Part shown: positions 1 to 64,000 of the stretch, one piece after another
How positions within the stretch are numbered: the first letter of the stretch is position 1
How the letters are laid out: each line of letters starts with the position of its first letter
NCBI GenBank assembly: GCA_016795155.1
Contig: JAEUIE010000057.1
Location: 1-64,000 of the forward strand
Length of the DNA stretch: 64,000 nt
Direction: 5' to 3'
Source of the DNA: Planctomycetia bacterium
GTDB lineage: Bacteria; Planctomycetota; Planctomycetia; Gemmatales; HRBIN36
Position numbers and translations under genes: made by a program
The notes under the pieces: generated by a model
Told to the model about the DNA's origin: nothing
Database searches by the model: none
Seen by the model: the letters and a program-made list of their open reading frames with translations, nothing else

Positions 1-310
1 GGGAGGCGGACTAACCTGCCTCCCCGCCTGGGTACGCGGCCACCGACGCGTCCATCGTTTTGTGCAAGCCAAACTTGTCCTTACAGCACTCAAACGGCAC
101 GGACAATTAAGGACTTACGTTGCATGACGCAAAAAGCTCTGAAGTCCTGGGCTGTAGCCGGTAATCCTTTCAGGATCATCTTCGCTATGGAAGCTCACGA
201 TAACCCTTCCAAATCACCTTTTAGTTCTTTTTGCGATCAACAGTTTGCTTGCCTGACACCCCCAAGTATGGCAACATAGAATAGATGCATCTCTCAATGG
301 GTAATCTTCC
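1..310. other. Intergenic stretch at left edge
   Basis: No convincing coding frame, RNA gene or repeat is seen here. It should contain the promoter of the exported protein that starts at 311, but I could not place -35 and -10 boxes with confidence. The first 30 bases may be the tail of a feature outside the window. Confidence 0.4.
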
Positions 311-1276
311 ATGAAATCTGCCTCGTTAACCTTAGTCGTGTGCCTGATGAGCATATCCGGTGAACTTTCCGCTCAACAGCCTCCAGCAGCAAACACGGGG
401 GTTATTTCGGTGCAGGGCACAGCGGAGATAACCAAGGTTCCCGAAGTCATTCGCGTGATGATCAAGCAATATGGTAGAGGCAACGATCAGGAATCAGCCA
501 AGGCTGCTCTGGTTGCTGCAGAGAAAAAGCTGATGACCAGGTTGAACGAAGCTGGTGTCGAAGTCATCGTCTCCCATGCCGGGCTTGCCATGTCGTCACA
601 GAATCTGATGAACCGGTATCGCAACATGGCCAGCATGCTCATGCAGCGGCAGATGGCTGCAGGGGGCGGAAATGGTGTTCCAGCGGAAAAGCAGAACCTC
701 AGTTACCTGGAACGCTATCTGACTATTGATCTGAAACCCAAGAACAAAACCAAGGAACCACTCGCACTTCTGGCGGACTTGCAGGAACGGTTCCGCAAAG
801 ATTATCAGGACGTCAGTGGCATGACCGATGCCTTGCCTAAGGATGACAACAACGATAACCGCAATGACATGAATCACTATCGCAATGACATGTCCATGTT
901 CAGTAATGATGTCAGGTTCCAGATTGCAGCCCGCATCACCCGCGAAGACCGCATCAAACTGTATGCGGAAGCCATGAAGAAGGGAAAGTCGCTGGCACAG
1001 GATCTGGCCCAGGCAGCGGAAATGCAACTGGGTGGCATTCAGACCATCAGCAGCAACTTCAGTTCGGTCAATAACGTTTACTACACCGGTGGCGGTTCCA
1101 TGCGCTATGTCAACTCCAGTGGTGAAACTGCCCGGTTCCCGTTCAATCTCAAGGAAGATGGATCGGAATCGGTAGCAGTGCGTGATGCCACCTCCAATTA
1201 TCAGAATGCAACACTGGAACCACTGATCTATCAGATTTCGCTGAACATCAGTTTCAAGCTGGAGCCTTCGAAATAA
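311..1276 (+). CDS. Exported SIMPL/DUF541-family protein
   Basis: A 321-residue protein with an N-terminal signal peptide (about residues 1-21, hydrophobic core, cleavage near LSAQQ). It is followed by the start typical of the SIMPL (DUF541, YggE-like) family: GVISVQGTAEITKVPEVIRV, then a helix rich in Ala and Lys. The middle (about 110-205) carries a low-complexity Met, Asn and Asp insert, so the protein is longer than the usual 230-250 residues. The family acts in the envelope; YggE is linked to oxidative-stress protection, but no biochemical activity is established. The last 23 bases overlap the convergent gene at 1254-1649. Confidence 0.72.
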   Translation: MKSASLTLVVCLMSISGELSAQQPPAANTGVISVQGTAEITKVPEVIRVMIKQYGRGNDQESAKAALVAAEKKLMTRLNEAGVEVIVSHAGLAMSSQNLMNRYRNMASMLMQRQMAAGGGNGVPAEKQNLSYLERYLTIDLKPKNKTKEPLALLADLQERFRKDYQDVSGMTDALPKDDNNDNRNDMNHYRNDMSMFSNDVRFQIAARITREDRIKLYAEAMKKGKSLAQDLAQAAEMQLGGIQTISSNFSSVNNVYYTGGGSMRYVNSSGETARFPFNLKEDGSESVAVRDATSNYQNATLEPLIYQISLNISFKLEPSK

Positions 1277-1649
1277 GCTGCTGCAGGGCTTGTGAAGGTG
1301 TCAGGTTGAGCAGCAGTTTGCCTTCCGTTTGCCAGACTTGGTTGAGATAGAAAAACACGGCAGTTCCCATTTGTGTCTGCACTTCGCCTGGCTCGCACTC
1401 TACATCATCAAGCAGACAGTACCTGGCTGTCACTCCCACCAGAGCCATGGGAGGAGCGTTGCCAACTTCCGGCACATGCAAGACAGGTTCAGTAAGCCAA
1501 TCGACATTCAGCCATTCACGGGCCTGGTGCAGATTTCCCGTCATGAGATGTGAAGTAAACAACTGATAGAGCAGCACTTCCTGTTGCATGAACTGTTCCC
1601 GCAGGCGTGACCGGAACAGATGCAGTCGAAATCGCGTCCATAGGTTCAT
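1254..1649 (-). CDS. Hypothetical protein
   Basis: A 131-residue protein of no family I recognise. It is Gln- and Leu-rich and predicted mostly helical at the N-terminus, with a basic first 20 residues and no signal peptide or membrane segment. The frame is convergent with the SIMPL-family gene and overlaps its end by 23 bp. It is the longest sensible frame in the gap between that gene and mtnB, and its residue mix looks like a real soluble protein. The ATG at 1649 has only a weak GAGA ribosome-binding signal. Confidence 0.6.
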   Translation of the reverse strand: MNLWTRFRLHLFRSRLREQFMQQEVLLYQLFTSHLMTGNLHQAREWLNVDWLTEPVLHVPEVGNAPPMALVGVTARYCLLDDVECEPGEVQTQMGTAVFFYLNQVWQTEGKLLLNLTPSQALQQLISKAPA

Positions 1650-1720
1650 GCTGGTTTATCTCGGAACTGCTTCAGTTCGTAAAATAGGTTCGTTCATTTG
1701 ATCTGCCAAGGCGATAGAGA

Positions 1721-2347
1721 ATGATACCACACAGTACGGAAAAGAAGCAGTTGATTGATATTAGTGCATTGTTCTACCAGAGGAACTGGTCGGTAGGCAC
1801 TAGCAGCAATTACAGTTTGAAATTGCGTGACAAGCCACTTCGCATCCTGATTACTGCCAGTGGAAAAGATAAACGGGCTTTAACGATAGATGATTTTGTG
1901 GAAGTGAATGAATCCGGACAACCGGTGCAGGATGGCGCAGCCCGGCCTTCGGCAGAAACCATGCTGCATGTGGTTGCACTGCAACAGCCTAACATCCAGG
2001 CTGTGTTGCATACCCATTCAGTCTGGTCAACCATTCTGAGCACTCGATCTTTGAAGCAGGGCTTTGTTGAAATATCCGGCTTCGAAATGCTCAAAGGCTT
2101 GGAAGGAATTGCTACGCATGAAACATCAGTCCGCATCAGAATCTTTGAAAATACACAGGATATGAAAGCTCTTTCGGCTGAAGTGCAGAAGATACTGCTC
2201 GAATGTCCGGAGGAGTTGCGTTATGGATTTCTCCTTCATGGCCATGGTTTATATACTTGGGGTAAGGACCTCTTCAGTGCACGCAGGCACGTCGAGATAC
2301 TGGAATTCCTCTTTGAAGTGCAAGGCCGCATGCTCTCGATGCAGTGA
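1721..2347 (+). CDS. mtnB: Methylthioribulose-1-phosphate dehydratase
   Basis: A 208-residue class II aldolase-fold protein. MtnB removes water from 5-methylthioribulose-1-phosphate to give 2,3-diketo-5-methylthiopentyl-1-phosphate in the cytosolic methionine salvage pathway. The zinc-site motif HTHSVWST lies near residues 97-104, the GHGLYTWG motif carrying a further His lies near 173-180, and the usual N-terminal start with a Trp-Ser-Val-Gly-Thr-Ser-Ser-Asn segment is present. The length fits the family. It is the first gene of an operon with mtnD and mtnC, which makes MtnB more likely than other aldolase-fold enzymes such as fuculose-phosphate aldolase. Confidence 0.93.
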   Translation: MIPHSTEKKQLIDISALFYQRNWSVGTSSNYSLKLRDKPLRILITASGKDKRALTIDDFVEVNESGQPVQDGAARPSAETMLHVVALQQPNIQAVLHTHSVWSTILSTRSLKQGFVEISGFEMLKGLEGIATHETSVRIRIFENTQDMKALSAEVQKILLECPEELRYGFLLHGHGLYTWGKDLFSARRHVEILEFLFEVQGRMLSMQ

Positions 2348-2355
2348 GGTGAACC

Positions 2356-2943
2356 TTGGCGGTGATAACCGTACCAGCACAATCCCGACGCATTGAAGGT
2401 GAAGACGCCGTTGCTTCATTCCTGATGCCTTACGGCATTCGTTATGAACGCTGGCCTCTGGAAGATCGCTGCGATCCCGATGCGAGTAGCGAAGATATCC
2501 TGGCAGCTTATCAGCCTGAGATCGACCGCCTAAAAACTGAGGGTGGTTTCGTGACAGCGGATGTCATCAATGTTACGCCCGATACACCGCACCTTGAAGA
2601 AATGATCAACAAGTTCAACAAGGAACACACGCATTCGGAAGATGAAGTGCGGTTCGTTGTCAAGGGCAGGGGGTTGTTTCACATCCATCCTCAGGATGGG
2701 AACGATGTATTCAGTATTGAAATGATTGCAGGCGACTGGATCAGTGTGCCTGCAGGTACGAGGCACTGGTTTGATTTCTGCAACGAGCGAACCATTCGTG
2801 CCATCAGGCTGTTTCAGGATAAATCAGGCTGGACGCCTCACTATGTTGAATCGGGCGTGCATGAGGCATATCTGCCTGTCTGCTGGGGACCACAGTTCGT
2901 TCCTTCCGAACAAACCAAGGTAAAATCTGTTCTAAGCTTATGA
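2356..2943 (+). CDS. mtnD: Acireductone dioxygenase
   Basis: A 195-residue cupin enzyme of methionine salvage. It cleaves the acireductone 1,2-dihydroxy-3-keto-5-methylthiopentene with O2; the iron form yields the methionine precursor 4-methylthio-2-oxobutanoate. The metal ligands are visible in HTHSEDEVRFV (His-X-His and Glu), with the last His in PAGTRHWFD. The start is a TTG at 2356, eight bases after the mtnB stop, preceded by GAGGTG. The next in-frame Met is residue 24, too deep to be the start. The gene ends in an ATGA overlap with mtnC, which indicates translational coupling. Confidence 0.94.
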   Translation: MAVITVPAQSRRIEGEDAVASFLMPYGIRYERWPLEDRCDPDASSEDILAAYQPEIDRLKTEGGFVTADVINVTPDTPHLEEMINKFNKEHTHSEDEVRFVVKGRGLFHIHPQDGNDVFSIEMIAGDWISVPAGTRHWFDFCNERTIRAIRLFQDKSGWTPHYVESGVHEAYLPVCWGPQFVPSEQTKVKSVLSL

Positions 2944-3692
2944 TTTCATTTTCAGGCCGTGGAATTCTGCTCGACATTGAAGGAACGATCTCCTCGCTTT
3001 CTTTTGTACGGGATGTTCTCTTTCCCTATGCCCGAAAAAGGCTCGCATCATCGTTGCGCAATCTCTGGAACGATCCAGCCATGGAGCGCATCCGCCAGGA
3101 ATTGGCAACACATTATGGGGCAACCGATTTCGATACGTGGACGGGTGGCCCCGGCATGCCGCCTGAGCATCGACTGGCTCATATGCGTTCTGCTATCTAT
3201 GCACTGATGGATGCTGATGCCAAAGTCGGCCCCCTCAAAGAGTTGCAGGGCTTGATCTGGCGTTATGGCTACGTGGATGGAACTCTGCGATCCCATGTCT
3301 ATGGCGAAGTGCCGCGTGTCCTGAAAGAATGGAAACAGCGGGGTATGGATGTTCGAATCTATTCTTCGGGTTCAATCGAAGCCCAGAAGGTCTTTTTTGA
3401 GCATGTTGATATCGGCAGAACGGAACCTGCAGATTTTACGGGCTATTTTTCCGGCTTTTACGATACCAGCACTGGTCCCAAAAAAGAAGCGGCCAGTTAT
3501 TCCAGAATCGCTGCTGCCTTTGACTTGCCTGCCGCGCAGATTCTTTTTCTGAGTGATGTGACTGCTGAACTCGATGCAGCGCGTGAAGCAGGCATGAAAA
3601 CCGCCTTGATGCTCAGACCTGAAAACGAGCCGGTTACCAGTACTCATGATCATCCGGTTTTGAATTCTTTCGATGATGTCAATCTTCTCTGA
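2940..3692 (+). CDS. mtnC: Enolase-phosphatase E1
   Basis: A 250-residue HAD-superfamily enzyme that enolises and then dephosphorylates 2,3-diketo-5-methylthiopentyl-1-phosphate, giving the acireductone used by MtnD. HAD motif I is seen as LDIEGTISS near the N-terminus, where the first Asp is the nucleophile. Motif II is YSSGS near residue 141, the Lys motif is GPKKEA, and the acidic motif IV is FLSDVTAELD. It overlaps mtnD by four bases (ATGA) and shares one base with ppc (TGATG), so mtnB-mtnD-mtnC-ppc should be one transcript. Genes for MtnA and MtnK are not in the window. Confidence 0.94.
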   Translation: MISFSGRGILLDIEGTISSLSFVRDVLFPYARKRLASSLRNLWNDPAMERIRQELATHYGATDFDTWTGGPGMPPEHRLAHMRSAIYALMDADAKVGPLKELQGLIWRYGYVDGTLRSHVYGEVPRVLKEWKQRGMDVRIYSSGSIEAQKVFFEHVDIGRTEPADFTGYFSGFYDTSTGPKKEAASYSRIAAAFDLPAAQILFLSDVTAELDAAREAGMKTALMLRPENEPVTSTHDHPVLNSFDDVNLL

Positions 3693-6583
3693 TGCATGCT
3701 TACTCCGATTCAAGAAAGACTGAATCAGCCATGTCAGCATGTTTGGGCTTAAGTTCCTCGCAGGTTCATGTTTCTGCATCCCTGGGGCAGGATCTGGTAC
3801 TGATCGACCAACTACTCGGTCAGGTAATAGCCCAGCAGCATGGCCGCGAACTGGTTCAACTCGCTCAGGCTCTCTACCAGGATCAGGGTGACCCTGCATC
3901 GATGGTGTCACGTTATCCCCAATTGGCTGATCCGCTAATAGTTCAGCGGATTCTGCGCCTCTATGCCTTGCTCTTTCAACTCTTTAATACCGCAGAACTG
4001 AAAGAGATTATCCGCGTTAACCGCGAACGCGAACTGCAGTCCTGCACCAAGCCTCGTGCTGAATCGATTCGTGATGCTGTCCAGCGGCTTAAAGCTGCCG
4101 GGCTATCAGCTCAACAAGTTCAGGAATTGCTCTTCAAGATCGAACTGGGCCTGACCCTGACGGCTCACCCAACCGAAGCTCGCCGCAGAGCCGTTCTCGA
4201 TAAGCTGCACACCATTGCCGGTTGGTTGCTCGAACATGGTCAGCAGCACGCACCGCTCAATCGTCTCGATCTGCCCATGAACACTACCGGCCTGGCAGAG
4301 CGCGAAGTGCTGCGAAACCTCATGGAACTCTGGCAGACCGATGAGCTGCCCACCACCGATGTCACCGTGCAGGATGAAACCCGCAATGCACTCTACTTCC
4401 TGACGGAAACAATTCTCGAAGTAGTTCCCTGGCTGCACGATGATCTCAGAATAAACCTGACAGAAGCCTATCCCGGATATAACTTCCAGTTGCCTGCCTT
4501 CATCACCTATCGTTCCTGGGTGGGTGGCGACCGTGATGGCAATCCCAAAGTCACACCTGAAATCACCTGGCAGACGTTACTCCGACATCGCCGACGCATA
4601 CTCGGTTGCTACCTGAAACAGGTTATCGAACTCCAGGGCGAATTGACTCAGAGCAGCAGGCTGGTGCCCTTTGGCGATGGTATCAGCCGATCGCTGCAGA
4701 AAGATGCACATTCACTGGCCATCAGTGAGCATGCTCCGTTTATCAAATCACTGCATGAACCACTGGTTCACAAGCTGAAGATCATGGAAAGACGGTTGCG
4801 CGCCACGCTGCGTCATGCCCGTTCCATTACCCGGGATTATCGAGGCGGTCCTGCGTATAAACCACCTGCTCCAGCTTATGGTTCGCCAGCAGCACTGTTG
4901 CATGATCTCGAAATCCTGCAACAGAGCCTGCGTGAAGTACGGGCAGACATGGTGGCGGATTTCGGCCCATTGTCACACCTGGTAACCCAGGTAAAAACCT
5001 TCGGCTTCCACCTGGCTGCACTCGATATTCGTCAACACAGCAGGGAACACGAGCAGGCGCTTGACGAATTGTTCACTGCTGCCCGGCTGCTTCCTGAAAA
5101 GCAGGTATACAGTTCCCTGAGTGAAGAAGCCAAGGTTGAACTCCTCACCAGAGAACTCAGCAGCACCCGCCCTTTGCTCGAAAGAAATTGGCGAGGTTCA
5201 CCTGCCACCCATAAAACGCTGGAAACCTTTAGTGTCATCCGCCATGCACATCGCCGACTGGGGCCGGAAGTCATTCGATCTTATGTCATCAGCATGACAC
5301 ATGGCATCAGCGACATTCTGGAAGTGCTGTTGTTGGCAAAAGAGCAGGGTCTGGTGCGGTGGAAACAGGTTGGCGATGAATTGCAGTTTGAAAGCGACAT
5401 TCATGTTGTGCCGCTATTTGAAACCATTGAAGATCTGGACCGTTCAGCGGAACTAATGCGCAGTTTGTTTGAACATCCGCTGTATCGGCAAAATTTAGCC
5501 GGGTGCGACTGGTTCCAGGAAATCATGCTCGGCTATTCAGACAGCAGCAAGGATGGCGGCTACCTGGCTGCCAATTGGGCATTGCATGCCACGCAATCAG
5601 CATTGGCACGAGTGTGTCATGAGGCTGGCGTCACTCTCAAACTGTTCCATGGCCGGGGTGGTACCGTAGGTCGTGGTGGTGGCAGGGCAAATCGTGCCAT
5701 CCTGTCTCAACCACCAGGCAGCTTTGACGGAAAAATTCGTGTTACCGAACAGGGTGAAGTGATTTCATTCCGCTACGGATTGAAGCCCATCGCCCATCGG
5801 CATCTCGAACAACTGGTGCATGCAGCGCTGGTGGCCACCGAAGAACAGAAAATACAACCTTTGGCCCAGGGAGGCTGGGAGGAAGCCACTTCCCAGTTAG
5901 CCAAGGAATCAAGGCGTTGTTATCGTGAACTGGTTCATGAAGACCCAGACTTCTGGACGTTTTATTCTCAGGCAACGCCGATTGCACACATCAGTCGCTT
6001 GCCGATTGCCTCCAGGCCGGTCTCCCGTTCGAGTGCCACCCTGACCAGCTTGGATGAACTGCGAGCCATTCCCTGGGTCTTTGCGTGGGTGCAGAGCCGC
6101 ATGGTGTTGCCAGGCTGGTACGGCTTGGGAACAGCACTCGAATGGTTTGCTGCACAAAAACCTGCTAATGAATCGCTGCTGAAGGAAATGTACCGCGAAT
6201 GGTCTTTCTTCCGAACCGTCATTGACCATGCCCAGCACGAGTTGCTAAGAGCTCATCTGCAGACTGCTGCCTGGTATGCTGACCGTGTACAACCTCCGGA
6301 AGTCGGCCAGAGAGTATTCAACAAAATAGAGGAAGAATATCGTCGCACCAGGGACTGGGTGCTTAGGCTCGCCGAGAAGCGGGATCTTTCAGAATATGCC
6401 CCTGTCATGCGGCATGTTGTCGATTTTCGAAATCCTGCCGTGCTGCCGCTGAATAAACTACAGATACTGGCGATGAATGAATCGCTGCGTTATGCTGATT
6501 CGCCAGCCGAGCAGAAGCCCTGGCTCGATGCGGTACTTCTCAGCATTGCCGGGCTGGCTGCAGCCATGCAGAGCACAGGCTGA
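3692..6583 (+). CDS. ppc: Phosphoenolpyruvate carboxylase
   Basis: A 963-residue cytosolic enzyme that carboxylates phosphoenolpyruvate with bicarbonate to form oxaloacetate. The hallmarks are present: LTAHPTEARRR with the catalytic His near residue 160, the active-site GGDRDGNP, the Lys-containing GYSDSSKDGGYLAANW near 612, and the FHGRGGTVGRGGG loop near 654. The length is in the family range. The extreme C-terminus is close to the usual NTG ending (QSTG here). ATG 3692 is coupled to the mtnC stop, and an alternative ATG lies at codon 14. Position in the methionine-salvage operon is unusual and suggests co-regulation only. Confidence 0.97.
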   Translation: MHAYSDSRKTESAMSACLGLSSSQVHVSASLGQDLVLIDQLLGQVIAQQHGRELVQLAQALYQDQGDPASMVSRYPQLADPLIVQRILRLYALLFQLFNTAELKEIIRVNRERELQSCTKPRAESIRDAVQRLKAAGLSAQQVQELLFKIELGLTLTAHPTEARRRAVLDKLHTIAGWLLEHGQQHAPLNRLDLPMNTTGLAEREVLRNLMELWQTDELPTTDVTVQDETRNALYFLTETILEVVPWLHDDLRINLTEAYPGYNFQLPAFITYRSWVGGDRDGNPKVTPEITWQTLLRHRRRILGCYLKQVIELQGELTQSSRLVPFGDGISRSLQKDAHSLAISEHAPFIKSLHEPLVHKLKIMERRLRATLRHARSITRDYRGGPAYKPPAPAYGSPAALLHDLEILQQSLREVRADMVADFGPLSHLVTQVKTFGFHLAALDIRQHSREHEQALDELFTAARLLPEKQVYSSLSEEAKVELLTRELSSTRPLLERNWRGSPATHKTLETFSVIRHAHRRLGPEVIRSYVISMTHGISDILEVLLLAKEQGLVRWKQVGDELQFESDIHVVPLFETIEDLDRSAELMRSLFEHPLYRQNLAGCDWFQEIMLGYSDSSKDGGYLAANWALHATQSALARVCHEAGVTLKLFHGRGGTVGRGGGRANRAILSQPPGSFDGKIRVTEQGEVISFRYGLKPIAHRHLEQLVHAALVATEEQKIQPLAQGGWEEATSQLAKESRRCYRELVHEDPDFWTFYSQATPIAHISRLPIASRPVSRSSATLTSLDELRAIPWVFAWVQSRMVLPGWYGLGTALEWFAAQKPANESLLKEMYREWSFFRTVIDHAQHELLRAHLQTAAWYADRVQPPEVGQRVFNKIEEEYRRTRDWVLRLAEKRDLSEYAPVMRHVVDFRNPAVLPLNKLQILAMNESLRYADSPAEQKPWLDAVLLSIAGLAAAMQSTG

Positions 6584-6597
6584 TTCAAGGATGTCGT

Positions 6598-7131
6598 ATG
6601 TACCTCATTTTCGGCACTTCCAACTACGGCAAAACGGATGAGCTTCCCGGGCTGTGTTACGTCGCGACCGAATTCTTTCACGTTTACTACGTTCCCATCA
6701 TTCCGCTGCGCAGCCTGCTAATTGTGGAAGGTACCAATGAAAAGCAGTTCAAGAAAATTGAAATGAGTGGCAAATCGGTCATGCTGACCTACCTGCGTGG
6801 CATGGCCGGCGTCGGAGCGTTGATCTGCACTGTCATCTTTGTGGCTACCTATTTTCAGCTTTTCAACTGGCACAAGGACAAAGCCCTGGCTGATAACAAA
6901 TGGTACTTCCTGGCCGCCGGCATCATTGGCTGGGTGTTACTGGTGCTTTCCTATCTGTGGATGAAGCCACACCCGGTTCGGGCATTGGAACTGGCAAACA
7001 TTCTGGGCATACCCATGGACAAAGTCGTGGATCTCTACGTTAACGATCCACGAGTCGAAATGATGTTGAATGAGCCACAGGATGCCACTGCTCCGGTTGA
7101 TGATTTTCAGCCACCTGGCCAGTCTAAATAA
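6598..7131 (+). CDS. Two-helix membrane protein, unknown function
   Basis: A 177-residue protein with two predicted membrane helices (about residues 73-92 and 105-122) linked by a short Lys/Asp-rich loop. The N-terminal stretch (IFGTSNYGKTDELPGLCYV to FHVYYVPIIPL) resembles the layout of zinc-ribbon membrane proteins of the zf-ribbon_15 type, but the cysteines are missing, so zinc binding is unlikely. It starts 14 bases after ppc on the same strand and is probably the last operon gene. Its end overlaps the convergent DinB-fold gene by eight bases. Confidence 0.7.
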   Translation: MYLIFGTSNYGKTDELPGLCYVATEFFHVYYVPIIPLRSLLIVEGTNEKQFKKIEMSGKSVMLTYLRGMAGVGALICTVIFVATYFQLFNWHKDKALADNKWYFLAAGIIGWVLLVLSYLWMKPHPVRALELANILGIPMDKVVDLYVNDPRVEMMLNEPQDATAPVDDFQPPGQSK

Positions 7132-7615
7132 CAACCGGCTTCCCCAGTTGCCTCCGCGCCACTGCAAACTGTCCGGCATGCATCATCGAATGGCTGGCGA
7201 TCAGATTAAACATATCTCCCGTTGTCTTGAACATCTTCTGCCAGTTGGCTGGTGCAGGTTTGTCGAACTCTTCAGCAGACAGCTTGGCAACCGTATCCTT
7301 CACGTTCTGTCGGCTCTTCTTGTACAGATCGACATATTCCTGCTTGGTGTAAAACTGCTTGGGATCATTGTTTTCGATCTGCTTCTTGTCATGCTTCTCG
7401 TCAAATCCTTCAGGAAGTTTGATCCCGCTGCCGGGCACCAGTTGGTCCATCAGCCGTTGCTCTGAAGAAATCAGGTGCCCCAGTTGCCAGGCCAGATGGT
7501 TGCAACCGGGGCCGGGGCGTGTCATGAGATCAGCGTCGTTCAAATCGTTCAGATAGGCCTTCATGATCATGTCTGTCAGATCGACGTGCGAACAGATCGC
7601 TTGCTGTGCGGTCAT
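7124..7615 (-). CDS. DinB-fold (DUF664-like) protein
   Basis: A 163-residue four-helix-bundle protein of the DinB/YfiT superfamily. These proteins often bind a metal with three His and include thiol-dependent transferases, but many have no known substrate. The pattern seen is His in NHLAWQLGHL, a central Lys-rich helix and a C-terminal SHSMMHAGQFAVARRQLG with His pairs. I chose ATG 7615 because AAGGA lies eight bases upstream; a longer frame back to 7771 would add 52 unlikely residues and run into the divergent gene's leader. It is convergent with the upstream membrane protein. Confidence 0.8.
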   Translation of the reverse strand: MTAQQAICSHVDLTDMIMKAYLNDLNDADLMTRPGPGCNHLAWQLGHLISSEQRLMDQLVPGSGIKLPEGFDEKHDKKQIENNDPKQFYTKQEYVDLYKKSRQNVKDTVAKLSAEEFDKPAPANWQKMFKTTGDMFNLIASHSMMHAGQFAVARRQLGKPVVI

Positions 7616-7773
7616 GATATATTCCTTTTGTGAGAGGGTTAATAAAAGTGTATTTGATTCGGTGCACTGAACCAGACCGGCCATTCCCACTAAACTGTTG
7701 ACCCTGAACCGTGCAAAGGTATCATCGGTAGTGACGGCTGTTCGTTCCCTCCTCTTCAAAGGGCCATGCACTC

Positions 7774-8685
7774 ATGGGCAAGAAACTCTCGATTGGCAGT
7801 TGGGCTTTTGTCTTCAATCAGGAAACCGTGCTCGATTTTCACACAACTCTGCACAAGCTGCAGCACATGAAGTTCGATGGCATCGAACTGGGCAGTTTCG
7901 GCTCACACCCTACGCCTAAGTCGCATCCTACCAAAGCCGACAGGCTCGCGCTCAAGAAGGAAGTGGCAGATCACGGCCTGGAATTCTCCGGCATCGCTGC
8001 TGACCTCTGGTCGTTCAAGCCCATCAGCAATGAAGATGCAGGCCCCTATCTCTCAGCGTTCCTGGGCTATTGCGAATTCGCCCGCGACCTGGGCATGGAC
8101 ATGATCCGCGTGGATACCGGCGAAACTCCTGATGTCTTCGAGAAAAACAATCTCGATCCCAAGGTTGGCATGGAACGCCTGGCAAACACCTGGGACATTG
8201 CCTGCAAGATGGCTGCTGACCATGGCATGAAGGTCAGTTGGGAGTTTGAGCCGGGCTTTGCGTTCAACAAGCCTTCGGAAATCGTCAAACTGGTCGATGC
8301 GGTCCGTGCCAAAGGCCACAAGACCTTCGGCGTGATGTACGACAGTTGCCATGCCCACATGGTGGCAGAAAAAGCAGCGATGCAGCCCGGCGAAAAAGAA
8401 ACTGTTCCAGGCGGAGCTTTGGGGCTTTTGAAAATGCTCGAAGGACGCATCAACCACATCCACCTGATTGATTCCGATGGTTCACTCAACGAGCACAAGA
8501 CCAGCACTCATAATCCATTTGGCACCGGCCATCTGAATTTCGATGAACTGCTGCCCGCCATTGAGAAAGCAAATATTCCCACCAAGTGGTGGTCCATCGA
8601 CCTCTGCTTCTGGCCCGATGCCTGGACTGTAACCGCCCAGTGCAAGAAGTATCTCGACAATATGCGTGCTAAGTACGCAGCTTGA
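7774..8685 (+). CDS. Sugar phosphate isomerase/epimerase-like TIM barrel
   Basis: A 303-residue protein of the xylose-isomerase-like TIM-barrel (AP endonuclease 2) superfamily. Family signs are the N-terminal SIGSWAF, KFDGIELGSFG, the acid/His-rich barrel strands (KVSWEFEPGF, GVMYDSCHAH, INHIHLIDSDG) and a C-terminal KWWSIDLCFWPD. These provide the Glu, Asp and His residues that normally bind a divalent metal. No signal peptide is seen, so it is cytosolic. Planctomycetes carry many such proteins and the substrate cannot be told from sequence alone. Its promoter must lie in the 158 bases shared with the divergent DinB-fold gene. Confidence 0.82.
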   Translation: MGKKLSIGSWAFVFNQETVLDFHTTLHKLQHMKFDGIELGSFGSHPTPKSHPTKADRLALKKEVADHGLEFSGIAADLWSFKPISNEDAGPYLSAFLGYCEFARDLGMDMIRVDTGETPDVFEKNNLDPKVGMERLANTWDIACKMAADHGMKVSWEFEPGFAFNKPSEIVKLVDAVRAKGHKTFGVMYDSCHAHMVAEKAAMQPGEKETVPGGALGLLKMLEGRINHIHLIDSDGSLNEHKTSTHNPFGTGHLNFDELLPAIEKANIPTKWWSIDLCFWPDAWTVTAQCKKYLDNMRAKYAA

Positions 8686-8692
8686 TTATTCT

Positions 8693-8717
8693 CCCTTCTC
8701 CCCTGGCGGGAGAGGGG
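8693..8717. repeat. REP-like G/C-rich hairpin
   Basis: A ten-pair stem (CCCTTCTCCC with GGGAGAGGGG, one G-T wobble) around a five-base loop, followed by a G-rich tail GGGGGTGAGGGGG. This layout resembles dispersed REP-type intergenic repeats of many bacteria. It lies eight bases after the sugar isomerase stop and may act as an mRNA end. Only one copy is in this window, so the repeat assignment rests on resemblance. Confidence 0.5.
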
Positions 8718-8768
8718 CTGGGGGTGAGGGGGTAGATTGAGTTAGACGTTGCGTAAATTCTTTATGAG

Positions 8769-8797
8769 CCCACATCAATTCCATGAATCGATGTGGG
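8769..8797 (+). terminator. Hairpin, possible terminator
   Basis: An interrupted palindrome: CCCACATC pairs with GATGTGGG, an A-C mismatch follows, then ATTC pairs with GAAT around a CAT loop. TATTTTCATT follows on the plus strand, a weak T-run. It lies between the sugar isomerase and the large secreted protein and could end the upstream transcript. Confidence 0.45.
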
Positions 8798-8885
8798 TAT
8801 TTTCATTCCCGAATGAATTCACCTTGACCAAAAATGACACTTAAGCTGAGATAGGCACGATGGATGGCCTCAAGGAGGAGGTTTC

Positions 8886-11800
8886 ATGCTGCGCAGTGTT
8901 CTCGTCGTTCTGTTGCTGCTCACCCCGATTTTTTTCACCCGGGCCGAGGATGCTCCTGCTACCCCCGATGCTCCGCTGCGTGCAGTCTGCATGGTAAATG
9001 CCAAGGAAGGATGGGCCGCAGGTGATGATGGCCTGATCCTCCATACCCTGGACGGTTGGGAATCGTGGGAAACGCAGCACACCCATGTTCGAGCCTCGCT
9101 TCGAAGCATGTGCTTTGTCGATGCCTTTGTTGGATACGCCGTCGGTACCGAAGTGCTGCCTTATGGCCGAGGCACCGCAGGAGTGATTCTGGGAACCACC
9201 GATGGTGGTGTATCCTGGAAGAAGCTGGTTCACCGCGAAATGCCCGGCCTGTATGCTGTCAAATTCATCAATGCTGACGAAGGATTTGTCTTTGGCGATA
9301 CCAATGGTGGCTACGTTGGCGGCATGTTCCGTACCGAGAACGGTGGTAAATCCTGGAAGTCTTGTGATTCTCTCGAAGTAACTCAGGGCTGGACTGCAGG
9401 CACCGTCGTACACGAAGTTCCCGTAGCAGTGGGGCCTGCCGGCAGCGTTGGCATTTTTGAAAAGAACAATGTTCTGCCCTTACCGGGGATAGCCCCAGGA
9501 ACCAGTTGCCTGACTGCAATCACCGTTAAGGATCATGATACCTGGGTGGTAGGTACTCATGGCACGGTTCTGCTGAGCAGAAAAACCGGCGGCAAGAGTT
9601 TCGAGCCAGTGAAGTTGCCTGTTCCCGAATCGGTAGTCAACTGTCTCGATTTCAACACGGTATGTTGCTTGGGTGATCATATCTGGATTGCGGGCCGCCC
9701 TGGTTCGGTGGTCTTTCATTCATGGGATCAGGGTAAAACCTGGGAAGCCCAGCGAACTGGCCAGCCTATGCTCATACACTCAATGACATTCGTCGATGAA
9801 AAGACCGGTTTTGCCTGCGGTGAATTGGGAACCATGCTGTCCACAGTCGATGGTGGCAAAACATGGAAAGTCATGCGACGCGGTGGACATCGCTGTGCTG
9901 TGCTGTTTGTCACTTCTCAAGCCAAACAGTTGCCTTTGGGTTCCATAGCCCTGGTGGGTGGCGATCAGGGGTATTTAAGTGTTGCCCTGCAGGCCGCCAG
10001 CCAGCCTGGAAACTGGAATCGTGATCGAAATCGACTGGCGTATGCCACTCGGGCTGTAGGTGGTTCAGCCAGTGAAGTGCTGCCCCGCATGATTGTTGCT
10101 GACTTCCAGGAGTTCATGCCTGTAGAACAATTAGTCAAATTGTCAGATCAGCAGAAACTGAAAGAGCAGTTTGTGCTCGCGTTGCGCATGTGGCGGCCTT
10201 CGGTTGTTGTGTGTGATTCACCCGATGCCAGTTCCCCGGCTGGTCCACTCGGCTCAACGGTTGCGCTTGCTCTGCGCGAAGCCTGCGAAATATGCAGCAA
10301 AGCTGATGTGTATCCTGATCACGTAACTAAGCTCGATCTGCAACCCTGGCAGCCCATGCGACTGATGACCCGTCGCGTGCCAGCCAGCACTGCTGACTGT
10401 GTTCTCGATCTGGATTTGCCCAGGCCTGTACTCTTTGCCGCAGCCAACGATTTTGCCAACCTGGGCAGACCAGCTTTGTTGGAGAAATATACGCTTGGCC
10501 CTGCGATGGAAGAGTACACCTTATGGAAGACATGGACCGAGCCTGCCGATCTCAAAGCTGACATGATGGCAGGGCTTTCACTCGGTCATGGCGGACAGGC
10601 TCGACGTGAAAAAGTCGAAACCGATGAAGACCGATATCAACTGCTCTTGAAAGCTACCGAAAAGCAGCGAAACGATGCCAAGCCGTTTCAGGTGAAGATG
10701 TTCGATGCAGGCGAAAAGAAACAGTTCTTTGCCAACTTTGAGCATAGTCTGAAAGGCTTGGCGCCGCTTACCATTGGTGATCGCATCGTCGCCCAGGCTC
10801 AGGAGTTTGCAGATAAAGGCGAGTGGACCATGGCCCGTGAGTGCCATCTGATGCTGCTCGACTTGCTGCCCACGCATCGCCTGGCTCCCGAATCATGCAG
10901 GTTCATTACCACCATGATGGGAAGCAGTGAAATCAAGCGTCGATTCGATATGGGCAAAATGACTCATCGTGCAGATTACGTACTGCGTTCATTAAACAGC
11001 AAGCCTACTGAATCGGAGGAAACCCGCTTTGATCGTGTCATTCAGGGGCAACGCACTGTCCTGCAGCGTCGTCGACTTGAACTTCGTCGATGGTACGGCG
11101 GTGCATTGGCAGCGGGTGAAGTCTACTCCGTTCTGAATCCCCTGGGCTATGGCGACCCTGATCTACAACTCTGTCTCCTGGCGAATCAGCGACTCGATGG
11201 CCGAGGAGAGCAGACCCAACTCTGGCAGACTGCCTTACAATGGAAGCAGCCACAGGGCGTCTGGAATGATGCCGTGACGGCTGAGCAATGGATCTCTCAG
11301 AGAATAGGCAATGCTCCCAAACCCATTGTGCAGGCTAGTCGTGCTGCCTCTATGCCCAAACTTGATGGCAAACTGGATGATGAACTGTGGAAGAAGTCGC
11401 CTGTTCATGCCATGAAGAAAACAAGCGGTGTCAGTGAACAGAATGCATCCTTTCAGATGGCATTCGATGACAACTACCTGTACCTCGCGGTTCAATGCAA
11501 GCGAATGGAAAATATGCCTGTCCTGCAGCCTGTCAAACCCCGCAAGCGTGATGATGATCTGCGAGCGTTCGATCGTGTCAGCCTGATGCTCGATCTGGAT
11601 CGCGATTATGGAAGTTATTTCCATCTGGAGTTTGATGCTCGAGGCTGCGTTGCGGAAGATTGCTGTGGCGACCGCTCCTGGAATCCACAGTGGTTCGTGG
11701 AAGTGAACCCAACTGCGGAAGGCTGGACTGCAGAAGTCGCGATTCCTCTGGTAGAGTTGACAGGCAACACCAAGCTGGAAAATGAAGTCTGGGCCATGAA

Positions 11801-11927
11801 CGTTACCAGAATTGTTCCCGGCAAAGGTGTTTCAGCGTTTTCTACTCCCAGCGCGGTTCAACCTCTGCCACAAGGCATGGGTTTGCTGACTTTCAGCAAT
11901 GTCGAAGTCAAAGCGGACAAGAAATAG
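8886..11927 (+). CDS. Secreted propeller protein with CBM9-like C-terminus
   Basis: A 1013-residue exported protein with a signal peptide at about residues 1-20 (MLRSVLVVLLLLTPIFFTRA). Residues about 25-360 hold repeated blades with motifs such as GWAAGDDG, GVILGTTDGGVSWKK and GTMLSTVDGGKTWKV, as in BNR/YCF48-like photosystem-assembly-factor propellers. The centre has no clear domain. Residues about 805-1005 look like a carbohydrate-binding family 9-like domain: PKLDGKLDDELWKKS, FDDNYLYLAVQC, then WTAEVAIPLVEL. A strong AAGGAGGAGG precedes the ATG. Function is unknown; binding of a glycan or surface polymer is a guess. Confidence 0.78.
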   Translation: MLRSVLVVLLLLTPIFFTRAEDAPATPDAPLRAVCMVNAKEGWAAGDDGLILHTLDGWESWETQHTHVRASLRSMCFVDAFVGYAVGTEVLPYGRGTAGVILGTTDGGVSWKKLVHREMPGLYAVKFINADEGFVFGDTNGGYVGGMFRTENGGKSWKSCDSLEVTQGWTAGTVVHEVPVAVGPAGSVGIFEKNNVLPLPGIAPGTSCLTAITVKDHDTWVVGTHGTVLLSRKTGGKSFEPVKLPVPESVVNCLDFNTVCCLGDHIWIAGRPGSVVFHSWDQGKTWEAQRTGQPMLIHSMTFVDEKTGFACGELGTMLSTVDGGKTWKVMRRGGHRCAVLFVTSQAKQLPLGSIALVGGDQGYLSVALQAASQPGNWNRDRNRLAYATRAVGGSASEVLPRMIVADFQEFMPVEQLVKLSDQQKLKEQFVLALRMWRPSVVVCDSPDASSPAGPLGSTVALALREACEICSKADVYPDHVTKLDLQPWQPMRLMTRRVPASTADCVLDLDLPRPVLFAAANDFANLGRPALLEKYTLGPAMEEYTLWKTWTEPADLKADMMAGLSLGHGGQARREKVETDEDRYQLLLKATEKQRNDAKPFQVKMFDAGEKKQFFANFEHSLKGLAPLTIGDRIVAQAQEFADKGEWTMARECHLMLLDLLPTHRLAPESCRFITTMMGSSEIKRRFDMGKMTHRADYVLRSLNSKPTESEETRFDRVIQGQRTVLQRRRLELRRWYGGALAAGEVYSVLNPLGYGDPDLQLCLLANQRLDGRGEQTQLWQTALQWKQPQGVWNDAVTAEQWISQRIGNAPKPIVQASRAASMPKLDGKLDDELWKKSPVHAMKKTSGVSEQNASFQMAFDDNYLYLAVQCKRMENMPVLQPVKPRKRDDDLRAFDRVSLMLDLDRDYGSYFHLEFDARGCVAEDCCGDRSWNPQWFVEVNPTAEGWTAEVAIPLVELTGNTKLENEVWAMNVTRIVPGKGVSAFSTPSAVQPLPQGMGLLTFSNVEVKADKK

Positions 11928-12038
11928 GCAAATCAGGCAAATTGAGGGTTTTTGTTCCCCATCGGAGTTGCATTGACAAAACCAGCTAATCGGGTATGCA
12001 GCCCAGTTGGATTTGTCGATTTCGGTGGGAATGTTTGC

Positions 12039-12956
12039 ATGTCGGATCGAGCTTGGATCTGGCGGGAAGATCAACCGATGGTGCCGTTGCGAAAACCTCG
12101 GCCGTCATCGCGTTATGGGCCGCTCCGTTCGACCGCACCTCATGTGCAAATCAGCCTGCCTGCCATTCCGAGTGCCTGGGAAAATCTGGCTCCTGATGAT
12201 GCTGATGTCCTGACGCTGTTCAGGCGTGAAACGTTGAATCAACCTCGAAGTTCCAGAAGAAAAAAAACGCCAGCCTACCTGGTTGAGCCATTTTCGCTCC
12301 ATTGGTTCCAGGCTGCAGAACGATTGCGATATGGTGGGCCTGGTCGCTGGCTTCCTCGCGTACTCGAATTCGCCAAGCATACCGGCGAAACGCTGCTATC
12401 ATTGGGTAAAACGATTGGCACCGATGCTGCTCAGTTTGCCCGTTGTGGCTGCAAGGTTATTGTCTGCAACAACATGCAGGATGAACTGCAGTTGGTGAAA
12501 CGCAATTTTTACTTGCGTAAGCTGCCAGTCAGAACTATCCATGCACCTTTTACTCAAATACCACTCGATAACGATTCTGTCGATGTGGTGCATCTCGATG
12601 GTCTCCTTCATGAGATGAACAATCCCTATGCAGTCGTCAAAGAAGTCTATCGAGTACTTAAGCCAGGTGGAAAAGTTGTTGCGGTGGTGCCAGCACGTCC
12701 ACGCCGTTGGCAGACGGTTCGCAACCCTCGTCCATTTCATGCAGGGTTCGGAAGTGTGGAGTTGAAACGTCTGTTCCAACCTCATTTCATCGAACACCGT
12801 CGCCAGCGTCGGCATATGCGGCGAAGGGAAATCTGGTGGGGTTACCGCTGGATGCCCAGGCACTGGCTCGAACATTGCTTCGGTAGATATTGGGTACTGA
12901 AGGCTTTCAAGCCCGTACAGCCAATGCAGGATGCAGCCTTGGATCAGGCTGCCTAA
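12039..12956 (+). CDS. Class I SAM-dependent methyltransferase
   Basis: A Rossmann-fold methyltransferase-like protein of about 305 residues from ATG 12039. The visible core is ETLLSLGKTIGTDAAQFARC (motif I region, degenerate Gly motif), VIVCNNMQDEL for motif II, NDSVDVVHLDGLLHEMNNP for motif IV, and VYRVLKPGGKVVAVVP for post-motif VI. The substrate is unknown. The frame is open back to a TTG at 11952, but ATG 12039 better matches where protein-like sequence begins; neither start has a strong ribosome-binding site. The C-terminus is very rich in Arg and Trp. Confidence 0.75.
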   Translation: MSDRAWIWREDQPMVPLRKPRPSSRYGPLRSTAPHVQISLPAIPSAWENLAPDDADVLTLFRRETLNQPRSSRRKKTPAYLVEPFSLHWFQAAERLRYGGPGRWLPRVLEFAKHTGETLLSLGKTIGTDAAQFARCGCKVIVCNNMQDELQLVKRNFYLRKLPVRTIHAPFTQIPLDNDSVDVVHLDGLLHEMNNPYAVVKEVYRVLKPGGKVVAVVPARPRRWQTVRNPRPFHAGFGSVELKRLFQPHFIEHRRQRRHMRRREIWWGYRWMPRHWLEHCFGRYWVLKAFKPVQPMQDAALDQAA

Positions 12957-12991
12957 GTGGCCAAGCATAAGAAGTCATACGAGTCGGGTGC

Positions 12992-13021
12992 CACGGTTTG
13001 CGTGTACTCACGCTAACCGTG
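12992..13021. repeat. Hairpin between convergent genes
   Basis: CACGGTT pairs with AACCGTG and GCGTG pairs with CACGC around a TACT loop, with a single T-T mismatch between the two stem blocks. It sits between the methyltransferase and the convergent sigma-factor gene. There is no T-run on either strand, so it looks more like a dispersed palindromic repeat or an mRNA-stabilising structure than a classic terminator. Confidence 0.5.
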
Positions 13022-13052
13022 CCAATCCACCGCATAGTTACTTTTTGCTGGG

Positions 13053-13976
13053 TTATTCTGTTTCATCCAGTCCACAATCTTCAGACTCATCACATTCCTG
13101 ATCCAATTCAGGCGACTGAATTGGTAGTTGCTGTACGCCTTCCGGTTGCTCCGGAAAAATTGGCAGGAATGGTATCGGTGGTCCCCACCCCAATGCCAAT
13201 GCAATCAGTGCAATGGTGCCCAGGCCTTTAGATGCCTGGAATACTCGATAAAAGACATTGCCGAACGCAAAGATTCCAGTGAGTGAATTGGCTGCAGTGC
13301 TTGCCGTGGTGGTAGCCATCACCACTGCAGGCAAAGCTGAAATCAAGCCTACCGTAGTCAGGCCCATACCCAAAGGCAATAGGAACTGGATGCCTCGCTG
13401 ACTCAGCCTCGACTTTAATCGCTTCTTGGCTCGCTCCAGTTGCCCCTTGACCTGCCCGCGTGACCAGCCCAGTGTTTCTGCCATCTCATCCCGTGTTTGC
13501 CCTTGCCAGTAACACAGTTGCAAAGGCATGCGGTAATGATCTGGCATGCGCTCTACTTCTGCACGCAACAGATCCTGAAGCTCAATATCCGACAGCAATA
13601 ACGTCGGCGATGCTAATACTGGTTCACGGGCACAATCCCGTTCACGGCGGGCTAAGCGTATTCGACGGCGATTCATCGATTTGGATACCCGAATTGCGAC
13701 ACCATGCAGCCAGCTACGCAGAGAATCCTGCTGCCGGATGGAGGATGCTCGTTGAGCAAGAATCAACAGCGTAGCCTGACAGGCATCTTCTACATCGTTG
13801 AGGTTATTCAACTGTTTCGCGCAAACCGAATAGATCAGCCGGGCATAACGTTTGACCAGAATTGAGAAGGCTGCTTCATCACGACGGGCAACATAGCGCT
13901 GCAGTATGCTCTCGTCCGTTTCGGGCTGCATCCAGGCGATGAACGCAGGTAATCTTCGGATATTGCGCGACATCAT
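13053..13976 (-). CDS. ECF sigma factor with membrane-anchored tail
   Basis: A 307-residue RNA polymerase sigma-70-family factor of the extracytoplasmic type. Region 2 covers about residues 25-95 (AFSILVKRYARLIYSVCAKQ, then DVEDACQATLLILAQR). Region 4 covers about 130-185 (LPLQLCYWQGQTRDEMAETL-type helix-turn-helix, then SRGQVKGQLERAKKRLKSRL). After that lie two hydrophobic stretches (about 192-215 and 245-265) and an acidic tail rich in Pro, Glu and Asp. Tailed ECF factors of this kind are characteristic of planctomycetes, where the tail may replace an anti-sigma factor. Targets are unknown. Confidence 0.88.
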   Translation of the reverse strand: MMSRNIRRLPAFIAWMQPETDESILQRYVARRDEAAFSILVKRYARLIYSVCAKQLNNLNDVEDACQATLLILAQRASSIRQQDSLRSWLHGVAIRVSKSMNRRRIRLARRERDCAREPVLASPTLLLSDIELQDLLRAEVERMPDHYRMPLQLCYWQGQTRDEMAETLGWSRGQVKGQLERAKKRLKSRLSQRGIQFLLPLGMGLTTVGLISALPAVVMATTTASTAANSLTGIFAFGNVFYRVFQASKGLGTIALIALALGWGPPIPFLPIFPEQPEGVQQLPIQSPELDQECDESEDCGLDETE

Positions 13977-14286
13977 GTACTCCTGCGCCAGAATCTACCA
14001 TCTAGATTAGTGTCCAACTCCAGATGAGTGGCATGCAATTCGTGTTTGATTTTTGTTTTTTGCAGATTATTCATCTAATGAGGCTGTAATGTTTGTGTCA
14101 GTATTGTCGTCAAACAACCCATAATTCCATGAATTACAGAACAAAACAGTAGCCTGCAGCCTCAAACCCCTTGCCCTACCGGACTTTATAGAAATATACT
14201 AGAGATGTAGATGTATTGTGATTTGATTCCTGCCTGCTCGCCGTTGTTCAAACACCACGAGCCTGCGTACTTGGAGGAGAGAGGCC
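13977..14286. other. Divergent intergenic region
   Basis: This 310-base A/T-rich gap separates the sigma-factor gene and tatA. It holds no credible gene. Apart from the candidate tatA promoter at 14171-14200, I see only T-rich runs near 14040-14065 and no clear palindrome. Confidence 0.5.
14171..14200 (+). promoter_or_regulatory. Candidate tatA promoter
   Basis: TTGCCC at 14171-14176 and TATACT at 14195-14200, spaced by 18 bases, resemble a housekeeping -35/-10 pair. They lie about 87 bases upstream of the TatA start. Confidence 0.35.
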
Positions 14287-14598
14287 ATGTTTGCCTTCTT
14301 TGGTGGCCAGATTGGCTGGATGGAAATTCTGATTATCCTCGGCTTGGGTGTGCTGTTGTTCGGCCGACGCTTGCCCGAAGTTGGGCGCTACTTGGGTAAA
14401 GGCATTGTGGAATTCAAGAAGGGCCTCAAGGGCATTGAAGACGAAGTGGAAACGGTCAACACGGCTTCCAACAGTTATCAGGCCCCTGAACCTCCCAAGC
14501 CACCGCAGCGCATAGCAGCCACCGCACCGAAGTTCACTGATGCAACTGCATCGCCAGTTGACTCTGAAGGCCAACAGCGTTATCAGGCAAATAGCTGA
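14287..14598 (+). CDS. tatA: Sec-independent translocase TatA/E family subunit
   Basis: A 103-residue inner-membrane subunit of the twin-arginine system that exports folded proteins. It has the family layout: a short N-terminus, one membrane helix (about residues 9-24), the FGRRLPEVGRYLGKG hinge and amphipathic helix (about 25-42), then a Lys/Glu-rich stretch and a disordered Pro/Ala/Thr tail. GAGGAGAGAGG lies just upstream of the ATG. The gene stands alone with no tatB or tatC beside it. It ends 21 bases before tRNA-Val, so a readthrough transcript could include the tRNA. Confidence 0.92.
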   Translation: MFAFFGGQIGWMEILIILGLGVLLFGRRLPEVGRYLGKGIVEFKKGLKGIEDEVETVNTASNSYQAPEPPKPPQRIAATAPKFTDATASPVDSEGQQRYQANS

Positions 14599-14619
14599 TA
14601 GTTGGACGGCGATAACTCC

Positions 14620-14692
14620 GGGCGTTTAACTCAGCGGCTAGAGTGCTATCCTCACACGGTAGAAGTCACTGGTTCGAATCCAGTAACGCCCA
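14620..14692 (+). tRNA. tRNA-Val (anticodon CAC)
   Basis: A complete 73-base cloverleaf. Acceptor GGGCGTT (14620-14626) pairs with AACGCCC (14685-14691), with discriminator A at 14692. The D arm is ACTC/GAGT. The anticodon stem CTATC/GGTAG encloses loop CTCACAC, giving anticodon CAC. The T arm is ACTGG/CCAGT with TTCGAAT. CCA is not encoded. A phage integrase starts 134 bases downstream, so the 3' half is the probable attachment site. Confidence 0.95.
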
Positions 14693-14777
14693 TTGATTGA
14701 TAATGAACGTAACCCTTTGGCTTATTGCAGTTTGCACACTGCTTCACGGATGAAGCATGAGGCCTGAAAGTGCCAGA

Positions 14778-14809
14778 CAGGGAGTAGGACTACTCCCTGC
14801 TACTCCCTG
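14778..14809. repeat. Three CTACTCCCTG half-sites before integrase
   Basis: CAGGGAGTAG (14778-14787) and CTACTCCCTG (14790-14799) form a perfect inverted repeat with a two-base gap. A third copy, CTACTCCCTG (14800-14809), follows immediately in direct orientation and ends five bases before the integrase ribosome-binding site. The array lies between the tRNA and the integrase start. It could be integrase arm-type sites or an operator controlling int. Confidence 0.75.
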
Positions 14810-14825
14810 GCACGGAGGCCATCGT

Positions 14826-15851
14826 GTGAAGATTGCATCCCTTCGTCGGCACCATTCCGGGCAATGGATGGTGAAATTAGCTGGCAAATGTCACTATCTG
14901 GGCGTTGTTCGGGAAACCGCTGAACGCCGTTATCGTGAGCTGATTGTTGAGCATTACGGGGCATTTTCCCGTCAGTTGCCCACTTTTGGTGGTGTTACAG
15001 TCGCTGAGTTGTTACAGCAACATGTTGCCGCACAGTTGCAATCCACGCCGGAAAGCTCAAGGGATACTCGAGCGCATTATTACCATCAGGTGACACGTCA
15101 TGCGGTGGAGCTGTACGGATCACTTGATGCTGAATCGTTTGGACCGAAGGCGTTTAAGGCGGTTAGGCAGGCGATGTGTCTGCCTGGACGGCGGGTGAGC
15201 TATGTCAATCATCTTTGCATCAGACTGCGGGCGGCGTGGAAGTGGGGCGTTTCGGAAGAGCTGGTGAGCGAATCGAGCTATAGCCGGTTGCTGACGGTTA
15301 AGGGGCTCGTTGTAGGGGAAATGGGCCTGAAACCGGCGCGTGAAGTGGTTCCTGTGCCTGAAAAGCTGTTTCTGGCCACGTTGCCATTCCTGACCGAGGA
15401 CATAGCCGATCTACTGCGGCTACTGTGGATTACCGGGGCCAGGCCAGGGGAGATTCTGAGCCTAACTCCCGCCGAGCTGGTGAAGGATGGTGCCTACCTG
15501 GTCTATCGTCCTAAAAATCACAAGACGGCCAAACTCAATAAACTGCGGGCCGTTGTCTTTGGCGCTGAAGCCCAGGGGATCCTGAAACGGTACTGGCCCG
15601 CTGAAAAAGATGGCCGTTTCTTTGTTCGTCATGCCAGTACGGGGTCTATTCGAAAAGCTGTGCAAAGGGCCTGTGATCGCGGCAAGTTGGAGCACTGGCA
15701 TCCCTACCAGCTCCGACATGCTGCCGTGACCCGCATTGCTCTCGAGTATGGCAAAGAGGTTGCTACTGCCGTGGCCGGACATGCCAGGGTGCTGACCACA
15801 GAACGATACGACCACGGAGCGGTGGAGCGGGCCAAGAGAGCGGCTGGGTAG
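14826..15851 (+). CDS. int: Tyrosine-recombinase integrase
   Basis: A 341-residue site-specific recombinase that would insert and excise the phage at tRNA-Val. The N-terminal part (about 1-65) suits the arm-binding fold, about 66-160 the SAM-like core-binding domain, and about 180-335 the catalytic domain. Catalytic residues seen are Arg206 in ITGARPGEILSL, Arg297 in YQLRHAAVTRIA, His319 in VAGHARVL and nucleophile Tyr328 in ERYDH. The usual His three residues before Arg297 is Tyr. I chose GTG 14826 because GGAGG lies seven bases upstream; an ATG at 14757 is in frame but lacks such a site. Confidence 0.92.
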   Translation: MKIASLRRHHSGQWMVKLAGKCHYLGVVRETAERRYRELIVEHYGAFSRQLPTFGGVTVAELLQQHVAAQLQSTPESSRDTRAHYYHQVTRHAVELYGSLDAESFGPKAFKAVRQAMCLPGRRVSYVNHLCIRLRAAWKWGVSEELVSESSYSRLLTVKGLVVGEMGLKPAREVVPVPEKLFLATLPFLTEDIADLLRLLWITGARPGEILSLTPAELVKDGAYLVYRPKNHKTAKLNKLRAVVFGAEAQGILKRYWPAEKDGRFFVRHASTGSIRKAVQRACDRGKLEHWHPYQLRHAAVTRIALEYGKEVATAVAGHARVLTTERYDHGAVERAKRAAG

Positions 15852-15868
15852 CCCGTCAAGTGTACATC

Positions 15869-15905
15869 CCCCTGGAATTTCCCAGGGGTATTATTTTTTA
15901 TTTTT
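15869..15905 (+). terminator. Rho-independent terminator of integrase
   Basis: CCCCTGG (15869-15875) pairs with CCAGGGG (15882-15888) around a six-base loop. It is followed by TATTATTTTTTATTTTT. The stem with T-run lies 17 bases after the integrase stop and should insulate it from the genes downstream. Confidence 0.88.
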
Positions 15906-16018
15906 CCTACTGGTGAACAGAATGCCACTGGTGTATTGTACTCCTCACGCAAGAAGCAATAACTTTCCCGATCAGCACTCCCAGTTGGAGCATAGGGGCT
16001 GATCACTGTGAGGTTCTC

Positions 16019-16408
16019 ATGGCTACCCTTCCCCCTGTCGTTACCCGCAAACTCAAGGCCTACTCTGCACTGAAGAAAATCGCAGCCCTGGTTGAAGTGG
16101 AATATCCCCATCTACGCAATGCTTCTCTTTCCAAGATCATCGCCAGGCTGTCCCCGCGTCGCCATTCCCCTGATTTTCGCAGCGTAGTCTGGGATGGAAA
16201 GCATTACATTTTCACGCCTGGACAGGCGGCAATCGTGGAAGTGCTCTGGAAGGCATTGAACCGTGGAACTCCGAAGGTGGGGGCCGGACCGCTGCTGCAT
16301 GCGGCTGATCTGGTGAGCGATAAGGTTTCCAAGTTGTTCGCTGGGCATCCAGCCTGGGGCACGATGATCATGACCGACGGAGTGGGGGTTTACTGGCTGG
16401 CGGATTGA
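16019..16408 (+). CDS. Hypothetical protein
   Basis: A 129-residue basic protein with no family I can name. The N-terminal half has predicted helices (VTRKLKAYSALKKIAALVEV) and an Arg-rich turn. The middle (HYIFTPGQAAIVEVLWKAL) resembles a winged-helix-like helix pair, so DNA binding is possible but unproven. GAGG lies five bases before the ATG. Upstream, GATCAGC (15970-15976) and GCTGATC (15998-16004) form an inverted repeat enclosing a small CTCC/GGAG stem, which could be an operator. Confidence 0.65.
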   Translation: MATLPPVVTRKLKAYSALKKIAALVEVEYPHLRNASLSKIIARLSPRRHSPDFRSVVWDGKHYIFTPGQAAIVEVLWKALNRGTPKVGAGPLLHAADLVSDKVSKLFAGHPAWGTMIMTDGVGVYWLAD

Positions 16409-16461
16409 GCTCGACTACTGGTATAAATCGCCATGTTGGATAATGCTTCCTTTTGCTCGGA

Positions 16462-16776
16462 TCATTCCAAGAACGTTTCAACGATTCCAGTGATGCCACC
16501 GTCTGTTGTGATGGCTGGATCGGTAATGGTGTGTCTCGCTCCGTGTTTGGCTGCATCACTCAATATCCTCTGGAATTCGTAATCGCTACTGATCAGCATG
16601 GGGACAAAGCCGTCTGGCATCATGCCCATTCTAATCAAGTCCAGACATAGGTCTTTATTGCTGAACAGAGGTATCGTTTTTCCATGCGGTGGAATTTCGA
16701 TACTCACAACCCCATAGATGGGGTCTTTGTCGTCGTGGCGTGATTTATCGGTGATGGTGTAGACAGGGAATTGCAT
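16462..16776 (-). CDS. Hypothetical protein
   Basis: A 104-residue acidic to neutral protein of unknown function, with no membrane segment or recognisable motif. The start is supported by CTGGAG seven bases upstream of ATG 16776. It is transcribed leftward, divergently from the DNA-binding protein at 16926, so promoters for both should lie in the 149-base gap between them. Together with the repressor it belongs to the leftward, lysogeny-side gene set; a lysogenic-conversion role is only a guess. Confidence 0.6.
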   Translation of the reverse strand: MQFPVYTITDKSRHDDKDPIYGVVSIEIPPHGKTIPLFSNKDLCLDLIRMGMMPDGFVPMLISSDYEFQRILSDAAKHGARHTITDPAITTDGGITGIVETFLE

Positions 16777-16925
16777 CGGTTACTCCAGGGTGTCCCGCCA
16801 CTCTACCACCCTAGAAAACCGCCTCAAATCAGAATCCCGGTTTTGTCCCAAAAACGGCCCCTGAATCGGCCCGATGGATTATAGCCATTTTGCATACTGG
16901 CCTCATCACGCATATGGGGTGGGCC

Positions 16926-17144
16926 ATGCAAGAGATACTTCCTGCTGATCTGATTACGTTGAACCAGGCGGCTGTGATACTGCCACCGAAGAAAACCGGC
17001 AAGCGGGTCTGCGTAAGCACTATTCGCCGCTGGGGACTACGCGGCAAGATCACGCTTTATCAGTGCAACGGGCTGAAGGTTTCGGAGACGGAGCTGCGGT
17101 CCAAATTCCGCGTCCGCGTCGTCAAGATGGGGGGTGCGGTGTGA
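16926..17144 (+). CDS. Small excisionase-like DNA-binding protein
   Basis: A 72-residue protein with a MerR/excisionase-type winged helix: LITLNQAAVILPPKKTGKRV, then VSTIRRWGLRGKITLYQCNG and a short basic C-terminus. This resembles the planctomycete DUF1580 family and phage excisionases, which bind DNA next to attachment sites and bias recombination toward excision. ATG 16926 is chosen over the ATG at 16890 because GGGGTGGGCC stands directly before it, as also at 21263. Separation from the integrase gene is unusual for an excisionase, so a regulator of other phage genes is also possible. Confidence 0.65.
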   Translation: MQEILPADLITLNQAAVILPPKKTGKRVCVSTIRRWGLRGKITLYQCNGLKVSETELRSKFRVRVVKMGGAV

Positions 17145-17148
17145 TAGG

Positions 17149-17418
17149 TTATTGTTTCTTCTTTCGCCTGCGGTTCCTTCCACCTGCAAGATCGCAATCT
17201 TTGAATTCGTCCATTGAAACCTGCAGTGCGTTACACAGTAATGCGAGCGTATGGGCATTAGGAGCTTTCGCCAAATCTTGTTTGATCTGGTTGATTGTTC
17301 CTACTGCAACTTCGCCATCCGTGGCTTCAGATAAAGATCTAGCGGTAAAGCCCTTTATTTCCATTAACTCGGTGAGTTTCTCACCGTAGGTCATTAGACC
17401 GGATTCCAAGGTAACCAT
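17149..17418 (-). CDS. XRE-family repressor
   Basis: An 89-residue Cro/C1-type helix-turn-helix protein. The domain fills about residues 10-72: KLTELMEIKGFTARSLSEAT is helices 1-2, the EVAVGTINQIKQDL region holds the recognition helix, and LALLCNALQVSMDEF closes the fold. The C-terminus is basic (RNRRRKKKQ). AGGAG lies seven bases before ATG 17418. It is transcribed away from three palindromic operators and faces the early operon, so it is the likely lysogeny repressor. It lacks a self-cleaving C-terminal domain, so RecA-driven autocleavage of the LexA/C1 kind is not expected. Confidence 0.85.
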   Translation of the reverse strand: MVTLESGLMTYGEKLTELMEIKGFTARSLSEATDGEVAVGTINQIKQDLAKAPNAHTLALLCNALQVSMDEFKDCDLAGGRNRRRKKKQ

Positions 17419-17442
17419 GCTATTTCTCCTATTAGCTTCAGA

Positions 17443-17471
17443 ATTTTAGTGGATTTTGTCCGTACTGTCTT
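17443..17471 (-). promoter_or_regulatory. Leftward repressor promoter
   Basis: On the minus strand AAGACA (17471-17466) and TAAAAT (17448-17443) are spaced by 17 bases. The -35 box overlaps the first operator, so the repressor could regulate its own gene. The -10 box is about 25 bases from the repressor ATG. Confidence 0.55.
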
Positions 17472-17513
17472 GACAGTATACTGTCTCGACAGTATTGTAC
17501 TGTCACTACAGTA
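17463..17513. promoter_or_regulatory. Three tandem repressor operators
   Basis: Three 16-bp near-palindromes of form TACTGTC-NN-GACAGTA lie at 17463-17478, 17479-17494 and 17498-17513. The first two have perfect arms; the third has one mismatch (TACAGTA arm). Centre spacings are 16 and 19 bp. They lie between the leftward XRE gene and the rightward early genes, like a phage immunity operator. Confidence 0.88.
17470..17498 (+). promoter_or_regulatory. Early rightward promoter
   Basis: TTGACA (17470-17475) is a perfect -35 box. TATTGT (17493-17498) is a fair -10 box after a 17-base spacer. The -35 lies in the first operator and the spacer covers the second, so bound repressor would block it. 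Confidence 0.7.
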
Positions 17514-17563
17514 TACTGCCGCTCCAGCAGATTTACAACTTTCTTCTTTTCAAGGTGTCCACC

Positions 17564-17764
17564 ATGCCCAAGCATCATCGAGTATCGCTTTCCAAATCAT
17601 TGCTGATCCGCATTCGCGTCGATCTGGCGGGCCTCAGCCCTGCCAACAAGCTGGAAGTGCTGGAAGAGTTGTCCACACGCATTCACGAACTGCATCAGGA
17701 AATCACTGAAGACCTGATGCCTGAAGACATGGACGTGCCTGATCCTGACCTGGTGACGGCGTGA
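17564..17764 (+). CDS. Small early protein, unknown function
   Basis: A 66-residue protein that begins basic (MPKHHRVSLSKSLLIRIRV) and ends acidic, with a predicted central helix (KLEVLEELSTRIHELHQEI) that could form a coiled coil. No family is recognised. AAGGTG lies shortly before ATG 17564. It is the first gene after the early promoter, the position where phages often encode antirepressors or host-takeover proteins; that role is only inferred from position. Confidence 0.65.
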   Translation: MPKHHRVSLSKSLLIRIRVDLAGLSPANKLEVLEELSTRIHELHQEITEDLMPEDMDVPDPDLVTA

Positions 17765-17765
17765 G

Positions 17766-17822
17766 ACATGGATGGTGACATGGATGTGTCCGGGCCACGG
17801 ATGGCCCCTTTTTCTCAGGAGG
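17766..17822 (+). promoter_or_regulatory. GGA-rich leader of the CsrA-like gene
   Basis: Four GGA motifs occur in 57 bases. Two lie in ACATGGATG copies (17766-17774 and 17778-17786, the second followed by T). One lies in the loop of the hairpin GGGCC-ACGGAT-GGCCC (17792-17807). One lies in the ribosome-binding site AGGAGG (17817-17822). The hairpin is followed by TTTTT, so it may also act as a weak terminator. Confidence 0.6.
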
Positions 17823-17828
17823 TGTGTC

Positions 17829-18050
17829 ATGGAACGCAAGAACCTGAAACTGAGTTGCCCGCCTGGTGAAATCCTGCTTTTCACCGTGGATCAACCCTGC
17901 ACGTTTGCGGTGCAGATTCTGGCTGGCACCCAGACGCCCGTGCTGGTGCATGCACCGCTGACGGTAAACGTGCAGCGTGGCCGTATTAGGCCGGAAATTG
18001 CGGACGAAATGGCGGCATCCATTGAACAGCGTAGGAGTGCTGCAGCTTGA
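17829..18050 (+). CDS. CsrA-like RNA-binding regulator
   Basis: A 73-residue protein that lines up with CsrA at conserved positions: LSCPPGE corresponds to the N-terminal Leu-Thr-Arg-Arg-X-Gly-Glu block, followed by beta-strand-like segments, then HAPLTVNVQRGRI against the APKEVSVHREEI block. The RNA-contacting Arg44 of CsrA corresponds to Arg50 here, while the N-terminal Arg residues are replaced by Cys and Pro. CsrA dimers bind GGA motifs in mRNA leaders and block translation. AGGAGGTG precedes ATG 17829. The leader is GGA-rich, which fits self-control. The protein is divergent, so the assignment needs profile confirmation. Confidence 0.55.
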   Translation: MERKNLKLSCPPGEILLFTVDQPCTFAVQILAGTQTPVLVHAPLTVNVQRGRIRPEIADEMAASIEQRRSAAA

Positions 18051-18370
18051 ACCAGACTCTCGAATTCAACCGGTATCAGATCGTAGGCATCCTGCCAGGT
18101 GGTGATGAGCTGCTGGTGACGCTGGGGTGCACGGAGACGGAAGTCCGCATGCTTTACGTCCAGCAGGTGGAACAGTTGCGGTGGATCAAATTGCTTGGTT
18201 TTTCCCTGCGGGAATGGGTCGCCCTGCAGGAAGGCGGGTACTGGCGACCCATTCGTTTCTGGAAACAGACTGGGAGTGATAAACATGCTGACTCTGCAGC
18301 AGACCGAAGTCCAGACACTCGCCGACGTGCTTGGGCTGATGCACGCGGGATGGACGTTGAGCCGGGATGA
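18047..18370 (+). CDS. Hypothetical early protein
   Basis: A 107-residue frame starting at TTG 18047, which overlaps the preceding stop (TTGA), with AGGAG nine bases upstream. The first 75 residues look protein-like (LEFNRYQIVGILPGGDELLV, then a Trp-rich stretch). The last 29 overlap the next gene in another frame and are Arg/Asp/Ala-rich, so the C-terminus is less certain. No family is recognised. It appears translationally coupled to the CsrA-like gene. Confidence 0.5.
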   Translation: MNQTLEFNRYQIVGILPGGDELLVTLGCTETEVRMLYVQQVEQLRWIKLLGFSLREWVALQEGGYWRPIRFWKQTGSDKHADSAADRSPDTRRRAWADARGMDVEPG

Positions 18371-18641
18371 TTCCGGCGAATGGATGGAACAGGGGCACCT
18401 GTGCGCGGTACTTCCGCCGGGCACGATTGAGCGGCTGGAAAAACGGTGTCTGGTGGAAATGCGGAAGGGGAAATACTGCCTCACGCCCCTGGGGGAATTC
18501 GGTGCTTCTCAGTCCGATGCCGACCAGGAGGTTCTGCCCTATGCCCAGGACCCGGATGACAGACCGGAAGCCGTGGTGCTGTGGTGCGTCATCGGCATGA
18601 TCATGGTGGTGGTTTTCGCGGCCTTTTACACGAGGTGGTAG
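18285..18641 (+). CDS. Small C-tail-anchored membrane protein
   Basis: A 118-residue protein with a soluble N-terminal part (MLTLQQTEVQTLADVLGLMH onward, perhaps winged-helix-like), an acidic linker, and one C-terminal membrane helix (VVLWCVIGMIMVVVFAAFY) ending two residues before the C-terminus. This topology suggests a tail-anchored protein facing the cytosol. GGGAG lies upstream of ATG 18285, and the gene overlaps its predecessor by 86 bases. The role is unknown; early phage membrane proteins can act in superinfection exclusion, but nothing here shows it. Confidence 0.55.
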   Translation: MLTLQQTEVQTLADVLGLMHAGWTLSRDDSGEWMEQGHLCAVLPPGTIERLEKRCLVEMRKGKYCLTPLGEFGASQSDADQEVLPYAQDPDDRPEAVVLWCVIGMIMVVVFAAFYTRW

Positions 18642-18643
18642 CC

Positions 18644-18856
18644 ATGGGGGATCGTGACAAACTCTGGGAAGCGATGCTGGCGGTGGGACCCAACGTGATC
18701 CCGCTGTTTCTGCAGCAGCAGCCGAACCTGGCGGGTGGCGTCAACATGAATTTCGACATGAACGCCTGGGCGGGCATGGTGGCGAAGGTGGCGGAAACGC
18801 TGGTGAACACGCACCAGAAAGCCGTTGCCGTCACGAACGGAGTGCCCACGCCATGA
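18644..18856 (+). CDS. Small hypothetical protein
   Basis: A 70-residue protein starting at ATG 18644 with GAGGTGG nearby. It is moderately hydrophobic without a clear membrane helix and carries an Asn/Met-rich centre (NLAGGVNMNFDMNAWAGMVA). No family is recognised. Its stop overlaps the start of the nuclease gene (ATGA), so the two are likely co-translated. Confidence 0.55.
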   Translation: MGDRDKLWEAMLAVGPNVIPLFLQQQPNLAGGVNMNFDMNAWAGMVAKVAETLVNTHQKAVAVTNGVPTP

Positions 18857-20001
18857 AAATCCGTGCTTCCCGCTTACCCCTGGCGATGGTCTGCCCGGCG
18901 TCCATGCAGGCCGCCGAGTATGACCTGAACTCCGACAGTGAACCAGCCCGCCTGGGCACGGCGGTCCATGAGTGGCTTTCCACCAGGATCGCTCACCCGG
19001 AGCAACTGGAGTTCCTGGGCGATGAGGCTTTCGAGCAGCTCGCCGTCAAGTATTCCTTGCCAGTCGATGACGTGCGGGCCTTGTCGCTGCGAGCTGTCCA
19101 CTTGTGGCGGGAGGTCCAGCAATGGTTTGTCAATCCCCGCATCGAAGTGGCCATGAAGAAAGACCTGGGCGGCCTGCAGCTCACCGGCCATGTGGACGTG
19201 CTGAGCTATCAGGAAGCCACGCGGACGGTTTTCGTCAATGACCACAAGACAGGCTGGCTTGATTCGGATCATGCTGACCAGGTGCGGGGTTACGGGCTGA
19301 TGGCTTTGGACGAATACCCCGAAGCGGACCAGGTGCGAACCTGCATTACGCGGGTGCGGGACTTTGTCACCGATCACCACACCTATACCCGCATGGAACT
19401 GGTGGGCTGGTCGGAACGGGTGGTGCATCGCCTGGTCGAAGAGAAGGACACCTACCAGCCGGGCAGGCATTGCAGCTTCTGCCCTCGGCGGCTGACGTGC
19501 TCGGCTTTCCGCGATTGGGTGAAGTGGGCCCTGGAGATTCTATCCGGCTCGGCTGTGGTTGACCTGCAGGAAGCCGTTTCCGCTGACCTCATCACGCGGG
19601 TGTATGACGCCAAGGCCGCTATCGGTCGCATGCTTGATGATGCCCAGGAAGTGCTCAAGACGCTGGCTATGGCGAACGGTGGCGTGTTGCCTAGGGAAGA
19701 TGACTTTCAGTTGCAGCTTACCAGCCAGATTCGCCAGCAGATTCTTTTCCGCGAAGCGTGGCCGCTGCTGGCGGATCGCGTGGGCCAGGAACGCTGGAAC
19801 CAGATTTTCAAAGTCTCCAAGACCGAGCTGCTCAACGCGGTGCGGTCTGATGTGGGTCGTGGGGAAAAAGGTAAAGCCGCTCAAGAACTGATGGCCCAGC
19901 TTGAGGAAGCCGGGGCATTGGCGGAAACGACGATTGAGCGGCTGGAGTTACGCAAGAAACAGAAAGGGGTGATCGGTGGAAATTCAGATCAAAGCTACTG
20001 A
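18853..20001 (+). CDS. PD-(D/E)XK exonuclease, RecB/Cas4-like (DUF2800-like)
   Basis: A 382-residue nuclease. Family signs in order are SRLPLAMVCPASMQ at the N-terminus, the His-containing helix GTAVHEWL (about 36-43), the metal site GHVDVL (about 114-119), VFVNDHKTG with catalytic Asp and Lys (about 128-136), and QVRGYGLMAL. Cysteines in HCSFCPRRLTCSAF (about 206-219), with the N-terminal Cys, suit a Cas4/AddB-type Fe-S cluster. It sits next to a Bet/RecT-type annealing protein, so it most likely resects phage DNA ends to make single strands for annealing. It acts in the cytosol. Confidence 0.82.
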   Translation: MKIRASRLPLAMVCPASMQAAEYDLNSDSEPARLGTAVHEWLSTRIAHPEQLEFLGDEAFEQLAVKYSLPVDDVRALSLRAVHLWREVQQWFVNPRIEVAMKKDLGGLQLTGHVDVLSYQEATRTVFVNDHKTGWLDSDHADQVRGYGLMALDEYPEADQVRTCITRVRDFVTDHHTYTRMELVGWSERVVHRLVEEKDTYQPGRHCSFCPRRLTCSAFRDWVKWALEILSGSAVVDLQEAVSADLITRVYDAKAAIGRMLDDAQEVLKTLAMANGGVLPREDDFQLQLTSQIRQQILFREAWPLLADRVGQERWNQIFKVSKTELLNAVRSDVGRGEKGKAAQELMAQLEEAGALAETTIERLELRKKQKGVIGGNSDQSY

Positions 20002-20188
20002 CCAGATAACCAAGCTGGACGGGGTGGAATGCCGCCTGTGGGAAGGCGTGACATCGCAAGGTGTGCCCTGCAAGGTCTTTGTTCACCGCGTAGCGGTGCA
20101 CAACAGCCAGGACAGTAATCAATTTGAGCAGGAGCTGCATGAGCATATGCCTCCTGGGCGTTTCGTTCCTCTTTCTCAAGTTCTGTGA
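19976..20188 (+). CDS. Small hypothetical protein
   Basis: A 70-residue protein starting at GTG 19976 and overlapping the nuclease gene by 26 bases. It looks like a compact beta-rich domain (MEIQIKATDQITKLDGVECR, then VPCKVFVHRVAVH) with an acidic C-terminus. No family is recognised. Placement between the exonuclease and the annealing protein suggests a recombination accessory factor, by context only. Confidence 0.6.
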   Translation: MEIQIKATDQITKLDGVECRLWEGVTSQGVPCKVFVHRVAVHNSQDSNQFEQELHEHMPPGRFVPLSQVL

Positions 20189-20194
20189 GGCACC

Positions 20195-21163
20195 ATGAGT
20201 ACGACAACTTTAGCGCCGTCCACCAATGGGCAGGCACCTGAACAACTTACCAGCAGCCCTACCAAGTCTCTGTTGTCTCGCCTGGGCGAACGCTTTGGCG
20301 TCGATGCCGAGAAGATGCTCGGCACCTTGAAACAGACGGCTTTCCGCCAGCGGGCTGACAAATCTGGGCAGATTAAGGATGTGACCACGGAGCAGATGAT
20401 GGCGCTGCTGATCGTTGCTGATCAGTACCACCTCAACCCGTGGACGCGGGAAATCTACGCCTTCCCCCAGGATGGCGGGATCGTGCCTATCGTCGGGGTG
20501 GATGGCTGGATTCGCATGATGAACGAACACCCGCAGTTCGACGGGGTGCAATTTGTGGACGGCCCGGAAGTGGGGGATAAGCCCAACCTGGTCAACGAAT
20601 GGATCGAGTGCCAGATTTTTCGCAAGGATCGCTCTCATCCGATTGTGGTGCGGGAATACATCGTGGAATGCCGGAAAGACACCGGGCCCTGGCGAAGCCA
20701 CCCTCGCCGCATGCTCAGGCATAAGGCTCTCATCCAAGCGTGTCGCATCGCATTCGGTTTCGCGGGCATTCACGATGAGGATGAGGGACTGACCGTTACC
20801 GATGGCATCGCCACGGTGAAGAAAGCGGAACCACAATGGCCAACGGGCCGCGTCAATCATCGCCTCACGCATTCAGTGAAGACAACTCCGCCTGATGTGG
20901 TGGATGCCACTGCCACGGTATCAGAAGAGTTGGAAGAAGAAACGGCCTTCGACCAGGAAAAGGAAATCCGTCGCCAGGAACTGATCTCCTGGCTCAATGA
21001 CCAGCTCAACAGCGACGTTTCCGATTCGGTGCTGGATGAGGTTGCAGCAAAGCTGCGGGACTCTCACACGATGTTGGGGGCGGACATCATCCACGACATG
21101 CAGCAACGGCTGAACGCCAAGCGGGCGGGTGGTGTTGCTCCGAAGGTGAAACGAAACTTTTGA
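20195..21163 (+). CDS. bet: RecT/Bet-family single-strand annealing protein
   Basis: A 322-residue phage recombination protein of the Bet/RecT superfamily. It would coat single-stranded DNA and anneal complementary strands during phage recombination and replication. Visible signs are LLIVADQYHLNPWTREIYAF, the conserved GGIVPIVGVDGWIRMMNEHP segment, and GPWRSHPRRMLRHKALIQAC with RIAFGFAGIHDEDEG at the end of the domain (about residues 50-215). The C-terminal third is variable and charged. It is paired with an upstream PD-(D/E)XK exonuclease and a downstream SbcC-like ATPase. Confidence 0.93.
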   Translation: MSTTTLAPSTNGQAPEQLTSSPTKSLLSRLGERFGVDAEKMLGTLKQTAFRQRADKSGQIKDVTTEQMMALLIVADQYHLNPWTREIYAFPQDGGIVPIVGVDGWIRMMNEHPQFDGVQFVDGPEVGDKPNLVNEWIECQIFRKDRSHPIVVREYIVECRKDTGPWRSHPRRMLRHKALIQACRIAFGFAGIHDEDEGLTVTDGIATVKKAEPQWPTGRVNHRLTHSVKTTPPDVVDATATVSEELEEETAFDQEKEIRRQELISWLNDQLNSDVSDSVLDEVAAKLRDSHTMLGADIIHDMQQRLNAKRAGGVAPKVKRNF

Positions 21164-21166
21164 TCT

Positions 21167-21239
21167 AAGCAGCCGCCGGCTGTCCACCAGAACGGTTCTG
21201 GAGGGCCTTTCGACTTTTAACAGATGCCGGCGGCTGCTT
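21167..21239 (+). terminator. Nested hairpin, attenuator-like
   Basis: AAGCAGCCGCCGGC (21167-21180) pairs perfectly with GCCGGCGGCTGCTT (21226-21239). The loop contains a second hairpin, CCAGAA/TTCTGG (21187-21192 and 21196-21201). A T-rich run TTCTTTTTTCTC follows the outer stem. It lies between the annealing-protein and ATPase genes, where it could reduce readthrough or process the mRNA. Confidence 0.65.
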
Positions 21240-21262
21240 TCTTTTTTCTCTTGGGGTGGGCC

Positions 21263-22756
21263 ATGTATATTCGCAAACTTCAGATCCAGAACTTCATGCG
21301 GCTGGAAGGCGTCAGCATCGACGCCGAAGGCAAGCATGTCATCATTCGCGGGGAAAACGGCATCGGGAAATCGTCCGTGGTGGATGCCATCTATGAGGCA
21401 TTGCACGGGACCAGCTCGAAAGACAGGCCGGAACCGGTGCACCAGGGGGCCAACAAAGCCCTGATCTCGCTCGATCTAGGTGATTACCTGGTCGAAAAGC
21501 ACATCGCACTGGATGGCAAGTCGCGTCTGGTGGTCAAGGCGGCTGACGGATCACGGATCAACAGCCCGCAGAAATTACTCGACGGACTCCTGAGCGAATA
21601 CAGTCTGGACCCGGTGGCGTTCCTCGATCGCCGTCCCCAGGATCAGATCGACGATGTATTGCGGGTGTGCGGGGTTGAACCGCCTGTAGCACAGGTAGAA
21701 ATGATCACCGGCGAGAAGTGCCCCGCCAGGCCGGGCGAATCGGCGGACCAGTACATGGAGCGGCTGTCGGCTGACGAGGTCGGAGAATGGTACCGGCGCC
21801 GGCGGGAACAGCATCGCGTGGTGGAAACGAACCGGGGTGCGGTGGAGAAGCAGAAACAGAAGGTGGACAGCTATTGCACGCAAAGCCCAGCGCGTGATGC
21901 TGCGGTGATTTTGGAAGAGCTGAATGCTGCCCAGGCGAAGCAGGATGCCTACCAGAAGTGCAAGCAGGCGAAAGCGGAAACACAGCGGGAATACGAACGT
22001 CTTTCTGATCTGTGGAACCAGGTTGACACGGAACGCCTGGCTCTGGGTAAACAGAAGGCCGAACTGGAAGCGAAGCTGAAAGAGGTCAACGCCAAGATCG
22101 CTGCCAATGCTGATCGCCTAGAGAAAGGCATGCAGATGGTGTCTGAGGCACGGCTGGAGAACGAAGCGGCTGGTCAGGCTCTCGCCCAATGCTGGGACAA
22201 CACCAAACAGGTGCAGGAACTCCGCATGGAGCTTTCTTCCAGCCAGGCCGCCCAGAAACACATCATCGAAATGAACCAGGCCACCGAGCGCCTTAGCGAG
22301 TTGCAGGCAGAGCTGGTCGCCAGCCAGAACGAACACGGGCGGCTGGATCGGGTGCTCGAAGATCTCCGCTCGCTCCGCAAGGGGCTACTCGAAGGCCTTG
22401 ACCTGGGCGTTGACGGCCTAGAAGTCGGTAAGGGCGAACTGCGGCTGCACGGGGTGAGCTTCAAGCAGGCCAGCCTGGCTCAGAAGCTGCGCGTAGCCTG
22501 TGCGGTAGCCATGAAGGGCAACGGGGCACTGAGACTGCTACGAATCGATGACGGGGAACATTTAGACAGCGAGAGCCGGGCATTTCTTCTGAAGCTGGCA
22601 TCCGAAAACGGCTGGCAGGTGATCATGACTTGCGTCGCGGATTATGACCAGCTCCAGGTGGAAATCGTGGACCAGGAACCGGTGGAAGTGAAGCCAGCTC
22701 GCAAGGCTCCACGTGGCAAGTTGTTTGACACCAGTAAAGATGCAGCGATGGCTTAA
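21263..22756 (+). CDS. SbcC/RecF-like AAA ATPase
   Basis: A 497-residue ABC/SMC-type ATPase. The N-terminus has IRKLQIQNFMRLEGVSI and Walker A GENGIGKSS near residues 34-42. The middle (about 165-365) is a charged coiled coil with many Lys, Glu and Gln. The C-terminal lobe has a short signature region and Walker B LLRIDDGEHLD. This layout fits SbcC, Rad50 or RecF-like proteins used by phages in DNA end processing. No SbcD nuclease is adjacent. ATG 21263 is chosen because GGGGTGGGCC directly precedes it; the frame is open 39 bases further upstream through the hairpin region. Confidence 0.82.
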   Translation: MYIRKLQIQNFMRLEGVSIDAEGKHVIIRGENGIGKSSVVDAIYEALHGTSSKDRPEPVHQGANKALISLDLGDYLVEKHIALDGKSRLVVKAADGSRINSPQKLLDGLLSEYSLDPVAFLDRRPQDQIDDVLRVCGVEPPVAQVEMITGEKCPARPGESADQYMERLSADEVGEWYRRRREQHRVVETNRGAVEKQKQKVDSYCTQSPARDAAVILEELNAAQAKQDAYQKCKQAKAETQREYERLSDLWNQVDTERLALGKQKAELEAKLKEVNAKIAANADRLEKGMQMVSEARLENEAAGQALAQCWDNTKQVQELRMELSSSQAAQKHIIEMNQATERLSELQAELVASQNEHGRLDRVLEDLRSLRKGLLEGLDLGVDGLEVGKGELRLHGVSFKQASLAQKLRVACAVAMKGNGALRLLRIDDGEHLDSESRAFLLKLASENGWQVIMTCVADYDQLQVEIVDQEPVEVKPARKAPRGKLFDTSKDAAMA

Positions 22757-22784
22757 TCTTCAACTCTTTTATGAAAGGGCAGCT

Positions 22785-22997
22785 ATGAGCTTAGACAAGG
22801 GGCTTTCGGCACTACGGAAATCTGTTGAACAATTGTTCAAACGGACGCCGGAAGTCAGGCCGTTCTCAGCCAAAGAATACAAGGAATTCAAACAGGCCAT
22901 CGCCCAGGCTCGCCGAGAACGACGCCGGGCACGCAAGCAACGGAAGCTGGCGAGGAGACAACATGGACGGGCTACCACTGTTCAGTCACACGTTTGA
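22785..22997 (+). CDS. Small basic protein
   Basis: A 70-residue, strongly basic protein whose C-terminal half is an Arg/Lys-rich predicted helix (ARRERRRARKQRKLARRQHG), suggesting nucleic-acid binding. The start is ATG 22785 after AAGGGCAG. It overlaps the following helix-turn-helix gene by 35 bases. No family is recognised. Confidence 0.6.
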   Translation: MSLDKGLSALRKSVEQLFKRTPEVRPFSAKEYKEFKQAIAQARRERRRARKQRKLARRQHGRATTVQSHV

Positions 22998-23277
22998 ACG
23001 CCGTGATCCTGCACACCGCAAGCACGGCGGCAACGAATCATCGAACCTGGCTCACCGCAAGGCGCTGGGTAAGAAGCGGTATTTCTACAGCCGCATTCTG
23101 ATCCTGCTCAGACAGGCGGGATCAACAGGCAGGACGGCCAAAGAACTGGCCCGAATGCTGGGAGTGGGTTTCAACCAGATCAGCGGGCGCTGCACGGAGC
23201 TGGTGCAAATGGGTTTTGTGCGGCGGCTGGCGATCAGGCGGGATGGTTCAGCGGTTTTGATTCATCGCAAATATTGA
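22963..23277 (+). CDS. Winged-helix DNA-binding protein
   Basis: A 104-residue protein. From about residue 40 it has a winged-helix arrangement: RILILLRQAGSTGRTAKELA, LGVGFNQISGRCTELVQMG as the recognition helix, and a wing RRLAIRRDGSAVLIHRKY. This resembles small MarR-like phage regulators. The first 35 residues are His/Arg-rich and probably flexible. ATG 22963 is preceded by GAGGAG. Position before the replication gene makes it a candidate regulator or replication accessory factor. Confidence 0.68.
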   Translation: MDGLPLFSHTFERRDPAHRKHGGNESSNLAHRKALGKKRYFYSRILILLRQAGSTGRTAKELARMLGVGFNQISGRCTELVQMGFVRRLAIRRDGSAVLIHRKY

Positions 23278-23293
23278 TTGGAGCGTCAGGAAG

Positions 23294-24397
23294 ATGCAAG
23301 ACAGTTCACGCCATCAGTTTCTGCAGGTGACGGGCAACAGAACAGCCGCCCTCATCCTGGAGTACTTCCTGGTGCTACACAACGGCAAGCGAGCGCGTAA
23401 CCCCGACGAACCAGAAGACTCCCCGAAACTGTGGATCGACTTCACCCAAGATGCTCTGGCCAAGCACTTTCTGGTTTCCGTGGACACAGTAAGTCGTGCC
23501 ATGAAAATTTTGCAGGCGAAGCGATTCATTCACATACACCAGTTCGGCTACGACAGAACCTACCGCTACGAACTGAAAATTGCGGTTATCAATTCAGTGC
23601 GTGACGAAATGCCATTGTTTGAAGGGGAGAATTGCCATCCCCGCAAAATGCGGGCTTCCATCCCCGCAAAATGCGGGCATGCATCCCCGCAAAATGCGGG
23701 CTTCCATCCCCGCAAAATGCCAGATTGTTATCCTTCCATTCCTTCCTTTGTTCCTTCCTCATCATCAGGAGTTGAAGAAGATGAAACTGACGATTGCTCA
23801 AAAGAAACGCCTGCTGTCGTACTCCCTGTTCCCGACGATGCGACGGACCCCGAACGTCAAGACCTCCTCGACCAGTGTGAAGCCGTCGGCATCCACCCAG
23901 AGCACACCGAAGCCCTCCTGCTCGCCCGTACGACGCGCCAGACAGTGAAAGCGGCATTTGCTCACCTGGCGGTGAGATTGCGGCGTGGTGACCGTATCCC
24001 GCAGCCGTACGGCGGATTTATCATCGACTTCTGCCGCGATCCGAAGCGGTGGGAACATGGGGTAGACGAACATGGCTGCTGGGTGCCGCTGCGGGTGCTG
24101 GCAGAAAAGAAGAAACAACGGCGCCAGGCCAAGGCACGTGACAGACCGGACCAGCTGGAAGATGCCAGGCGGGCGGCGTTTGTGGCCTGGGACAGGCTCA
24201 GCTACGCCGAGCAAACCAAGATCAAAGAGCAGATAGAAGCCGAGCACCCGGAGCTTTCAGCGGGAAAGCGTATCGAGATGTGCCGGCAGGAAGCCTTAAA
24301 CAGGAGTAAGCATGCCGACGACCAAGCAGCAGATGACACCAGACCAGAGCAAAGAGCACCTCGACCAGCTTTTGGAGCTGCGACTCGAAGCCAGTGA
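23294..24397 (+). CDS. Replication-initiator-like protein with internal iterons
   Basis: A 367-residue protein. The N-terminal 95 residues contain a winged helix-turn-helix like phage replication proteins: LWIDFTQDALAKHFLVSVDT, then VSRAMKILQAKRFIHIHQFG. Residues about 113-141 are encoded by four DNA repeats of 23-bp period, which puts the same bases in three frames. A Ser-rich linker follows, then a charged C-terminal domain (about 180-350). The layout recalls lambda gene O, where the origin lies inside the initiator gene. A partner helicase loader was not recognised. The 3' end overlaps the next gene by 86 bases. Confidence 0.68.
   Translation: MQDSSRHQFLQVTGNRTAALILEYFLVLHNGKRARNPDEPEDSPKLWIDFTQDALAKHFLVSVDTVSRAMKILQAKRFIHIHQFGYDRTYRYELKIAVINSVRDEMPLFEGENCHPRKMRASIPAKCGHASPQNAGFHPRKMPDCYPSIPSFVPSSSSGVEEDETDDCSKETPAVVLPVPDDATDPERQDLLDQCEAVGIHPEHTEALLLARTTRQTVKAAFAHLAVRLRRGDRIPQPYGGFIIDFCRDPKRWEHGVDEHGCWVPLRVLAEKKKQRRQAKARDRPDQLEDARRAAFVAWDRLSYAEQTKIKEQIEAEHPELSAGKRIEMCRQEALNRSKHADDQAADDTRPEQRAPRPAFGAATRSQ
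23636..23720. repeat. Four 23-bp-period iterons, candidate replication origin
   Basis: CATCCCCGCAAAATGCGGGC occurs at 23636-23655, 23659-23678 and 23682-23701. A fourth copy at 23705-23720 matches its first 16 bases. Each full unit contains the palindrome CCCGCA-AAA-TGCGGG. A pyrimidine-rich run (about 23727-23765) follows. Constant 23-bp spacing, about two helical turns, suits initiator binding on one DNA face. Confidence 0.8.
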
Positions 24398-25163
24398 GCT
24401 GGGGGTGAAGGCGTCCAAGGCCCACGAGGTCTACAAAGACGCCAAGGAAAAATTCGAGCTGAAAGAAAAAGAAATCCAGCAGCACCTCGAGGAGTTGAAC
24501 CAGGAACTGCCACTCTTCGACAAGCCCGAAGAAGTGCCGTTTCCGTTCCCGTTGCCTGATGGTGTTGCCGACGCCACGCTGGCGAACGTCGCCGCAGATC
24601 CAGTGGTGCTGGGGCTCTCGATCGGCATAGTGAAAACAGTGCGGGATGAAATCAACTGTTTCACCCTAGGCCAACTGCAGCACTTCCTGAACGCCAAAGA
24701 GACGTTGAGCCCGGACAAGCAGAAAGAAGCCAAACTGAAGCTGGGGAAACGCATCGGTCCGAACGCGGCGTGGAAGTTGTTCAGGGCGGTGGCCAGCTAC
24801 ACCGGCTCACGCAAGAAGACGACCGGTAAGAAAGCGGACCCAGTGCCAGCTGCGGCGCCCGCGAAATCCGCAGCCAAAACCACCACCAGCGATGAAATCG
24901 CCATGGGGCGCGATACCCTTTGCGCCGACGTGGAAGAGTTGACGCCCACACAAGCTCAGTTCCTGGCTCAATTCAAGATGACCAAAGTGGGCGAGGTGCT
25001 TGATTGGTTCGACCGGATGAACAAGGAACGGCCCGACAACCCACCCAAGGACTACCTGGTCAAGCGGGTGGCCTCTGCCTGTTCGATCACTGACAAAACC
25101 GCGAAAGCGTTGATCGATAGCATTTACAAGTTTGAAGAGAAGTATCTGACAGGGGGTAACTAG
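24312..25163 (+). CDS. Hypothetical protein with N-terminal coiled coil
   Basis: A 283-residue protein. Residues about 10-68 are a charged heptad-like helix (LDQLLELRLEASELGVKASK onward). This is followed by a Pro/Phe-rich linker, a helical central domain (about 105-165), an Ala/Lys/Pro/Thr-rich linker (170-200) and a second helical domain (about 210-280). No family is recognised. AGGAG lies seven bases before ATG 24312, supporting this start despite the 86-base overlap with the replication gene. Confidence 0.65.
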   Translation: MPTTKQQMTPDQSKEHLDQLLELRLEASELGVKASKAHEVYKDAKEKFELKEKEIQQHLEELNQELPLFDKPEEVPFPFPLPDGVADATLANVAADPVVLGLSIGIVKTVRDEINCFTLGQLQHFLNAKETLSPDKQKEAKLKLGKRIGPNAAWKLFRAVASYTGSRKKTTGKKADPVPAAAPAKSAAKTTTSDEIAMGRDTLCADVEELTPTQAQFLAQFKMTKVGEVLDWFDRMNKERPDNPPKDYLVKRVASACSITDKTAKALIDSIYKFEEKYLTGGN

Positions 25164-25165
25164 CC

Positions 25166-25591
25166 GTGGACCGCTCCGCCTGGCTCAAGACGCCGTACGC
25201 CAACACCTCCGCGAAAGACCCGGATAGCGCCATCACGGCGCTGCTGCAGAAATATCAGGTTGTGCACTTCAGCACCACGCACGCACCTGGGCCGGGTGGC
25301 AACCCCGGCTATGGCGTACGCTTCGAGCTGGGCGGCCTCTGGTACGTCGTGGCGTTCGAATCGCTGTCGGTGAAAGGTGTTGATCCCCGGCAGCTCCTGA
25401 ACCAGGTGAAGCGGGTCGTTTACTACACACTGAAGACTTTGCTGGAAGCCAGCGAGGTCTTTGTCAGTCGTCAGAAACTCCTGCTGCCATTTCTGGAAGT
25501 CGGCGGCATGAACCTGTACGAACAGATGAAGCCATTTCTGGCAGACTTCCAGGCTACACCAGGGCGGCTGGCTTTGTTGGGATTGGAGTAG
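25166..25591 (+). CDS. Hypothetical protein
   Basis: A 141-residue protein from GTG 25166, two bases after the preceding stop. It has a Gly/Pro-rich beta-like centre (HAPGPGGNPGYGVRFELGGLWYVV) and predicted helices toward the C-terminus. No motif or family is recognised, but residue composition and gene packing support a real early gene. Confidence 0.62.
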   Translation: MDRSAWLKTPYANTSAKDPDSAITALLQKYQVVHFSTTHAPGPGGNPGYGVRFELGGLWYVVAFESLSVKGVDPRQLLNQVKRVVYYTLKTLLEASEVFVSRQKLLLPFLEVGGMNLYEQMKPFLADFQATPGRLALLGLE

Positions 25592-25594
25592 GTT

Positions 25595-26062
25595 ATGGAA
25601 CTTAACATCAACGGATTGTTGAAAGGTTTGAGTGAGCTGTCTCAGCAACATGTAAGGCTCATCGACCGCGAGATCGAGGTTGCTGAGGAACGGCTGGTGA
25701 TGCTGAACAAGCTGCGGGGCATGTGCCCGCAAGGTAAGAAGTACACCAGCCGTCCAATCGGGAAGATGCTGGAGGACATGAAAACGAAACGACGCAAGAA
25801 ACCGGATGCAGCCAGGCCCAAAAAGAAGCCTGGCGAACCGCTGAACCTGGAAGGCGATCTGATCCCGCACGACACACGGTGCAAGATGATTGCCGGCCTG
25901 ATCGATGCACAAGGAGCCATGACTACAGGTGTTCTCGCGGAATTGATGAAGTGCTCTGTCAAAACGATTTACAACGACATCTATCGACACGAAGAGTGGT
26001 TTGGCCGTGACAGCAATGGCGTCACCCTCACGATTCAAGGGAGAAAGGATTTACTGCAATGA
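25595..26062 (+). CDS. Hypothetical protein with C-terminal helix-turn-helix
   Basis: A 155-residue protein. The N-terminal 45 residues form a charged predicted helix. A Lys/Pro-rich linker follows (KTKRRKKPDAARPKKKPGEP). The C-terminus (about 95-150) has a helix-turn-helix of the DeoR/Rrf2 type: AQGAMTTGVLAELMKCSVKT, then IYNDIYRHEEWF. DNA binding is therefore likely. Its stop overlaps the ParB-like gene start by four bases. Confidence 0.65.
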   Translation: MELNINGLLKGLSELSQQHVRLIDREIEVAEERLVMLNKLRGMCPQGKKYTSRPIGKMLEDMKTKRRKKPDAARPKKKPGEPLNLEGDLIPHDTRCKMIAGLIDAQGAMTTGVLAELMKCSVKTIYNDIYRHEEWFGRDSNGVTLTIQGRKDLLQ

Positions 26063-27702
26063 ACCTGAACACCATTCCCATACAGCAGATCGATACGGAA
26101 CTGATCCGCCTGCGTGATAATAACCGCGATGAAGGCAACGCGGTAGGTGGCCTGCAGGAGATGGCCACGTCGATGCAGAATCACGGCCTTCTGCACCCTG
26201 TGCTACTCAGGCCAGTGAACGACAGCGAATACACCTACGAATGCATTTCAGGCGAACGCCGTCTCCGGGCCGCCTGGGACCTGAACTGGGAAGAGATCCC
26301 CGCCCGTGTCGTGAGTGCTGACCTATCTGTCGAAGAGATCGACGAGCTGCACCTGGTCGAAAACCTGCAGCGGTCTGACCTGACTCCCTGGGAAGAAGCC
26401 CGGCAACTCGCTGACCTGCAAGCGCGTGACCCCGATCAGCGGCTGGAAGACCTGGCCGACAGGGTGGGCAAGTCGCCGACGTGGGTGGCGCAACGCCTGG
26501 CGTTCCACAAGTTGCACCCTGGTTTGCGGGCAATGCTGGTCAAGGAAGAGTGGCCGCTGGTGCAGGTGCAGATGCTGGCCAGAATGCCGCTGCAGTTCCA
26601 GGCGGATTTTCTGGATGGGGTATCCCAAGAGCGTAAAGAGGGGTGGGGTGATTATGGCTCTACCGCTTTACCAGAAGTCCCTGATACTCAATCATTGGCC
26701 CGATCTATCAACGATGCACTTATGCTGCTCAGTCACGCGCCCTGGAAGCGTGATGACGCCAAGCTGCTGCCCGAAGCGGGTGCCTGCAACCAGTGCCCCA
26801 AGCGGTCGCTGGCCCAGAAGTTTCTATTTCCAGAGGTGACTGACAGCAAGAAAGACACCTGCCTGGATAAGGATTGCTGGAGCCGTAAGCAGGCTGCCCT
26901 GGTGATGCTGCAGGTGGAGAAGCTGACCAAAAAGAAAACGCCGCCGGTGCTGCTGTCGGATTATTCCGAAGTGCCCCAGGCGACGAAAGAACGTCTCGGC
27001 GATGTTGAGATCAGGGGGGTACATGATTTCAACGAAGTCACCCAGAAAGACAAAGACGCCCGGCCTGCGGTGCTGGTGAGCGGGCCCGAAGCGGGGAAGG
27101 TGACCTGGGTGAAGGAATGGGCGAAGCCGGTGGCACAGACCAGCCGCCGGCAGGTGGATCAGGCGACGGGAAAACCGGTACCCAAGACGGACAAAGAGAA
27201 GCTGCATGAGCTGCTCTGTAAGCGGCTGTGTGCTGCCGTGGAATTCTGGCGAACAGAATCCCTGAACAGCATCAAGCCGACGCTGGAACGGCTGGTGCGA
27301 CTGGTGGCCGTCATGGGCACCAGGTGGAGTCACCGCATGTGCTCTGATCGCGAATGGAAGGATTACGAAGGCATCGTTGACAACGACCAGAAGCTGGCAG
27401 ACAAGCTCTGGGATGCAATACGGGAAGTGCTGCAGGATCGGGTGAAGCGGACATTACCGATAGTCAATTGTGCGGAAAGCCTCTGGAAGGAAGCAAGGCT
27501 ACAGGCTGAAGCACTGCAGGGGTTTGCTTCCTTTGAGGATTGCTGGAAATCTGCCGTGGATGAAGTGAAGTTTCCCGTGGGGCTGCAGAAGGCAGGGTTG
27601 ACTGATCCGCACACGGTGTTTCCTGAAGCCATTACCTGCCACAAGCCCCTCAATACACCCAAGAAACCACAACCAGCCAAGAAAGGGAAGGGTGCGAAGT
27701 GA
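26059..27702 (+). CDS. ParB-like partition/nuclease-fold protein
   Basis: A 547-residue ParB/Spo0J-superfamily protein. The ParB N-terminal CTPase/nuclease fold covers about 1-110, with the SGERRLRAAW box and ELHLVENLQRSDLTPWEEA. The helix-turn-helix domain covers about 110-170 (LEDLADRVGKSPTWVAQRLA). A Cys cluster (ACNQCPKRS, then DTCLDKDCWSRK, about 242-275) matches long plasmid and phage ParB relatives and probably binds zinc. The C-terminal half is unassigned. No ParA lies beside it, so a role in phage transcription or DNA processing is as likely as partition. Confidence 0.83.
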   Translation: MNLNTIPIQQIDTELIRLRDNNRDEGNAVGGLQEMATSMQNHGLLHPVLLRPVNDSEYTYECISGERRLRAAWDLNWEEIPARVVSADLSVEEIDELHLVENLQRSDLTPWEEARQLADLQARDPDQRLEDLADRVGKSPTWVAQRLAFHKLHPGLRAMLVKEEWPLVQVQMLARMPLQFQADFLDGVSQERKEGWGDYGSTALPEVPDTQSLARSINDALMLLSHAPWKRDDAKLLPEAGACNQCPKRSLAQKFLFPEVTDSKKDTCLDKDCWSRKQAALVMLQVEKLTKKKTPPVLLSDYSEVPQATKERLGDVEIRGVHDFNEVTQKDKDARPAVLVSGPEAGKVTWVKEWAKPVAQTSRRQVDQATGKPVPKTDKEKLHELLCKRLCAAVEFWRTESLNSIKPTLERLVRLVAVMGTRWSHRMCSDREWKDYEGIVDNDQKLADKLWDAIREVLQDRVKRTLPIVNCAESLWKEARLQAEALQGFASFEDCWKSAVDEVKFPVGLQKAGLTDPHTVFPEAITCHKPLNTPKKPQPAKKGKGAK

Positions 27703-27974
27703 TCGACCAGACCACAGCCAGCTTTGCCGAAATGCTCCGCAGTCGTGGCCATGAACACGCAGCCATCGCAGTCGTGACGGACGCGATCGCCATCAGCATG
27801 GGCGACTTAATGGCGAATTTCGGCAAGGCTCTCACCAAACTAAACCTCGACCCAGGTTCGATGTTGAAGATCGGTGCCGTCACCGTCACCCACATGGCCA
27901 GACTGCAAGTTCTGGTCGGTGAGCTGAAGTCCGAAGGCAACAAGCTCAAGAAATCTCTGGAGGGTAAACTGTGA
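27699..27974 (+). CDS. Small helical protein
   Basis: A 91-residue protein starting at GTG 27699, overlapping the ParB-like stop by four bases. It is predicted all-helical with a Met- and Ala-rich centre and a Lys-rich end. No family is recognised. Four-base overlaps at both ends show it is part of the same translation-coupled operon. Confidence 0.62.
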   Translation: MIDQTTASFAEMLRSRGHEHAAIAVVTDAIAISMGDLMANFGKALTKLNLDPGSMLKIGAVTVTHMARLQVLVGELKSEGNKLKKSLEGKL

Positions 27975-28186
27975 GCCAGCCAACTGTAGGCAGCGAAATC
28001 CTAAATGAAATTGAACGCTGCAGCGAACTGATCGGCCTTTACGAATCGCTCCGAGGGCCTGGCGTGTACGTTGATTTCGCCATCAACTCGATTCGGCGGA
28101 CGATTAGCGATGCAAAGGAGGCCATCACTGGTGATGACCCCGTCGCCTGCATCCGGGTACTTGAACGATTGAGGGACCACAAATGA
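27971..28186 (+). CDS. Small helical protein
   Basis: A 71-residue protein from GTG 27971, overlapping both neighbours by four bases. It has two predicted helices (EILNEIERCSELIGLYESLR and INSIRRTISDAKEAI). No family is recognised. Confidence 0.6.
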   Translation: MSQPTVGSEILNEIERCSELIGLYESLRGPGVYVDFAINSIRRTISDAKEAITGDDPVACIRVLERLRDHK

Positions 28187-28422
28187 GTCTCCCCGTCTCC
28201 CAATGCCGTTCCTGCGGTGCCCAGATTTACTGGGTGCAAACAGTCCTCGGGCGCAACATGCCGGTTGATGCCATACCGGTGGATGATGGCAATGTCATCT
28301 TTATTGACCAGAAAGCCCATGTGATCCGGGCCGGGGAAGAAGTCCCCGAAGATGCCCGGCGGTACGTGAGTCACTTTTCGACTTGTGCTCAGGCGAAGAA
28401 ACACAGGAAGGGGCGAAAGTGA
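28183..28422 (+). CDS. Small zinc-ribbon protein
   Basis: A 79-residue protein with Cys-X2-Cys near the N-terminus (QCRSCGAQIYWV), a beta-like core (VDAIPVDDGNVIFI) and a final HFSTCAQAKKHRK that could supply the remaining His and Cys ligands. Small proteins of this pattern are common in phage early regions and probably bind one zinc; their function is unknown. It is translationally coupled upstream and downstream (ATGA-type overlaps). Confidence 0.68.
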   Translation: MSLPVSQCRSCGAQIYWVQTVLGRNMPVDAIPVDDGNVIFIDQKAHVIRAGEEVPEDARRYVSHFSTCAQAKKHRKGRK

Positions 28423-28622
28423 TGGCCAAGATCGGCCCCAACACCTGGATTCAGAAAGAGATGCAATGCACGTGCGGCGGCTATTTGAAGATGATCGAAC
28501 AGTTCAAGGTGGTGCAGCACGTCGAGAAATCATTCTGGAATTACCACAGCCGCAAAAAGTGCGGGGTGCAACGGTCAGTTATCACTTACACCAGGAAGGG
28601 GAAGAAGTATGCCAGCAGCTAG
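28422..28622 (+). CDS. Small Cys-containing protein
   Basis: A 66-residue protein starting at ATG 28422, which shares one base with the preceding stop. It carries CTCGG near residue 16 and a later KKCGV, so a partial zinc site is possible, and ends in a basic tail. No family is recognised. It overlaps the HNH endonuclease gene by 14 bases. Confidence 0.55.
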
Positions 28623-29346
28623 AAGCCCAATCATCGATAAGTGGGTTGAAGAAAACCAAGGGAAGCATCTGTGCGGGTGTGGATGTGGAAAAGTAATCGT
28701 TATCATCCGTAACCATTATCATGTTGGCATTCCGCCGCGCCGTCGTGGGCACAACAAACCTAACATCAACGAGTGGATTAGGCAACAAGACGGACGGCAT
28801 GTTTGTCAGTGTGGATGTGGCGGCTTGATCCGTGCGACCATCGACCACCGATGGAAGGGCATTCCTAGGTTTATTCATGGGCATAGCGGCAAAGTACAGT
28901 TTGCGGACAGGAGAACATTATTCTTCGCTAAAGTCACCAAGACTGATCAGTGCTGGTTGTGGACGGGGAGCAAGAATAAACGTGGCTACGGAAATATGCA
29001 TACGAAAGGAAAGTCTGGTAAGGCTCATCGCGTTTCTTGGGAACTACATAAAGGCCCTGTCCCGGTGGGGATGCACGTTTTGCATAGGTGCGACAATCCC
29101 GCTTGTGTAAATCCCGATCATCTGTTTCTAGGAACGCACCAAGACAACATGGCTGACATGGTGATGAAAAAGAGATACGCCAAAGGCGAGACGGTTGGGT
29201 GTTCAAAGTTCACAGACTCAGAAATAAGGGCCATACGTAACAGGGCCGCCTCGGGCGAATCACTGTCATCGATAGCGAGAGACAAAGAAACTAACTCAGG
29301 CCATGTGAGCAGAATTGTCAGGAAGATCAGGTGGAAGCACATATGA
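28609..29346 (+). CDS. HNH endonuclease
   Basis: A 245-residue protein. Two N-terminal Cys-rich repeats ([13 protein letters not shown] and [13 protein letters not shown], about 18-75) look like tandem zinc knuckles. The nuclease core (about 110-180) has the HNH_3 pattern: [14 protein letters not shown], then [20 protein letters not shown]. The C-terminus (about 195-240) has a helix-turn-helix ([20 protein letters not shown]) like DNA-binding modules of free-standing homing endonucleases. It may spread itself by cutting phages that lack it. It overlaps the RusA gene by four bases. Confidence 0.88.
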
Positions 29347-29774
29347 TTTCGTTCATTGTTTATACGGTACCTGTTGCGATGCCACGCCAGAGAAATCGCA
29401 TCATGTACATCGGCGGCAAGCCGATCAGCCAAAACTACACCCCTGGCAAGCACCCCGTGAACGCTTTCAAGTCAGCGGTGCAGCTCTCAGCTCGAGTGGC
29501 TTACGACGGCCCGCCCCTGGAAGGCCCTGTTTACCTGCAGGCCACCTTCGTGCTGCCCAGGCCACAGAAGTACTGCCGCAAGAAAGACGACCCAGGGCGG
29601 CTGTGGTGTATTGCCAAGCCAGACATGGACAACCTGGTCAAGGCGCTCAAGGACGCATTATCGAAGCTGGTGTTTAAGGATGATTCCCAGGTATGTCGTA
29701 CTATGCAGGGGAAGTTCTACGCCGCCCGTGATGAACAGCCATGCGTGGAAGTGCAGATTGGAGTTATTGATTGA
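29343..29774 (+). CDS. rusA: RusA-family Holliday junction resolvase
   Basis: A 143-residue endonuclease from ATG 29343. RusA dimers cut four-way DNA junctions and clear branched phage DNA before packaging. The family motif is clear: [20 protein letters not shown] with FKDDSQV (about 90-115), containing the metal-binding Asp residues, preceded by [10 protein letters not shown] with basic residues. The length is slightly above the 120 residues of E. coli RusA. It is coupled to the HNH gene upstream (ATGA) and overlaps the sigma-factor gene by four bases. Confidence 0.92.
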
Positions 29775-30328
29775 CAGACTTCCCTATTCCCCTGGCCGAC
29801 GTTCTCAAGATAGCCGATCAGGCTGCCTGGTGGATGTTCAGCAAGACCAAGGGGAAGCTGGCTTTCGCTGATCTGAAGCAGGAAGCGATGCTGGGGCTGA
29901 TCGGTGCCGTGCGAACGTGGAACCCTATCAAATCATCTTTTAAGACTTACGGGAGCACGCGGGCACGGTTTCACCTGATGGACTATCTCCGCAGGCAGGA
30001 TCACCTGACACGGGTGCATCGCAAGAAATCCAAAGGGCACCTGCCGAATGTGTTTTCTTTTCACGCACTAAATGAGGTGGTAACTGATCGGTTGCAAGTC
30101 ATGGTGGACGAGACTGTGGCCGTCCCAGGCAAGTCCACTCTGGAATCAGACTACGCCGAAAGCCTGATCTTGATGGTGAGCAACTACCGGCTGCGGGACA
30201 TCCTTTACCTGCACTATTTTCGCGGCCTGACGTTCAAAGCGATTGGCAAGATCATGGGGATTACAGAAAGCCGCATCAGCCAACTGCACAGGGCGGCGAT
30301 TGAAACTATTCGAAGGAAGGCGGGGTGA
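29771..30328 (+). CDS. Phage-encoded sigma-70-family factor
   Basis: A 185-residue RNA polymerase sigma-like protein starting at TTG 29771. Region 2 (about 25-80) reads ADLKQEAMLGLIGAVRTWNP, then FKTYGSTRARFHLMDYLRRQ, close to the FliA/SigB type. Region 4 (about 130-183) reads RDILYLHYFRGLTFKAIGKI, then GITESRISQLHRAAIETIRR, a clear helix-turn-helix. Region 3 is short. It is nearly last in the rightward early operon and faces the late genes, so it probably redirects host polymerase to late promoters. Those promoters could not be identified. Confidence 0.85.
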   Translation: MTDFPIPLADVLKIADQAAWWMFSKTKGKLAFADLKQEAMLGLIGAVRTWNPIKSSFKTYGSTRARFHLMDYLRRQDHLTRVHRKKSKGHLPNVFSFHALNEVVTDRLQVMVDETVAVPGKSTLESDYAESLILMVSNYRLRDILYLHYFRGLTFKAIGKIMGITESRISQLHRAAIETIRRKAG

Positions 30329-30331
30329 ACG

Positions 30332-30643
30332 ATGGAAGGGCTTTATTTCGTATCGTTTACGAAAGATCACAAGCTGCATTATTGCGGCCAGATCATTAAA
30401 CAACTTGAACTGGGATATTGGCTGGTGAGTCTAGTCAACTTTCTTAATGGCAACATGGACTGCGGCATGGTGTACCACCTGCGAGAAATGCAGGGCAATT
30501 GGAAAATCTACGACACGAAGGAAGAGTGGGTGCAGAAGGTGGAATACTTTCAGCGCCAGGCATCTCGGCAATCTTCTAAACCGGCTTCTCCCCCTGTCCA
30601 TCCCACTGTTTCGAGTGGCCCGCCTTCACCATCTGATCATTGA
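30332..30643 (+). CDS. Hypothetical protein, last early gene
   Basis: A 103-residue protein of unknown family. The first 75 residues look folded and aromatic-rich (MEGLYFVSFTKDHKLHYCGQ onward); the last 28 are Ser/Pro-rich and disordered. The 3' end overlaps the convergent nuclease gene by 68 bases, so the early and late transcripts collide here. Confidence 0.55.
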   Translation: MEGLYFVSFTKDHKLHYCGQIIKQLELGYWLVSLVNFLNGNMDCGMVYHLREMQGNWKIYDTKEEWVQKVEYFQRQASRQSSKPASPPVHPTVSSGPPSPSDH

Positions 30644-30977
30644 TACTGGCGGCTCCCGGTTCGGCGTAAGCCTTCCCAAAGATGCGGCCATACTTTTCGG
30701 TGACATCGCGGTCGGTGACAATCATGATCCAGCTATCAACCGGGGTCAGATACTGCAGGTAGCTCTTGGCCGCCAGTCCCCGTTTCTTTTCGGCGGCGTT
30801 GGAAGTGCGACTCTCCGGAGCATTCACCCCGGAGAGTCTAAAGATTTTCGGGCTTTGCTTGATGCACATGCCCATGTCCAAGTCAACCCGCAGCGTGTCG
30901 CCGTCGATCACTTCCAGTACCTGGGCGACGTACCGGAAGATGTGACCATAAAAGGCTTTCTTGGACTCGGCCATCAT
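30576..30977 (-). CDS. Staphylococcal-nuclease-like (SNase) protein
   Basis: A 133-residue OB-fold nuclease, the last gene of the leftward late operon. The pattern matches SNase: VIDGDTLRVDLDMG with a metal Asp, FRLSGVNAPESR giving the catalytic Arg and Glu, and TEKYGRIFGKAY giving the second Arg. It would cut DNA or RNA using calcium. There is no signal peptide, although many relatives are secreted. ATG codons at 30977 and 30974 are both possible starts. Roles might be host DNA breakdown or DNA trimming; sequence does not decide. Confidence 0.85.
   Translation of the reverse strand: MMAESKKAFYGHIFRYVAQVLEVIDGDTLRVDLDMGMCIKQSPKIFRLSGVNAPESRTSNAAEKKRGLAAKSYLQYLTPVDSWIMIVTDRDVTEKYGRIFGKAYAEPGAASINDQMVKAGHSKQWDGQGEKPV
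30809..30838. terminator. Perfect hairpin inside nuclease gene
   Basis: GACTCTCCGG (30809-30818) pairs exactly with CCGGAGAGTC (30829-30838) around a ten-base loop. On the plus strand it lies 166 bases past the last early gene and is followed by TAAAGATTTTC. It could weaken rightward transcription running into the late genes. Confidence 0.4.
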
Positions 30978-31004
30978 TACCTCAACTGAGGCTTACGGTC
31001 AGTT

Positions 31005-31655
31005 TCAGCGGCTTCCACGTCTGCCCCGGGTGATGATGCCACCGGGTTGCCAGGTGCCGGTGGAACAATTGCCGCCGGAGCAACTGGAATAGCTATTGGT
31101 CACCACTTCACCGGTCCGAACAGGAGCTGTGGTCGCTGCCTCGTTTCTCACGAATAAATGCATGTAGCGCTTCCCATCGCTGCCACGCACCCAGGCAGCA
31201 CCGGCGTGGGTGTAGTTGTCATAGGTGCAACACGTGCCCCATCCCCAACTATCGTCTAAGGCACCGCAGCCTGCAGCGTCAGCATGAGCACCAGCGGGCA
31301 GGCAGTCGAAGTCGCTGGCCAGATGGCCTGCAATGCCCTGACTGGCACGCTGGCGGGCAGCTTCCTGGGCGGCCTGGGTCAGCAGTGGATCTTGCTGGAA
31401 AGGTGGCAGGCCGCGTTTGGAGCGTGCAGCGTTTACTTCAGCTAGGGCATCCGTTATTCCTGGATCAGCTGTTTTTATTCGTGAATCGGCTGATTTTATT
31501 CCAGAAACAGGCGGTTCTATAACCGTTTTTGGTGATTCGATTGCTTGGCAGTTCCCCGCCCAGGCCCAGGCGGATCGCCCGCGTCCTTTGCGGTCGCTGG
31601 CATCGGCACTGATAACCATCACTGACACGAACAGCAGACAAAGCAGACTTCGCAT
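31005..31655 (-). CDS. Secreted CAP/SCP-domain protein
   Basis: A 216-residue exported protein with a signal peptide (about 1-19, LLCLLFVSVMVISADA). A linker with repeated Lys/Ser/Ala/Asp segments follows. The CAP (SCP/PR-1) domain runs from about 66 to 180: ALAEVNAARSKRGLPPFQQD, then AAQEAARQRA and GHLASDFDC. The C-terminus is Cys/Ser/Gly-rich, then basic. CAP proteins are extracellular with varied activities, some proteolytic. In a phage late operon it may act at the envelope during lysis or serve as lysogenic conversion; neither is shown. Confidence 0.75.
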   Translation of the reverse strand: MRSLLCLLFVSVMVISADASDRKGRGRSAWAWAGNCQAIESPKTVIEPPVSGIKSADSRIKTADPGITDALAEVNAARSKRGLPPFQQDPLLTQAAQEAARQRASQGIAGHLASDFDCLPAGAHADAAGCGALDDSWGWGTCCTYDNYTHAGAAWVRGSDGKRYMHLFVRNEAATTAPVRTGEVVTNSYSSCSGGNCSTGTWQPGGIITRGRRGSR

Positions 31656-31677
31656 AGCTCATTCCTCATACAGGTAA

Positions 31678-31700
31678 GGCGGCGGGACCTCCCCGCCGCC
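31678..31700 (-). terminator. G/C-rich intergenic hairpin
   Basis: GGCGGCGGG (31678-31686) and CCCGCCGCC (31692-31700) form a nine-pair stem with a five-base loop in the gap between two late genes. No T-run follows on the minus strand, so it may slow polymerase or protect the mRNA end rather than end transcription. Confidence 0.4.
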
Positions 31701-31719
31701 GAGACTCAAAGCGTTGTTA

Positions 31720-32292
31720 TTAGCTGCTGAATTTCTTCAGCAGAAACAGAAACAGAATCGGCAACAGCGTCTGCAGCGCGAGCAGTAGGAGCGGATTGCC
31801 GACAATCTTTTCCTGATCGGCCTGGCTGAATTTCTCCAGCCGTTTCACCAGACGCGGGTTGCGTCTCAGTATCGCCTTGGATTCTTCAGGGGCACTGGCG
31901 AAACGTCCCATGTATTCGTTGAGATCAGCCTGACTGACTTCGCCGTCTGAACTGGAGCCAACTTCGCCATGGTCGCCGACAATCAGCGTGCCGCCTTCCT
32001 TGCTGATCTGGTCGATCAGGTTGGCAGCCAGCCAGTCGATGTTATCGAACAGCATCTTGTCGATGTTGCCCGGGGTGATGACAGCCGGTTCCAGCAGTTG
32101 AGCGCCAGACACCAGCCATTTACGCAGCGCGACCTTGTCGATCTTGCTGCTGTCGAAACTGATCAGACTTCCGAGATTCAAAGGCATGTTGCCCTCCGTG
32201 TAAAACTCTCTGATGAAATCAGCCAGCATGGCGAGAGCCATGATGGCGAGTGTGGCCATAAGCCACAGCAGCCCGCTGGGGAACTGATCCAT
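31720..32292 (-). CDS. Membrane protein with N- and C-terminal helices
   Basis: A 190-residue protein with an N-terminal membrane helix (about 8-25, LLWLMATLAIMALAMLADFI) and a C-terminal one (about 167-186, LLLLALQTLLPILFLFLLKK). The domain between them is acidic and helical. An internal ATG at 32187 has GGAGGG six bases upstream, much better than the signal at 32292, so a shorter form lacking the first helix (154 residues) is likely made as well or instead. It might belong to the lysis module; no holin family is recognised. Confidence 0.6.
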   Translation of the reverse strand: MDQFPSGLLWLMATLAIMALAMLADFIREFYTEGNMPLNLGSLISFDSSKIDKVALRKWLVSGAQLLEPAVITPGNIDKMLFDNIDWLAANLIDQISKEGGTLIVGDHGEVGSSSDGEVSQADLNEYMGRFASAPEESKAILRRNPRLVKRLEKFSQADQEKIVGNPLLLLALQTLLPILFLFLLKKFSS

Positions 32293-32294
32293 TG

Positions 32295-33353
32295 CTAGAC
32301 CCCTAACAGCCAGTTGATGTCGCCGGGGTAACCTTCGAAATTGTCGATGGCGAATACTTCGCCGGTGCGAGCCTGGTAGTCCACGTCGGAAGGTGGAGTC
32401 CAGTATCCACCAGGTGGTTCGTTGTTGGTAACTTCGCCGTGGATCGGGATGGCGATACCGTTATTCAGGTAATACCACTGGTTCTGCCAGCGGTAGATTT
32501 CGCCCAGAGTGGGGTGCTGCCAGAAACCCCAGATAGATTGTTGATGATTCCACGATGATCGTTGCGTGTTCCACAGCACACGGGGTTCGCCCTTGTATTC
32601 AAGATTCTGGGTTCTGCCGCCCCAGTCGCCTGCAGCCAGGCAGGGACGGCCACGGCGGAGTTCACGTTTGACTTCATCGGCTGAACGGCAACGGATGAAC
32701 TGCAGCTTGTGTTTCTTGGCCGCCTGCAGCCATTCGGGCTTGTGGTTGCGATTAGTGCTGAAAAACAATTCATACTCGGACACCTTGCGGTTATTGCTGC
32801 CGAGCCGTTCGATTTCTGCCACGGTGGCCGGGCTATAGACCAGCACTGCAGCGTCCTGTTCTCTGCCTTTAATCGGGACAATGTGAGGCTGAGGCAGGCC
32901 GGGCGTGCTCTGGGGGGGTGTGCCCACTTCGTTGAGCATACGGGCAAACACGGTCCCACTGGCCCCGTCGCCTTCGCTGCGGTTGGGCTGGCCTATACCG
33001 GTGCTGCGGGCCTGGCCATAAGGAATCAGGGTGAATGGAATTTCGCCGACTTCGTGGGTAGCTCCGTGCAACACTTCCAGGGCAATGCGGGCCATGAGGC
33101 CGTTCTGCCCGCCGCCGTTGACACAAGAGCCGATGAGCTGCCAGTTGAGAAGGAATCGCTTGTAAACCTTCTGCATGGCTTCCCAGAGAAAGACCTTGTC
33201 CCCTTTGATTTCTGGGACATCTTCTCGCTCGTTGTGATCACGGACCAGGCCGGACCTATAGGCTTCCTGCATGCCAGCATCGTCAGTGCGTTCGAATCCG
33301 AAATCCCAGATGCCACCAACCAGCTTTCCGCCAAGTGATTCAAGAGCCGTCAT
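32295..33353 (-). CDS. Papain-like cysteine peptidase candidate
   Basis: A 352-residue protein without a signal peptide. The segment NWQLIGSCVNGGGQNGLMAR (about 70-89) has the Gln and Cys spacing of a papain-type active site. SSWNHQQSIWGFW (about 275-287) could give the catalytic His, and YRWQNQWYYL the Asn. This triad order (Cys, His, Asn) is that of C1-type peptidases. In the late region it may be a virion or lysis peptidase acting on cell-wall peptides, or a structural protein. The assignment rests on motifs only. Confidence 0.55.
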   Translation of the reverse strand: MTALESLGGKLVGGIWDFGFERTDDAGMQEAYRSGLVRDHNEREDVPEIKGDKVFLWEAMQKVYKRFLLNWQLIGSCVNGGGQNGLMARIALEVLHGATHEVGEIPFTLIPYGQARSTGIGQPNRSEGDGASGTVFARMLNEVGTPPQSTPGLPQPHIVPIKGREQDAAVLVYSPATVAEIERLGSNNRKVSEYELFFSTNRNHKPEWLQAAKKHKLQFIRCRSADEVKRELRRGRPCLAAGDWGGRTQNLEYKGEPRVLWNTQRSSWNHQQSIWGFWQHPTLGEIYRWQNQWYYLNNGIAIPIHGEVTNNEPPGGYWTPPSDVDYQARTGEVFAIDNFEGYPGDINWLLGV

Positions 33354-34309
33354 TATTTGAGTGCCTCCAGGAGTGCCGTGCCGATGCGTTCATAGACCTT
33401 GCTGGCCTTCTCGCGGTCCAAGGTGGCGTTCGCATCCTTGCCGAGTTCGCTTTCGATGATCTGGGCCGCCTTGGTTCGGGTGTAGGTGAGAAAGGGGAGC
33501 ACGGGCACCTCGTCTGCGATCCACGCCGCCTTGTGCTTGGCGTACAGGTCTGCCAGCGTCCTGGGGGCAATGGCGGGATCATTGAGCTTCAGGAGCTTGC
33601 TCGAGTCGATAAACGATTCCGCCCAGTCCTTGGCTTTGGGCCAGGTATTCCCATCCGTCGCCGCCCGGTCTTTTGTCAGCAGCTCCTTGAATTCCTTCAC
33701 CAGGGCGGTGTCCGCGTCTGGCGTGGGGATCGGTACCGGCTTGGGGTTCGGTGGCGGTGTTGGCGCCGGGTTGCCTACGGTGGCTTCAATGCTGTCGATG
33801 ATCACCGGGGCCTTGTCGAGCGAATCCCCGTTGCGGACGATGTGCGTGTTGCCGGTGCCTTCTTTCTTGGCTACCAGAATCACCCAGGGCAAGTCTTTCG
33901 CTTCGAACAGGTGAAGCCGGGCGACGGTTTCCCCACGCCTGACGCCCCAGATGGCAAACGGTTGCTTGGCGGGTACTGTGATGCGTTCCAGCAGGCTTTC
34001 GTCCTGTACTACCCAGAGCAGTGGCGTGGTGACATCCTTGTGGGGGTGCACCACTTCGAATTCGCCGACTTGAATCTGCAGCTTCTTGGGCTTCAGCTTT
34101 TCGATGATGTCTTTGGCTTTGGCCACTTCGGGCGTGGTGAACTGACTGCCGACGGTGAGCGTGCCGGGTGTCGATTTGTCCAGGCGTTCCATCGTCTGCC
34201 TGGCTTCGAGAATTTCCAGGTCAGTGTGTCGGTGCCCGATAACGATTTGAGCGTGCAGCGTTGACGCGAAGCACAAGAGTGCAGTAAGCAACCAGAGTTT
34301 CATCATCAC
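33353..34309 (-). CDS. Secreted protein, unknown function
   Basis: A 318-residue protein with a signal peptide (about 1-20, MKLWLLTALLCFASTLHA). The exported part has a beta-rich first half (about 40-180), a Pro-rich linker (about 181-200, PTPPPNPKPVPIPTP) and a helical C-terminal domain. No family is recognised. AAGGGGTG lies before tandem ATG codons. It overlaps the downstream peptidase start by one base, so both are co-translated; together with the CAP protein it forms a set of envelope-directed late products. Confidence 0.65.
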   Translation of the reverse strand: MMMKLWLLTALLCFASTLHAQIVIGHRHTDLEILEARQTMERLDKSTPGTLTVGSQFTTPEVAKAKDIIEKLKPKKLQIQVGEFEVVHPHKDVTTPLLWVVQDESLLERITVPAKQPFAIWGVRRGETVARLHLFEAKDLPWVILVAKKEGTGNTHIVRNGDSLDKAPVIIDSIEATVGNPAPTPPPNPKPVPIPTPDADTALVKEFKELLTKDRAATDGNTWPKAKDWAESFIDSSKLLKLNDPAIAPRTLADLYAKHKAAWIADEVPVLPFLTYTRTKAAQIIESELGKDANATLDREKASKVYERIGTALLEALK

Positions 34310-34321
34310 CCCTTCAAAGAA

Positions 34322-34672
34322 TTACCGCCGGTACCCTGCCACGTAGTCACCGACTCTTTCGCTGACGGTTCGCCGATTCTTCCACCACGGACACTGAGCC
34401 ACCCAGCGGACTATGAGCACCAGGGACAACACTGCAATCACGCAGCGTGTGACGGTCATGATCACGTAGCCGATCAGTTTGGCCTGGAACACCATGTACG
34501 GGTCATAGATGCCGACAATGCGGTGCAGGCTGGCACCCAGCAGGGTGGCAAAGACCATCCACAGAAGCAACCGTTCGGTGAACGGGCGGTTGCTGGCAGG
34601 TCCGGCCACAATACAGAAAACCCCCAGTGCAGCCGCCATGGTGGACCAGGCAAGAGCATCCAGCAGGATCAT
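34322..34672 (-). CDS. Membrane protein, three helices
   Basis: A 116-residue integral membrane protein with about three predicted helices (residues 5-25, 35-52 and 65-90) and a basic C-terminal tail rich in Arg. Size, topology and position directly after another small membrane protein in the late operon suit a holin or holin partner, but no holin family signature is recognised. It is separated from that upstream protein by three bases. Confidence 0.6.
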   Translation of the reverse strand: MILLDALAWSTMAAALGVFCIVAGPASNRPFTERLLLWMVFATLLGASLHRIVGIYDPYMVFQAKLIGYVIMTVTRCVIAVLSLVLIVRWVAQCPWWKNRRTVSERVGDYVAGYRR

Positions 34673-34675
34673 GGC

Positions 34676-35029
34676 TTAGTTTCCCCCTTCAGGAGGTGGG
34701 CGGAACTTATCAGGCAATGCGTTGGTGGGATCGATTGACCCCACTCGCTTTTCGGTGCGGTCAAACATCACCACGATGCCGAAGATTAGCAGGCCGATGC
34801 CCATGGCGATGGCTACGCCGATGGAAAACGGCAGCTTGAAATAATCCGTGACAACATAAGGCACAATGGAACCGATCACGCTGGCCATGGCGATGTGGAT
34901 GAGGGCCTGGAACATGGTGACGGTTCGCCGCAAGGCAGACAGGCTGGCGCATAGCACCGCCACCAGAATCCAGGTAACAAACGAGCCTAGCGAGGCAACG
35001 GCGTGATGGTCGGGCGGCGGTTGAGGCAT
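34676..35029 (-). CDS. Candidate holin
   Basis: A 117-residue membrane protein with three predicted helices: about 12-30 (LGSFVTWILVAVLCASLSAL), 40-62 (ALIHIAMASVIGSIVPYVVT) and 69-90 (FSIGVAIAMGIGLLIFGIVV). A charged Pro-rich C-terminus follows. This matches the size and topology of class I phage holins, which form membrane pores that time lysis. It lies with a second small membrane protein and envelope-directed proteins. No classic muramidase or amidase is next to it. Confidence 0.5.
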   Translation of the reverse strand: MPQPPPDHHAVASLGSFVTWILVAVLCASLSALRRTVTMFQALIHIAMASVIGSIVPYVVTDYFKLPFSIGVAIAMGIGLLIFGIVVMFDRTEKRVGSIDPTNALPDKFRPPPEGGN

Positions 35030-35082
35030 CCTTTATCCCCTTGCTAAAGCCATCAGCAGTATGGCTTTGCTGGGTGGATAGC

Positions 35083-35700
35083 TCAAAATCGAAGCAACCA
35101 GACAGCCTTGTGCAGATAGTTCGCCAGCAGCTCTGGCTGGAACAGGCTCCAGGGCTTCATTGCCCCGGAAAGTGCCCGGTAGCCCCCCATTTCGCAATCG
35201 GTGGTCTTTTCGTCCTGGTAGCGGTCCTGGGTGGCAATCATAACGCCCATCTGCTGGCACTGCAGGTACTGGACCAGGTTGATGATGTTGGCCGTGGGCC
35301 AGTGGTGGAAAACGTCTTTGCACAGATACACGTCAGCATCGGGAATCTGGTCGAAATCGTGCAATGTGGTGAGCTGGTTGTGATGCCAGTGATGGTGGGG
35401 TAAGACGTTTCGCAGATGGTTGATCAGGTGGCTGCAGCAATCGAGGCCGTGGAACGTGACACCGGGACAGTCTACCGCCAGGCTGGCCAGGATACGCCCG
35501 TCACCACAGCCGAGATCCACGACAGTCTTGGCCTCGAGAGTTTTAATTAATGCGGGAACCAGGAATCCGTAGGGTGATCCTTCCTTGCTGGGGTCGGAGC
35601 CGGTGCCGCTGTTCCACTTGGTGGTGCTCCATAAGCCGTTCTGGTAAATCTCACTAAAGATGGCTTCGGGATTTCTGGCGGTACTCTTGTGCGTATCCAT
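35083..35700 (-). CDS. SAM-dependent methyltransferase
   Basis: A class I methyltransferase of about 205 residues from ATG 35700, chosen because GAGGATAAGG precedes it; an upstream ATG at 35757 is also in frame. Motif I is AKTVVDLGCGDGRILASLA (about 58-76), motif II follows as VTFHGLDCC, and a DADVYLCKDVFHHWP segment marks motif IV. The substrate is unknown. It overlaps the glycosyltransferase gene by 47 bases, so the two probably modify the same target, such as a virion or cell-surface glycan. Confidence 0.8.
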   Translation of the reverse strand: MDTHKSTARNPEAIFSEIYQNGLWSTTKWNSGTGSDPSKEGSPYGFLVPALIKTLEAKTVVDLGCGDGRILASLAVDCPGVTFHGLDCCSHLINHLRNVLPHHHWHHNQLTTLHDFDQIPDADVYLCKDVFHHWPTANIINLVQYLQCQQMGVMIATQDRYQDEKTTDCEMGGYRALSGAMKPWSLFQPELLANYLHKAVWLLRF

Positions 35701-37072
35701 GCACCTTATCCTCGTCATACCAGCGCACGCGCTTGTGTTGGTCTGGGGAGTATCCAACCTCGTCCCAGAAGTTCCGCTGGAACATCTTATCCGTAATGCG
35801 GTGCTGAATCACAAAACCGCCCTGGTCGTCCCACGCGCGAAGGCAGCCCATGAACGGCTGGGTGAACACTTCCTGGCCACGAAAAGTATAGGCATGGTGC
35901 GGCGTGCTGGTAGCCTGCCAGGCCAGCCGCAAGTTATCCTGGTCACCGTAGCCGTAGCGGTAGGTGTAGTCTGACCAGTCATCGAGCCAACGATAGAGAT
36001 TCAGTGCTTTCCAGCATTTCGATTTATCGATGAGCCACTGGCCACCTTGCCATCCCCGGCCTGAATCGGGGGTGATGCCGTAGACATCCCAGCGCAGGTT
36101 GCTGGCCATGCCGGGCAGGTCATACCATACCAGGGTGCCGGCGCGATTGTCGAAAAGCCTATCGATAGGTGCCACGGGGTAAGCGTCGGCATCGAGGTAG
36201 AGCACTTCACGGAAGGGACTATGCAAAACCGCGTAACTCTTGAGCCCCCAACTGAGCCAGCGGTTGTCGGGATCGCCCCATTTGTCCATACCCCAGCGCC
36301 TGCAGGGGTGACTCTCGCGGAACTGATTGGCGTCTATCAGCTCAGCCCCCAATTGCTCGAAGATACCAGCGGGCAGCGGTTCGCTCACCCCCCGATGCCA
36401 GATTTGTATCCCCTCTTTCCATCCGTGGTGCCGTAGCATTTTTGTTGCTACATAAACCCCCACGCCATAGCGTTCGCCGCCGCCAAGGATGACGACGCCA
36501 CGGCCTTGAAAGTAACCCGGGGATTCGTTGTTTTCGCTGATTTTCTCTTTTAAGACATTACGGAAAGCCTGCTGTGTCTCCGGTTGTGCCCACCAGCTCG
36601 ACGGCCAGCCATCGTCTGGCACCATATTGCGGAAAATCTTCTCCCAGAAGTTGACGGCGGACGGTTTCCACACGCCCCACTTCGGCGGGTTCATGTCGCA
36701 TGATTCGGTTGCACGCCGGAGCTTGTCGCCGATCAGGGTAGGTTTCGTGGGGCAGCCGCATTCGATACATTCATTGTTGACGTTGCTGGGGCACTCTTTG
36801 CAGATAGCCGCTCGCTGGTCGTGGATTTCGTCGGGGACGGTTTTAAAGCCGCTGAGGATGTGGCGGAAGGTGGAGCCGGTGTAGTGGCCGAGTTTCTGCA
36901 GGAAGCTGGGGCGGTCTTTTTCGAGGAGCTGATCCCATAGGTGCCGCATCTGGCGGGAGTTCTCATCGGTGCCCAGTGCCCATTTTTTTTGGTGTCCGGT
37001 GTGGTATCGCTGGTGATGGCTGCACCAGTCTGGCAGTTCTTTATGAGTGGTAAGGGTGCAGGGTTCGCTCAT
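35654..37072 (-). CDS. Glycosyltransferase with N-terminal zinc ribbon
   Basis: A 472-residue protein. Residues about 85-130 hold a Cys cluster (AICKECPSN, then CIECGCPTKP) typical of a zinc ribbon. The C-terminal domain (about 190-440) resembles GT-A glycosyltransferases of the MNN1/alpha-mannosyltransferase type: GRGVVILGGGERYGVG, then FREVLYLDADAYPVAPIDRL, where DAD near 290 is the nucleotide-sugar metal site. It probably transfers a sugar in the cytosol. In a phage it may decorate virion proteins or alter host surface sugars. Confidence 0.78.
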   Translation of the reverse strand: MSEPCTLTTHKELPDWCSHHQRYHTGHQKKWALGTDENSRQMRHLWDQLLEKDRPSFLQKLGHYTGSTFRHILSGFKTVPDEIHDQRAAICKECPSNVNNECIECGCPTKPTLIGDKLRRATESCDMNPPKWGVWKPSAVNFWEKIFRNMVPDDGWPSSWWAQPETQQAFRNVLKEKISENNESPGYFQGRGVVILGGGERYGVGVYVATKMLRHHGWKEGIQIWHRGVSEPLPAGIFEQLGAELIDANQFRESHPCRRWGMDKWGDPDNRWLSWGLKSYAVLHSPFREVLYLDADAYPVAPIDRLFDNRAGTLVWYDLPGMASNLRWDVYGITPDSGRGWQGGQWLIDKSKCWKALNLYRWLDDWSDYTYRYGYGDQDNLRLAWQATSTPHHAYTFRGQEVFTQPFMGCLRAWDDQGGFVIQHRITDKMFQRNFWDEVGYSPDQHKRVRWYDEDKVHGYAQEYRQKSRSHL

Positions 37073-37755
37073 TATTCATCCGCGTCGAATTGGAATGCGG
37101 CTCCGTCAAGACTGAGAACTGGCGTCTTTATGCCGACTGGGGAAGGGTCAAAATGACTACCGCAATTTTCTACAAGCACAACAGTGCTTACAATATCAGA
37201 GTCGCAATCAACGGTGCTGCTATCAGTAAACGAAAGCGGATCGCAAGAAACCAAAGTCAGATGTCGCCCTCCTGTCACATACTTGTACTGAAATGATTCA
37301 CGTTTTAACCAGTCAAAAACCATTGGCCAGAAAAAATCTGAATTTTCCATTGGCGAGCCGCATGTTGCACAGAAGTGGCAAGCCACGGTGCACCTGAAGA
37401 GTTCTCCATCACCGCCAAAATCGCCGATAGATGGAACACCTTGGCAATTCTCAAACCCGTAAAAGCCATCGCCATCTGTCAATGTGTTTTCTACATAGGT
37501 ATATTTAACGCTAAAATATGGATCACTTGGTGTTAATGGCCTACATGTAGAGTCTCGAAAATCTTCGTTTTTTGTAAGAGTAAACGTCTTACTACCCATG
37601 CCTGTAACAGACAGCGTGGCATCAAGTGTTTCCGGAAAAGGATCACTGGTTTCATCTGAGCAGGAAAACCGCGTACATCCGCAGCAGTAGCCAGGGCCTG
37701 TGGTCGTGTAATACGCCCCACCGCAACACGGGCATGCTTTCGTTCGTGTCCGCAT
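37072..37755 (-). CDS. Cys-rich hypothetical virion-region protein
   Basis: A 227-residue protein with an N-terminal CPCCGG and CCGC cluster (about 7-28) and further Cys pairs (CHFCATCG near 128), suggesting zinc ribbons around a beta-rich body. I chose ATG 37755, which overlaps the preceding stop (TGATG), over ATG 37785. No family is recognised. It lies between a virion protein and the glycosyltransferase in the late operon and overlaps the latter by one base. Confidence 0.62.
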   Translation of the reverse strand: MRTRTKACPCCGGAYYTTTGPGYCCGCTRFSCSDETSDPFPETLDATLSVTGMGSKTFTLTKNEDFRDSTCRPLTPSDPYFSVKYTYVENTLTDGDGFYGFENCQGVPSIGDFGGDGELFRCTVACHFCATCGSPMENSDFFWPMVFDWLKRESFQYKYVTGGRHLTLVSCDPLSFTDSSTVDCDSDIVSTVVLVENCGSHFDPSPVGIKTPVLSLDGAAFQFDADE

Positions 37756-38999
37756 CAGGAGAACCTCAGCGGCCTTGATCCCCACGCAGTCAACAGCGTT
37801 TCCTGCACATCGTTACCCACGCACTGAACCTCTGTCACCAGCTCACCCACGCCATGCAGATAGGCGGGCCAGTCAACCGGCGGCAACGGTTCCGCCTCGA
37901 CCACGGTGTGAACACCTTCGCCGATGTCCTGAAAGCTGACCTGGCTGCAGAGTGAGCCTATCCACACGTCCGAAACGGTGCCCACACCGCGATAGTGGCG
38001 ATACAGCCGGGCGTTGAAGTTCTCAACAATGCGGGCGTAATCCTCAGCCCGTTCATCGGCCCGGTTGTCTAGATCGGTGCTATTGGAACCGGTGTGAATG
38101 AGATCGTCCCAGACGATGGCTCTGGTTCCACTTTTGGAATAGCTGTATGGCTCAGGGTTTGGATAGGTGATGTCTTTGGTGTAGTAAGGGTTTCCATCGG
38201 CTTCCGCGAGAAGCCGCCGGAAAATCACCCTTACCTTTTCAGGGATGACTGGCTTGAACGGTTCCCGCCAGTCTTCATCCCACAGAATGTCCGCCACGCG
38301 CATGGACTCTTCGGAGGCGGTGAACGCTGGATCATCTTCGCCCAGGCGGACGATGTCGAATGCCGCCGTGTAGGGGTTCATACGCAAGCTGCAGCCCAGG
38401 CGCCGGGCGACGGCCTGGAATGCGACGATGGCAGGTACTTGCCAGAAGTGCCAGCTTTCCGGGGTGCCATGCGGGGTAAAGGGCCAGCCGGGCCAACTGG
38501 TAAGCCCCATCGACCCCCAGAGTTCCTCGCCGAGTTCATCCCATGTGAAAGCGGTGCCGCCGTTTGTGGTTTCTTCGATGTAGTCCGTGGCTCCGGTGTG
38601 ATCCGGAGCACGTTTGACGTTGTAGCTGGCCGCGTGGTAGCGCTGGTACATGTAATAGCGTTTGTCAACGATTTCGACGGCATAGACGCGGTTGGGGTCG
38701 TTGTGGTGGCCGGGGGTGATGCACCAGCACTTCACGGGGGAGATTTCGCTGCAGGTGATCCTGCGCAACTGGTCGGTGATCACCAGGTCGAAAGATTCGA
38801 TGTCGTCGAACGTCAGCTCGTCAATCTGGGATTTCTTCAGGAGGATAACACCCCGGCCTGGCTCGGCGCCCAGTGGAAAGCTCATGCGATTGGCGTGGCC
38901 GTACCAGTCACGTGCGATCGTGAACGCGGTGTCCTTCCCCAGATAGCGTGCGATGGCTTTGGGGCACTGCACCGGTAAGCCGCCGAAGCTCATTCCCAT
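37755..38999 (-). CDS. Hypothetical late structural protein
   Basis: A 414-residue protein without signal peptide or membrane helix, rich in Trp, Tyr and Asp. No domain is recognised with confidence. It directly follows the Mu F-like gene with a one-base overlap and is likely a virion component such as a minor tail or connector protein. Its size and mixed alpha/beta composition give no stronger clue. Confidence 0.62.
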   Translation of the reverse strand: MGMSFGGLPVQCPKAIARYLGKDTAFTIARDWYGHANRMSFPLGAEPGRGVILLKKSQIDELTFDDIESFDLVITDQLRRITCSEISPVKCWCITPGHHNDPNRVYAVEIVDKRYYMYQRYHAASYNVKRAPDHTGATDYIEETTNGGTAFTWDELGEELWGSMGLTSWPGWPFTPHGTPESWHFWQVPAIVAFQAVARRLGCSLRMNPYTAAFDIVRLGEDDPAFTASEESMRVADILWDEDWREPFKPVIPEKVRVIFRRLLAEADGNPYYTKDITYPNPEPYSYSKSGTRAIVWDDLIHTGSNSTDLDNRADERAEDYARIVENFNARLYRHYRGVGTVSDVWIGSLCSQVSFQDIGEGVHTVVEAEPLPPVDWPAYLHGVGELVTEVQCVGNDVQETLLTAWGSRPLRFS

Positions 39000-40051
39000 T
39001 ACGCGGCCCTCCGGTAGCGTGGGTTCGGCAGGATCAGCTTGCCGTTGTAACTGGGCCAGGGGACGTGCTCAGGGTCGGTAGGTGGCGTGCGGAACTCCAG
39101 CCACTGCTTGGCCTCACTGACACCCTTGTTGGCGGCCTGGCGAACGGTGAGCGGCCCCCATCCGCACCGGCAAGAAAAATCCCAAGGCGGACGAAAGGTC
39201 TGGAACACGGGATCATCAACACGAAAGACATTCGTGCCGTTCAAGCCGCATTTTGCCAGGGCCCGGTGCTCGGCTCTGACACGGTCGTCGCCAATAGGAT
39301 CGATGGTGGCATAGGGGAAGGCATCAGCAACGAATGGTGATTCCACGACGGCCATTTTGCCGTCACTGTAGGCCTGGTGCAGGTTGGTACGGAATACATT
39401 CTCCGCGTGCGCTTCGCTCAGGAAAGAATTCTTCCCGACAGCCACCTTGAATTCATCCAGCGTCCAGCCTTCCTGCAGGGTGTTGTGGATGGCATCGCGG
39501 ACGCGGGCGATAGCTCCCTCAGTCTCCAGGCCGGCGACGGTGAACGCCTGTTTGACTTCCTCGTCTTCCAGTTCGTCCCACTGCTCGCGCGTGACCAGGT
39601 GACGGTCTGCGAGATCCCGCAATGCCCACTCGTAGCTGGGCATGCGAATGTTGAATAGCTCGCCGCCATCATCGCTCAACACCAGGTCACTGGGTGGGAT
39701 TGGTGGTGGTAAGCCAAGCCAGGGCCGCAAGAGCACCTGTTCCTGCGGCTCAAATTCTGCCAGCACCAGTTCTTTGTCTTCGGGTGGTAGATTGATCTGC
39801 TGAACCTGCAGAATCAGCTCTTCCTGTTCCTCGGGTGTCACATCGAACGGTAGTTCATCCCAGGCATCGACCATACCGTCTGCGATGGAGGCCAGGCGGG
39901 TGTAGGCATAGACTTCGGCCCAGGGCTTGGTGTAGGTGCGGATAATCTCATCCGCGGTGCGCTCACTGGGCGACGTGCGGAGCCGCCGGGCGAGATCATC
40001 GAGCATCCGGCGGCTGAGAGTGGTCAATACCTGGGTGGCTTGGTCGAGCAT
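38999..40051 (-). CDS. Mu F-like head morphogenesis protein
   Basis: A 350-residue minor head protein. The C-terminal domain (about 190-325) matches the phage Mu F/SPP1 gp7 family: AENVFRTNLHQAYSDGKMAV, then DDRVRAEHRAL and PPWDFSCRCGWGPLT with the typical Cys pair. Such proteins bind the portal and enter the procapsid, sometimes being ejected with DNA. The N-terminal half is helical and acidic. The portal gene lies just upstream in transcription order, the usual pairing. Confidence 0.87.
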   Translation of the reverse strand: MLDQATQVLTTLSRRMLDDLARRLRTSPSERTADEIIRTYTKPWAEVYAYTRLASIADGMVDAWDELPFDVTPEEQEELILQVQQINLPPEDKELVLAEFEPQEQVLLRPWLGLPPPIPPSDLVLSDDGGELFNIRMPSYEWALRDLADRHLVTREQWDELEDEEVKQAFTVAGLETEGAIARVRDAIHNTLQEGWTLDEFKVAVGKNSFLSEAHAENVFRTNLHQAYSDGKMAVVESPFVADAFPYATIDPIGDDRVRAEHRALAKCGLNGTNVFRVDDPVFQTFRPPWDFSCRCGWGPLTVRQAANKGVSEAKQWLEFRTPPTDPEHVPWPSYNGKLILPNPRYRRAA

Positions 40052-40055
40052 TTAT

Positions 40056-40355
40056 TCAGCCACCGTATTCTGGTAGTGTTACAGTTTGACCGCTAAAGGA
40101 GTGCGTGCAATCTCCGCAGAATTCAATGTTGCCGTTCTTGATGAAGTAATGGCAGCAGAAGGGTTTTATTTCTCCCTTGTAGCCACGGTGAAAATGTTTC
40201 ACTGATGGACTAATAGTTGGGTTTTCTAGGCTGCCGTTCCACTCCCAATGCATGGCGTGTTTCACTCCTACTTTCACAGGGATGGCATGGCTTCCACAGG
40301 CAGGGCACTTATACTCCAGGTAGCCATCTTGTCGCAGGATTGCTTTGCTCATCAT
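40056..40355 (-). CDS. DUF6527-like small protein
   Basis: A 99-residue protein with a Cys-X2-Cys near the start (YKCPACGSH), the characteristic MHWEWNGSLENPTISPSV segment and the C-terminal FCCHYFIKNGNIEFCGDCTH. This is the layout of a small zinc-binding phage family often mislabelled ammonia monooxygenase and now listed as DUF6527. Its role is unknown; it is common among phage structural genes. It lies between portal and Mu F-like genes. Confidence 0.78.
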   Translation of the reverse strand: MMSKAILRQDGYLEYKCPACGSHAIPVKVGVKHAMHWEWNGSLENPTISPSVKHFHRGYKGEIKPFCCHYFIKNGNIEFCGDCTHSFSGQTVTLPEYGG

Positions 40356-40362
40356 CTACCTC

Positions 40363-41664
40363 TTACTGCAAGAGCGGACTGGTTTTGATTTTACGGTGGC
40401 CGTACTCGGTGCCCATGAGTTTAGGCCGCTGCGGCTGCTGTATCGTGGGCAGGCTGAATCGGCTGGTGGGCTGATTCATGTTGCCAACGGGACGCTGGCC
40501 ACCTTGACCAGGCTGCTGTCCCTGGAGCGGGGTTCCCGGTTGCTCCATGCCGGGTTGCATACGGCTTTCGTTCAGCCCTTTCATCTTCAGGGCAAAGCTG
40601 GCATCGGGGCCGAAATGGAACTTGGCCAATGCCTCCCCGATCTGGGTGTACCAACTGAAGAGAATCTGGCGACCGATGCGCTCCTGGGTGCGCAGAAAGG
40701 TTTCCATGGTGATGTTGCGACCGGCCCAGCCGCCGGTGTCCACTGATTCCATGAGCTCGCGCGGGGTGCCGATGCCGTAACAGATGCGGCTTTCGTAGTG
40801 CTTGATCACAGATAACATACCGTCAGCGTTCAAAGTGGCGGTAGGCCATTTCACCTCCCAGAGTGGATTGCCTTTGTCGTCGCGTTCGCTGGGCATCAGC
40901 ATCGACATGCCAGACAGCCAGTCGTCGACGATTTTGCGGGCGGCGTTGCGGGCGGGTGTGTAGTCCAGTTCGCCATTGGTGCGGCGAATCACGTTGCCAC
41001 TGGTGGGAAATCTCACTTCAGGGCCAGGCACTCCGGTGCGGGTGATGGCAATATCCAGCATTTCTTCGGTGCCGCGCTGTTCAGCTAATCGCTTCCAGTC
41101 CTGATGGGCTGCATGGAACTGGCTCACGCCGTAAAAGCGATCATAGGCAACTTCGTGGCCGTGCCAGAACGCCTTGCCAGGCCAGCGGCCTGCACAGCGG
41201 AGCACCTTGGCTCCTTTTTCCGCCAGGTTGCGAACTCGTATGCCGGCATAGGCCTGTCCTGCCTTCACGGGGCGTGTGTCGGCTGGGTGGAACACTTTCA
41301 ACCCTACCTGGGACAGCATCTCCCCTTCTTCGCGGTAGAGAATTTCGCAGCCCTGCCAGCCGTAACGGTAACTGAGCTGCACCTGGTGCAGGTCGTTTTC
41401 CCAGAAGCGTTCGATGGATTTCAAAGCCCAGTCTCCCACCTGGGAGCTGCTCGCCTTGATAACTTCAAATTCTGCTGACGCCAGGCCGCCTTCAAAGATA
41501 CGCATGGCTTCAGCGCACACGGGGTGCTTCGCCATGCGGTCGATGTCGTTGTACAGGTGAATGTCGAGGGAACCATCGCTGTTGACGTTGGTATTCCGTC
41601 CACGGTAGTCCAGCGTGAGAGCCTCACACAGTTCCTGGCTGATCTGTTCCGGAGACTTATCCAT
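40363..41664 (-). CDS. Portal protein (DUF935/Mu gp29-like)
   Basis: A 433-residue portal-like protein, expected as the dodecameric ring through which DNA enters the head. Signs are DIDRMAKHPVCAEAMRIFEG near the start, QVQLSYRYGWQGCEILYREE, AYDRFYGVSQFHAAHQDWKR, and a central GPEVRFPTSGNV, followed by a long helical stem (about 240-350) and a Gln/Gly/Pro-rich tail. It is paired with a Mu F-like gene downstream. Placement after the tail genes, far from terminase and capsid, is unusual. ATG 41664 lies one base after the frameshifted upstream stop. Confidence 0.8.
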   Translation of the reverse strand: MDKSPEQISQELCEALTLDYRGRNTNVNSDGSLDIHLYNDIDRMAKHPVCAEAMRIFEGGLASAEFEVIKASSSQVGDWALKSIERFWENDLHQVQLSYRYGWQGCEILYREEGEMLSQVGLKVFHPADTRPVKAGQAYAGIRVRNLAEKGAKVLRCAGRWPGKAFWHGHEVAYDRFYGVSQFHAAHQDWKRLAEQRGTEEMLDIAITRTGVPGPEVRFPTSGNVIRRTNGELDYTPARNAARKIVDDWLSGMSMLMPSERDDKGNPLWEVKWPTATLNADGMLSVIKHYESRICYGIGTPRELMESVDTGGWAGRNITMETFLRTQERIGRQILFSWYTQIGEALAKFHFGPDASFALKMKGLNESRMQPGMEQPGTPLQGQQPGQGGQRPVGNMNQPTSRFSLPTIQQPQRPKLMGTEYGHRKIKTSPLLQ

Positions 41665-41665
41665 G

Positions 41666-42180
41666 TCATTCCGCCTTGAGTCCTGCCCGCATGCGGGCGT
41701 CCATCAGTTGCACCATCCGATCTTCTGCCAGCTCCTCATCTCCGGTGGCCAGGATGGTGAGCCGCCGTAACTCTTCCGGACTGGTGATGACTTCCGTGGC
41801 CAGAGTCTTTTCCGCCCTTACCGAGTCAAGATTCAGGAGCAGGGCCGCACGCTGCCAGGGCTTCAGCTCGAAGGGGTTGATTCCTGGGAAGTTGAAGGCA
41901 ATGCGGGCGGCCCACCGAGTTTTTTTCGGATAGCGTCCACACGGTCAAAGATGTAGTCCATGACCTTGACCACGACAGCCAGGCTGGGGGGCGTATCCAG
42001 ATGCAGCAGGTCTTTCAGCCAGATTGCTATGGCTAAGTTTGCCTTATTCTGATCGTTGCCCGCTTCCTTGATGATGTCGCAGAGTTTGTTGTTGGCTTCA
42101 AAGGCGTCAAGCCTGACGGTATTCCCTGCCAGGCTGATCTCAAAGAAGCCCGGATCGTCCCCGATCTCCAGCCGTTCCAT
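41666..42180 (-). CDS. Frameshift fusion product (gpGT-like)
   Basis: A -1 slip at A AAA AAA (codons 85-87 of the zero-frame gene) continues into an 84-residue frame that begins TRWAARIAFNFPGINPFELK and ends AGLKAE, giving a 171-residue fusion. The second frame has no ATG, GTG or TTG in its first half, is protein-like throughout, and ends one base before the portal ATG (TGACATG). This is the layout of lambda gpGT-type tail chaperones. Between tape-measure-like and portal genes, a chaperone or head-tail assembly role fits. Confidence 0.78.
41863..42180 (-). CDS. Frameshift gene, zero-frame product (chaperone-like)
   Basis: A 105-residue acidic protein produced when no frameshift occurs. It has a beta-like start (MERLEIGDDPGFFEISLAGN), a helical body and a Pro/Ser/Thr-rich end after a run of seven A at codons 85-87. 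GGAG lies nine bases before ATG 42180. The organisation resembles lambda gpG, the shorter of two tail-assembly chaperones, but sequence similarity is not evident. It starts leftward, divergently from a plus-strand gene at 42361. Confidence 0.75.
   Translation of the reverse strand: MERLEIGDDPGFFEISLAGNTVRLDAFEANNKLCDIIKEAGNDQNKANLAIAIWLKDLLHLDTPPSLAVVVKVMDYIFDRVDAIRKKLGGPPALPSTSQESTPSS
41920..41926 (-). promoter_or_regulatory. -1 ribosomal frameshift slippery site
   Basis: On the minus strand seven A form the heptamer A AAA AAA in zero frame (CGA AAA AAA CTC). Slipping back one base reads ACT CGG TGG next and enters the open -1 frame. A G/C-rich stretch follows that may fold. Confidence 0.8.
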
Positions 42181-42268
42181 AGAGTGTTGCTCCCGTCTTG
42201 GAAGGCTACAGAATAATGGAAAAGGCTGGTTAGTCTGAAAAATGGCCGCTAAACTGGTGCCATCGGGA

Positions 42269-42360
42269 AGCCGGAGTAATTAACCGGCTCGCCTGTCCGT
42301 GGTGGGCGGCTTTACTCCCCACCTATCACGGGCGGGCATCACCCGTCAGGAGTAAAGCCG
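42269..42360 (+). promoter_or_regulatory. Structured leader with RBS-sequestering hairpin
   Basis: Hairpin one is AGCCGG/CCGGCT (42269-42274, 42284-42289). Hairpin two pairs CGGCTTTACTCC (42307-42318) with GGAGTAAAGCCG (42349-42360) perfectly; its 3' arm contains the AGGAG ribosome-binding site and ends directly before ATG 42361. The loop holds ACGGG and CCCGT, which can pair. Confidence 0.65.
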
Positions 42361-42705
42361 ATGGTGCAAGTCTCACTGCCGCTATGGTTCGTTTCAGTTC
42401 ATGATGGTAATAAGAATCCTTTAGATTTGCAGTTGACCAGACAGATTGTCACGCCGACCACACGAGTTGGGCATGGGATTTGTGCTCCCATGTTCTCTTC
42501 CGAGAGGGCTGCAAAGATGTTTGCTGGTAGAATTGGATGCAAACATTATGATCTTGTCGAGGTCAGAACATATGTACATCTACGCCAAGTCGCTTTGGAA
42601 TTTCGGGGAATGGGTGCTACGCGGGTTAGCTTCGATCCCGAAGAACAAGGAGCCGAGAGCACAGACATTGAAGATGTCTTCGATGCCATCGAAGAATGCC
42701 TGTGA
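42361..42705 (+). CDS. Plus-strand hypothetical protein in late region
   Basis: A 114-residue protein on the strand opposite the late operon, starting right after a hairpin that contains its ribosome-binding site. It looks like a compact alpha/beta protein (MVQVSLPLWFVSVHDGNKNP onward) with an acidic C-terminus. No family is recognised. It heads a three-gene plus-strand island (42.36-43.36 kb), a moron-like arrangement that could be expressed in the lysogen. Confidence 0.6.
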   Translation: MVQVSLPLWFVSVHDGNKNPLDLQLTRQIVTPTTRVGHGICAPMFSSERAAKMFAGRIGCKHYDLVEVRTYVHLRQVALEFRGMGATRVSFDPEEQGAESTDIEDVFDAIEECL

Positions 42706-42886
42706 ATCATGCGGGTTGCTACTCACCAAAGGGAAACTATGCAACATCAATGGGAAAGAGGTACTTTGTCTGCCGACTGAACGTGATGAAGGGCATCATA
42801 AGTGGGAGGTGGACTTGCATCGCCTCGAAAATATGCGGCAAGCACATCTTCAAAAAATGCTGGCATCCCAAACCCCCACCCGATAA
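42674..42886 (+). CDS. Small Cys-containing protein (tentative)
   Basis: A possible 70-residue protein from ATG 42674 (alternatively 42683), overlapping the previous gene by 32 bases in another frame. It contains ACESCGLLLTKGKLCNINGK near the start and a charged helical end. The Cys pattern is protein-like, but the ribosome-binding signal is weak, so this is a tentative gene. Confidence 0.42.
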   Translation: MSSMPSKNACESCGLLLTKGKLCNINGKEVLCLPTERDEGHHKWEVDLHRLENMRQAHLQKMLASQTPTR

Positions 42887-42914
42887 CATCGAATTATTCT
42901 GGGGGGTTGAATCC

Positions 42915-43358
42915 ATGATCGAATTTGCGTGCTGGGGTTGCGGGAAGTCCCTGAAGGCCAAGCCGGAGCTGGCGGGAAGGAAGTGTAAATGTTCAAAATG
43001 CAGCCGTGATAACACCATCCCCAAAGCACCAGTGGTTGTTGATTACCAAGAACAGCCACCGCCAGTAGTGAGTCCACCTGTACCTGCCATCATTCAACAG
43101 CCGGAAAGAAAGATTACAGTTCCGCCTATTGGATCAGTCTTTTGCTTCAAATGTGGATCAATTATCTTTCAGGAAGCCGAGATATGCCCCCACTGCGGTG
43201 TTAGGCAACACAACGTCAAAAAGAAGAAGAATCCAAGCGGAATTCTCTTCTTCTTCCTGGTGGTATGCATTCTTGGAATGCTGTTTATTCACACCTTTGG
43301 CTTTGGCATTTTAGCAGCAATAGTCACTGTGTTTATGGTGATCGACATGACCTCTTAA
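42915..43358 (+). CDS. Zinc-ribbon membrane protein
   Basis: A 147-residue protein from ATG 42915 after GGGGGG. The N-terminus has FACWGCGKSLKAKPELAGRK with a second CKCSKC pair (about 4-32), a typical zinc ribbon. A Pro-rich linker follows, then a second ribbon (FCFKCGSII and CPHCGVRQ, about 75-97). One or two C-terminal membrane helices (about 108-145) end the protein. A longer frame upstream to 42696 is not protein-like. The role is unknown; it ends four bases into the convergent minor tail gene. Confidence 0.62.
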   Translation: MIEFACWGCGKSLKAKPELAGRKCKCSKCSRDNTIPKAPVVVDYQEQPPPVVSPPVPAIIQQPERKITVPPIGSVFCFKCGSIIFQEAEICPHCGVRQHNVKKKKNPSGILFFFLVVCILGMLFIHTFGFGILAAIVTVFMVIDMTS

Positions 43359-45091
43359 ACCTGTCCATGCCGTGAAACAGGCGGCCTGATTGGTGCTACT
43401 GGGCGAAGTTCGACGACGTACTTGAAACGCCATTCGGCATAGTAGATAGGCGTTCCCACGCCCAGGTTCGCCATAGTCTTAGTTCGGAAAAAGCAACCAT
43501 CTGCAATTGTTGAGACTTCTTTCACCTGTAACCCGTTCCATGAAACAATCTTGGGGCGGGGAATCGGGAACCAGGCACGCATCGCTTCCCCTGCAATGTA
43601 GATGATCAACGTGGAAGGCGCTCTGTATTGCACCTGATCGGTAAGTTCTGCTGGTTTTTCATCGGGCACATAGCCTTCGGCATAGAGATCGCCGGGTGAT
43701 TGTTCGTAAGGGTTGTAAGGCTCCTCGATCAAACTGCTGGTGACAATAGCGTGGCTGTCTTCGTAAATTTCTATTTCAGGGTTGTAATAAAACCAACTAG
43801 CATCTACGTCAGGCGATGGCTGCAGGTCAGTGATGTCGCCGAGTTCAATTCCGAGATCACCACCAGTAAAGTCTGCATCCTGTTGAGGTGGTGGTACTAA
43901 ACTATTCAAGCATAGATCAACAATTATTTCATTGGCAGGATCAAGTTGAAGGTTTGCCAGGCCGCGTGGTCGCAATACCTCTGGGACGCTGGAAACCCAC
44001 AACTGCCAGGCAGCCGGTCCTTCATAGGGATAGTGCCACAAGCCAGCCTTCAGGAATCCGTCTTTTAGAACTTCTTCAAGGCTGCACACCTGCACATATG
44101 TCACCTCGAAGCCAACAGTGTTCATACCATAGATTTCAGGTTCTGACATGCGCAAGCTAAGAATGAAGCTCTGGCTGTCTTGCTTTGGTTTTTGCTGTTC
44201 AATTACCTCATCAGCACTCCCACCAATAAATGCCAACTTGGCTACTTGCATTCGATGTGCAACAAGCTCGTAGAACGCTGCCCACGCTGCTTCTGGTTTG
44301 TAGCTTGGTGATAAAACGTAGTTTGCCGTGATAGTACCATACCATGAAGCAAAGCCAGATTTTTCCGAGAACAGTTCGTGAGAAGCTGTAGCGGCTGTGC
44401 ACCCGACAGGAAGAGCCCGACTTCCCATCTGCTCATCGACCACTGTAAAGTCGGTGCGTTTTTTGTCAAAGCTGTGGTCGTAATCCCTGGCCAGCCGTTT
44501 AAACATTTCAGGAACGGCGGGGATTACATCATCCAGGAACTGGTCCGAAACAACTATGTCATGGTCATCATAAACCTTGGGGATCGCAATGTGTCCCATG
44601 TAGGTTCGGGATGAGTAGCCATGCTCATTGATGCCGATTCTGAGTTTGTAGTTGAATGTCATCAGTACGCCGTAAATGCTGAACGCCGCACAATTGCTCG
44701 GCACACACACTTCGACGGTCCAGGAGCATTGGGCCGCCCGGTTGCCCCCCAGCGGCTTAAAACTGAAATTAGTGGGGACAGGCCCGCCGTTCACATCGGT
44801 GAAGGTGCCGCCGTCGTTAATGCTCCAATCAGCTCCAAAACCTCTGTTCTGGTACACAAACGGCTGCCCCCGCTGCATAAGCACGGTGCGGATCGAAGCC
44901 ATCGCGGAATCAATGTTGTTGCCGAGGTCAGCTACCACTTTCCATTGCAGTGTGACCCGGTGTCGAACGTAGAGCACTGTGCGGTTAGCTTCATCCATAA
45001 CAGGATCGCACTCAAACCCAGTGGTTTCGACTGATGTTGGGAAAGTGTAGCTCCCGTACTCAGGCGGGTTCGGATCGGTGAGAAATGGCAT
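43355..45091 (-). CDS. Minor tail or structural protein
   Basis: A 578-residue protein, beta-rich with many aromatic residues and no signal peptide. No family is recognised with confidence. It directly follows the tape-measure-like gene (two bases apart), the usual position of distal tail or baseplate-like proteins, and an N-terminal beta domain of about 230 residues would fit that role. The C-terminal part (about 385-480) is acidic and Pro-rich, then returns to a beta domain. Confidence 0.62.
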   Translation of the reverse strand: MPFLTDPNPPEYGSYTFPTSVETTGFECDPVMDEANRTVLYVRHRVTLQWKVVADLGNNIDSAMASIRTVLMQRGQPFVYQNRGFGADWSINDGGTFTDVNGGPVPTNFSFKPLGGNRAAQCSWTVEVCVPSNCAAFSIYGVLMTFNYKLRIGINEHGYSSRTYMGHIAIPKVYDDHDIVVSDQFLDDVIPAVPEMFKRLARDYDHSFDKKRTDFTVVDEQMGSRALPVGCTAATASHELFSEKSGFASWYGTITANYVLSPSYKPEAAWAAFYELVAHRMQVAKLAFIGGSADEVIEQQKPKQDSQSFILSLRMSEPEIYGMNTVGFEVTYVQVCSLEEVLKDGFLKAGLWHYPYEGPAAWQLWVSSVPEVLRPRGLANLQLDPANEIIVDLCLNSLVPPPQQDADFTGGDLGIELGDITDLQPSPDVDASWFYYNPEIEIYEDSHAIVTSSLIEEPYNPYEQSPGDLYAEGYVPDEKPAELTDQVQYRAPSTLIIYIAGEAMRAWFPIPRPKIVSWNGLQVKEVSTIADGCFFRTKTMANLGVGTPIYYAEWRFKYVVELRPVAPIRPPVSRHGQV

Positions 45092-45093
45092 AA

Positions 45094-46473
45094 TTAACCC
45101 CCCGGCATGGCGGCGTTGTCCATGCCGCGAGCTTTTACCATTGGTATCTTCAACTGGCCTTGAGGGTTGGCCTGCCAGTTCACGCGCTGTGCTCGAAATT
45201 CAGGACGTAAAGGGATGTCACCAGCAGCAACACGGCCTGGAGCTTGCTTTCCTGCTGCAGCTTCCAACTGTTTAAATTCATCAACAGCCTTGTCGAACTT
45301 TCCCTTCAGTTCATCAATGGGGTTGCCTGGTAAACGTTTCTCAAGCCAATCAAGCAGTTTTCCTATTGCTAAGTCCACTTTAGACAAAACAAGGCCCATT
45401 TTTTCACTAAAGGTGCCGAACTTCATTTGTTCTCGCTGAACTGATCGCCTTTCTTTTTCTAAAGCAGAACGCTGGGCCCCCTGTTCCTTGGCTAGCTCAA
45501 TCATGAAGCGAATATCTTTTGCATTTTCCTCTGCTTGGGCTTTTGCTAGTGTTCCTGAAAATGGTGTCAGCCGTTGCGTGACAGCGCGAAAATCAGCCGA
45601 ATTTTGTTTGATTGCATTAGCAACCTGCCCGATAGCAGTACCTATTGCGTTCGTGACAGGATGTGCAGACATTGCGTTCTGCGCAAGGCCGACAGCGTTT
45701 CCCCGCATCGCGTTGGATGCCACATTCCCGGCATACTCTATCCCTTGACCTGTTCTTTTCTGTTGCTCCGCCTGTGCCTCCTCCCTCGCCACATCCTCCG
45801 GGCTCACCCCCCGTTTCGTCGCTTCAATCTGCAGCCTGGTCTGTTCCCTGATCCGCTCCATTTCCAAGTATCGTTGTGCCAGTACCACGGGATTTGTATC
45901 GTCGGCTTCGCGCTGCTTTCGGGCTTGTTCCTGGCGTTCTTTCTCGGCTGCAGCTTCCCGTTCACGGCGTTGGCGGAGTTCATCACGGGCTAACCAGTCT
46001 TCATCCCGTTCCTGGCGTTCCTCGTCGCGGAGCCGCTGCATGCGCTGCTTCTCGGCTTCCGCTTCCTGCTCTTTCTGCTGGCGGAGCTGGTCGCGGTAAT
46101 ACCAGTCTTCGTCACGGGCCTGCATCTCCTCAGCCCGGATGCGTTGCCGGTTTCTTTCCTCTTCCTGGCGTTCCTGTTGCTTGCGGATTTGTTCTTTGCG
46201 TGCTTCGTTCTCGGCTTCCCACTTGTCGAGCTTGGCCTGGTGGTCTTCTTCCTCGATCTTGCTGATGCCGACTCCACGCTTGATGGCACGATAGGCCATG
46301 TCGGACATTTCCGCCTGGCGTTCGCGTTCGATGCGTTGCCGGGCAGCGGCGAAAGCGGCGGTGGTTTCATCGACTTCCTGCTGGGAACGTTTGCCACGTG
46401 GCGTAGATTGTCCGCTGCCAGTCTGTTCGTCCTGGCCGTCGAGCACCAGACGGTAGACTAATTCATCAGCCAT
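45094..46473 (-). CDS. Tape-measure-like protein
   Basis: A 459-residue protein. Residues about 40-235 form a very long charged helix rich in Arg, Glu and Gln with repeated segments such as RDEDWYYRDQLRQQKEQEAE and RDEDWLARDELRQRREREAA. The middle (about 245-300) is less charged and partly hydrophobic, and the rest is helical and basic. This composition and the position right after the tail-tube candidate suit a tail tape measure that sets tail length. It is short for that role, suggesting a short tail, so a scaffold-like function is the alternative. Confidence 0.65.
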   Translation of the reverse strand: MADELVYRLVLDGQDEQTGSGQSTPRGKRSQQEVDETTAAFAAARQRIERERQAEMSDMAYRAIKRGVGISKIEEEDHQAKLDKWEAENEARKEQIRKQQERQEEERNRQRIRAEEMQARDEDWYYRDQLRQQKEQEAEAEKQRMQRLRDEERQERDEDWLARDELRQRREREAAAEKERQEQARKQREADDTNPVVLAQRYLEMERIREQTRLQIEATKRGVSPEDVAREEAQAEQQKRTGQGIEYAGNVASNAMRGNAVGLAQNAMSAHPVTNAIGTAIGQVANAIKQNSADFRAVTQRLTPFSGTLAKAQAEENAKDIRFMIELAKEQGAQRSALEKERRSVQREQMKFGTFSEKMGLVLSKVDLAIGKLLDWLEKRLPGNPIDELKGKFDKAVDEFKQLEAAAGKQAPGRVAAGDIPLRPEFRAQRVNWQANPQGQLKIPMVKARGMDNAAMPGG

Positions 46474-46482
46474 GAGATTCCG

Positions 46483-46986
46483 TTAGGCCTGAACGAAGTG
46501 CTTGTACCCTGTGGCGTCGTAAGGTAACAGCACGAACCGGATAGGCACCTTACGGAGCGTAGGCCCGTAGAGGAGCCGGATCGGGTTATTGGGTGCTGGC
46601 AGGGCATAGGTGGCCGTGATCGACGCCGGGGCGGACGCTGCCGTGGTGCCAGCAATCGCGGTAAGCACCAGAGGCTTGGCGTAGCTGTCACCCATCATCA
46701 ACCCGGAAGTCAGAAAGACTCCCCAGGTGCCGTAAGGCCAGGCGGCGCCGATGGAGCCTGCCTTGTATTCCTTGCAGATGAGCTGGGCGAAGGCATCGCT
46801 GCCACGGCTCACGAAATCAATGGTGGCATCACCCCAGCCATCCGTCTGGTTGACGGCTTCCGCCAGGGGGATGAGTTCGACGGATGGATCGCTGGAGCCG
46901 TTGGATTCCAGGTAACCCAAAGCCACGCTGTTAAATGTCACCGAATAGCGCCCAGCTACCAGGGTGAGTCCTTGAGGTTGTGCCAT
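46483..46986 (-). CDS. Tail tube protein candidate
   Basis: A 167-residue, beta-rich protein with the size and composition of major tail tube proteins: LTLVAGRYSVTFNSVALGYL at the start and many small polar residues. No signature was certain. Support comes from context, as it directly precedes the tape-measure-like gene with a nine-base gap. The C-terminal RKVPIRFVLLPYDATGYKHF suits the last strands of a tube fold. Confidence 0.6.
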   Translation of the reverse strand: MAQPQGLTLVAGRYSVTFNSVALGYLESNGSSDPSVELIPLAEAVNQTDGWGDATIDFVSRGSDAFAQLICKEYKAGSIGAAWPYGTWGVFLTSGLMMGDSYAKPLVLTAIAGTTAASAPASITATYALPAPNNPIRLLYGPTLRKVPIRFVLLPYDATGYKHFVQA

Positions 46987-46993
46987 GGGTTAA

Positions 46994-47455
46994 TTATCCT
47001 TCAGGGGTGTCAGAAGGGGCCGGAGCCGGGGGGATCGTCGGCGGGCTCGGCTCCGGCCCTGGGGTGGAATCATCGTTATCGGTGACACTGGAAGGCATCA
47101 CCAGGCCGCCACTCTGGTAAAACCGCCGCATTTCTTCTTTGGCCATCAGGTCCTTGTACTCTTTGGTGCGCTTGCAGGCGGGGTTGGTGACGGCCAGGAC
47201 TTCAGTGGTGCAGCCTTCCAGAATGCCGTCGAACGTCTTTTTCTGGTGGTCGCCTGCACAGTAATAGCGGCCTTCGCGTCCGTGAATCGGGCCGTTGGGG
47301 TCTTTCACCAAAAGGTAGATTTTCGAGAGGGGGATCAGTTGTGTATTGCCACACAGTGGGCAGTGCACGGGGGTTTTTTGACTGGGCACCTTATCGGTCA
47401 CGAAGTCGTGAGGTTGTCCGTTGTGGTTCGATGCGCAGCGTAACAGTAATTCCAT
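46994..47455 (-). CDS. Hypothetical zinc-binding late protein
   Basis: A 153-residue protein from ATG 47455 with a GGAG signal upstream; the frame is open further, but the extra 44 residues overlap the region upstream of a plus-strand gene. Cys and His residues (LLRCASNHNG, VHCPLCGNTQL, YYCAGDH) suggest a zinc ribbon in the first 80 residues. The C-terminus is Pro/Ser/Asp-rich and disordered. No family is recognised; it may be a tail completion factor by position. Confidence 0.58.
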   Translation of the reverse strand: MELLLRCASNHNGQPHDFVTDKVPSQKTPVHCPLCGNTQLIPLSKIYLLVKDPNGPIHGREGRYYCAGDHQKKTFDGILEGCTTEVLAVTNPACKRTKEYKDLMAKEEMRRFYQSGGLVMPSSVTDNDDSTPGPEPSPPTIPPAPAPSDTPEG

Positions 47456-47520
47456 GGCAGCCCGTCTCCCTCTCTGGCAACAGGGGACAGTATGACGGGA
47501 GGGGTCGATATTCCCAAAAC

Positions 47521-47548
47521 TTGACGATAAAATGGGGGTGCCTAAGCT
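47521..47548 (+). promoter_or_regulatory. Candidate promoter of plus-strand gene
   Basis: TTGACG (47521-47526) and TAAGCT (47543-47548), spaced by 16 bases, resemble a housekeeping promoter 13 bases before the ATG at 47561. This would allow expression independent of the late operon. Confidence 0.42.
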
Positions 47549-47560
47549 AGTGCGGGGTTT

Positions 47561-48160
47561 ATGCAGAAACATCAGCGGCTGGTGCACCCTGTCGGTCTGC
47601 CAACTTTACTTCCCACGGGTCGGGTGCGGGTAAGGCTGCTGGCAGCTCGTCAGGACGTTGGGGCGGCTCTTTTCAATCCTGAAGATCACAACATCACACC
47701 TGAGCACCTGAGCCGTAAACCATTCACCACGCCAGAACGTTTTCTGGTTCTGGGCACGGTGGCCTGGGATGAAATCTATGGTGAGCTGACGTTTAACATA
47801 GTCGATGGCTGTTTGGCCAGAACTACGGAGGGGTGGCCTGTGATCCTGAAACTGTCCAAGACGGTGTTTTTCAACGTCACCAGCGGTACGGTGATGGAAT
47901 TCGACGCCAGCCGCGAAGATGTGACGATACACCAGAACGGCTCCATCAAGGGACCGCCGGCCACGCGACTCTACCGGATGCTGGATGAACTCGTCATCCG
48001 TGATCGGCAAAAGTGGCGTCGGATGTTCCCGCCTGATCCTGATACGCGGGATAGTGAAAACAGAACCCTGTGCAATCGTTGCCAGGGTTCGTGCATTGTC
48101 AGAGTGGGGGATAGGGAAATAGAATGCCGCGACTGCGAAGGGTCTGGGATGAAGATCTAA
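47561..48160 (+). CDS. Plus-strand protein with DnaJ-like zinc motif
   Basis: A 199-residue protein coded against the late operon. The C-terminus has a DnaJ-type pair, CNRCQGSCIV and CRDCEGSGMKI (about 174-198). The central part is beta-rich (FLVLGTVAWDEIYGELTFNI) and the N-terminus Arg- and Leu-rich. I prefer it to the antisense frame at 47606-48451, which is low-complexity Arg/Ser/Pro. A possible promoter lies just upstream. The 3' end overlaps the convergent gene by four bases. This looks like a moron; its function is unknown. Confidence 0.62.
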   Translation: MQKHQRLVHPVGLPTLLPTGRVRVRLLAARQDVGAALFNPEDHNITPEHLSRKPFTTPERFLVLGTVAWDEIYGELTFNIVDGCLARTTEGWPVILKLSKTVFFNVTSGTVMEFDASREDVTIHQNGSIKGPPATRLYRMLDELVIRDRQKWRRMFPPDPDTRDSENRTLCNRCQGSCIVRVGDREIECRDCEGSGMKI

Positions 48161-48753
48161 CTCACCTCTCCAATCCCCTGAGCAAACAACGTCTCCTGAA
48201 TGCGACGCGCCCCGGTAAAGCGAATAACTTTGATCCAGCCGCAATCGGTGTGACCTGCATCGATGTGACCATGGAACCAGGCTGGCCCCACTTCTTTGGC
48301 AATGTCCGTTCCTGCGTATCGCAGCGGTTCGACGAATCCCTGTTTGGCGTAGCCTTCGGCTGGTACTTCCAGCTCGTCCAGGGCGTTGGCTGCATTGATC
48401 ACCCGATGGTCGTAGGTATCGCGGTGGATCAGTGCCGCGATCTGGTCGCACCGTGATTCCAGGCTGGGGAATGGCCCGTAGAGTTCTTTCTGCACGTGCC
48501 GGTCCCAGGGTGTGCCTCGCAGCCGAATGGTGACGGTGACATTGACGGAAAATATCTCGTTGAATGCGGCATAGTCAACTTCTCCGCCTATGCTGCTGCC
48601 TTCGTGGACGGTGACAAAGCAGGGCCCGCAATTCGGCGGCGGTTGACCGTTGGGTGGTCCCAGCTCGCACTGGTTGATGGGATAAGCCAGGCCGGTAGGC
48701 TTCTCAGCTCGAATGAAATTGCGGACGGCTAACAGCAGGGCGTGCATACTCAT
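48157..48753 (-). CDS. Tail-terminator or neck-like protein
   Basis: A 198-residue late protein of alpha/beta composition. It starts with a helix (MSMHALLLAVRNFIRAEKPT), followed by a beta sheet with a Pro/Gly/Cys-rich loop (about 29-50) and the pattern EIFSVNVTVTIRLRG. This resembles tail-completion proteins, which often begin with such a helix and carry similar strands, but no family is certain. It follows a large structural gene with a two-base gap. Confidence 0.5.
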   Translation of the reverse strand: MSMHALLLAVRNFIRAEKPTGLAYPINQCELGPPNGQPPPNCGPCFVTVHEGSSIGGEVDYAAFNEIFSVNVTVTIRLRGTPWDRHVQKELYGPFPSLESRCDQIAALIHRDTYDHRVINAANALDELEVPAEGYAKQGFVEPLRYAGTDIAKEVGPAWFHGHIDAGHTDCGWIKVIRFTGARRIQETLFAQGIGEVS

Positions 48754-48755
48754 GG

Positions 48756-50414
48756 CTAATTCCGTGGCTCGGGTCGAAACAAGATTTTATCCAGCAGGTT
48801 GGTTTCACCGGAAATATCCAGCACCACCACCTTTTCCGCGTTTTCTCTGGCGGGGCACGTCTCAACGTAGACGTGCTGTTCCTCTTTATTCCAGTGGTTG
48901 TGAGCACGGGTGAAGTGGCACTTGATTTGCGGTTGCTGACGGTTGCCCACCACGAACCACTGCTGGATGCCCTGATCAATCCAGACGTGTTCAAGGCTTA
49001 TCTGGGTACCGTTGACGACGGCTACCAGTGCTCGGGAGTTTTCTGCAGTGAGCTTTTCCCGCACGCTGACCTGGTTGGAGCTGTTCAGGGTGATGATGGC
49101 GTTATCTGCTTTACCCAATCCACTGGCATCCAGATTGTTAAACGTCCAATTGGCAGATTGATTTCCTTCGATCACCACCGGGTGATAGGCGGCCATCTGG
49201 AGATCGGTGAAGACTGGCTCGCTGCAGGAATGGTCACCGCGAACCGTGGTATTGCGTGAATCTGCCAGGCACCCGACGCCGTAGGCTTCCTGAACGTGGC
49301 CGCTGTTTGGGTTGTACAGATCGATGCGGATGCGTTCGCCGCGAAAGTGCATGGCACCATCGCCCACGGTGTCGATGAAATCAATACCAGCGCAGGCTGT
49401 TGCCGATCGCATCCAGCACCCCACCAGGCGGGTACGCTGGTTGCCTTCCAGCCAGATCGGGCCGTTGTGCAGGGCTTTCAATATCCACTGCGCCCCATTG
49501 CGGGCACTGATCGTGCGGTAAAAGTTGTTCTGGTTGTAAGGCACGACGATGGGGGACGTGGCTATCTGGTGGTCGGTGACCTCGATGTGCCCGAAAAGTT
49601 CTCCCTGGCTGGCCTCGATGTCGAGCTGAAGCTGGCAGAGTTCGGAGCGGCCACCGCCTGTAGGCTCTTGACCGTCACTATCGTCACCCTGAATCGTGAA
49701 GCTATTGCAGCTCAGCGGCCACAGGGGAGAGAGGTTAGGGGCGAGAAGCCGTTTCCACGGCTTGGTGCTCGATTCCTGTACGTACAAATATCGCCCGTGG
49801 TACCCGTTACGTGGTGGATTGTTGCAGGCAATCCTTACCTCGAGCCGCTCATCCTGGGCGGCTGGTTCGATGTCGATCACCGGGCTGCATTCGGTTTCAC
49901 CCTCGTCACAAGCCCATGACCACTTGGCACGAAAGCCGTGCTTCGGTGGATACATGACCTTCACCTGCAGGGGAAGTGCCGGGGCCGGGATCTTGCTGCC
50001 CTTGAGCCAGTAGCTGTTTGCCCACGTGGGCCACTCGTCAGCCAGCCAGACCAGGTGCCCGCGATGCTGGTAGCTACTCCAGCCGGTGAATGGCAGGTAG
50101 GGCGTGGCGACGTTCTTTTGTGTCTGGCAGTATTGCTGGCCGCCCATGATCTTCCAGGAGCGGCTGCCCTTGGCTTTCCACCACACGCAAAAGCAAACGG
50201 CTGGGTGAAAGCGTTCGGTGAAGATGGGGCGGACGATAGCCCACCAGTGACGGTCGAACGTGAAAGACACCGGGGGCGACATGGCTGAATGCCGGTTGTC
50301 CTTATCGACGTAGGTATAGGCAATCTCGTAAGTGCCCAGGGGAGCGGGTGCGATCGTGCCACTGCCGACGGTGGCCAGGGTGGGGGCAACGGTGGGGCCG
50401 GGGAGCTGAATCAT
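48756..50414 (-). CDS. Large structural protein, possible beta-helix appendage
   Basis: A 552-residue protein. The first 290 residues contain Fn3-like segments (TIAPAPLGTYEIAYTYVDKD, RLEVRIACNNPP with a following KPWKRL). Residues about 290-540 have short repeated strands and Asn/Asp turns of the kind found in right-handed beta-helices: WTFNNLDASGLGKADNAIIT and ISLEHVWIDQG. Such folds are common in phage tail spikes that bind or cut host surface glycans. No catalytic motif is seen, so a fibre or appendage role is the best reading. Confidence 0.58.
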   Translation of the reverse strand: MIQLPGPTVAPTLATVGSGTIAPAPLGTYEIAYTYVDKDNRHSAMSPPVSFTFDRHWWAIVRPIFTERFHPAVCFCVWWKAKGSRSWKIMGGQQYCQTQKNVATPYLPFTGWSSYQHRGHLVWLADEWPTWANSYWLKGSKIPAPALPLQVKVMYPPKHGFRAKWSWACDEGETECSPVIDIEPAAQDERLEVRIACNNPPRNGYHGRYLYVQESSTKPWKRLLAPNLSPLWPLSCNSFTIQGDDSDGQEPTGGGRSELCQLQLDIEASQGELFGHIEVTDHQIATSPIVVPYNQNNFYRTISARNGAQWILKALHNGPIWLEGNQRTRLVGCWMRSATACAGIDFIDTVGDGAMHFRGERIRIDLYNPNSGHVQEAYGVGCLADSRNTTVRGDHSCSEPVFTDLQMAAYHPVVIEGNQSANWTFNNLDASGLGKADNAIITLNSSNQVSVREKLTAENSRALVAVVNGTQISLEHVWIDQGIQQWFVVGNRQQPQIKCHFTRAHNHWNKEEQHVYVETCPARENAEKVVVLDISGETNLLDKILFRPEPRN

Positions 50415-50746
50415 TTAATCACTTCAAGGGGGAACTGACCTGTTCGCAGCTCTGGGTCGGCATTCCCGTCGTCGCAGTAGATTTCAGCGGTGTAGATGCC
50501 TGTGGCGGGGAATACGCCCGCGGTGCCGTCGAGCATCAGAGAGGTGGAATCGCCTGGGACTGCCTCGAGCGCGTATTCTTCCAGGTCACCCTCGTCGCCG
50601 TCGGGTGGAATGAGTGTCAGGTAGATCGCGTTAAAATCGGCGATTTCGATGCCAGCCGCAGCCCATCGGCTCAGTATACCTTCAAACGTTAGTCGCAGAT
50701 CGTTCTGTTTCCAGACAATGGGTCCGCCTTCAATGCTAAGCTGCAT
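50411..50746 (-). CDS. Small beta-sandwich structural protein
   Basis: A 111-residue acidic protein with alternating hydrophobic strands (QNDLRLTFEGILSRW, NAIYLTLIPPDG, ATGIYTAEIYCDD) ending in QFPLEVIK. The pattern recalls N-terminal domains of phage baseplate upper or fibre proteins. It is probably an Ig-like virion component. It overlaps the next gene by four bases and lies in the fibre gene block. Confidence 0.58.
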   Translation of the reverse strand: MQLSIEGGPIVWKQNDLRLTFEGILSRWAAAGIEIADFNAIYLTLIPPDGDEGDLEEYALEAVPGDSTSLMLDGTAGVFPATGIYTAEIYCDDGNADPELRTGQFPLEVIK

Positions 50747-50752
50747 GGGTTC

Positions 50753-51508
50753 TCACTCTCCCAGGGACAACCCATTTATAACTATTTCGGGCCGTAACTC
50801 TAAACCGCCGATGGTGATGCGTGGCGTGAGAGACAGGCCTTGAACGGTGACCACTGGCGTCAGGGACAGGCCACGGATGATGATGGGAAGGTTGACTTGA
50901 ATCTGAAAGGATACATTAGGGGCGTAGGTGGTTATCACCAGGTTGGCGGTAGCTGGTGTGATGGTCTTGGGGTTACTGATCGCTGGTGCATAGCCCGTTG
51001 TGACCAGGTTGGCGGTGCCAGGTGTCACTGTTCTGGGTGTCTGAACCGTGGGGGGATAAGTTGTGATGGTGAAGTTGGCGGTGCCAGGTGTTACTGTGCG
51101 CGGTGTCTGCACGGTGGGCGGCATACCCGTAATCACCAGCGCCAGGGTGCTCGGCGTGACGGTGCGGGGCGTCTGTATCGTTGGGGCATAGGGAGTTATC
51201 ACCAGGCTGGCGGTGGAGGGGGTCACCGTCAGCGACGACTGCACAGTCGGGGCGTATGGCGTCAGGGTCAGCGTGGCGGTTGTCGGGGTGACTGTTCTCG
51301 GAGTTTGAACGGTGGGAGCGTTGGGGGTGAGCGTGAGCGTTGCCGTCGTGGGCGTGACGGTTCGCGGGGTCTGGATCGTCGGAGCGAGGAAACTGAGCGT
51401 GAGGGATGCGGTTGTGGGGGTGACAGGCGAACCACCACTCGGCTTGCTCGGAATCCATAGCCGCCTTCGCCGGAAAGTGTAGCGGCGTCTAGCGACTATG
51501 TGCGGCAT
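50753..51508 (-). CDS. Protein made of 22-residue repeats
   Basis: A 251-residue protein. After a basic N-terminus (ARRRYTFRRRRLW) it is almost entirely tandem repeats of about 22 residues, eight in number, with consensus PTVQTPRTVTPTTATLTLTP (about 29-205). Four shorter repeats of about 11 residues follow, of the type GLSLTPVVTV. Similar Thr/Pro/Leu beta-repeat proteins occur in other phage fibre regions. It is likely a virion surface or fibre decoration. The 66-bp DNA repeat makes it prone to length change. Confidence 0.72.
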   Translation of the reverse strand: MPHIVARRRYTFRRRRLWIPSKPSGGSPVTPTTASLTLSFLAPTIQTPRTVTPTTATLTLTPNAPTVQTPRTVTPTTATLTLTPYAPTVQSSLTVTPSTASLVITPYAPTIQTPRTVTPSTLALVITGMPPTVQTPRTVTPGTANFTITTYPPTVQTPRTVTPGTANLVTTGYAPAISNPKTITPATANLVITTYAPNVSFQIQVNLPIIIRGLSLTPVVTVQGLSLTPRITIGGLELRPEIVINGLSLGE

Positions 51509-51996
51509 TATTCTTCCTCAACCCAGAGTGTTCCGCAGAAGGTTACATCGTCTGCCACTGTCGAAATCAATCGGACTACCAACGCTGCCGCTTGCCGTGC
51601 TGTTGGTGCAAAATCCTTATCTGGATACCAGACTTCAAACGGGCTTTGCCTCAGGTTCCATGCCATTGATTCAATGACAGTTGATGTGGTACTGGACGAT
51701 GATACCGTCGCACCATTTATCTCTGCCGCGAAACCCGCCGCCACATTAACGCCTGCATCAACAGGTACAGGAGTGACTGACGAGCCGTTAGAACTGGTAA
51801 CTGTTGCGGCGTGATGGATAATCTGAACCTCAACCGATTCCTCAGCAGCGTCCCCCACTTCAGAAGTCTGGCCTAGCCGAATGCCCCGAATGCGAACGGG
51901 CTTATCGTCTGCCGGTGTGATTTCCCACAAGTCGGCATTGCCGCCTGCGTTCGTCACGGTTCCCGCCACAAATGGCACAGTGTAAATTCTTCCCAT
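51508..51996 (-). CDS. Conserved phage structural protein
   Basis: A 162-residue beta-rich protein whose start (MGRIYTVPFVAGTVTNAGGN, then ADLWEITPADDKPV) matches a pattern I recall from many phage and prophage structural clusters. It has no signal peptide. Such proteins are virion or fibre components without assigned activity. It overlaps both neighbours by one base, so expression is coupled to the large DUF2341-type fibre protein. Confidence 0.68.
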   Translation of the reverse strand: MGRIYTVPFVAGTVTNAGGNADLWEITPADDKPVRIRGIRLGQTSEVGDAAEESVEVQIIHHAATVTSSNGSSVTPVPVDAGVNVAAGFAAEINGATVSSSSTTSTVIESMAWNLRQSPFEVWYPDKDFAPTARQAAALVVRLISTVADDVTFCGTLWVEEE

Positions 51997-54302
51997 TATC
52001 GAGGTCTCCAGAAATATGTTCGGCGTTGGAATGGTGGAGGAGCCTTGCCAGGCAATTCCTCAGCCCCGTAAGTGATGTAAGTCGCCGGAGCGTTTTGAAT
52101 CGTGTACTCAGTGGTCAACCAGTTAGAGTCACGCCGCAAGGTACAGATGCGAAATTCTTCCAGCCTACCGACGAAATAGTTGGTTCGTTCGGCACCAAAC
52201 GAAAGCGTTGATGTCGCAGCACCTGCGTCAAGACCGGCTGACATGGCGTAGGTAGTGCTTCCAGCCGTGCCATTTTTGAAGCCCGTCAATGCGTTACTGC
52301 CATCAAAACTGAAAGCCCAATAGTTCCAGGTGTTTGTGCTACCTGTGAGGTTGAACGAGCCGCCTATCTGCGTATCAGTCTGACGAACCACGAACCCTTG
52401 AAACGCTGTGCCATTAAATCGCATCAGGTATTTGGCGGTGGTAGTGGTTCCATCCCAATTGCCGCTCATACCGTAGTTGGTAGCCGCAGTCAGCGTTGTA
52501 GGGTAAGCCCAGCATGAAACGGTGATAGCCGAGAAACTGGAGATATTCACACCGCTGGCCATCGTTACCGCAGCCGCACTTGGCACTATAGCTTTGTGAA
52601 TCTTACCATCAATCTGTGATGGATTAAGCGTGCCTACGCTTGGCTCGGTCAGCGTCGGCGTGAAGCTGCCACCAGTACCCGCTACATGGTCAAGTCTCAG
52701 CGAATTGGTTCGCAATGACCGGCCATGAATCACCAGCGTGTAATCAGAGAAACAGTTGACAGCATCTTCACCATCACTCGCTGCGCTGTTCCCGTAGTAC
52801 ATGTATATTTCAGTATCGGTACTGTTGGTAATCGTGGGGACTTTCACCCACGCAACTAGCTTCCCCTGCCCAGGTGTGCTAGGGTATGTTCGCAGGCAGG
52901 TGTTGTAGTCCGTGAAACTGGTGTACGTCCCGCACCACCAAGCTAACTTGTAATCCGTATCGCCGCTACGAACGTATCGAGGTCGAGCGTTGACCACGCC
53001 GGAGGGTGAGCCCGTTGTTATTTCTGTACTGGCAGACCAACTCGCCCCACTGTCAGCAGTCGTATACAGACGAATATCCCAGCCGCCGCTACTGTTCTTG
53101 CGGCTTACCGCACATTCATTAACGTTGGACGGATTGATAGCGATACCACCACTGTATTCAGCTTCTCCGGAGTACAGGTAATGCGGAACTGAAGTTCCAC
53201 CGTCGGCAACGCTAATTGACGTTACTGATTGCCACGAAGAACCATTCCACCGCGATTGCCGATAAGTATGCGTATCTCTCGTCGTGCTAGTCGTGGTATA
53301 GGTCGTAAAGGCTGCAACAGGATAGCCACTGCCATCAATTGCAATGTCGTTACCCCATGCCCTTGTGCTTGAACCATCCCAGACCTGCGTTGCCGCAGAT
53401 GGAGCGAAAGCGGGAGTCAGTGTTGAGCCAGCAGAGTTGTAGTATGTAACTGTGCCGCCAGTGGACGAATGGTAAAAGTGATAAAGGCTATTGGCTACTT
53501 CGTTCGGCTGACCTGTGGAGATTAGAAAGTCAATTCGCGTCGTACCATTCTGAACGGCATGGAAATACGGCCTCTCAGTTGAGTTGTCAACAATCTCAGT
53601 TCGGCTTCCCCATGTAGCCCCATCATCAGTAGATACAAGCCTGAAAAGTGAACGATTCGTGGAGGCATCGCCACTCTTCGCTTCCATGTAGTACAGGTAA
53701 ATCCTGTCGCCATCACCCGACAACTGGAAGATAGCCGGATAATTGTAGCCGGTTGCCCCCGACGCCGCATTGACTCGACTCGCCCATGATGCTGCACTGC
53801 CCGCACTGGACGATGTTCGTGAATAAAGCGTTGTACCGTTGTGCAGACAGTAGCTCACCAACAGTTTGCCGCTGGCCAGAATCTTAATGCACGGCTGGCT
53901 ATGGTCATCACTATTAACAGCGTAATCAATGTAGTAAGGTGTTGCTGTGCCGGTTGCATGGTCGTATTCGACCACCCCTACATCACCAGCCGCATTAACA
54001 AAAGTTGTCCATGTCTTATCGTAAGTGGAACTGTACTCGGCAACATGGCCACCAAACCAAGTCCATATGCCGTTTTCATGTAAATGCGGGTTAAATTCTA
54101 CGCGGTCATAATCTAACTCAGTCGTGCCGTCACTGCTGGTAAATCGCAAGTCTCTGCCATCCCATACCGTCTTATCTCTCAGGCTGGTGTCGCCTGAGAT
54201 AAGAATGGGAATCGGCATGTTGGAATGCGAGCTACCCGTCACCGCTGCGTTATCGAGCGTGATTTTCTTACGATACAGCCAGCTTGAGTTGAACCAACCC
54301 AC
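51996..54302 (-). CDS. DUF2341 / sialidase-like propeller / LamG fibre protein
   Basis: A 768-residue protein. Residues 1-75 begin the DUF2341 domain (WLYRKKITLDNAAV, GRDLRFTSSDGTTELDYDR). Residues about 75-480 are a BNR-type propeller with Asp-box-like LVSTDDGATWGSRT and YTTADSGASWSAST. DUF2341 then seems to resume (LVAWVKVPTITNSTDTEIYM, YYGNSAASDGED). Residues about 575-745 are a LamG/concanavalin-like sandwich. It is probably a glycan-binding tail fibre or receptor-binding protein. Catalytic sialidase residues could not be confirmed. Confidence 0.75.
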   Translation of the reverse strand: MGWFNSSWLYRKKITLDNAAVTGSSHSNMPIPILISGDTSLRDKTVWDGRDLRFTSSDGTTELDYDRVEFNPHLHENGIWTWFGGHVAEYSSTYDKTWTTFVNAAGDVGVVEYDHATGTATPYYIDYAVNSDDHSQPCIKILASGKLLVSYCLHNGTTLYSRTSSSAGSAASWASRVNAASGATGYNYPAIFQLSGDGDRIYLYYMEAKSGDASTNRSLFRLVSTDDGATWGSRTEIVDNSTERPYFHAVQNGTTRIDFLISTGQPNEVANSLYHFYHSSTGGTVTYYNSAGSTLTPAFAPSAATQVWDGSSTRAWGNDIAIDGSGYPVAAFTTYTTTSTTRDTHTYRQSRWNGSSWQSVTSISVADGGTSVPHYLYSGEAEYSGGIAINPSNVNECAVSRKNSSGGWDIRLYTTADSGASWSASTEITTGSPSGVVNARPRYVRSGDTDYKLAWWCGTYTSFTDYNTCLRTYPSTPGQGKLVAWVKVPTITNSTDTEIYMYYGNSAASDGEDAVNCFSDYTLVIHGRSLRTNSLRLDHVAGTGGSFTPTLTEPSVGTLNPSQIDGKIHKAIVPSAAAVTMASGVNISSFSAITVSCWAYPTTLTAATNYGMSGNWDGTTTTAKYLMRFNGTAFQGFVVRQTDTQIGGSFNLTGSTNTWNYWAFSFDGSNALTGFKNGTAGSTTYAMSAGLDAGAATSTLSFGAERTNYFVGRLEEFRICTLRRDSNWLTTEYTIQNAPATYITYGAEELPGKAPPPFQRRTYFWRPR

Positions 54303-55663
54303 TACTTAACCTCAAAGACTTTAAGAAACGCATCCGTGTGGTCTATTGTCGATTCCAGCAGGTAGAGCAGTTTGCCATCAGGAGACAACTCTTGCCCGCG
54401 AACCGTGCCGCCCTGCCATTGCTTCCAACCCTTGTGTTCATGGGTCACAGGGTCGTAGCGATGCAGGTAAGTGATAGTGCTTGCTGCGAAAGTCGAGTTC
54501 TGCCTTGCATAGTTCAGGTCGCCCACGCCGGTCTGCACCCAGAAATACACTCCGGATGAGTGACGGAACCCGCCGCCCCAGATGCGGTCACATGCCCATC
54601 GGCCAAACAAGCCGGTCGTGTCAGTAATGGGAAACGGAGCTTTCACGCCGTTGGCATCGCGGGGAGTGAGGCATACCCACGAATCTTTCCCATCGAACGG
54701 CCAGTAGTTTGGTTCGCGGGGAGTTTTCTTTTCCCAGACGTTGTCTTGCGTGTTGTGGATTAAAACTGTCCCATCCTGCTTCGCAAGATTCGGCCCGTAG
54801 CCCCAGCCTTGGCCACTTTCATACCCGCCGCCGCCGAGTTCCAAAGAGGCCAGTCCTTTGACGAATCCGGCAAACTTCTGACGCTGAACAGGAAATACTT
54901 TCGTCTCACCATCGCTGGCATACCAAGTGGTTACTGCTGGCTGCTCTTCCGGCTTGGTTGCGTAGCCATGCCTTGGGCTGCACCACAACTTGCCATCAAA
55001 GAACGCCAACCCGTAGCCATAGCCAACGAATACACCTGCAGAGTTCTTCCACCAGCCAGGCAGGATTTGGCTTGTCAACACCCTTGGCCATTGAAGCGGG
55101 TCGCTACCAACGCCCTGAGTAGGCAACTGATACTCATTGACCTCGTGTCGCTGCCCATGCCCTACCATGTAGAGTTTGCGTGCCGCATGGTCGATTGCAA
55201 TTGCACCACGGGCATAATCGCCGTCAATTCGCCAGCCGCCTTTGAGTTCAAGCGTGAGTTCGGTAGCAGGTGGAGGGGGAGGAGGTGGCGGGGGTGGAGG
55301 GGGAGGTGGAGGCGGGGGAGGAGCAGGTGTTTCCAACGCTGCCACCCTTGCCGCCAGTTGTGCAATCGACGCTTCAATCGCATCGAGGCGATTCTTGTGC
55401 AATATGATGCTAGCTTCCAGTGCCGCGACTTTCAACTTCTCAGCATTTAGTTCAGCCTGCAATGCCTGGCTGACTGCCTTCTGCGCCGCCATGTCCGTTT
55501 CAAGCGTGGCAACTTTTGCTTTCTGTGCCATCAGTTCAGCAGCAAGGTTATCGGCCTTCTGCTTGTTGGCGGCGATGTCGGCCTGCATCGACTCCAGAAC
55601 CCCCTGTGAGAACACGGGGGCAGCGAGCACTAGAACCAGCAGTAATACACTCAGACGTTTCAT
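54302..55663 (-). CDS. Secreted protein: coiled coil, polyproline, propeller
   Basis: A 453-residue protein with a signal peptide (about 1-19, MKRLSVLLLVLVLAAPVFS). Residues 22-112 are a heptad coiled coil rich in Ala, Leu and Lys. About 19 Pro come next (about 113-133, interrupted only at the start by Ala). The C-terminal domain (about 138-450) has repeated Trp/Tyr-rich strands like a beta-propeller (WRIDGDYARGAIAIDHAARK, YLHRYDPVTHEHKGWKQW). Export is unusual for a virion protein, so it may act on or modify the host surface. Confidence 0.7.
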   Translation of the reverse strand: MKRLSVLLLVLVLAAPVFSQGVLESMQADIAANKQKADNLAAELMAQKAKVATLETDMAAQKAVSQALQAELNAEKLKVAALEASIILHKNRLDAIEASIAQLAARVAALETPAPPPPPPPPPPPPPPPPPPATELTLELKGGWRIDGDYARGAIAIDHAARKLYMVGHGQRHEVNEYQLPTQGVGSDPLQWPRVLTSQILPGWWKNSAGVFVGYGYGLAFFDGKLWCSPRHGYATKPEEQPAVTTWYASDGETKVFPVQRQKFAGFVKGLASLELGGGGYESGQGWGYGPNLAKQDGTVLIHNTQDNVWEKKTPREPNYWPFDGKDSWVCLTPRDANGVKAPFPITDTTGLFGRWACDRIWGGGFRHSSGVYFWVQTGVGDLNYARQNSTFAASTITYLHRYDPVTHEHKGWKQWQGGTVRGQELSPDGKLLYLLESTIDHTDAFLKVFEVK

Positions 55664-55665
55664 GG

Positions 55666-56145
55666 TCAGTCCTTTTTGGGGAAGTTGTCCAGGTCGGCCT
55701 GCAGCGTTGCGGGGTTGCAGCCGCCCTGGATGAAGCGGGATTCGAGAGCGGCCCGCAGTTTGTCGTCAACCTTGAAGCCCCGTTTGTCGAGTTCAGCGGC
55801 GACAGTCACGCGGGCAAACTCTTCGCGCACAGCACCGAGGAAAGCGTGCAAGAGTGCATCTTCGAAGCTGACGCTGAGGCCGTAGGCTTTCAGATCGGTG
55901 ATAACACCGTCCCAGTCGGGCGGATTGCCATAGGGGCCGCGATCCTCAACAGGGATCACCTTTTTCAAGAGTACGCGGGCCTGCACCGTGTGCTTGCCGC
56001 CTTCGCATTCGACCTCATAGCCTTGCTCTTTGAGCATTTCCGCGGCTTTGGTGGCGTTCTCTTTGCACACCTTGATGATCTTGGAGAACGGGCCAGCCTC
56101 AGCCTGGGCCAGTTTCATCATCTGTTCCTTGTTCGCAGTTCGCAT
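55666..56145 (-). CDS. Hypothetical late protein
   Basis: A 159-residue protein, mixed helical, rich in Lys, Glu and Ala. No family is recognised. It lies between a conserved fibre-type protein and a secreted propeller protein. It has no signal peptide or membrane helix. It could be a chaperone or minor virion protein, but nothing specific is visible. Confidence 0.58.
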   Translation of the reverse strand: MRTANKEQMMKLAQAEAGPFSKIIKVCKENATKAAEMLKEQGYEVECEGGKHTVQARVLLKKVIPVEDRGPYGNPPDWDGVITDLKAYGLSVSFEDALLHAFLGAVREEFARVTVAAELDKRGFKVDDKLRAALESRFIQGGCNPATLQADLDNFPKKD

Positions 56146-56160
56146 AATCCCCTCGTTGAA

Positions 56161-56586
56161 TTAAGCCAGTGTAAAGACGCCGGAAGCGTGAATGGCCACG
56201 GTGAGCGGGTTGCCATTGGGTGCCGTCACGTCGGCGGGCGTGTTGTCCAGCAGGCAATAGCATAACACCTTGCCGCTCACTTCGTAGATCACAGCGAACC
56301 GTGCCACGATGTCACCGCCTGATGCATTCCATACTGGATCAGATGACAGATCTACCGTAACCGTGGTGGTGCCTGCTAGTGTCGGTGATACTGCAGCGCC
56401 GCCTGTGGTGTAGCCGTTGGCATTGGCGTGCTCGTTGGTCAGACCAGCGTAAGTGGTAGAGCCTGCACCAAGATTGGACGTAGACAAAAACAACGCCATC
56501 TTGAACGTGTCGGAATCAATGTCAAAATCACCATTTAGAAGGCTGGTGCGGCCAGTATTAGTGAACGTCCATGCTCCTGCTGCCAT
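56161..56586 (-). CDS. Conserved phage structural protein
   Basis: A 141-residue beta-rich protein of a family common in phage structural clusters: FKMALFLSTSNLGAGSTTYA, LTNEHANANGYTTGGAAVSP, and a final VFTLA. It is a virion component of unknown exact place, often near tail or fibre genes. There is no signal peptide. It follows the morphogenesis gene by nine bases. The family assignment rests on remembered sequence patterns and is strong; the function is not established. Confidence 0.75.
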   Translation of the reverse strand: MAAGAWTFTNTGRTSLLNGDFDIDSDTFKMALFLSTSNLGAGSTTYAGLTNEHANANGYTTGGAAVSPTLAGTTTVTVDLSSDPVWNASGGDIVARFAVIYEVSGKVLCYCLLDNTPADVTAPNGNPLTVAIHASGVFTLA

Positions 56587-56595
56587 GTGCCACTC

Positions 56596-57327
56596 CTAAG
56601 CAAGCAGCCTGGGCAGAGCCTGGCTGAAGAAACTGCTGGTGATGTCGTCGAGTACTTCCCGCCAGGCCTGGGGAAAAGGCCTGGAGCCATCCCACAAAGG
56701 CCGCTTGGCGTGGAAGTGCGGGGCGTAACTGACCTTGATCGCTACCAGAACTGCCCCGGGCTCCTGGCGGACTTCGCAATCCGGGGCGGAACCGGTGGTG
56801 AGCGCTGCAGCCATGCCGTTCAGCATCCGTCCGGAGCTGCGACCGATCTCGACCTGGGTGTTGCCGTAGGTGTCGAGAATGGTCTGGCCTCCAGCGGCTT
56901 TGACTACCTGCCAGGCATAGGCGGCGGCGTGGCCAGAAGGGTCCGCTTCGCCGGCGTTCTGGAATTGGTGGAACTGTCGAGCATAGACTCGCCGCCAGAG
57001 GGCGTCCTGGTCCTTGGACAAGAGAGGCCGTCCCGGCCTCCCCTCGGCGGCGGCCTGCTTCCGCTTTTCGTTGAGCCCCGGGTGGGGGCGGCTGTAAGCG
57101 ATGGTTTCTTTTTTGAGCGGTGCCCATTGGATGCCAGCTTCGTCGGTCCCACCTTTGGCTTTCGTCAGATAGGCCTGGTAGAACACGGACAGCAGCCCGG
57201 TACCCAGTCTGAGCTTGAACCCTTGAAGCATGCCCGTCGGGTCGCTGGTACCGCGCAGTGCCAGAACCAGCAGGCTGAGTGCCTGTCTGATTTGATCCGG
57301 GGTTTTGCGGGTGTGCAGCGTGTTCAT
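56596..57327 (-). CDS. Virion morphogenesis (Mu gpG-like) protein
   Basis: A 243-residue protein from ATG 57327, one base after the preceding stop (TAGCATG). An upstream ATG at 57441 would overlap that gene fully and is rejected. A central basic helical region (about 55-110) and a C-terminal PHFHAKRPLWDGSRPFPQAW motif resemble the phage virion morphogenesis family (Mu gpG-like), which aids tail completion or head-tail joining. It follows a gp36-like gene as in Mu-like phages. Confidence 0.68.
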   Translation of the reverse strand: MNTLHTRKTPDQIRQALSLLVLALRGTSDPTGMLQGFKLRLGTGLLSVFYQAYLTKAKGGTDEAGIQWAPLKKETIAYSRPHPGLNEKRKQAAAEGRPGRPLLSKDQDALWRRVYARQFHQFQNAGEADPSGHAAAYAWQVVKAAGGQTILDTYGNTQVEIGRSSGRMLNGMAAALTTGSAPDCEVRQEPGAVLVAIKVSYAPHFHAKRPLWDGSRPFPQAWREVLDDITSSFFSQALPRLLA

Positions 57328-57328
57328 G

Positions 57329-57853
57329 CTAGTACGGGTAGAATTCCGCTCCTCGGTCGATGCGTTGGGGGTGATCGGGCGTCGTGTCATCGCTTTCGGG
57401 GCGGATGACACGCTGTTTGCCGTATCGGTAATTGCGATCAATGCGAATATTGGTGTGGCTTGGCAGGCTGGACACCCTGGGGGCGGCGTCGGGCAGCTCG
57501 GCTTCGCCGTCGCGGATTTCCTTCATGAGGGCTTCCGCCTCGGCACATTCAGCCGCCAGGCCAGCGGGGACCGGGTTGCCTCGTCTCCCCATAAGCCAGC
57601 AGCAGGCCTTCACCACTGCCCATTCGCAGGCGATGGGGGATAAAGCCAGCTCCTCGGCGGTGTACTTGCTGAGCAAATACAGGTTGACGCGGTTGGTGCC
57701 GTGGTAGCGGGCCTGGTTGATTCGTGGTGCGGAGTTGGTGTCCTCGATGCCGTCTGCATTTTCATCCAGTGCACCCTGCACACTGTACGCGGAGAGCTTG
57801 GCTTCCATGTCGGAGCGTGCACAGTACAGGATGGTGGGGACAGCAGCGGCCAT
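57329..57853 (-). CDS. Head-tail connector (DUF1320/Mu gp36-like)
   Basis: A 174-residue protein. The start (PTILYCARSDMEAKLSAYSV) and helical layout with RINQARYHGTNRVNLYLLSK match the DUF1320/gp36 group of Mu-like phages, which join the head to the tail. Its C-terminus is charged. It lies directly downstream of the major capsid gene, as expected. A hairpin separates the two genes (57871-57900). Confidence 0.72.
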   Translation of the reverse strand: MAAAVPTILYCARSDMEAKLSAYSVQGALDENADGIEDTNSAPRINQARYHGTNRVNLYLLSKYTAEELALSPIACEWAVVKACCWLMGRRGNPVPAGLAAECAEAEALMKEIRDGEAELPDAAPRVSSLPSHTNIRIDRNYRYGKQRVIRPESDDTTPDHPQRIDRGAEFYPY

Positions 57854-57870
57854 GAGTTCCTTTCACAACA

Positions 57871-57900
57871 AGAGCCGGAGCCATCACTGGTTCCGGCTCT
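57871..57900 (-). terminator. Hairpin after major capsid gene
   Basis: AGAGCCGGA and TCCGGCTCT (57871-57879, 57892-57900) form a nine-pair stem with a 12-base loop. TGTTGTGAAA follows on the minus strand, not a strong T-run. It probably limits readthrough or protects the capsid mRNA. Confidence 0.55.
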
Positions 57901-57929
57901 CTCGTCATTGCCCATGAGCTGGGCAGCTT

Positions 57930-59114
57930 TTAGTAGACGACTGTGCCCCAGGCTGATGCGTTGGGCACCAGGTTCATCGGGATACAGTTCATGAGGTAGT
58001 AGAGCTTCACGCCGGATGGGTCGCTCTTGTGTTCCCACCAGGTGCTGAAGGCATCCTTGAACATCGGGGGCTGGCCAGGCTGCTCAGCGATCTGCTCGCT
58101 GTAGTAGCCCAGTTTGAACACGTCGTTGGTATCGGTGCAGAAGAATGCGTTGGCGTCCGGAATCTTCTGAACGGCGGTACCAGCCACGGTGATCCATTCG
58201 TCGTTGATGATGAACTCAACGCCAGGCAGAGTTTTCAAGGTGGCCTTGGCGGTAGCTCGGCGGATGCCATCGGCCATCTTTTCTTCGTTGACCTCGTACG
58301 AGTTGTACGGGCTGGTGGCGGTACCAGCAGCGGTTCGCACTTCGGTGTTGTTGATGATGTTCATCCAGCCTTTGCTGTTGACCATCACCTTGCGAAGTGG
58401 TCGCCCACACAGTTTGACGAAGGCCGCACTGATGGCATGTAGATCAGCCAGGATTGGGGCCGCCAGATTGTCCCAACTGGTGGCTACGATGTCGCCGCTA
58501 CCGAGCATGTCCAGCTTGAGCTTGTTACCGGCTGGCATCTGGAAATTGATGCGGATGGGGTTCGTGCCAGCGGTGAAGCTCAGCTTGTAGGCATCCGGAG
58601 CCCCGGTGGGTTCCAGGTACAGGCTGTCACGCATCATGCCCAGAGTCATGATTTCCAGGCTATTGAGCGTTCGTAAGCCCAGGGTGTTTGCCTGGTTGCT
58701 CACGTAAGTGGCTCCGCCTTTGTCGAGAACATTGGCGGCCTGGCCGATGGAACGCCGCTGGTTCATTTCGTCGTACTTGAACAGCATGGCGGGATGGAAG
58801 CGGGCAACGCGGTAAGCCACCTGGCCGACAACTTGCGGTGCCACCAGTTCAGCGGGTGCACCTGGTCCCACCACATTCACGCCGTCCTGGGGACGGTCGA
58901 AGATGTCATAGAGGCCAGCTCGCGCCGGCAGCTCCACGCTGTTAGGTGTGGACAGGTTGGAATCCCGCGTGCCATCTTCGTCGTTGTTCACGACGTATTT
59001 GGGGGTCAGCCCCAGTTCCTCGGTGCAGGTGAGGTACTGGACGCGGTTGCGGCTGATCTTCCCCAGCACCACACTGGGCCGCAGGATGTCGTCGATAGTT
59101 ACAGTCGTTGGCAT
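57930..59114 (-). CDS. Major capsid protein (lambda gpE-like)
   Basis: A 394-residue protein of the major capsid E family (HK97 fold). Support is the position after a decoration gene, the length, and signs such as PTTVTIDDILRPSVVLGKIS at the start, VAYRVARFHPAMLFKYDEMN, EVRTAAGTATSPYNSYEVNE, and VFKLGYYSEQIAEQPGQPPM near the end. It forms the icosahedral shell. It lacks a long N-terminal delta region, which agrees with a separate scaffold in the upstream protease gene. Confidence 0.87.
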   Translation of the reverse strand: MPTTVTIDDILRPSVVLGKISRNRVQYLTCTEELGLTPKYVVNNDEDGTRDSNLSTPNSVELPARAGLYDIFDRPQDGVNVVGPGAPAELVAPQVVGQVAYRVARFHPAMLFKYDEMNQRRSIGQAANVLDKGGATYVSNQANTLGLRTLNSLEIMTLGMMRDSLYLEPTGAPDAYKLSFTAGTNPIRINFQMPAGNKLKLDMLGSGDIVATSWDNLAAPILADLHAISAAFVKLCGRPLRKVMVNSKGWMNIINNTEVRTAAGTATSPYNSYEVNEEKMADGIRRATAKATLKTLPGVEFIINDEWITVAGTAVQKIPDANAFFCTDTNDVFKLGYYSEQIAEQPGQPPMFKDAFSTWWEHKSDPSGVKLYYLMNCIPMNLVPNASAWGTVVY

Positions 59115-59177
59115 GGGTCGATCCTTCGGGGAAAATCAGTCGTTCCAGGTTAAATGAAACCAGCTCAACCCAGTGGA

Positions 59178-59954
59178 TTAGGCTGGGGTTACAGTGTTTG
59201 GACCATGAGCGATGGCAATCCACGCTGTGCCAGCGTTGTTGGCGATCACCTCGACACAGGCTCCGACCTTATTGCCGGCTGTGGAGAAGGTGAGCGTGGT
59301 GGCTGCAATATCGTTGAAGCCGATAATGGTGTCGGCAGCGCCAGTGATGACCATGTTCTGGTTCACCGCGTTGAAGAATTTGAACCGCAATCCCACGGCC
59401 AGGGTGGGGAGGGTGAAGTTGACAGCACCACCTGCACCTTCCGTGGTGAACAGCGTGTTATTGTCTGCCGCCGTCACGGTGTAGTCAGCGGTCTTGGCGA
59501 CCACCTTGGTGAACGGCACGGTGTAGCTGACCAGGTCGTCATCCAGCATGAAGCGGGGGAACATGTGCCGACGCAGGTAAGCCGTCAGGCTGACCAACTG
59601 AGCTGCACGGAGCGGGCCGGAGAAGATGACCGGGACAAATTTGCTTTCTGCTGAACCACTGCCGGGATTCAGCATGTTCACGTCCTGGGCCAGCACTGCA
59701 ACAGGGAACTGGCTGCCATCTGTAGCGCTGGGCAGACATGCTATGTGGAGGTTGCTGGCGGTAATCTTGCCGAGCACCAGACCCTTGCGGAGGGTGGTGG
59801 TAGGCGTGTTGCCCGCGTCCACGCAGGCAGAACTCAGGGTGACGCGGCCAAAGATCCATGGCCAGTTGCCGGTTCCGCCCCAGCCAAGCTCTTTTTCGGC
59901 GGTCTGGAAGATGTCAGTTCCGCCTGTCGGAAGTCCCTGTGCGAAATCGTGCAT
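59178..59954 (-). CDS. Head decoration protein
   Basis: A 258-residue protein. The N-terminal part (about 30-165) resembles the phage head decoration family (lambda gpD-like and HDPD): TTLRKGLVLGKITASN, then QFPVAVLAQDVNML. The C-terminal 90 residues (TADYTVTAADNNTLFTTEGA, then AVGLRFKFFNAVNQNMVITG) form a Gly/Ala/Thr beta domain often seen in phage surface proteins. It would stabilise the head at three-fold sites. It lies between protease and major capsid, the usual place. Confidence 0.8.
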   Translation of the reverse strand: MHDFAQGLPTGGTDIFQTAEKELGWGGTGNWPWIFGRVTLSSACVDAGNTPTTTLRKGLVLGKITASNLHIACLPSATDGSQFPVAVLAQDVNMLNPGSGSAESKFVPVIFSGPLRAAQLVSLTAYLRRHMFPRFMLDDDLVSYTVPFTKVVAKTADYTVTAADNNTLFTTEGAGGAVNFTLPTLAVGLRFKFFNAVNQNMVITGAADTIIGFNDIAATTLTFSTAGNKVGACVEVIANNAGTAWIAIAHGPNTVTPA

Positions 59955-60005
59955 GGCTAATCATCCTTCAATGGTCTGGGGTGGCTGAATCCTGCAGGAT
60001 GGGGC

Positions 60006-61247
60006 TTAGTCGATGCCCCATTCCTTTCTTTGTTTTTCCACAGCTTCGTCGCGGGCTTTCTTGGCCTCGGCGGCGGCGGTTGTCGGATTGGGCACGTCCG
60101 TCAGTTCGGTATCCGTGGCCAGTTCGTGTGGCTTGGGCAGGTTGCGTTCCGCGAACGTGAGCAACCGGTGCAGGTGAGTGTCAATCACCTTGCCATCGTC
60201 GGGGTTGACGGAAAGTTCCAGCTTGGGCACCTGGCCCAAAAAGTCCTTGTAATCGTCATCACTCAGGCCCCGTTTCTTCAGGGCTTCGATGCGGGCCTTG
60301 AGGCCTTCGCGGGTGCTGGCGTCCAGGTTGCGGGCAGCCTGGCCGGCCCAGCCTTTTTCCTTGATGGCCGTGCTGAGCATCATGCCGGATGCGGTGCCGT
60401 TGGCGGGGTTGGGTGCGTCCACAAGCTCATCCTCCTGGGCGGGCCCGGCAATCACGCACGCAGCTGCATGCAGGAGTTCCAGGGCTTCTTCTGCTGAGCC
60501 GGGCACCTTATCGGGCAACCCAATTTTCAGCTTCTCGCCAATTTCCTTGAATAGCTCCGACACGGGCTTACTGGTGGACGGCTTTTCTTTTTCCTTCTCC
60601 GTGGCCTCCGGTGTGTCGGTGGCTTCCGGTTCGGTTTGTTTTTTTTCGTCGTCCATATCAGTGCCCAAGTGTTTTGGCTTGCGGGGTTCAGTAGAACCAT
60701 TCGCGTCGATAGCACCAAACCAGGTGGATGTACTGAGCAGCACGGGCTGAGCTGCAGGCTGAAAACCTTCCTGCCCCATGGCGACGGGCAGGGGGCATAA
60801 GGCGACGTGGATCAGAGCATCCTTGTGCAGTTCGCCCTGGCCGTCAGTCCAGTCAAAAAACCCTGCGGACACTTCACTGATCGCGGCTTCTTTTTTCTGG
60901 CCATCCACTTCCACGTCGTGAATCAGGTTGCCGTTTTCCACACGCTTAACAGCCGGAATCTCGGCTTCCATGTACACCTTGTCCTCGACACGTACGAGAT
61001 CAAGGAGATCTCCGGCCTTGTATTTACTCTGGTGAAAACGCTGCTCATCCTGGCGGGCATGGGGATCGAGAGGCAGTGCCTGCGAGTTATGGCCCCAGGC
61101 CACGGGCACCTTGACGCCTTTTTCCTTGAGCTGGCGAAACTGTGCAATGCGCTGGTCGATGAATTCCGGCGTGGCATTCAGCACGCCGTTTTTGGTGTGG
61201 TGCTTGCCGATTCGCAGTAATTCTTTGCGGACTCGCATGGGCGACAC
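60006..61247 (-). CDS. Prohead protease/scaffold (Mu gpI-like)
   Basis: A 413-residue protein. The N-terminal part (about 1-160) looks like a Mu gpI-type protease: VKVPVAWGHNSQALPLDPHA, KVYMEAEIP, EAAISEVSAGFFDWTDGQGE and ALIHVALCPLPVAMGQEGFQ, with His and Ser available for catalysis. Residues about 185-400 are very charged (Glu, Lys, Pro, Thr) and helical, suiting a scaffold. Together they would assemble and then cleave the procapsid. The order protease, decoration, capsid is typical. Confidence 0.78.
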   Translation of the reverse strand: MSPMRVRKELLRIGKHHTKNGVLNATPEFIDQRIAQFRQLKEKGVKVPVAWGHNSQALPLDPHARQDEQRFHQSKYKAGDLLDLVRVEDKVYMEAEIPAVKRVENGNLIHDVEVDGQKKEAAISEVSAGFFDWTDGQGELHKDALIHVALCPLPVAMGQEGFQPAAQPVLLSTSTWFGAIDANGSTEPRKPKHLGTDMDDEKKQTEPEATDTPEATEKEKEKPSTSKPVSELFKEIGEKLKIGLPDKVPGSAEEALELLHAAACVIAGPAQEDELVDAPNPANGTASGMMLSTAIKEKGWAGQAARNLDASTREGLKARIEALKKRGLSDDDYKDFLGQVPKLELSVNPDDGKVIDTHLHRLLTFAERNLPKPHELATDTELTDVPNPTTAAAEAKKARDEAVEKQRKEWGID

Positions 61248-61321
61248 TCGCTGGCTTTGGTTTCATCCGTGGCAATCACGATAATTGAGCCGCTGGTATC
61301 ACTCCAAAACGAGGCGGGGAA

Positions 61322-62644
61322 ATGGCACTGAATTACACCAATCTGTTCACCGACATCGGGGCCATCATCGCTGAAATTAACAGCTATCAGACCATGGCCG
61401 GAACCACACTCCCTGGTGATCGTGACACTCTCGAGGCAGACTTGGCGGGGTTTCTGGTGTGCACCAGCCGCTTGAAGCCGCTCTACGATGCCATGCAGAA
61501 ACACTTCATCAGCCTGAGACAAGGGCTGGCCCAGATCGCCACGCTGCGGCTGCAGGACAAGGAAACGGTGCTCGACGAGCTGAGCTTGATCAGTAACGAC
61601 ACGACGGGCCTGCTGCGTGCCCTGTATCGCCAGATGGGCTTGGATTCTGAATCCGTGGATAGATCCACTGTCACTCTTGGCAGTGCCACCTATGCCGGCG
61701 CCAACAATGGCAACGGCAAAGTGTTTACTTCCAAGGTGCTCGATGGCTACAGCTCACCGGGCAATGGAATGCCGGCTTGCCAGCATTACAACGGCGCCGA
61801 CAGCGAACTGTGCGTGCCCTCGGAAACCATCACCATGGTCTGCACGGCTGACAGCGAAATGGATGGTCGGCAGGAAGGTTCGGAATCATGGACGATCCAG
61901 GGCGGGCCATCTTTCCCCAAACTCGGCTGGCAGGATGAAGGCAGCGGAAGTGGCACGTTCTCAACGTTCAACAACCAGGGCAGCCTGGTGAATAATAAAG
62001 ATTTTGAAACCTGGAGCACCAATACGCCGACAGGTTGGACCTTGACCACGGGAGCGGCTGGGGTGACGAAAGAGTCCACCACTATTTTCCGTGGCACCTA
62101 TGCCCTGAAGTTCGCCGGCAATGCGTCGCTATTACTCGATTTGAACCAGGCTGTCAGCCCGTCGCGTCTGAAGGCCCGGCAACGTTACATGCTCTCTCTG
62201 GCGGTGAAAGCCAGTGGTGTGCCGGCGGCGGGCAACCTGGTGGTGAAATTTACTGGCACCGGCTACACGGCTGCCAGTTCGGAAAAGATAGATATAGCTG
62301 CAGGATCGATGCCCACCAGTTGGACGCTATACAACTGCTTTATCAACCTGCCGTCGGTGCTTCCGTCCGACTGGAAGCTGTCGATTACTGTCACCGGGCC
62401 CCTGAGCAACGGAACCAACCTGTTCCTGGACAGCATCTGTTTCGCTCCCGTCCGCTGGCACGGCGGGTTCAACTTTGGGCTGGTGTCTGGTAGCAGCCCC
62501 TGGCTCCGGGGTGACCGGATCACCTTCACCGTTGCTAATGACGCCGCTGGCACCTTCCAGGAGTTTTTCCGCCGGTGGTTCGGGTTTCAGCTCGTCAGTG
62601 CTGGGGGTGGCGGGGAGACGATCGACGATGCCCTGGCCGCTTAA
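61322..62644 (+). CDS. Plus-strand virion-type protein with galactose-binding-like domain
   Basis: A 440-residue protein coded opposite the terminase and protease genes. Residues 1-105 are helical (ALNYTNLFTDIGAIIAEINS, KETVLDELSLI). Residues about 220-380 look like a galactose-binding-like carbohydrate module (NLVNNKDFETW-type start, GTYALKFAGNASLLLDLN, then a jelly-roll pattern). The end (FFRRWFGFQLVSAGGGGETI) is typical of virion proteins. GGCGGGG precedes the ATG. Its last 318 bases lie antisense to the gene after terminase. Confidence 0.72.
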   Translation: MALNYTNLFTDIGAIIAEINSYQTMAGTTLPGDRDTLEADLAGFLVCTSRLKPLYDAMQKHFISLRQGLAQIATLRLQDKETVLDELSLISNDTTGLLRALYRQMGLDSESVDRSTVTLGSATYAGANNGNGKVFTSKVLDGYSSPGNGMPACQHYNGADSELCVPSETITMVCTADSEMDGRQEGSESWTIQGGPSFPKLGWQDEGSGSGTFSTFNNQGSLVNNKDFETWSTNTPTGWTLTTGAAGVTKESTTIFRGTYALKFAGNASLLLDLNQAVSPSRLKARQRYMLSLAVKASGVPAAGNLVVKFTGTGYTAASSEKIDIAAGSMPTSWTLYNCFINLPSVLPSDWKLSITVTGPLSNGTNLFLDSICFAPVRWHGGFNFGLVSGSSPWLRGDRITFTVANDAAGTFQEFFRRWFGFQLVSAGGGGETIDDALAA

Positions 62645-62845
62645 CTCTGGTGGCCAGGCCACGGTGAAGTCCTTCCCGTTTGCTGGGTCAATTCCCACAT
62701 AGAGCTTTCTGGGTGTCTGGAGTTCTTTCCACAACTCCACCTCTTCCGGACTGGCGAACCGCTCGATGCCCTTCTGCTTCCCGCTGGTGTAGATCACCCA
62801 CCACTGGTGGTATTTGCCTCGCGCTTCCAGCTTGAATTCCAGCAT
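62327..62845 (-). CDS. Hypothetical protein downstream of terminase
   Basis: A 172-residue frame starting three bases after the terminase stop. The first 67 residues look folded (YHQWWVIYTSGKQKGIERFA, then KLYVGIDPANGKDFTVAWPP). The remaining 105 residues lie antisense to a plus-strand gene and are Pro/Glu/Gly-rich, suggesting a disordered tail imposed by the other strand. No family is recognised; it may be a terminase-linked accessory protein. Confidence 0.58.
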   Translation of the reverse strand: MLEFKLEARGKYHQWWVIYTSGKQKGIERFASPEEVELWKELQTPRKLYVGIDPANGKDFTVAWPPELSGQGIVDRLPATPSTDELKPEPPAEKLLEGASGVISNGEGDPVTPEPGAATRHQPKVEPAVPADGSETDAVQEQVGSVAQGPGDSNRQLPVGRKHRRQVDKAVV

Positions 62846-62848
62846 GAT

Positions 62849-64000
62849 TTACCCCGTGGTGGCCATGATTGAGCCGAATTGCTCGCTTAAATCCAGAACA
62901 TTGTAAGCCAGGGTGTCCACCTGGTCTGTGTAGACATCCAGTGTATCGTCGCCGGTGAACATTTCCAATTCCGAGAACCAGCCCTCCAGCCAGGGTGGGC
63001 CGGGATCTCGCGGGACAAAGATCTCTGCCTGGCTTGCTTTGGTGATCGATGGGGTGGCACGTGTCAGCTTGGATTTCCCCTTCGGCTCGACTTCCTTGAT
63101 CACGCACATGTTGGGATACTTCGTGCGGTCGCGGGCTTCGTTCACCAGGGCCATCTGGAAGCCGTTCGACTCGAAACCGGCGTACATCGGATTCCATCGC
63201 TGGGACAACTGGTAAAGCCGGGGGATAATCCCTTCGACGGGCAGCTTTTCCAGCACCACGTCCAGGATAAACAGGCGGCTTTTGGAGTCCTGGGCTGTGA
63301 CCAGGAAACAGGTGTTTTTCGACTGTTTCTTGGCACGGTTCGCGGGGTCCACCCAGATCGTGATCGTCAACCCAGCCTTGTAAACCAGGTTGTCAGCTCC
63401 GAAGTATCCTTCGCCGGCGATCAGCGCGTCCCCAATGTCGTTGTACCGTGGGAACCAGTCGCGGTTGTAGCGGCCCTGGCCGTGTACCGTCATATCCCCT
63501 TCTTCGAGCTGCATACGGGTGACCGGGTCCAGCTCAGCCAGGGAGAGCTTGTAATCTGCGATGTCACCGTGGGGGTTGTCCTGCATGCGCGCGGGGATGA
63601 ACGCCCGGCCCTGGTTCCACCACACCTGCGAGAAATAGCGGTTGCGGTCTTTACGCTGGCACTCCAGGGCCTCGGCACTGCAGTATCGATACTTCACCCA
63701 GGCACCGAGCTGGTCCACTGGTGGATTGAACGCAATGCGAATGCGGCTGGGGATGTGCTGGTCAGCTTTCAGGCGGCGTAAGCGGCTGATGAGGTAGATC
63801 GCGGGCTGGCTGGGTGTCAGGTGGCCTTCATCCGTGCCAATGAAGTGGTACTCGGCTGAGTTGTGGGCCAGGGCGTCCGCCATATTGCTGCCCTGGGCAA
63901 ACTTGATCTTGGCACCAGAATAGAACTCGAACTGGTGCTGCTGGGCGTTCCATTTCACCCCGGGCTTGCCTTGCCACCACTTCAAAGCTCGATCGAGAAT
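62849..64000 (-). CDS. Terminase large subunit (partial, 5' end missing)
   Basis: The last 384 codons of the ATP-driven DNA packaging motor; the frame stays open to the window edge, so Walker A is missing. Near the visible start lies Walker B, YHFIGTDEGHLTPSQPA, followed by a coupling motif RIRIAFNPP. The RNase H-like nuclease is shown by ITIWVDPANRAKKQSKN, then YAGFESNGFQMAL and LDVYTDQVDTLAYNVLDL, giving the acidic metal ligands. A small terminase gene would lie to the right of the window. Confidence 0.92.
   Translation of the reverse strand: MLDRALKWWQGKPGVKWNAQQHQFEFYSGAKIKFAQGSNMADALAHNSAEYHFIGTDEGHLTPSQPAIYLISRLRRLKADQHIPSRIRIAFNPPVDQLGAWVKYRYCSAEALECQRKDRNRYFSQVWWNQGRAFIPARMQDNPHGDIADYKLSLAELDPVTRMQLEEGDMTVHGQGRYNRDWFPRYNDIGDALIAGEGYFGADNLVYKAGLTITIWVDPANRAKKQSKNTCFLVTAQDSKSRLFILDVVLEKLPVEGIIPRLYQLSQRWNPMYAGFESNGFQMALVNEARDRTKYPNMCVIKEVEPKGKSKLTRATPSITKASQAEIFVPRDPGPPWLEGWFSELEMFTGDDTLDVYTDQVDTLAYNVLDLSEQFGSIMATTG

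Follow-up and report, generated by a model that had tools for sequence, protein, structure and literature searches.

A gene at 23294-24397 contains, within its coding sequence, a series of closely spaced inverted repeats, which raises the question of what these repeats do at the level of DNA. The earlier note had proposed that they form a phage replication origin, bound by the product of the gene in which they lie. We examined this proposal in the window, i.e., the whole stretch of 64,000 nucleotides that was analyzed, lying at the start of a contig of 135 kb, and compared the locus with lambda and with viral loci from IMG/VR.

Exact matching revealed four copies of CATCCCCGCAAAATGC, which started at 23636, 23659, 23682 and 23705, were spaced by exactly 23 bp and spanned 23636-23720. 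Tandem Repeats Finder reported the array at 23635-23720 with a period of 23 and a score of 158, the highest among 28 rows in the window. Copies 1-3 extended to CATCCCCGCAAAATGCGGGC, and copy 4 consisted of the left part only, ending in ATGCCAGATTG. The full 15-bp dyad CCCGCA-AAA-TGCGGG was thus present in three of the four copies. All iterons were read on the forward strand, at 23637-23655 (dyad CCCGCAAAATGCGGG at 23640-23654), 23660-23678 (dyad at 23663-23677), 23683-23701 (dyad at 23686-23700) and, for the partial copy, 23705-23720. As 23-mers, copies 1 and 3 were identical, while copy 2 differed at two positions, both of which fall in the spacer. These results confirmed the exact period and, in the three extended copies, the CCCGCA/TGCGGG palindrome that the earlier note had described.

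In 100 sequences of 64 kb generated by a first-order Markov model, the best Tandem Repeats Finder score was 64, and when the codons of the open reading frame were shuffled 300 times, it was 52. Among 2000 synonymous recodings of the protein, 1960 lacked the 16-mer, 40 had one copy and none had two or more. The array is explained neither by chance nor by coding. Outside the array, no further CATCCCCGCAAAATGC site was found in the 64-kb window at up to three mismatches, and the 5.28-Mb genome held seven sites at up to two mismatches, namely the four array copies and three lone sites on other contigs. A search of 392 genomes of the phylum for the array pattern returned one genome, that of this prophage itself. 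Three full dyads and one partial dyad at a period of 23 bp correspond to the lambda-type pattern of inverted repeats of ~18-20 bp spaced by 20-24 bp, and several iterons lie inside one gene, as in a lambda-type in-gene origin, for which the product of this gene would be the initiator.

The array sits in the early, rightward gene block of a prophage. A 44-bp segment from the 3' part of tRNA-Val (14620-14692) is directly repeated, at 14651-14694 on the forward strand and at 65111-65154 of the contig (C57), the latter 1.1 kb beyond the window. These two sites mark the bounds of a prophage of ~50.5 kb. Its genes include an integrase beside the tRNA, an exonuclease, RecT, an AAA protein, a ParB-like protein, RusA, a sigma factor, an HNH nuclease, a major head protein (phrog_29, 1.1e-14) and a terminase-like protein (0.0011, under its cut-off). 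The RecT-type annealing protein (20195-21163) was found in one of the 392 phylum genomes, its own (E limit 1e-10), so that this type of prophage is rare in the sampled phylum.

Several other features of the prophage were observed. The 16-bp palindrome TACTGTC-NN-GACAGTA occurs three to four times at 17463-17518, between a Cro/CI-type gene that is read leftward (17149-17418; Pfam HTH_26, 1.5e-6) and an open reading frame at 17495 that is read rightward; these copies look like the immunity operators of the prophage. The 547-aa ParB-like protein (26059-27702) was closest to the ParB of PRTRC systems (4e-29, under its cut-off), and it is encoded here in an integrated prophage. A 185-aa sigma-70-like protein with regions 2 and 4 (29771-30328), encoded at the end of the early block and near the leftward late genes, is possibly a phage sigma factor. 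Finally, a G-rich low-complexity array of GGN units on the forward strand (55268-55329) lies within a leftward open reading frame (54302-55663) that has a weak match to minor head proteins.

The gene that holds the array encodes, on the forward strand, a 367-aa putative replication initiator with weak Pfam and PHROG matches. It is predicted to consist of a winged helix (residues ~1-105), a disordered linker (78-184) that includes the iteron-encoded part, and a helical C-terminal part, such that the array follows the predicted winged helix in the gene. The predicted disorder of segment 78-184 is what one would expect if this linker accepts any peptide sequence. Pfam HTH_Crp_2 matched the protein at 3.7e-5 (24 bits, under its cut-off of 27), HTH_36 was likewise under its curated cut-off, and PHROG 186, a DnaD-like helicase loader, matched the N-terminus at 3.5e-4; O-like PHROG matches were weak (E 0.07-0.13). 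The full-length model (pLDDT 50) was too poor to search for folds in the middle of the protein and in most of its C-terminal half, and a model of the N-terminal domain was used instead (pLDDT 70, pTM 0.65); the order of elements in this model, H-H-E-H-H-E-E-H, is that of a winged helix. Among solved structures, the top rows included 4pql ("N-terminal domain of DNA binding protein"; Z 9.0, rmsd 4.0, 102 aligned) and 4pt7 ("Structure of initiator"; Z 8.6, rmsd 3.9, 99 aligned), both of which we take to be RepA proteins. These two were tied with CRP, ArsR-type and other winged helices, and the predicted model thus supports the fold class and not the family. In a viral library, several named rows of the fold search were replication initiators, including a replication protein O. 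Altogether, the Pfam and PHROG matches and the predicted model support the N-terminal winged helix that had been suggested from the sequence.

No match to Phage_rep_O (PF04492) was observed in the window at E <= 0.1, while the lambda O control gave 5.7e-36, and RepA_N (PF06970) was also without a match in the window at E <= 0.1. Searches for homologues of the putative initiator returned none in 60 relatives besides its own genome, none that was real in the 392 phylum genomes, and none in phage records or IMG/VR. Two weak matches in phylum genomes (L011 and L012) proved unrelated on reading. Judged by these searches, the putative initiator is an orphan without recognizable relatives. A 283-aa open reading frame on the forward strand (24312-25163) overlaps the end of the gene and occupies the position of the lambda helicase loader, a role that its product might share; it had no Pfam match and only weak PHROG and NCBIfam matches.

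The placement of iterons inside gene O of lambda, which the earlier note had cited as known, was borne out by the lambda record (J02459), which annotates four iterons inside O with periods of 20, 24 and 23. The prophage dyad shared 12 of 15 bases with lambda iterons 1 and 3 and 11 of 15 with iterons 2 and 4. For random dyads, the probability of reaching 12 of 15 against any of the four lambda iterons was 0.0015-0.017, depending on the null and composition assumed.

Pattern scans of IMG/VR yielded eight distinct loci, and in two of them (L031 and L041) a winged-helix-like open reading frame holds the array; in the other six it is intergenic or in other reading frames. A pattern scan of genome contigs gave eight stretches, none of them in a winged-helix-like gene as judged by eye. 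L031 (the same as L022; IMG/VR 3300045450_000241) has a 341-aa open reading frame in which a winged helix is followed by six iterons, one of which is the identical CCCGCAAAATGCGGG, with spacings of 18, 26, 22, 23 and 23, in all three frames and with varied centers. Its best PHROG matches were replication initiation proteins (9.5e-5). Two relatives of L031, L032 and L033 (43% and 45% identity), carry other dyads in the same place in the gene: L032 has TGGCAGAATCTGCCA spaced by 22 bp or another multiple of 11, and L033 has the CCGGAAATTCCGG type at 23 bp. In L041, CCCGCAnnnTGC dyads are irregularly spaced in a reading frame that was judged winged-helix-like by eye. Outside the helix-turn-helix, the L031-L033 initiators gave no alignment to the prophage protein, and a profile comparison gave a probability of 4%, yet their dyad arrays are in the same place.

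A strict dyad detector found the arrays of the initiator gene, L031, L032 and L041 but missed those of L033 and lambda, whose iterons are less perfect. Host-contig DNA (71 kb), five viral loci related by RecT (L013-L017) and 10 shuffles of the window gave no detection. Homologue searches with L031 and L033 returned only Orf5 of Leptospira phage LE1 (E 5e-3 and 6e-3). An excerpt of PMC4338851 describes Orf5 as having a helix-turn-helix and reports that rep genes compared to it are sufficient for replication in Leptospira. As no iterons were found within a gene of LE1, Orf5 is a lead only.

An excerpt of PMC7466680 describes the AT-rich tract next to the lambda iterons as crucial for unwinding. 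Directly 3' of the prophage array, a candidate unwinding element at 23721-23790 on the forward strand is 60% AT and 60% pyrimidine. Compared with 70-mers from the gene and from 1 kb on either side, its AT content is at the 99th percentile, and it is weaker than the 67% of lambda. With the same reference, taken as far as each locus reaches, the 70 bp 3' of the array were at the 98th percentile in L031, 99th in L032, 96th in L033 and 98th in lambda; since L031-L033 are related, these five AT-rich cases, with the prophage, amount to about three independent ones. The 3' neighbor in L041, of which only 52 bp are left before the contig end, was at the 49th percentile and has no AT-rich stretch. Furthermore, when the eight least stable 50-mers were separately picked from 4.1 kb, those starting at 23758 and 23714 ranked fourth and fifth. 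Cumulative GC skew showed no turn at 23.7 kb and was uninformative, and the four DnaA boxes in the window are at chance level, with none near the array.

The earlier note had further argued that, since 23 is not a multiple of three, the copies encode three different peptides and selection acts on DNA and not on protein. The peptides themselves were as described: the reading phases of copies 1-4 are 0, 2, 1 and 0, and the encoded segments are HPRKMRA, SIPAKCG, ASPQNAG and HPRKMP. However, the frame by itself does not prove selection on DNA, because three added 23-bp units make 69 bp, a multiple of three, and a tandem expansion would keep the frame. The array could accordingly be a neutral and recent expansion by slippage, with which the near identity of the copies (19-23 of 23 positions) would agree. 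As the frame argument is incomplete, evidence for kept DNA has to come from relatives. The earlier note had proposed a comparison with related prophages. Close relatives of the prophage protein were not found in our searches; L031-L033, which are kin of each other, could be compared in their place. In their alignment, the iteron segment is poorly conserved as peptide and its flanks are better kept (by eye), and the dyad array stays in the same place, with different letters in L032 and L033. Judged by sequence, this pattern is the opposite of the outcome that the earlier note had named as contrary to its reading, i.e., peptides kept and DNA repeats lost, though these proteins are not kin of the prophage protein. 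Slippage also does not readily yield the identical 15-mer with varied centers and irregular spacings of 18-26 in L031, and in the prophage both differences among the three full copies fall in the spacer. We therefore consider neutral expansion scarcely credible.

Two further explanations assign the array a function other than replication. It might be a partition site, i.e., a parS-like centromere bound by the ParB-like product of 26059-27702, and no origin. parS sites are dyads and can be arrayed, and this protein has a ParB_N domain (NCBIfam parB_part, 2.3e-26) and is encoded 2.3 kb downstream of the array in the same element. However, a ParB_N domain was present in none of the four IMG/VR array records (L031, L032, L033 and L041; possibly fragments), and the tRNA and attachment repeats point to integration and not to a plasmid state. 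The array is inside a winged-helix-like gene in the IMG/VR cases and inside gene O in lambda, where its function is known (PMC7466680, in excerpt), and a partition site seems to us very unlikely. Alternatively, the winged-helix protein could repress its own gene through the array as an operator, or the array could act as hairpins in the mRNA. The commonest structural matches were winged-helix regulators of the Crp, ArsR and MarR types, and the single strand of the array, folded with DNA parameters, was more stable than shuffles (z -2.9). Nevertheless, the first site is 343 bp into the gene, and neither the gene start nor the rest of the window has a copy, which makes such a role improbable; no Rfam family was found at the array, and the combination of four to six sites in tandem and an AT-rich neighbor fits an origin better. 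As a sole explanation, we regard an operator or RNA element as extremely unlikely, although in-gene binding could regulate as well, and these readings do not exclude each other.

Altogether, by analogy with lambda O, our results support the interpretation that the array is the replication origin of the prophage, bound by the product of the same gene, with subsequent opening and helicase loading as proposed below; we put the probability of this at roughly 0.85. The place of the array, its dyad and period, its AT-rich neighbor and the predicted winged-helix N-terminus match the lambda O layout, and the same layout was found in four other phages (lambda, L031, L032 and L033). From the observed repeats and their position, we infer the following steps. 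Dimers of the gene product would use the N-terminal winged helix to bind each of the 15-bp dyads, with one dimer per 23 bp, or about two helical turns, and a nucleoprotein complex would form over the four sites. Opening of the AT-rich stretch immediately 3' of the array would follow, and the host helicase would be brought in for theta replication by the C-terminal half of the protein, acting by itself or together with a loader, possibly the product of 24312-25163. As a precedent, lambda O is described as dimeric, binding four 19-bp iterons and forming an O-some (PMC3985674, in part).

None of the papers listed by literature searches dealt with this element. In-gene iterons, and different iterons in distantly related initiators, have already been published (excerpts of PMC8022706); what is new here is a predicted in-gene iteron origin with an orphan initiator, and the arrangement itself is known. 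This would extend in-gene iteron origins to a prophage whose initiator lacks recognizable relatives, and it would provide a candidate replicon for building plasmids in a poorly studied host lineage.

The comparison also led us to consider whether such initiators carry a portable cassette, i.e., a winged helix with matching iterons in the next ~120 bp, in which the letters of the iteron follow the recognition helix. The predicted recognition helices of the prophage protein (DTVSRAMK) and L031 (DTASRAVK) are similar and go with an identical 15-mer, although the C-terminal parts of these proteins do not align, whereas those of L033 (DTANVAVK) and L032 (KSRETIAE) go with other dyads. That identical iterons accompany similar recognition helices is a hypothesis drawn from four proteins only, and the residues common to the prophage and L031 helices are also common in Crp-type helices. 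We consider the cassette rather doubtful. If it were true, one could predict an uncultured phage's origin sequence from its protein, and the reverse, and the cassette would have passed between unrelated initiators. A recognition code linking winged helix to iteron becomes testable through this comparison, in which one dyad is shared by initiators that lack alignment beyond the helix-turn-helix, and related initiators differ in their dyads.

Among known systems, the origin in lambda O and its relatives in Stx phages is similar in having four dyad iterons in mid-gene after an N-terminal DNA-binding domain (PMC7466680 and PMC3985674, each in excerpt), with periods of 20-24, an AT-rich tract 3' of the array and an iteron core that is up to 12/15 identical. 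The prophage differs in that its protein has no Phage_rep_O match and no P protein is recognizable, and in that its period is exactly 23 with near-identical copies, the arms of which are CCCGC versus CCCTC in lambda. The RepA_N initiators of pSK41 are likewise described as having an N-terminal winged helix that binds four Rep boxes central in rep (PMC5703833, in part), but there the replicon is a plasmid and here it is a phage, and the prophage initiator has no RepA_N Pfam match. The L031-L033 loci differ in C-terminal parts that do not align to the prophage protein, and they share the order of winged helix, dyad array and AT-rich stretch, with the identical 15-mer in L031. Finally, gene 18 of P22 and phage L, likened here by its description in part of PMC8022706, has different iterons in each distantly related initiator gene, and the same rule is seen among the prophage, L031, L032 and L033.

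What the first reader, a model, noticed from the sequence alone, without database searches (positions are those of the whole stretch)
41666..42180. Programmed -1 frameshift gene immediately before the portal
Seen: seven A at 41926-41920 read as CGA AAA AAA CTC in the zero frame. The zero-frame product stops at 41863 after 105 residues. The -1 frame is open from the slip site for 84 protein-like codons, lacks its own usual start codon in its first half, and stops one base before the portal ATG. Known: lambda G/GT and many tail-assembly chaperones use this layout. Inference: a 171-residue fusion is made at low frequency and acts in tail or head-tail assembly. Its place after the tape-measure-like gene, not before it, is atypical.
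Basis: partly seen in the sequence, partly recalled or inferred. Interest (0 to 1): 0.8.

Follow-up and report, generated by a model that had tools for sequence, protein, structure and literature searches.

The report
Frameshifting tail-assembly chaperone in planctomycete prophage
A virus dormant in a planctomycete genome carries one gene that ribosomes very probably read in two ways to make a short and a long tail-building helper protein, a known phage trick, and two related viruses make the same two proteins from two ordinary genes instead.

Summary
At 42180-41666 (-) a 105-codon frame carries A_AAA_AAA in exact slip phase (CGA AAA AAA CTC). The -1 frame runs 84 codons, has no start codon for 68 codons, and ends one base before the portal ATG. 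The gene lies in an intact 50.5 kb prophage (44-bp att repeat in tRNA-Val).

Homologues in four other planctomycete genomes (five loci, mostly 20-35% identical) keep both frames. Each has an in-phase heptamer at the aligned junction: A_AAA_AAA four times and G_GGA_AAA once, in one of two sister copies in one genome. A sixth locus (T_TTT_TTC) is tentative.

Two further genomes with the same gene order have no slip site. They carry an in-frame N+C protein in the frameshift gene's slot, and a separate N-only gene between tail-tube and tape-measure genes, where lambda G sits. So both products are kept.

Best reading: a G/GT-type tail-assembly chaperone made by programmed -1 frameshifting, from a family absent from Pfam, PHROGs and NCBIfam. 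Frameshifting itself was not measured. The gene class is known. New are the sequence family, the shifting gene position, and the natural exchange of frameshifting for two genes.

The parts
41666..42180 (-). whole frameshift gene: 171-aa fusion (87 zero-frame + 84 -1-frame codons) plus stop
41863..42180 (-). zero-frame ORF, 105 aa: N domain alone (gpG-like product); predicted fold three strands then three helices, mean pLDDT 80.7
41920..41926 (-). slippery heptamer A_AAA_AAA in slip phase (CGA AAA AAA CTC)
41666..41920 (-). -1-frame extension, 84 codons plus TGA; C domain (gpT-like), no start codon for 68 codons
41842..41913 (-). predicted stem (7 G-C pairs GGGCCGC/GCGGCCC, arms 41913-41907 and 41848-41842) starting 6 nt after the heptamer; possible stimulator, weak statistics (z -2.2 for 80 nt, not significant for 50, 70 or 116 nt)
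42190..42194 (-). Shine-Dalgarno GGGAG of the zero-frame start
   Evidence: direct reading
40363..41664 (-). portal protein (Mu-type; PF06074 weak here, above cut-off in homologues)
38999..40051 (-). Mu F-like minor head protein (PF04233)
43355..45091 (-). 578-aa conserved neighbour, probable tail protein of unknown type; synteny anchor
45094..46473 (-). 459-aa probable tape-measure protein (by position; positional counterparts in G694/G857 match PHROG tape-measure families)
46483..46986 (-). 167-aa probable tail-tube protein (by position and conservation; no family match, poor model)
14651..14694 (+). attL: 44-bp perfect repeat of the tRNA-Val 3' half; other copy at contig position 65111-65154, just beyond the window

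Best explanation
[quoted passage not shown] Most ribosomes read the zero frame and make a 105-aa N-domain protein (gpG-like). A minority, with two lysyl-tRNAs on A_AAA_AAA, slip back one base and make a 171-aa N+C fusion (gpGT-like). By analogy with lambda, many copies of the N protein coat the tape-measure protein, and the rare fusion recruits tail-tube subunits through its C domain; neither would stay in the virion. Shown: both frames, the phased slip site, their conservation, absence of an independent start, and homologues in which N-only and N+C proteins come from two separate genes. Inferred: that slipping happens, its frequency, and the binding partners.
For: Slip site and frames. G034: CGA AAA AAA G at the homologous residues, -1 frame 91 codons, C domains related (Smith-Waterman 73 against shuffles 24.7 +- 4.5). 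G083 has two copies: CTA AAA AAA GCC and CTG GGA AAA GCC, so the heptamer type changed but slipperiness was kept; dN/dS of the C region is 0.42 in the -1 frame against 0.83 and 1.52 in the others. G025: found by profile at 1e-11 without using the heptamer, A9 run. G149: A9 run, in the same neighbour-gene-portal order. A slip site in every overlap. Stems start 5-6 nt after the heptamer in the window, G034 and both G083 copies. G694 and G857: same slot, in-frame N+C protein, no slip site, plus an N-only gene between tail-tube and tape-measure genes; window C domain against G857 fused C domain z about 17. Second viral structure hit is annotated tail assembly chaperone, E 0.048. In lambda, gpG and gpGT (30:1) bind the tape measure, T binds the tube subunit, and this frameshift is widely conserved despite low sequence similarity (PMC5009743).
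Against: No frameshift or fusion peptide was measured. The gene lies after the tape measure, not between tube and tape measure. There is no detectable sequence similarity to lambda gpG or HK97 gp13 and no match in Pfam, PHROGs, NCBIfam or PDB. The stimulatory stem in the window is statistically weak, and no good upstream Shine-Dalgarno-like stimulator is present. In G694 and G857 the phages manage without frameshifting. Tube and tape-measure genes of the window are assigned by position and distant homology.
Confidence: 0.84

Rival explanations
1. RNA polymerase slippage on the A run, rather than ribosomal slipping, makes the mixed mRNAs that encode the fusion.
For: Homopolymer runs of 7 to 9 A in the window, G034, G083a, G025 and G149.
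Against: One G083 copy has only GGGAAAAG, and the tentative G058 member has six T, both too short for usual polymerase slippage. All sites are in ribosomal slip phase, which polymerase slippage does not need. Stems begin 5-6 nt downstream in four loci.
Confidence: 0.08
2. The gene is a decayed fused gene: the -1 frame is the remnant of an in-frame N+C protein broken by an indel in the A run (or an assembly error), and no fusion is made.
For: In-frame fused relatives exist in the same slot, and A runs are indel hotspots.
Against: The same broken state, with a phased heptamer and a full-length open second frame, recurs in five other loci with N domains mostly 20-35% identical to the window's. 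The -1 frame evolves under constraint in the G083 pair. No other N-domain gene was found in the window.
Confidence: 0.05
3. Frameshifting is real, but the two proteins serve portal or head-tail joining rather than tube assembly.
For: The gene is next to the portal in the window, G034 and G149, and its fused homologue is next to it in G694 and G857.
Against: In G025 the gene lies between tube and tape measure, in G083 directly before the tape measure; in G694 and G857 the N-only gene lies exactly between tube and tape measure.
Confidence: 0.08
4. The second frame is translated on its own as a separate protein.
For: None in the window.
Against: No ATG, GTG or TTG in the first 68 codons of the -1 frame. 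Relatives show no clear start with a ribosome-binding site near the junction, although some have distant in-frame start codons.
Confidence: 0.02

Closest known systems
Phage lambda G/GT tail-assembly chaperone
   Same: Two overlapping frames, -1 slip near the end of the first frame, a short and an extended product (140- and 144-codon annotated frames in lambda), part of the tail gene run; lambda layout V-G/T-H checked.
   Different: Lies after tape measure and 578-aa neighbour, before the portal; heptamer A_AAA_AAA instead of lambda GGGAAAG (recalled); no detectable sequence similarity.
HK97 gp13/gp14
   Same: Tail-assembly chaperone with annotated -1 frameshift extension.
   Different: No detectable similarity; HK97 gene lies between tail subunit and tape measure.
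Two-gene tail-assembly chaperones of some actinophages (Figueroism, subcluster EA1)
   Same: Chaperones said to be encoded by two separate genes (PMC11659878), resembling the G694/G857 state.
   Different: That paper gives no detail; here the second gene is a complete in-frame N+C protein several kilobases away in the slot used by frameshifting relatives.

Membership tests
G/GT-type tail-assembly chaperone | two overlapping frames joined by a -1 slip at a phased X_XXY_YYZ heptamer | tested here: met
   (sequence only, slipping not measured)
G/GT-type tail-assembly chaperone | frameshift layout conserved in related phages | tested here: met
   window plus five loci in four genomes, one more tentative
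G/GT-type tail-assembly chaperone | usual position between tail-tube and tape-measure genes | tested here: not met
   window gene lies after the tape measure; a usual rather than obligatory feature. Met by N-only homologues in G694/G857; G025 lies there but inverted. So the claim made is 'works like G/GT', not membership of a named sequence family
G/GT-type tail-assembly chaperone | N-only and N+C products both kept | tested here: met
   G694 and G857 encode both as separate genes
lambda gpG / HK97 gp13 sequence families | sequence homology | tested here: not met
   hhalign probability below 1%; no Pfam, PHROG, NCBIfam match
G/GT-type tail-assembly chaperone | fold of a known tail-assembly chaperone | tested here: inconclusive
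   no PDB match; second viral hit annotated tail assembly chaperone at E 0.048
G/GT-type tail-assembly chaperone | binds tape measure and tube protein; absent from virion; low-frequency fusion | not testable with these tools
   needs experiment

The most novel reading that the evidence does not exclude
In this planctomycete prophage lineage programmed frameshifting and gene duplication are interchangeable ways of making the G and GT chaperones. In G694 and G857 a duplicated N gene in the classical place plus an in-frame N+C gene replaced the slip site (or the reverse happened), and the gene has moved and even inverted within the tail module. This separates the need for two products from the need for a ribosome-set ratio.
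Probability: 0.5. Interest if true: 0.62.

Novelty: new variant of a known kind. Interest (0 to 1): 0.5.

Why it matters
It extends the classical lambda-type frameshift to planctomycete prophages, with an unnamed protein family that current libraries miss. It also supplies natural variants that separate two questions usually tied together: whether tail assembly needs both chaperone forms, and whether it needs the ratio that a slipping ribosome fixes. Prophages with the two proteins on two separate genes can be compared directly with frameshifting relatives.

Tried and rejected
IMG/VR scans with portal, neighbour and alignments: no relatives. tblastn in phage records: none. G159 first hit: no homology, dropped. 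G058 (T_TTT_TTC) looks right in layout, but pairwise homology is not significant (C z at most about 2, N z at most about 4), so it is kept as tentative only. Small ORF before the G149 tape measure: not homologous to the N domain, its A run is part of a ribosome-binding site. Tail-tube model failed (pLDDT 30). Rfam: no known frameshift element. Neighbour homologues in G064, G020, G056, G014, G078, G026 and record WGNR01000010.1 showed no frameshift gene within the fetched flanks. Independent initiation and pseudogene readings rejected as above.

Full report
OBSERVATION. The described feature is present exactly as stated. On the - strand the zero frame runs from ATG 42180 to TGA 41865-41863 (105 aa). 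It contains CGA AAA AAA CTC with seven A at 41926-41920, the phase X_XXY_YYZ. The -1 frame is open from 41944, continues 84 codons past the slip and stops at 41668-41666; the portal begins at 41664. The -1 frame contains no ATG, GTG or TTG before 41716, so it cannot be an independently started gene of comparable length. The zero-frame start has a GGGAG Shine-Dalgarno.

SETTING. The window lies in a planctomycete assembly (G000, contig 57; identification from its relatives). A tyrosine integrase (PF00589) sits beside a tRNA-Val. A perfect 44-bp repeat of the tRNA 3' half occurs at 14651-14694 and again at contig position 65111-65154, giving an apparently intact prophage of about 50.5 kb. Terminase, capsid (PF03864) and Mu F-like protein are recognisable. 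The order on the - strand is terminase, capsid, connectors, tail-tube candidate, tape-measure candidate, 578-aa neighbour, frameshift gene, portal, minor head protein. The tube and tape-measure names rest on position and on homologues or positional counterparts: tube against G857, 35% identity, E 3e-19; the G694 and G857 tape measures match PHROG tape-measure families.

RELATIVES THAT FRAMESHIFT. The gene with its layout was found in G034, in two copies in G083, in G025 and in G149. Slip sites: window CGA AAA AAA C, G034 CGA AAA AAA G, G083a CTA AAA AAA G, G083b CTG GGA AAA G, G025 C AAA AAA AAA C, G149 TTA AAA AAA AAT. The distance from slip to zero-frame stop is 7 to 21 codons, and the -1 extension 84 to 91 codons. 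The two G083 copies are nearly identical around the site, but their heptamers differ: A_AAA_AAA against G_GGA_AAA. The encoded residues changed (LKK to LGK) while slipperiness stayed. In the region after the heptamer the pair shows dN/dS 0.42 in the -1 frame against 0.83 and 1.52 in the other two (36 differences, so a modest test). A sixth locus, G058 with T_TTT_TTC, has the layout but no significant pairwise homology and is treated as tentative.

CHANCE. In-phase heptamers of this type occur at 0.0003 to 0.0029 per codon in other ORFs of the same loci. Every one of the seven overlaps contains a slip site at the protein junction (in G149 its A9 run reads as two adjacent heptamers); the per-locus chance is 0.02 to 0.20 and the product 5e-10. 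Two loci were picked partly by the heptamer and two are close relatives. Counting only the four found by homology alone the product is about 2.5e-6.

RELATIVES WITHOUT FRAMESHIFT. G694 and G857, from another planctomycete family, have the same order of neighbour, X, portal. There X is a single-frame protein of 169-170 aa with both domains and no slip site; in G857 the junction reads TTA CAA AAG AAG ACC. Each also has a separate N-only gene between the tail-tube and tape-measure genes. Homology is strong along the chain: window C domain to G857 fused C domain z about 17; G149 -1-frame C domain to G694 fused C domain z about 34; G149 N to both N-only proteins z about 20-23. Thus the -1 frame of the window is homologous to the in-frame C half of a real protein in the same slot. 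The N-only product is separately maintained in the place where lambda keeps gene G (lambda order checked).

OTHER EVIDENCE. The N domain was predicted from its single sequence with mean pLDDT 80.7, three strands followed by three helices. Foldseek gave no PDB match. The top viral match is an uncharacterised phage protein (TM 0.61) and the second is annotated tail assembly chaperone, both E 0.048. Predicted stems start 5-6 nt after the heptamer in the window, G034 and both G083 copies. They are significant in G034 and G083 and weak in the window. Searches with Pfam, PHROGs, NCBIfam, PDB sequences, phage records and IMG/VR found nothing.

MECHANISM. In lambda, gpG and gpGT at about 30:1 bind the tape measure, and the T part binds the tube subunit; this frameshift is widely conserved with little sequence similarity (PMC5009743). 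HK97-like chaperone cassettes gave 6-7% frameshifting in reporters (PMC3711429). The same mechanism is the best reading here. Shown by sequence: two frames, phased site, conservation, the two-gene alternative. Inferred: actual slipping, ratio, partners.

NOVELTY. The mechanism class is old. New are the unnamed family, its variable place (before the portal; directly before the tape measure in G083; inverted between tube and tape measure in G025), and the exchange between one frameshifting gene and two ordinary genes. Chaperones from two separate genes have been mentioned for some actinophages (PMC11659878) without detail; I found no paper describing such an exchange within one family, but most subscription papers, including Xu, Hendrix and Duda 2004, were not readable here.

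Noticed in passing
L095 (G857) 6324-8402 -: Portal protein carries a C-terminal ADP-ribosyltransferase domain (PF03496, E 1.6e-23), so the portal may bring an enzyme into the particle or cell.
   Followed up: no
L035 (G149) 8411-10399 +: Portal protein ends in a large polyvalent protein-associated domain (LPD3, PF18798).
   Followed up: no
L029 (G025) 1545-2182 -: The frameshift gene is inverted relative to the tail genes around it, between tube and tape-measure genes, so it would need its own promoter.
   Followed up: partly
L026 and L028 (G083): Two near-identical copies of a short element with frameshift gene, tape measure and neighbour (terminase-like ORF seen in L028), without recognisable portal or tail-tube homologues; remnant or satellite.
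   Followed up: no
window 42361-43358 +: Two opposite-strand ORFs (one zinc-ribbon-like) sit between the 578-aa neighbour and the frameshift gene; absent in G034, where the two genes abut. Probable inserted cargo.
   Followed up: partly
window 51996-54302 -: 768-aa protein with BNR repeats and DUF2341, perhaps a glycan-binding or sialidase-like tail fibre.
   Followed up: no
window 35083-37072 -: Glycosyltransferase-like protein (PF11051) overlapping a methyltransferase-like ORF in another frame; the junction was not checked for a second frameshift.
   Followed up: no
L034 (G058) 7035-7636 +: Tentative family member with slip site T_TTT_TTC between connector and tail genes; homology not significant pairwise.
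   Followed up: partly
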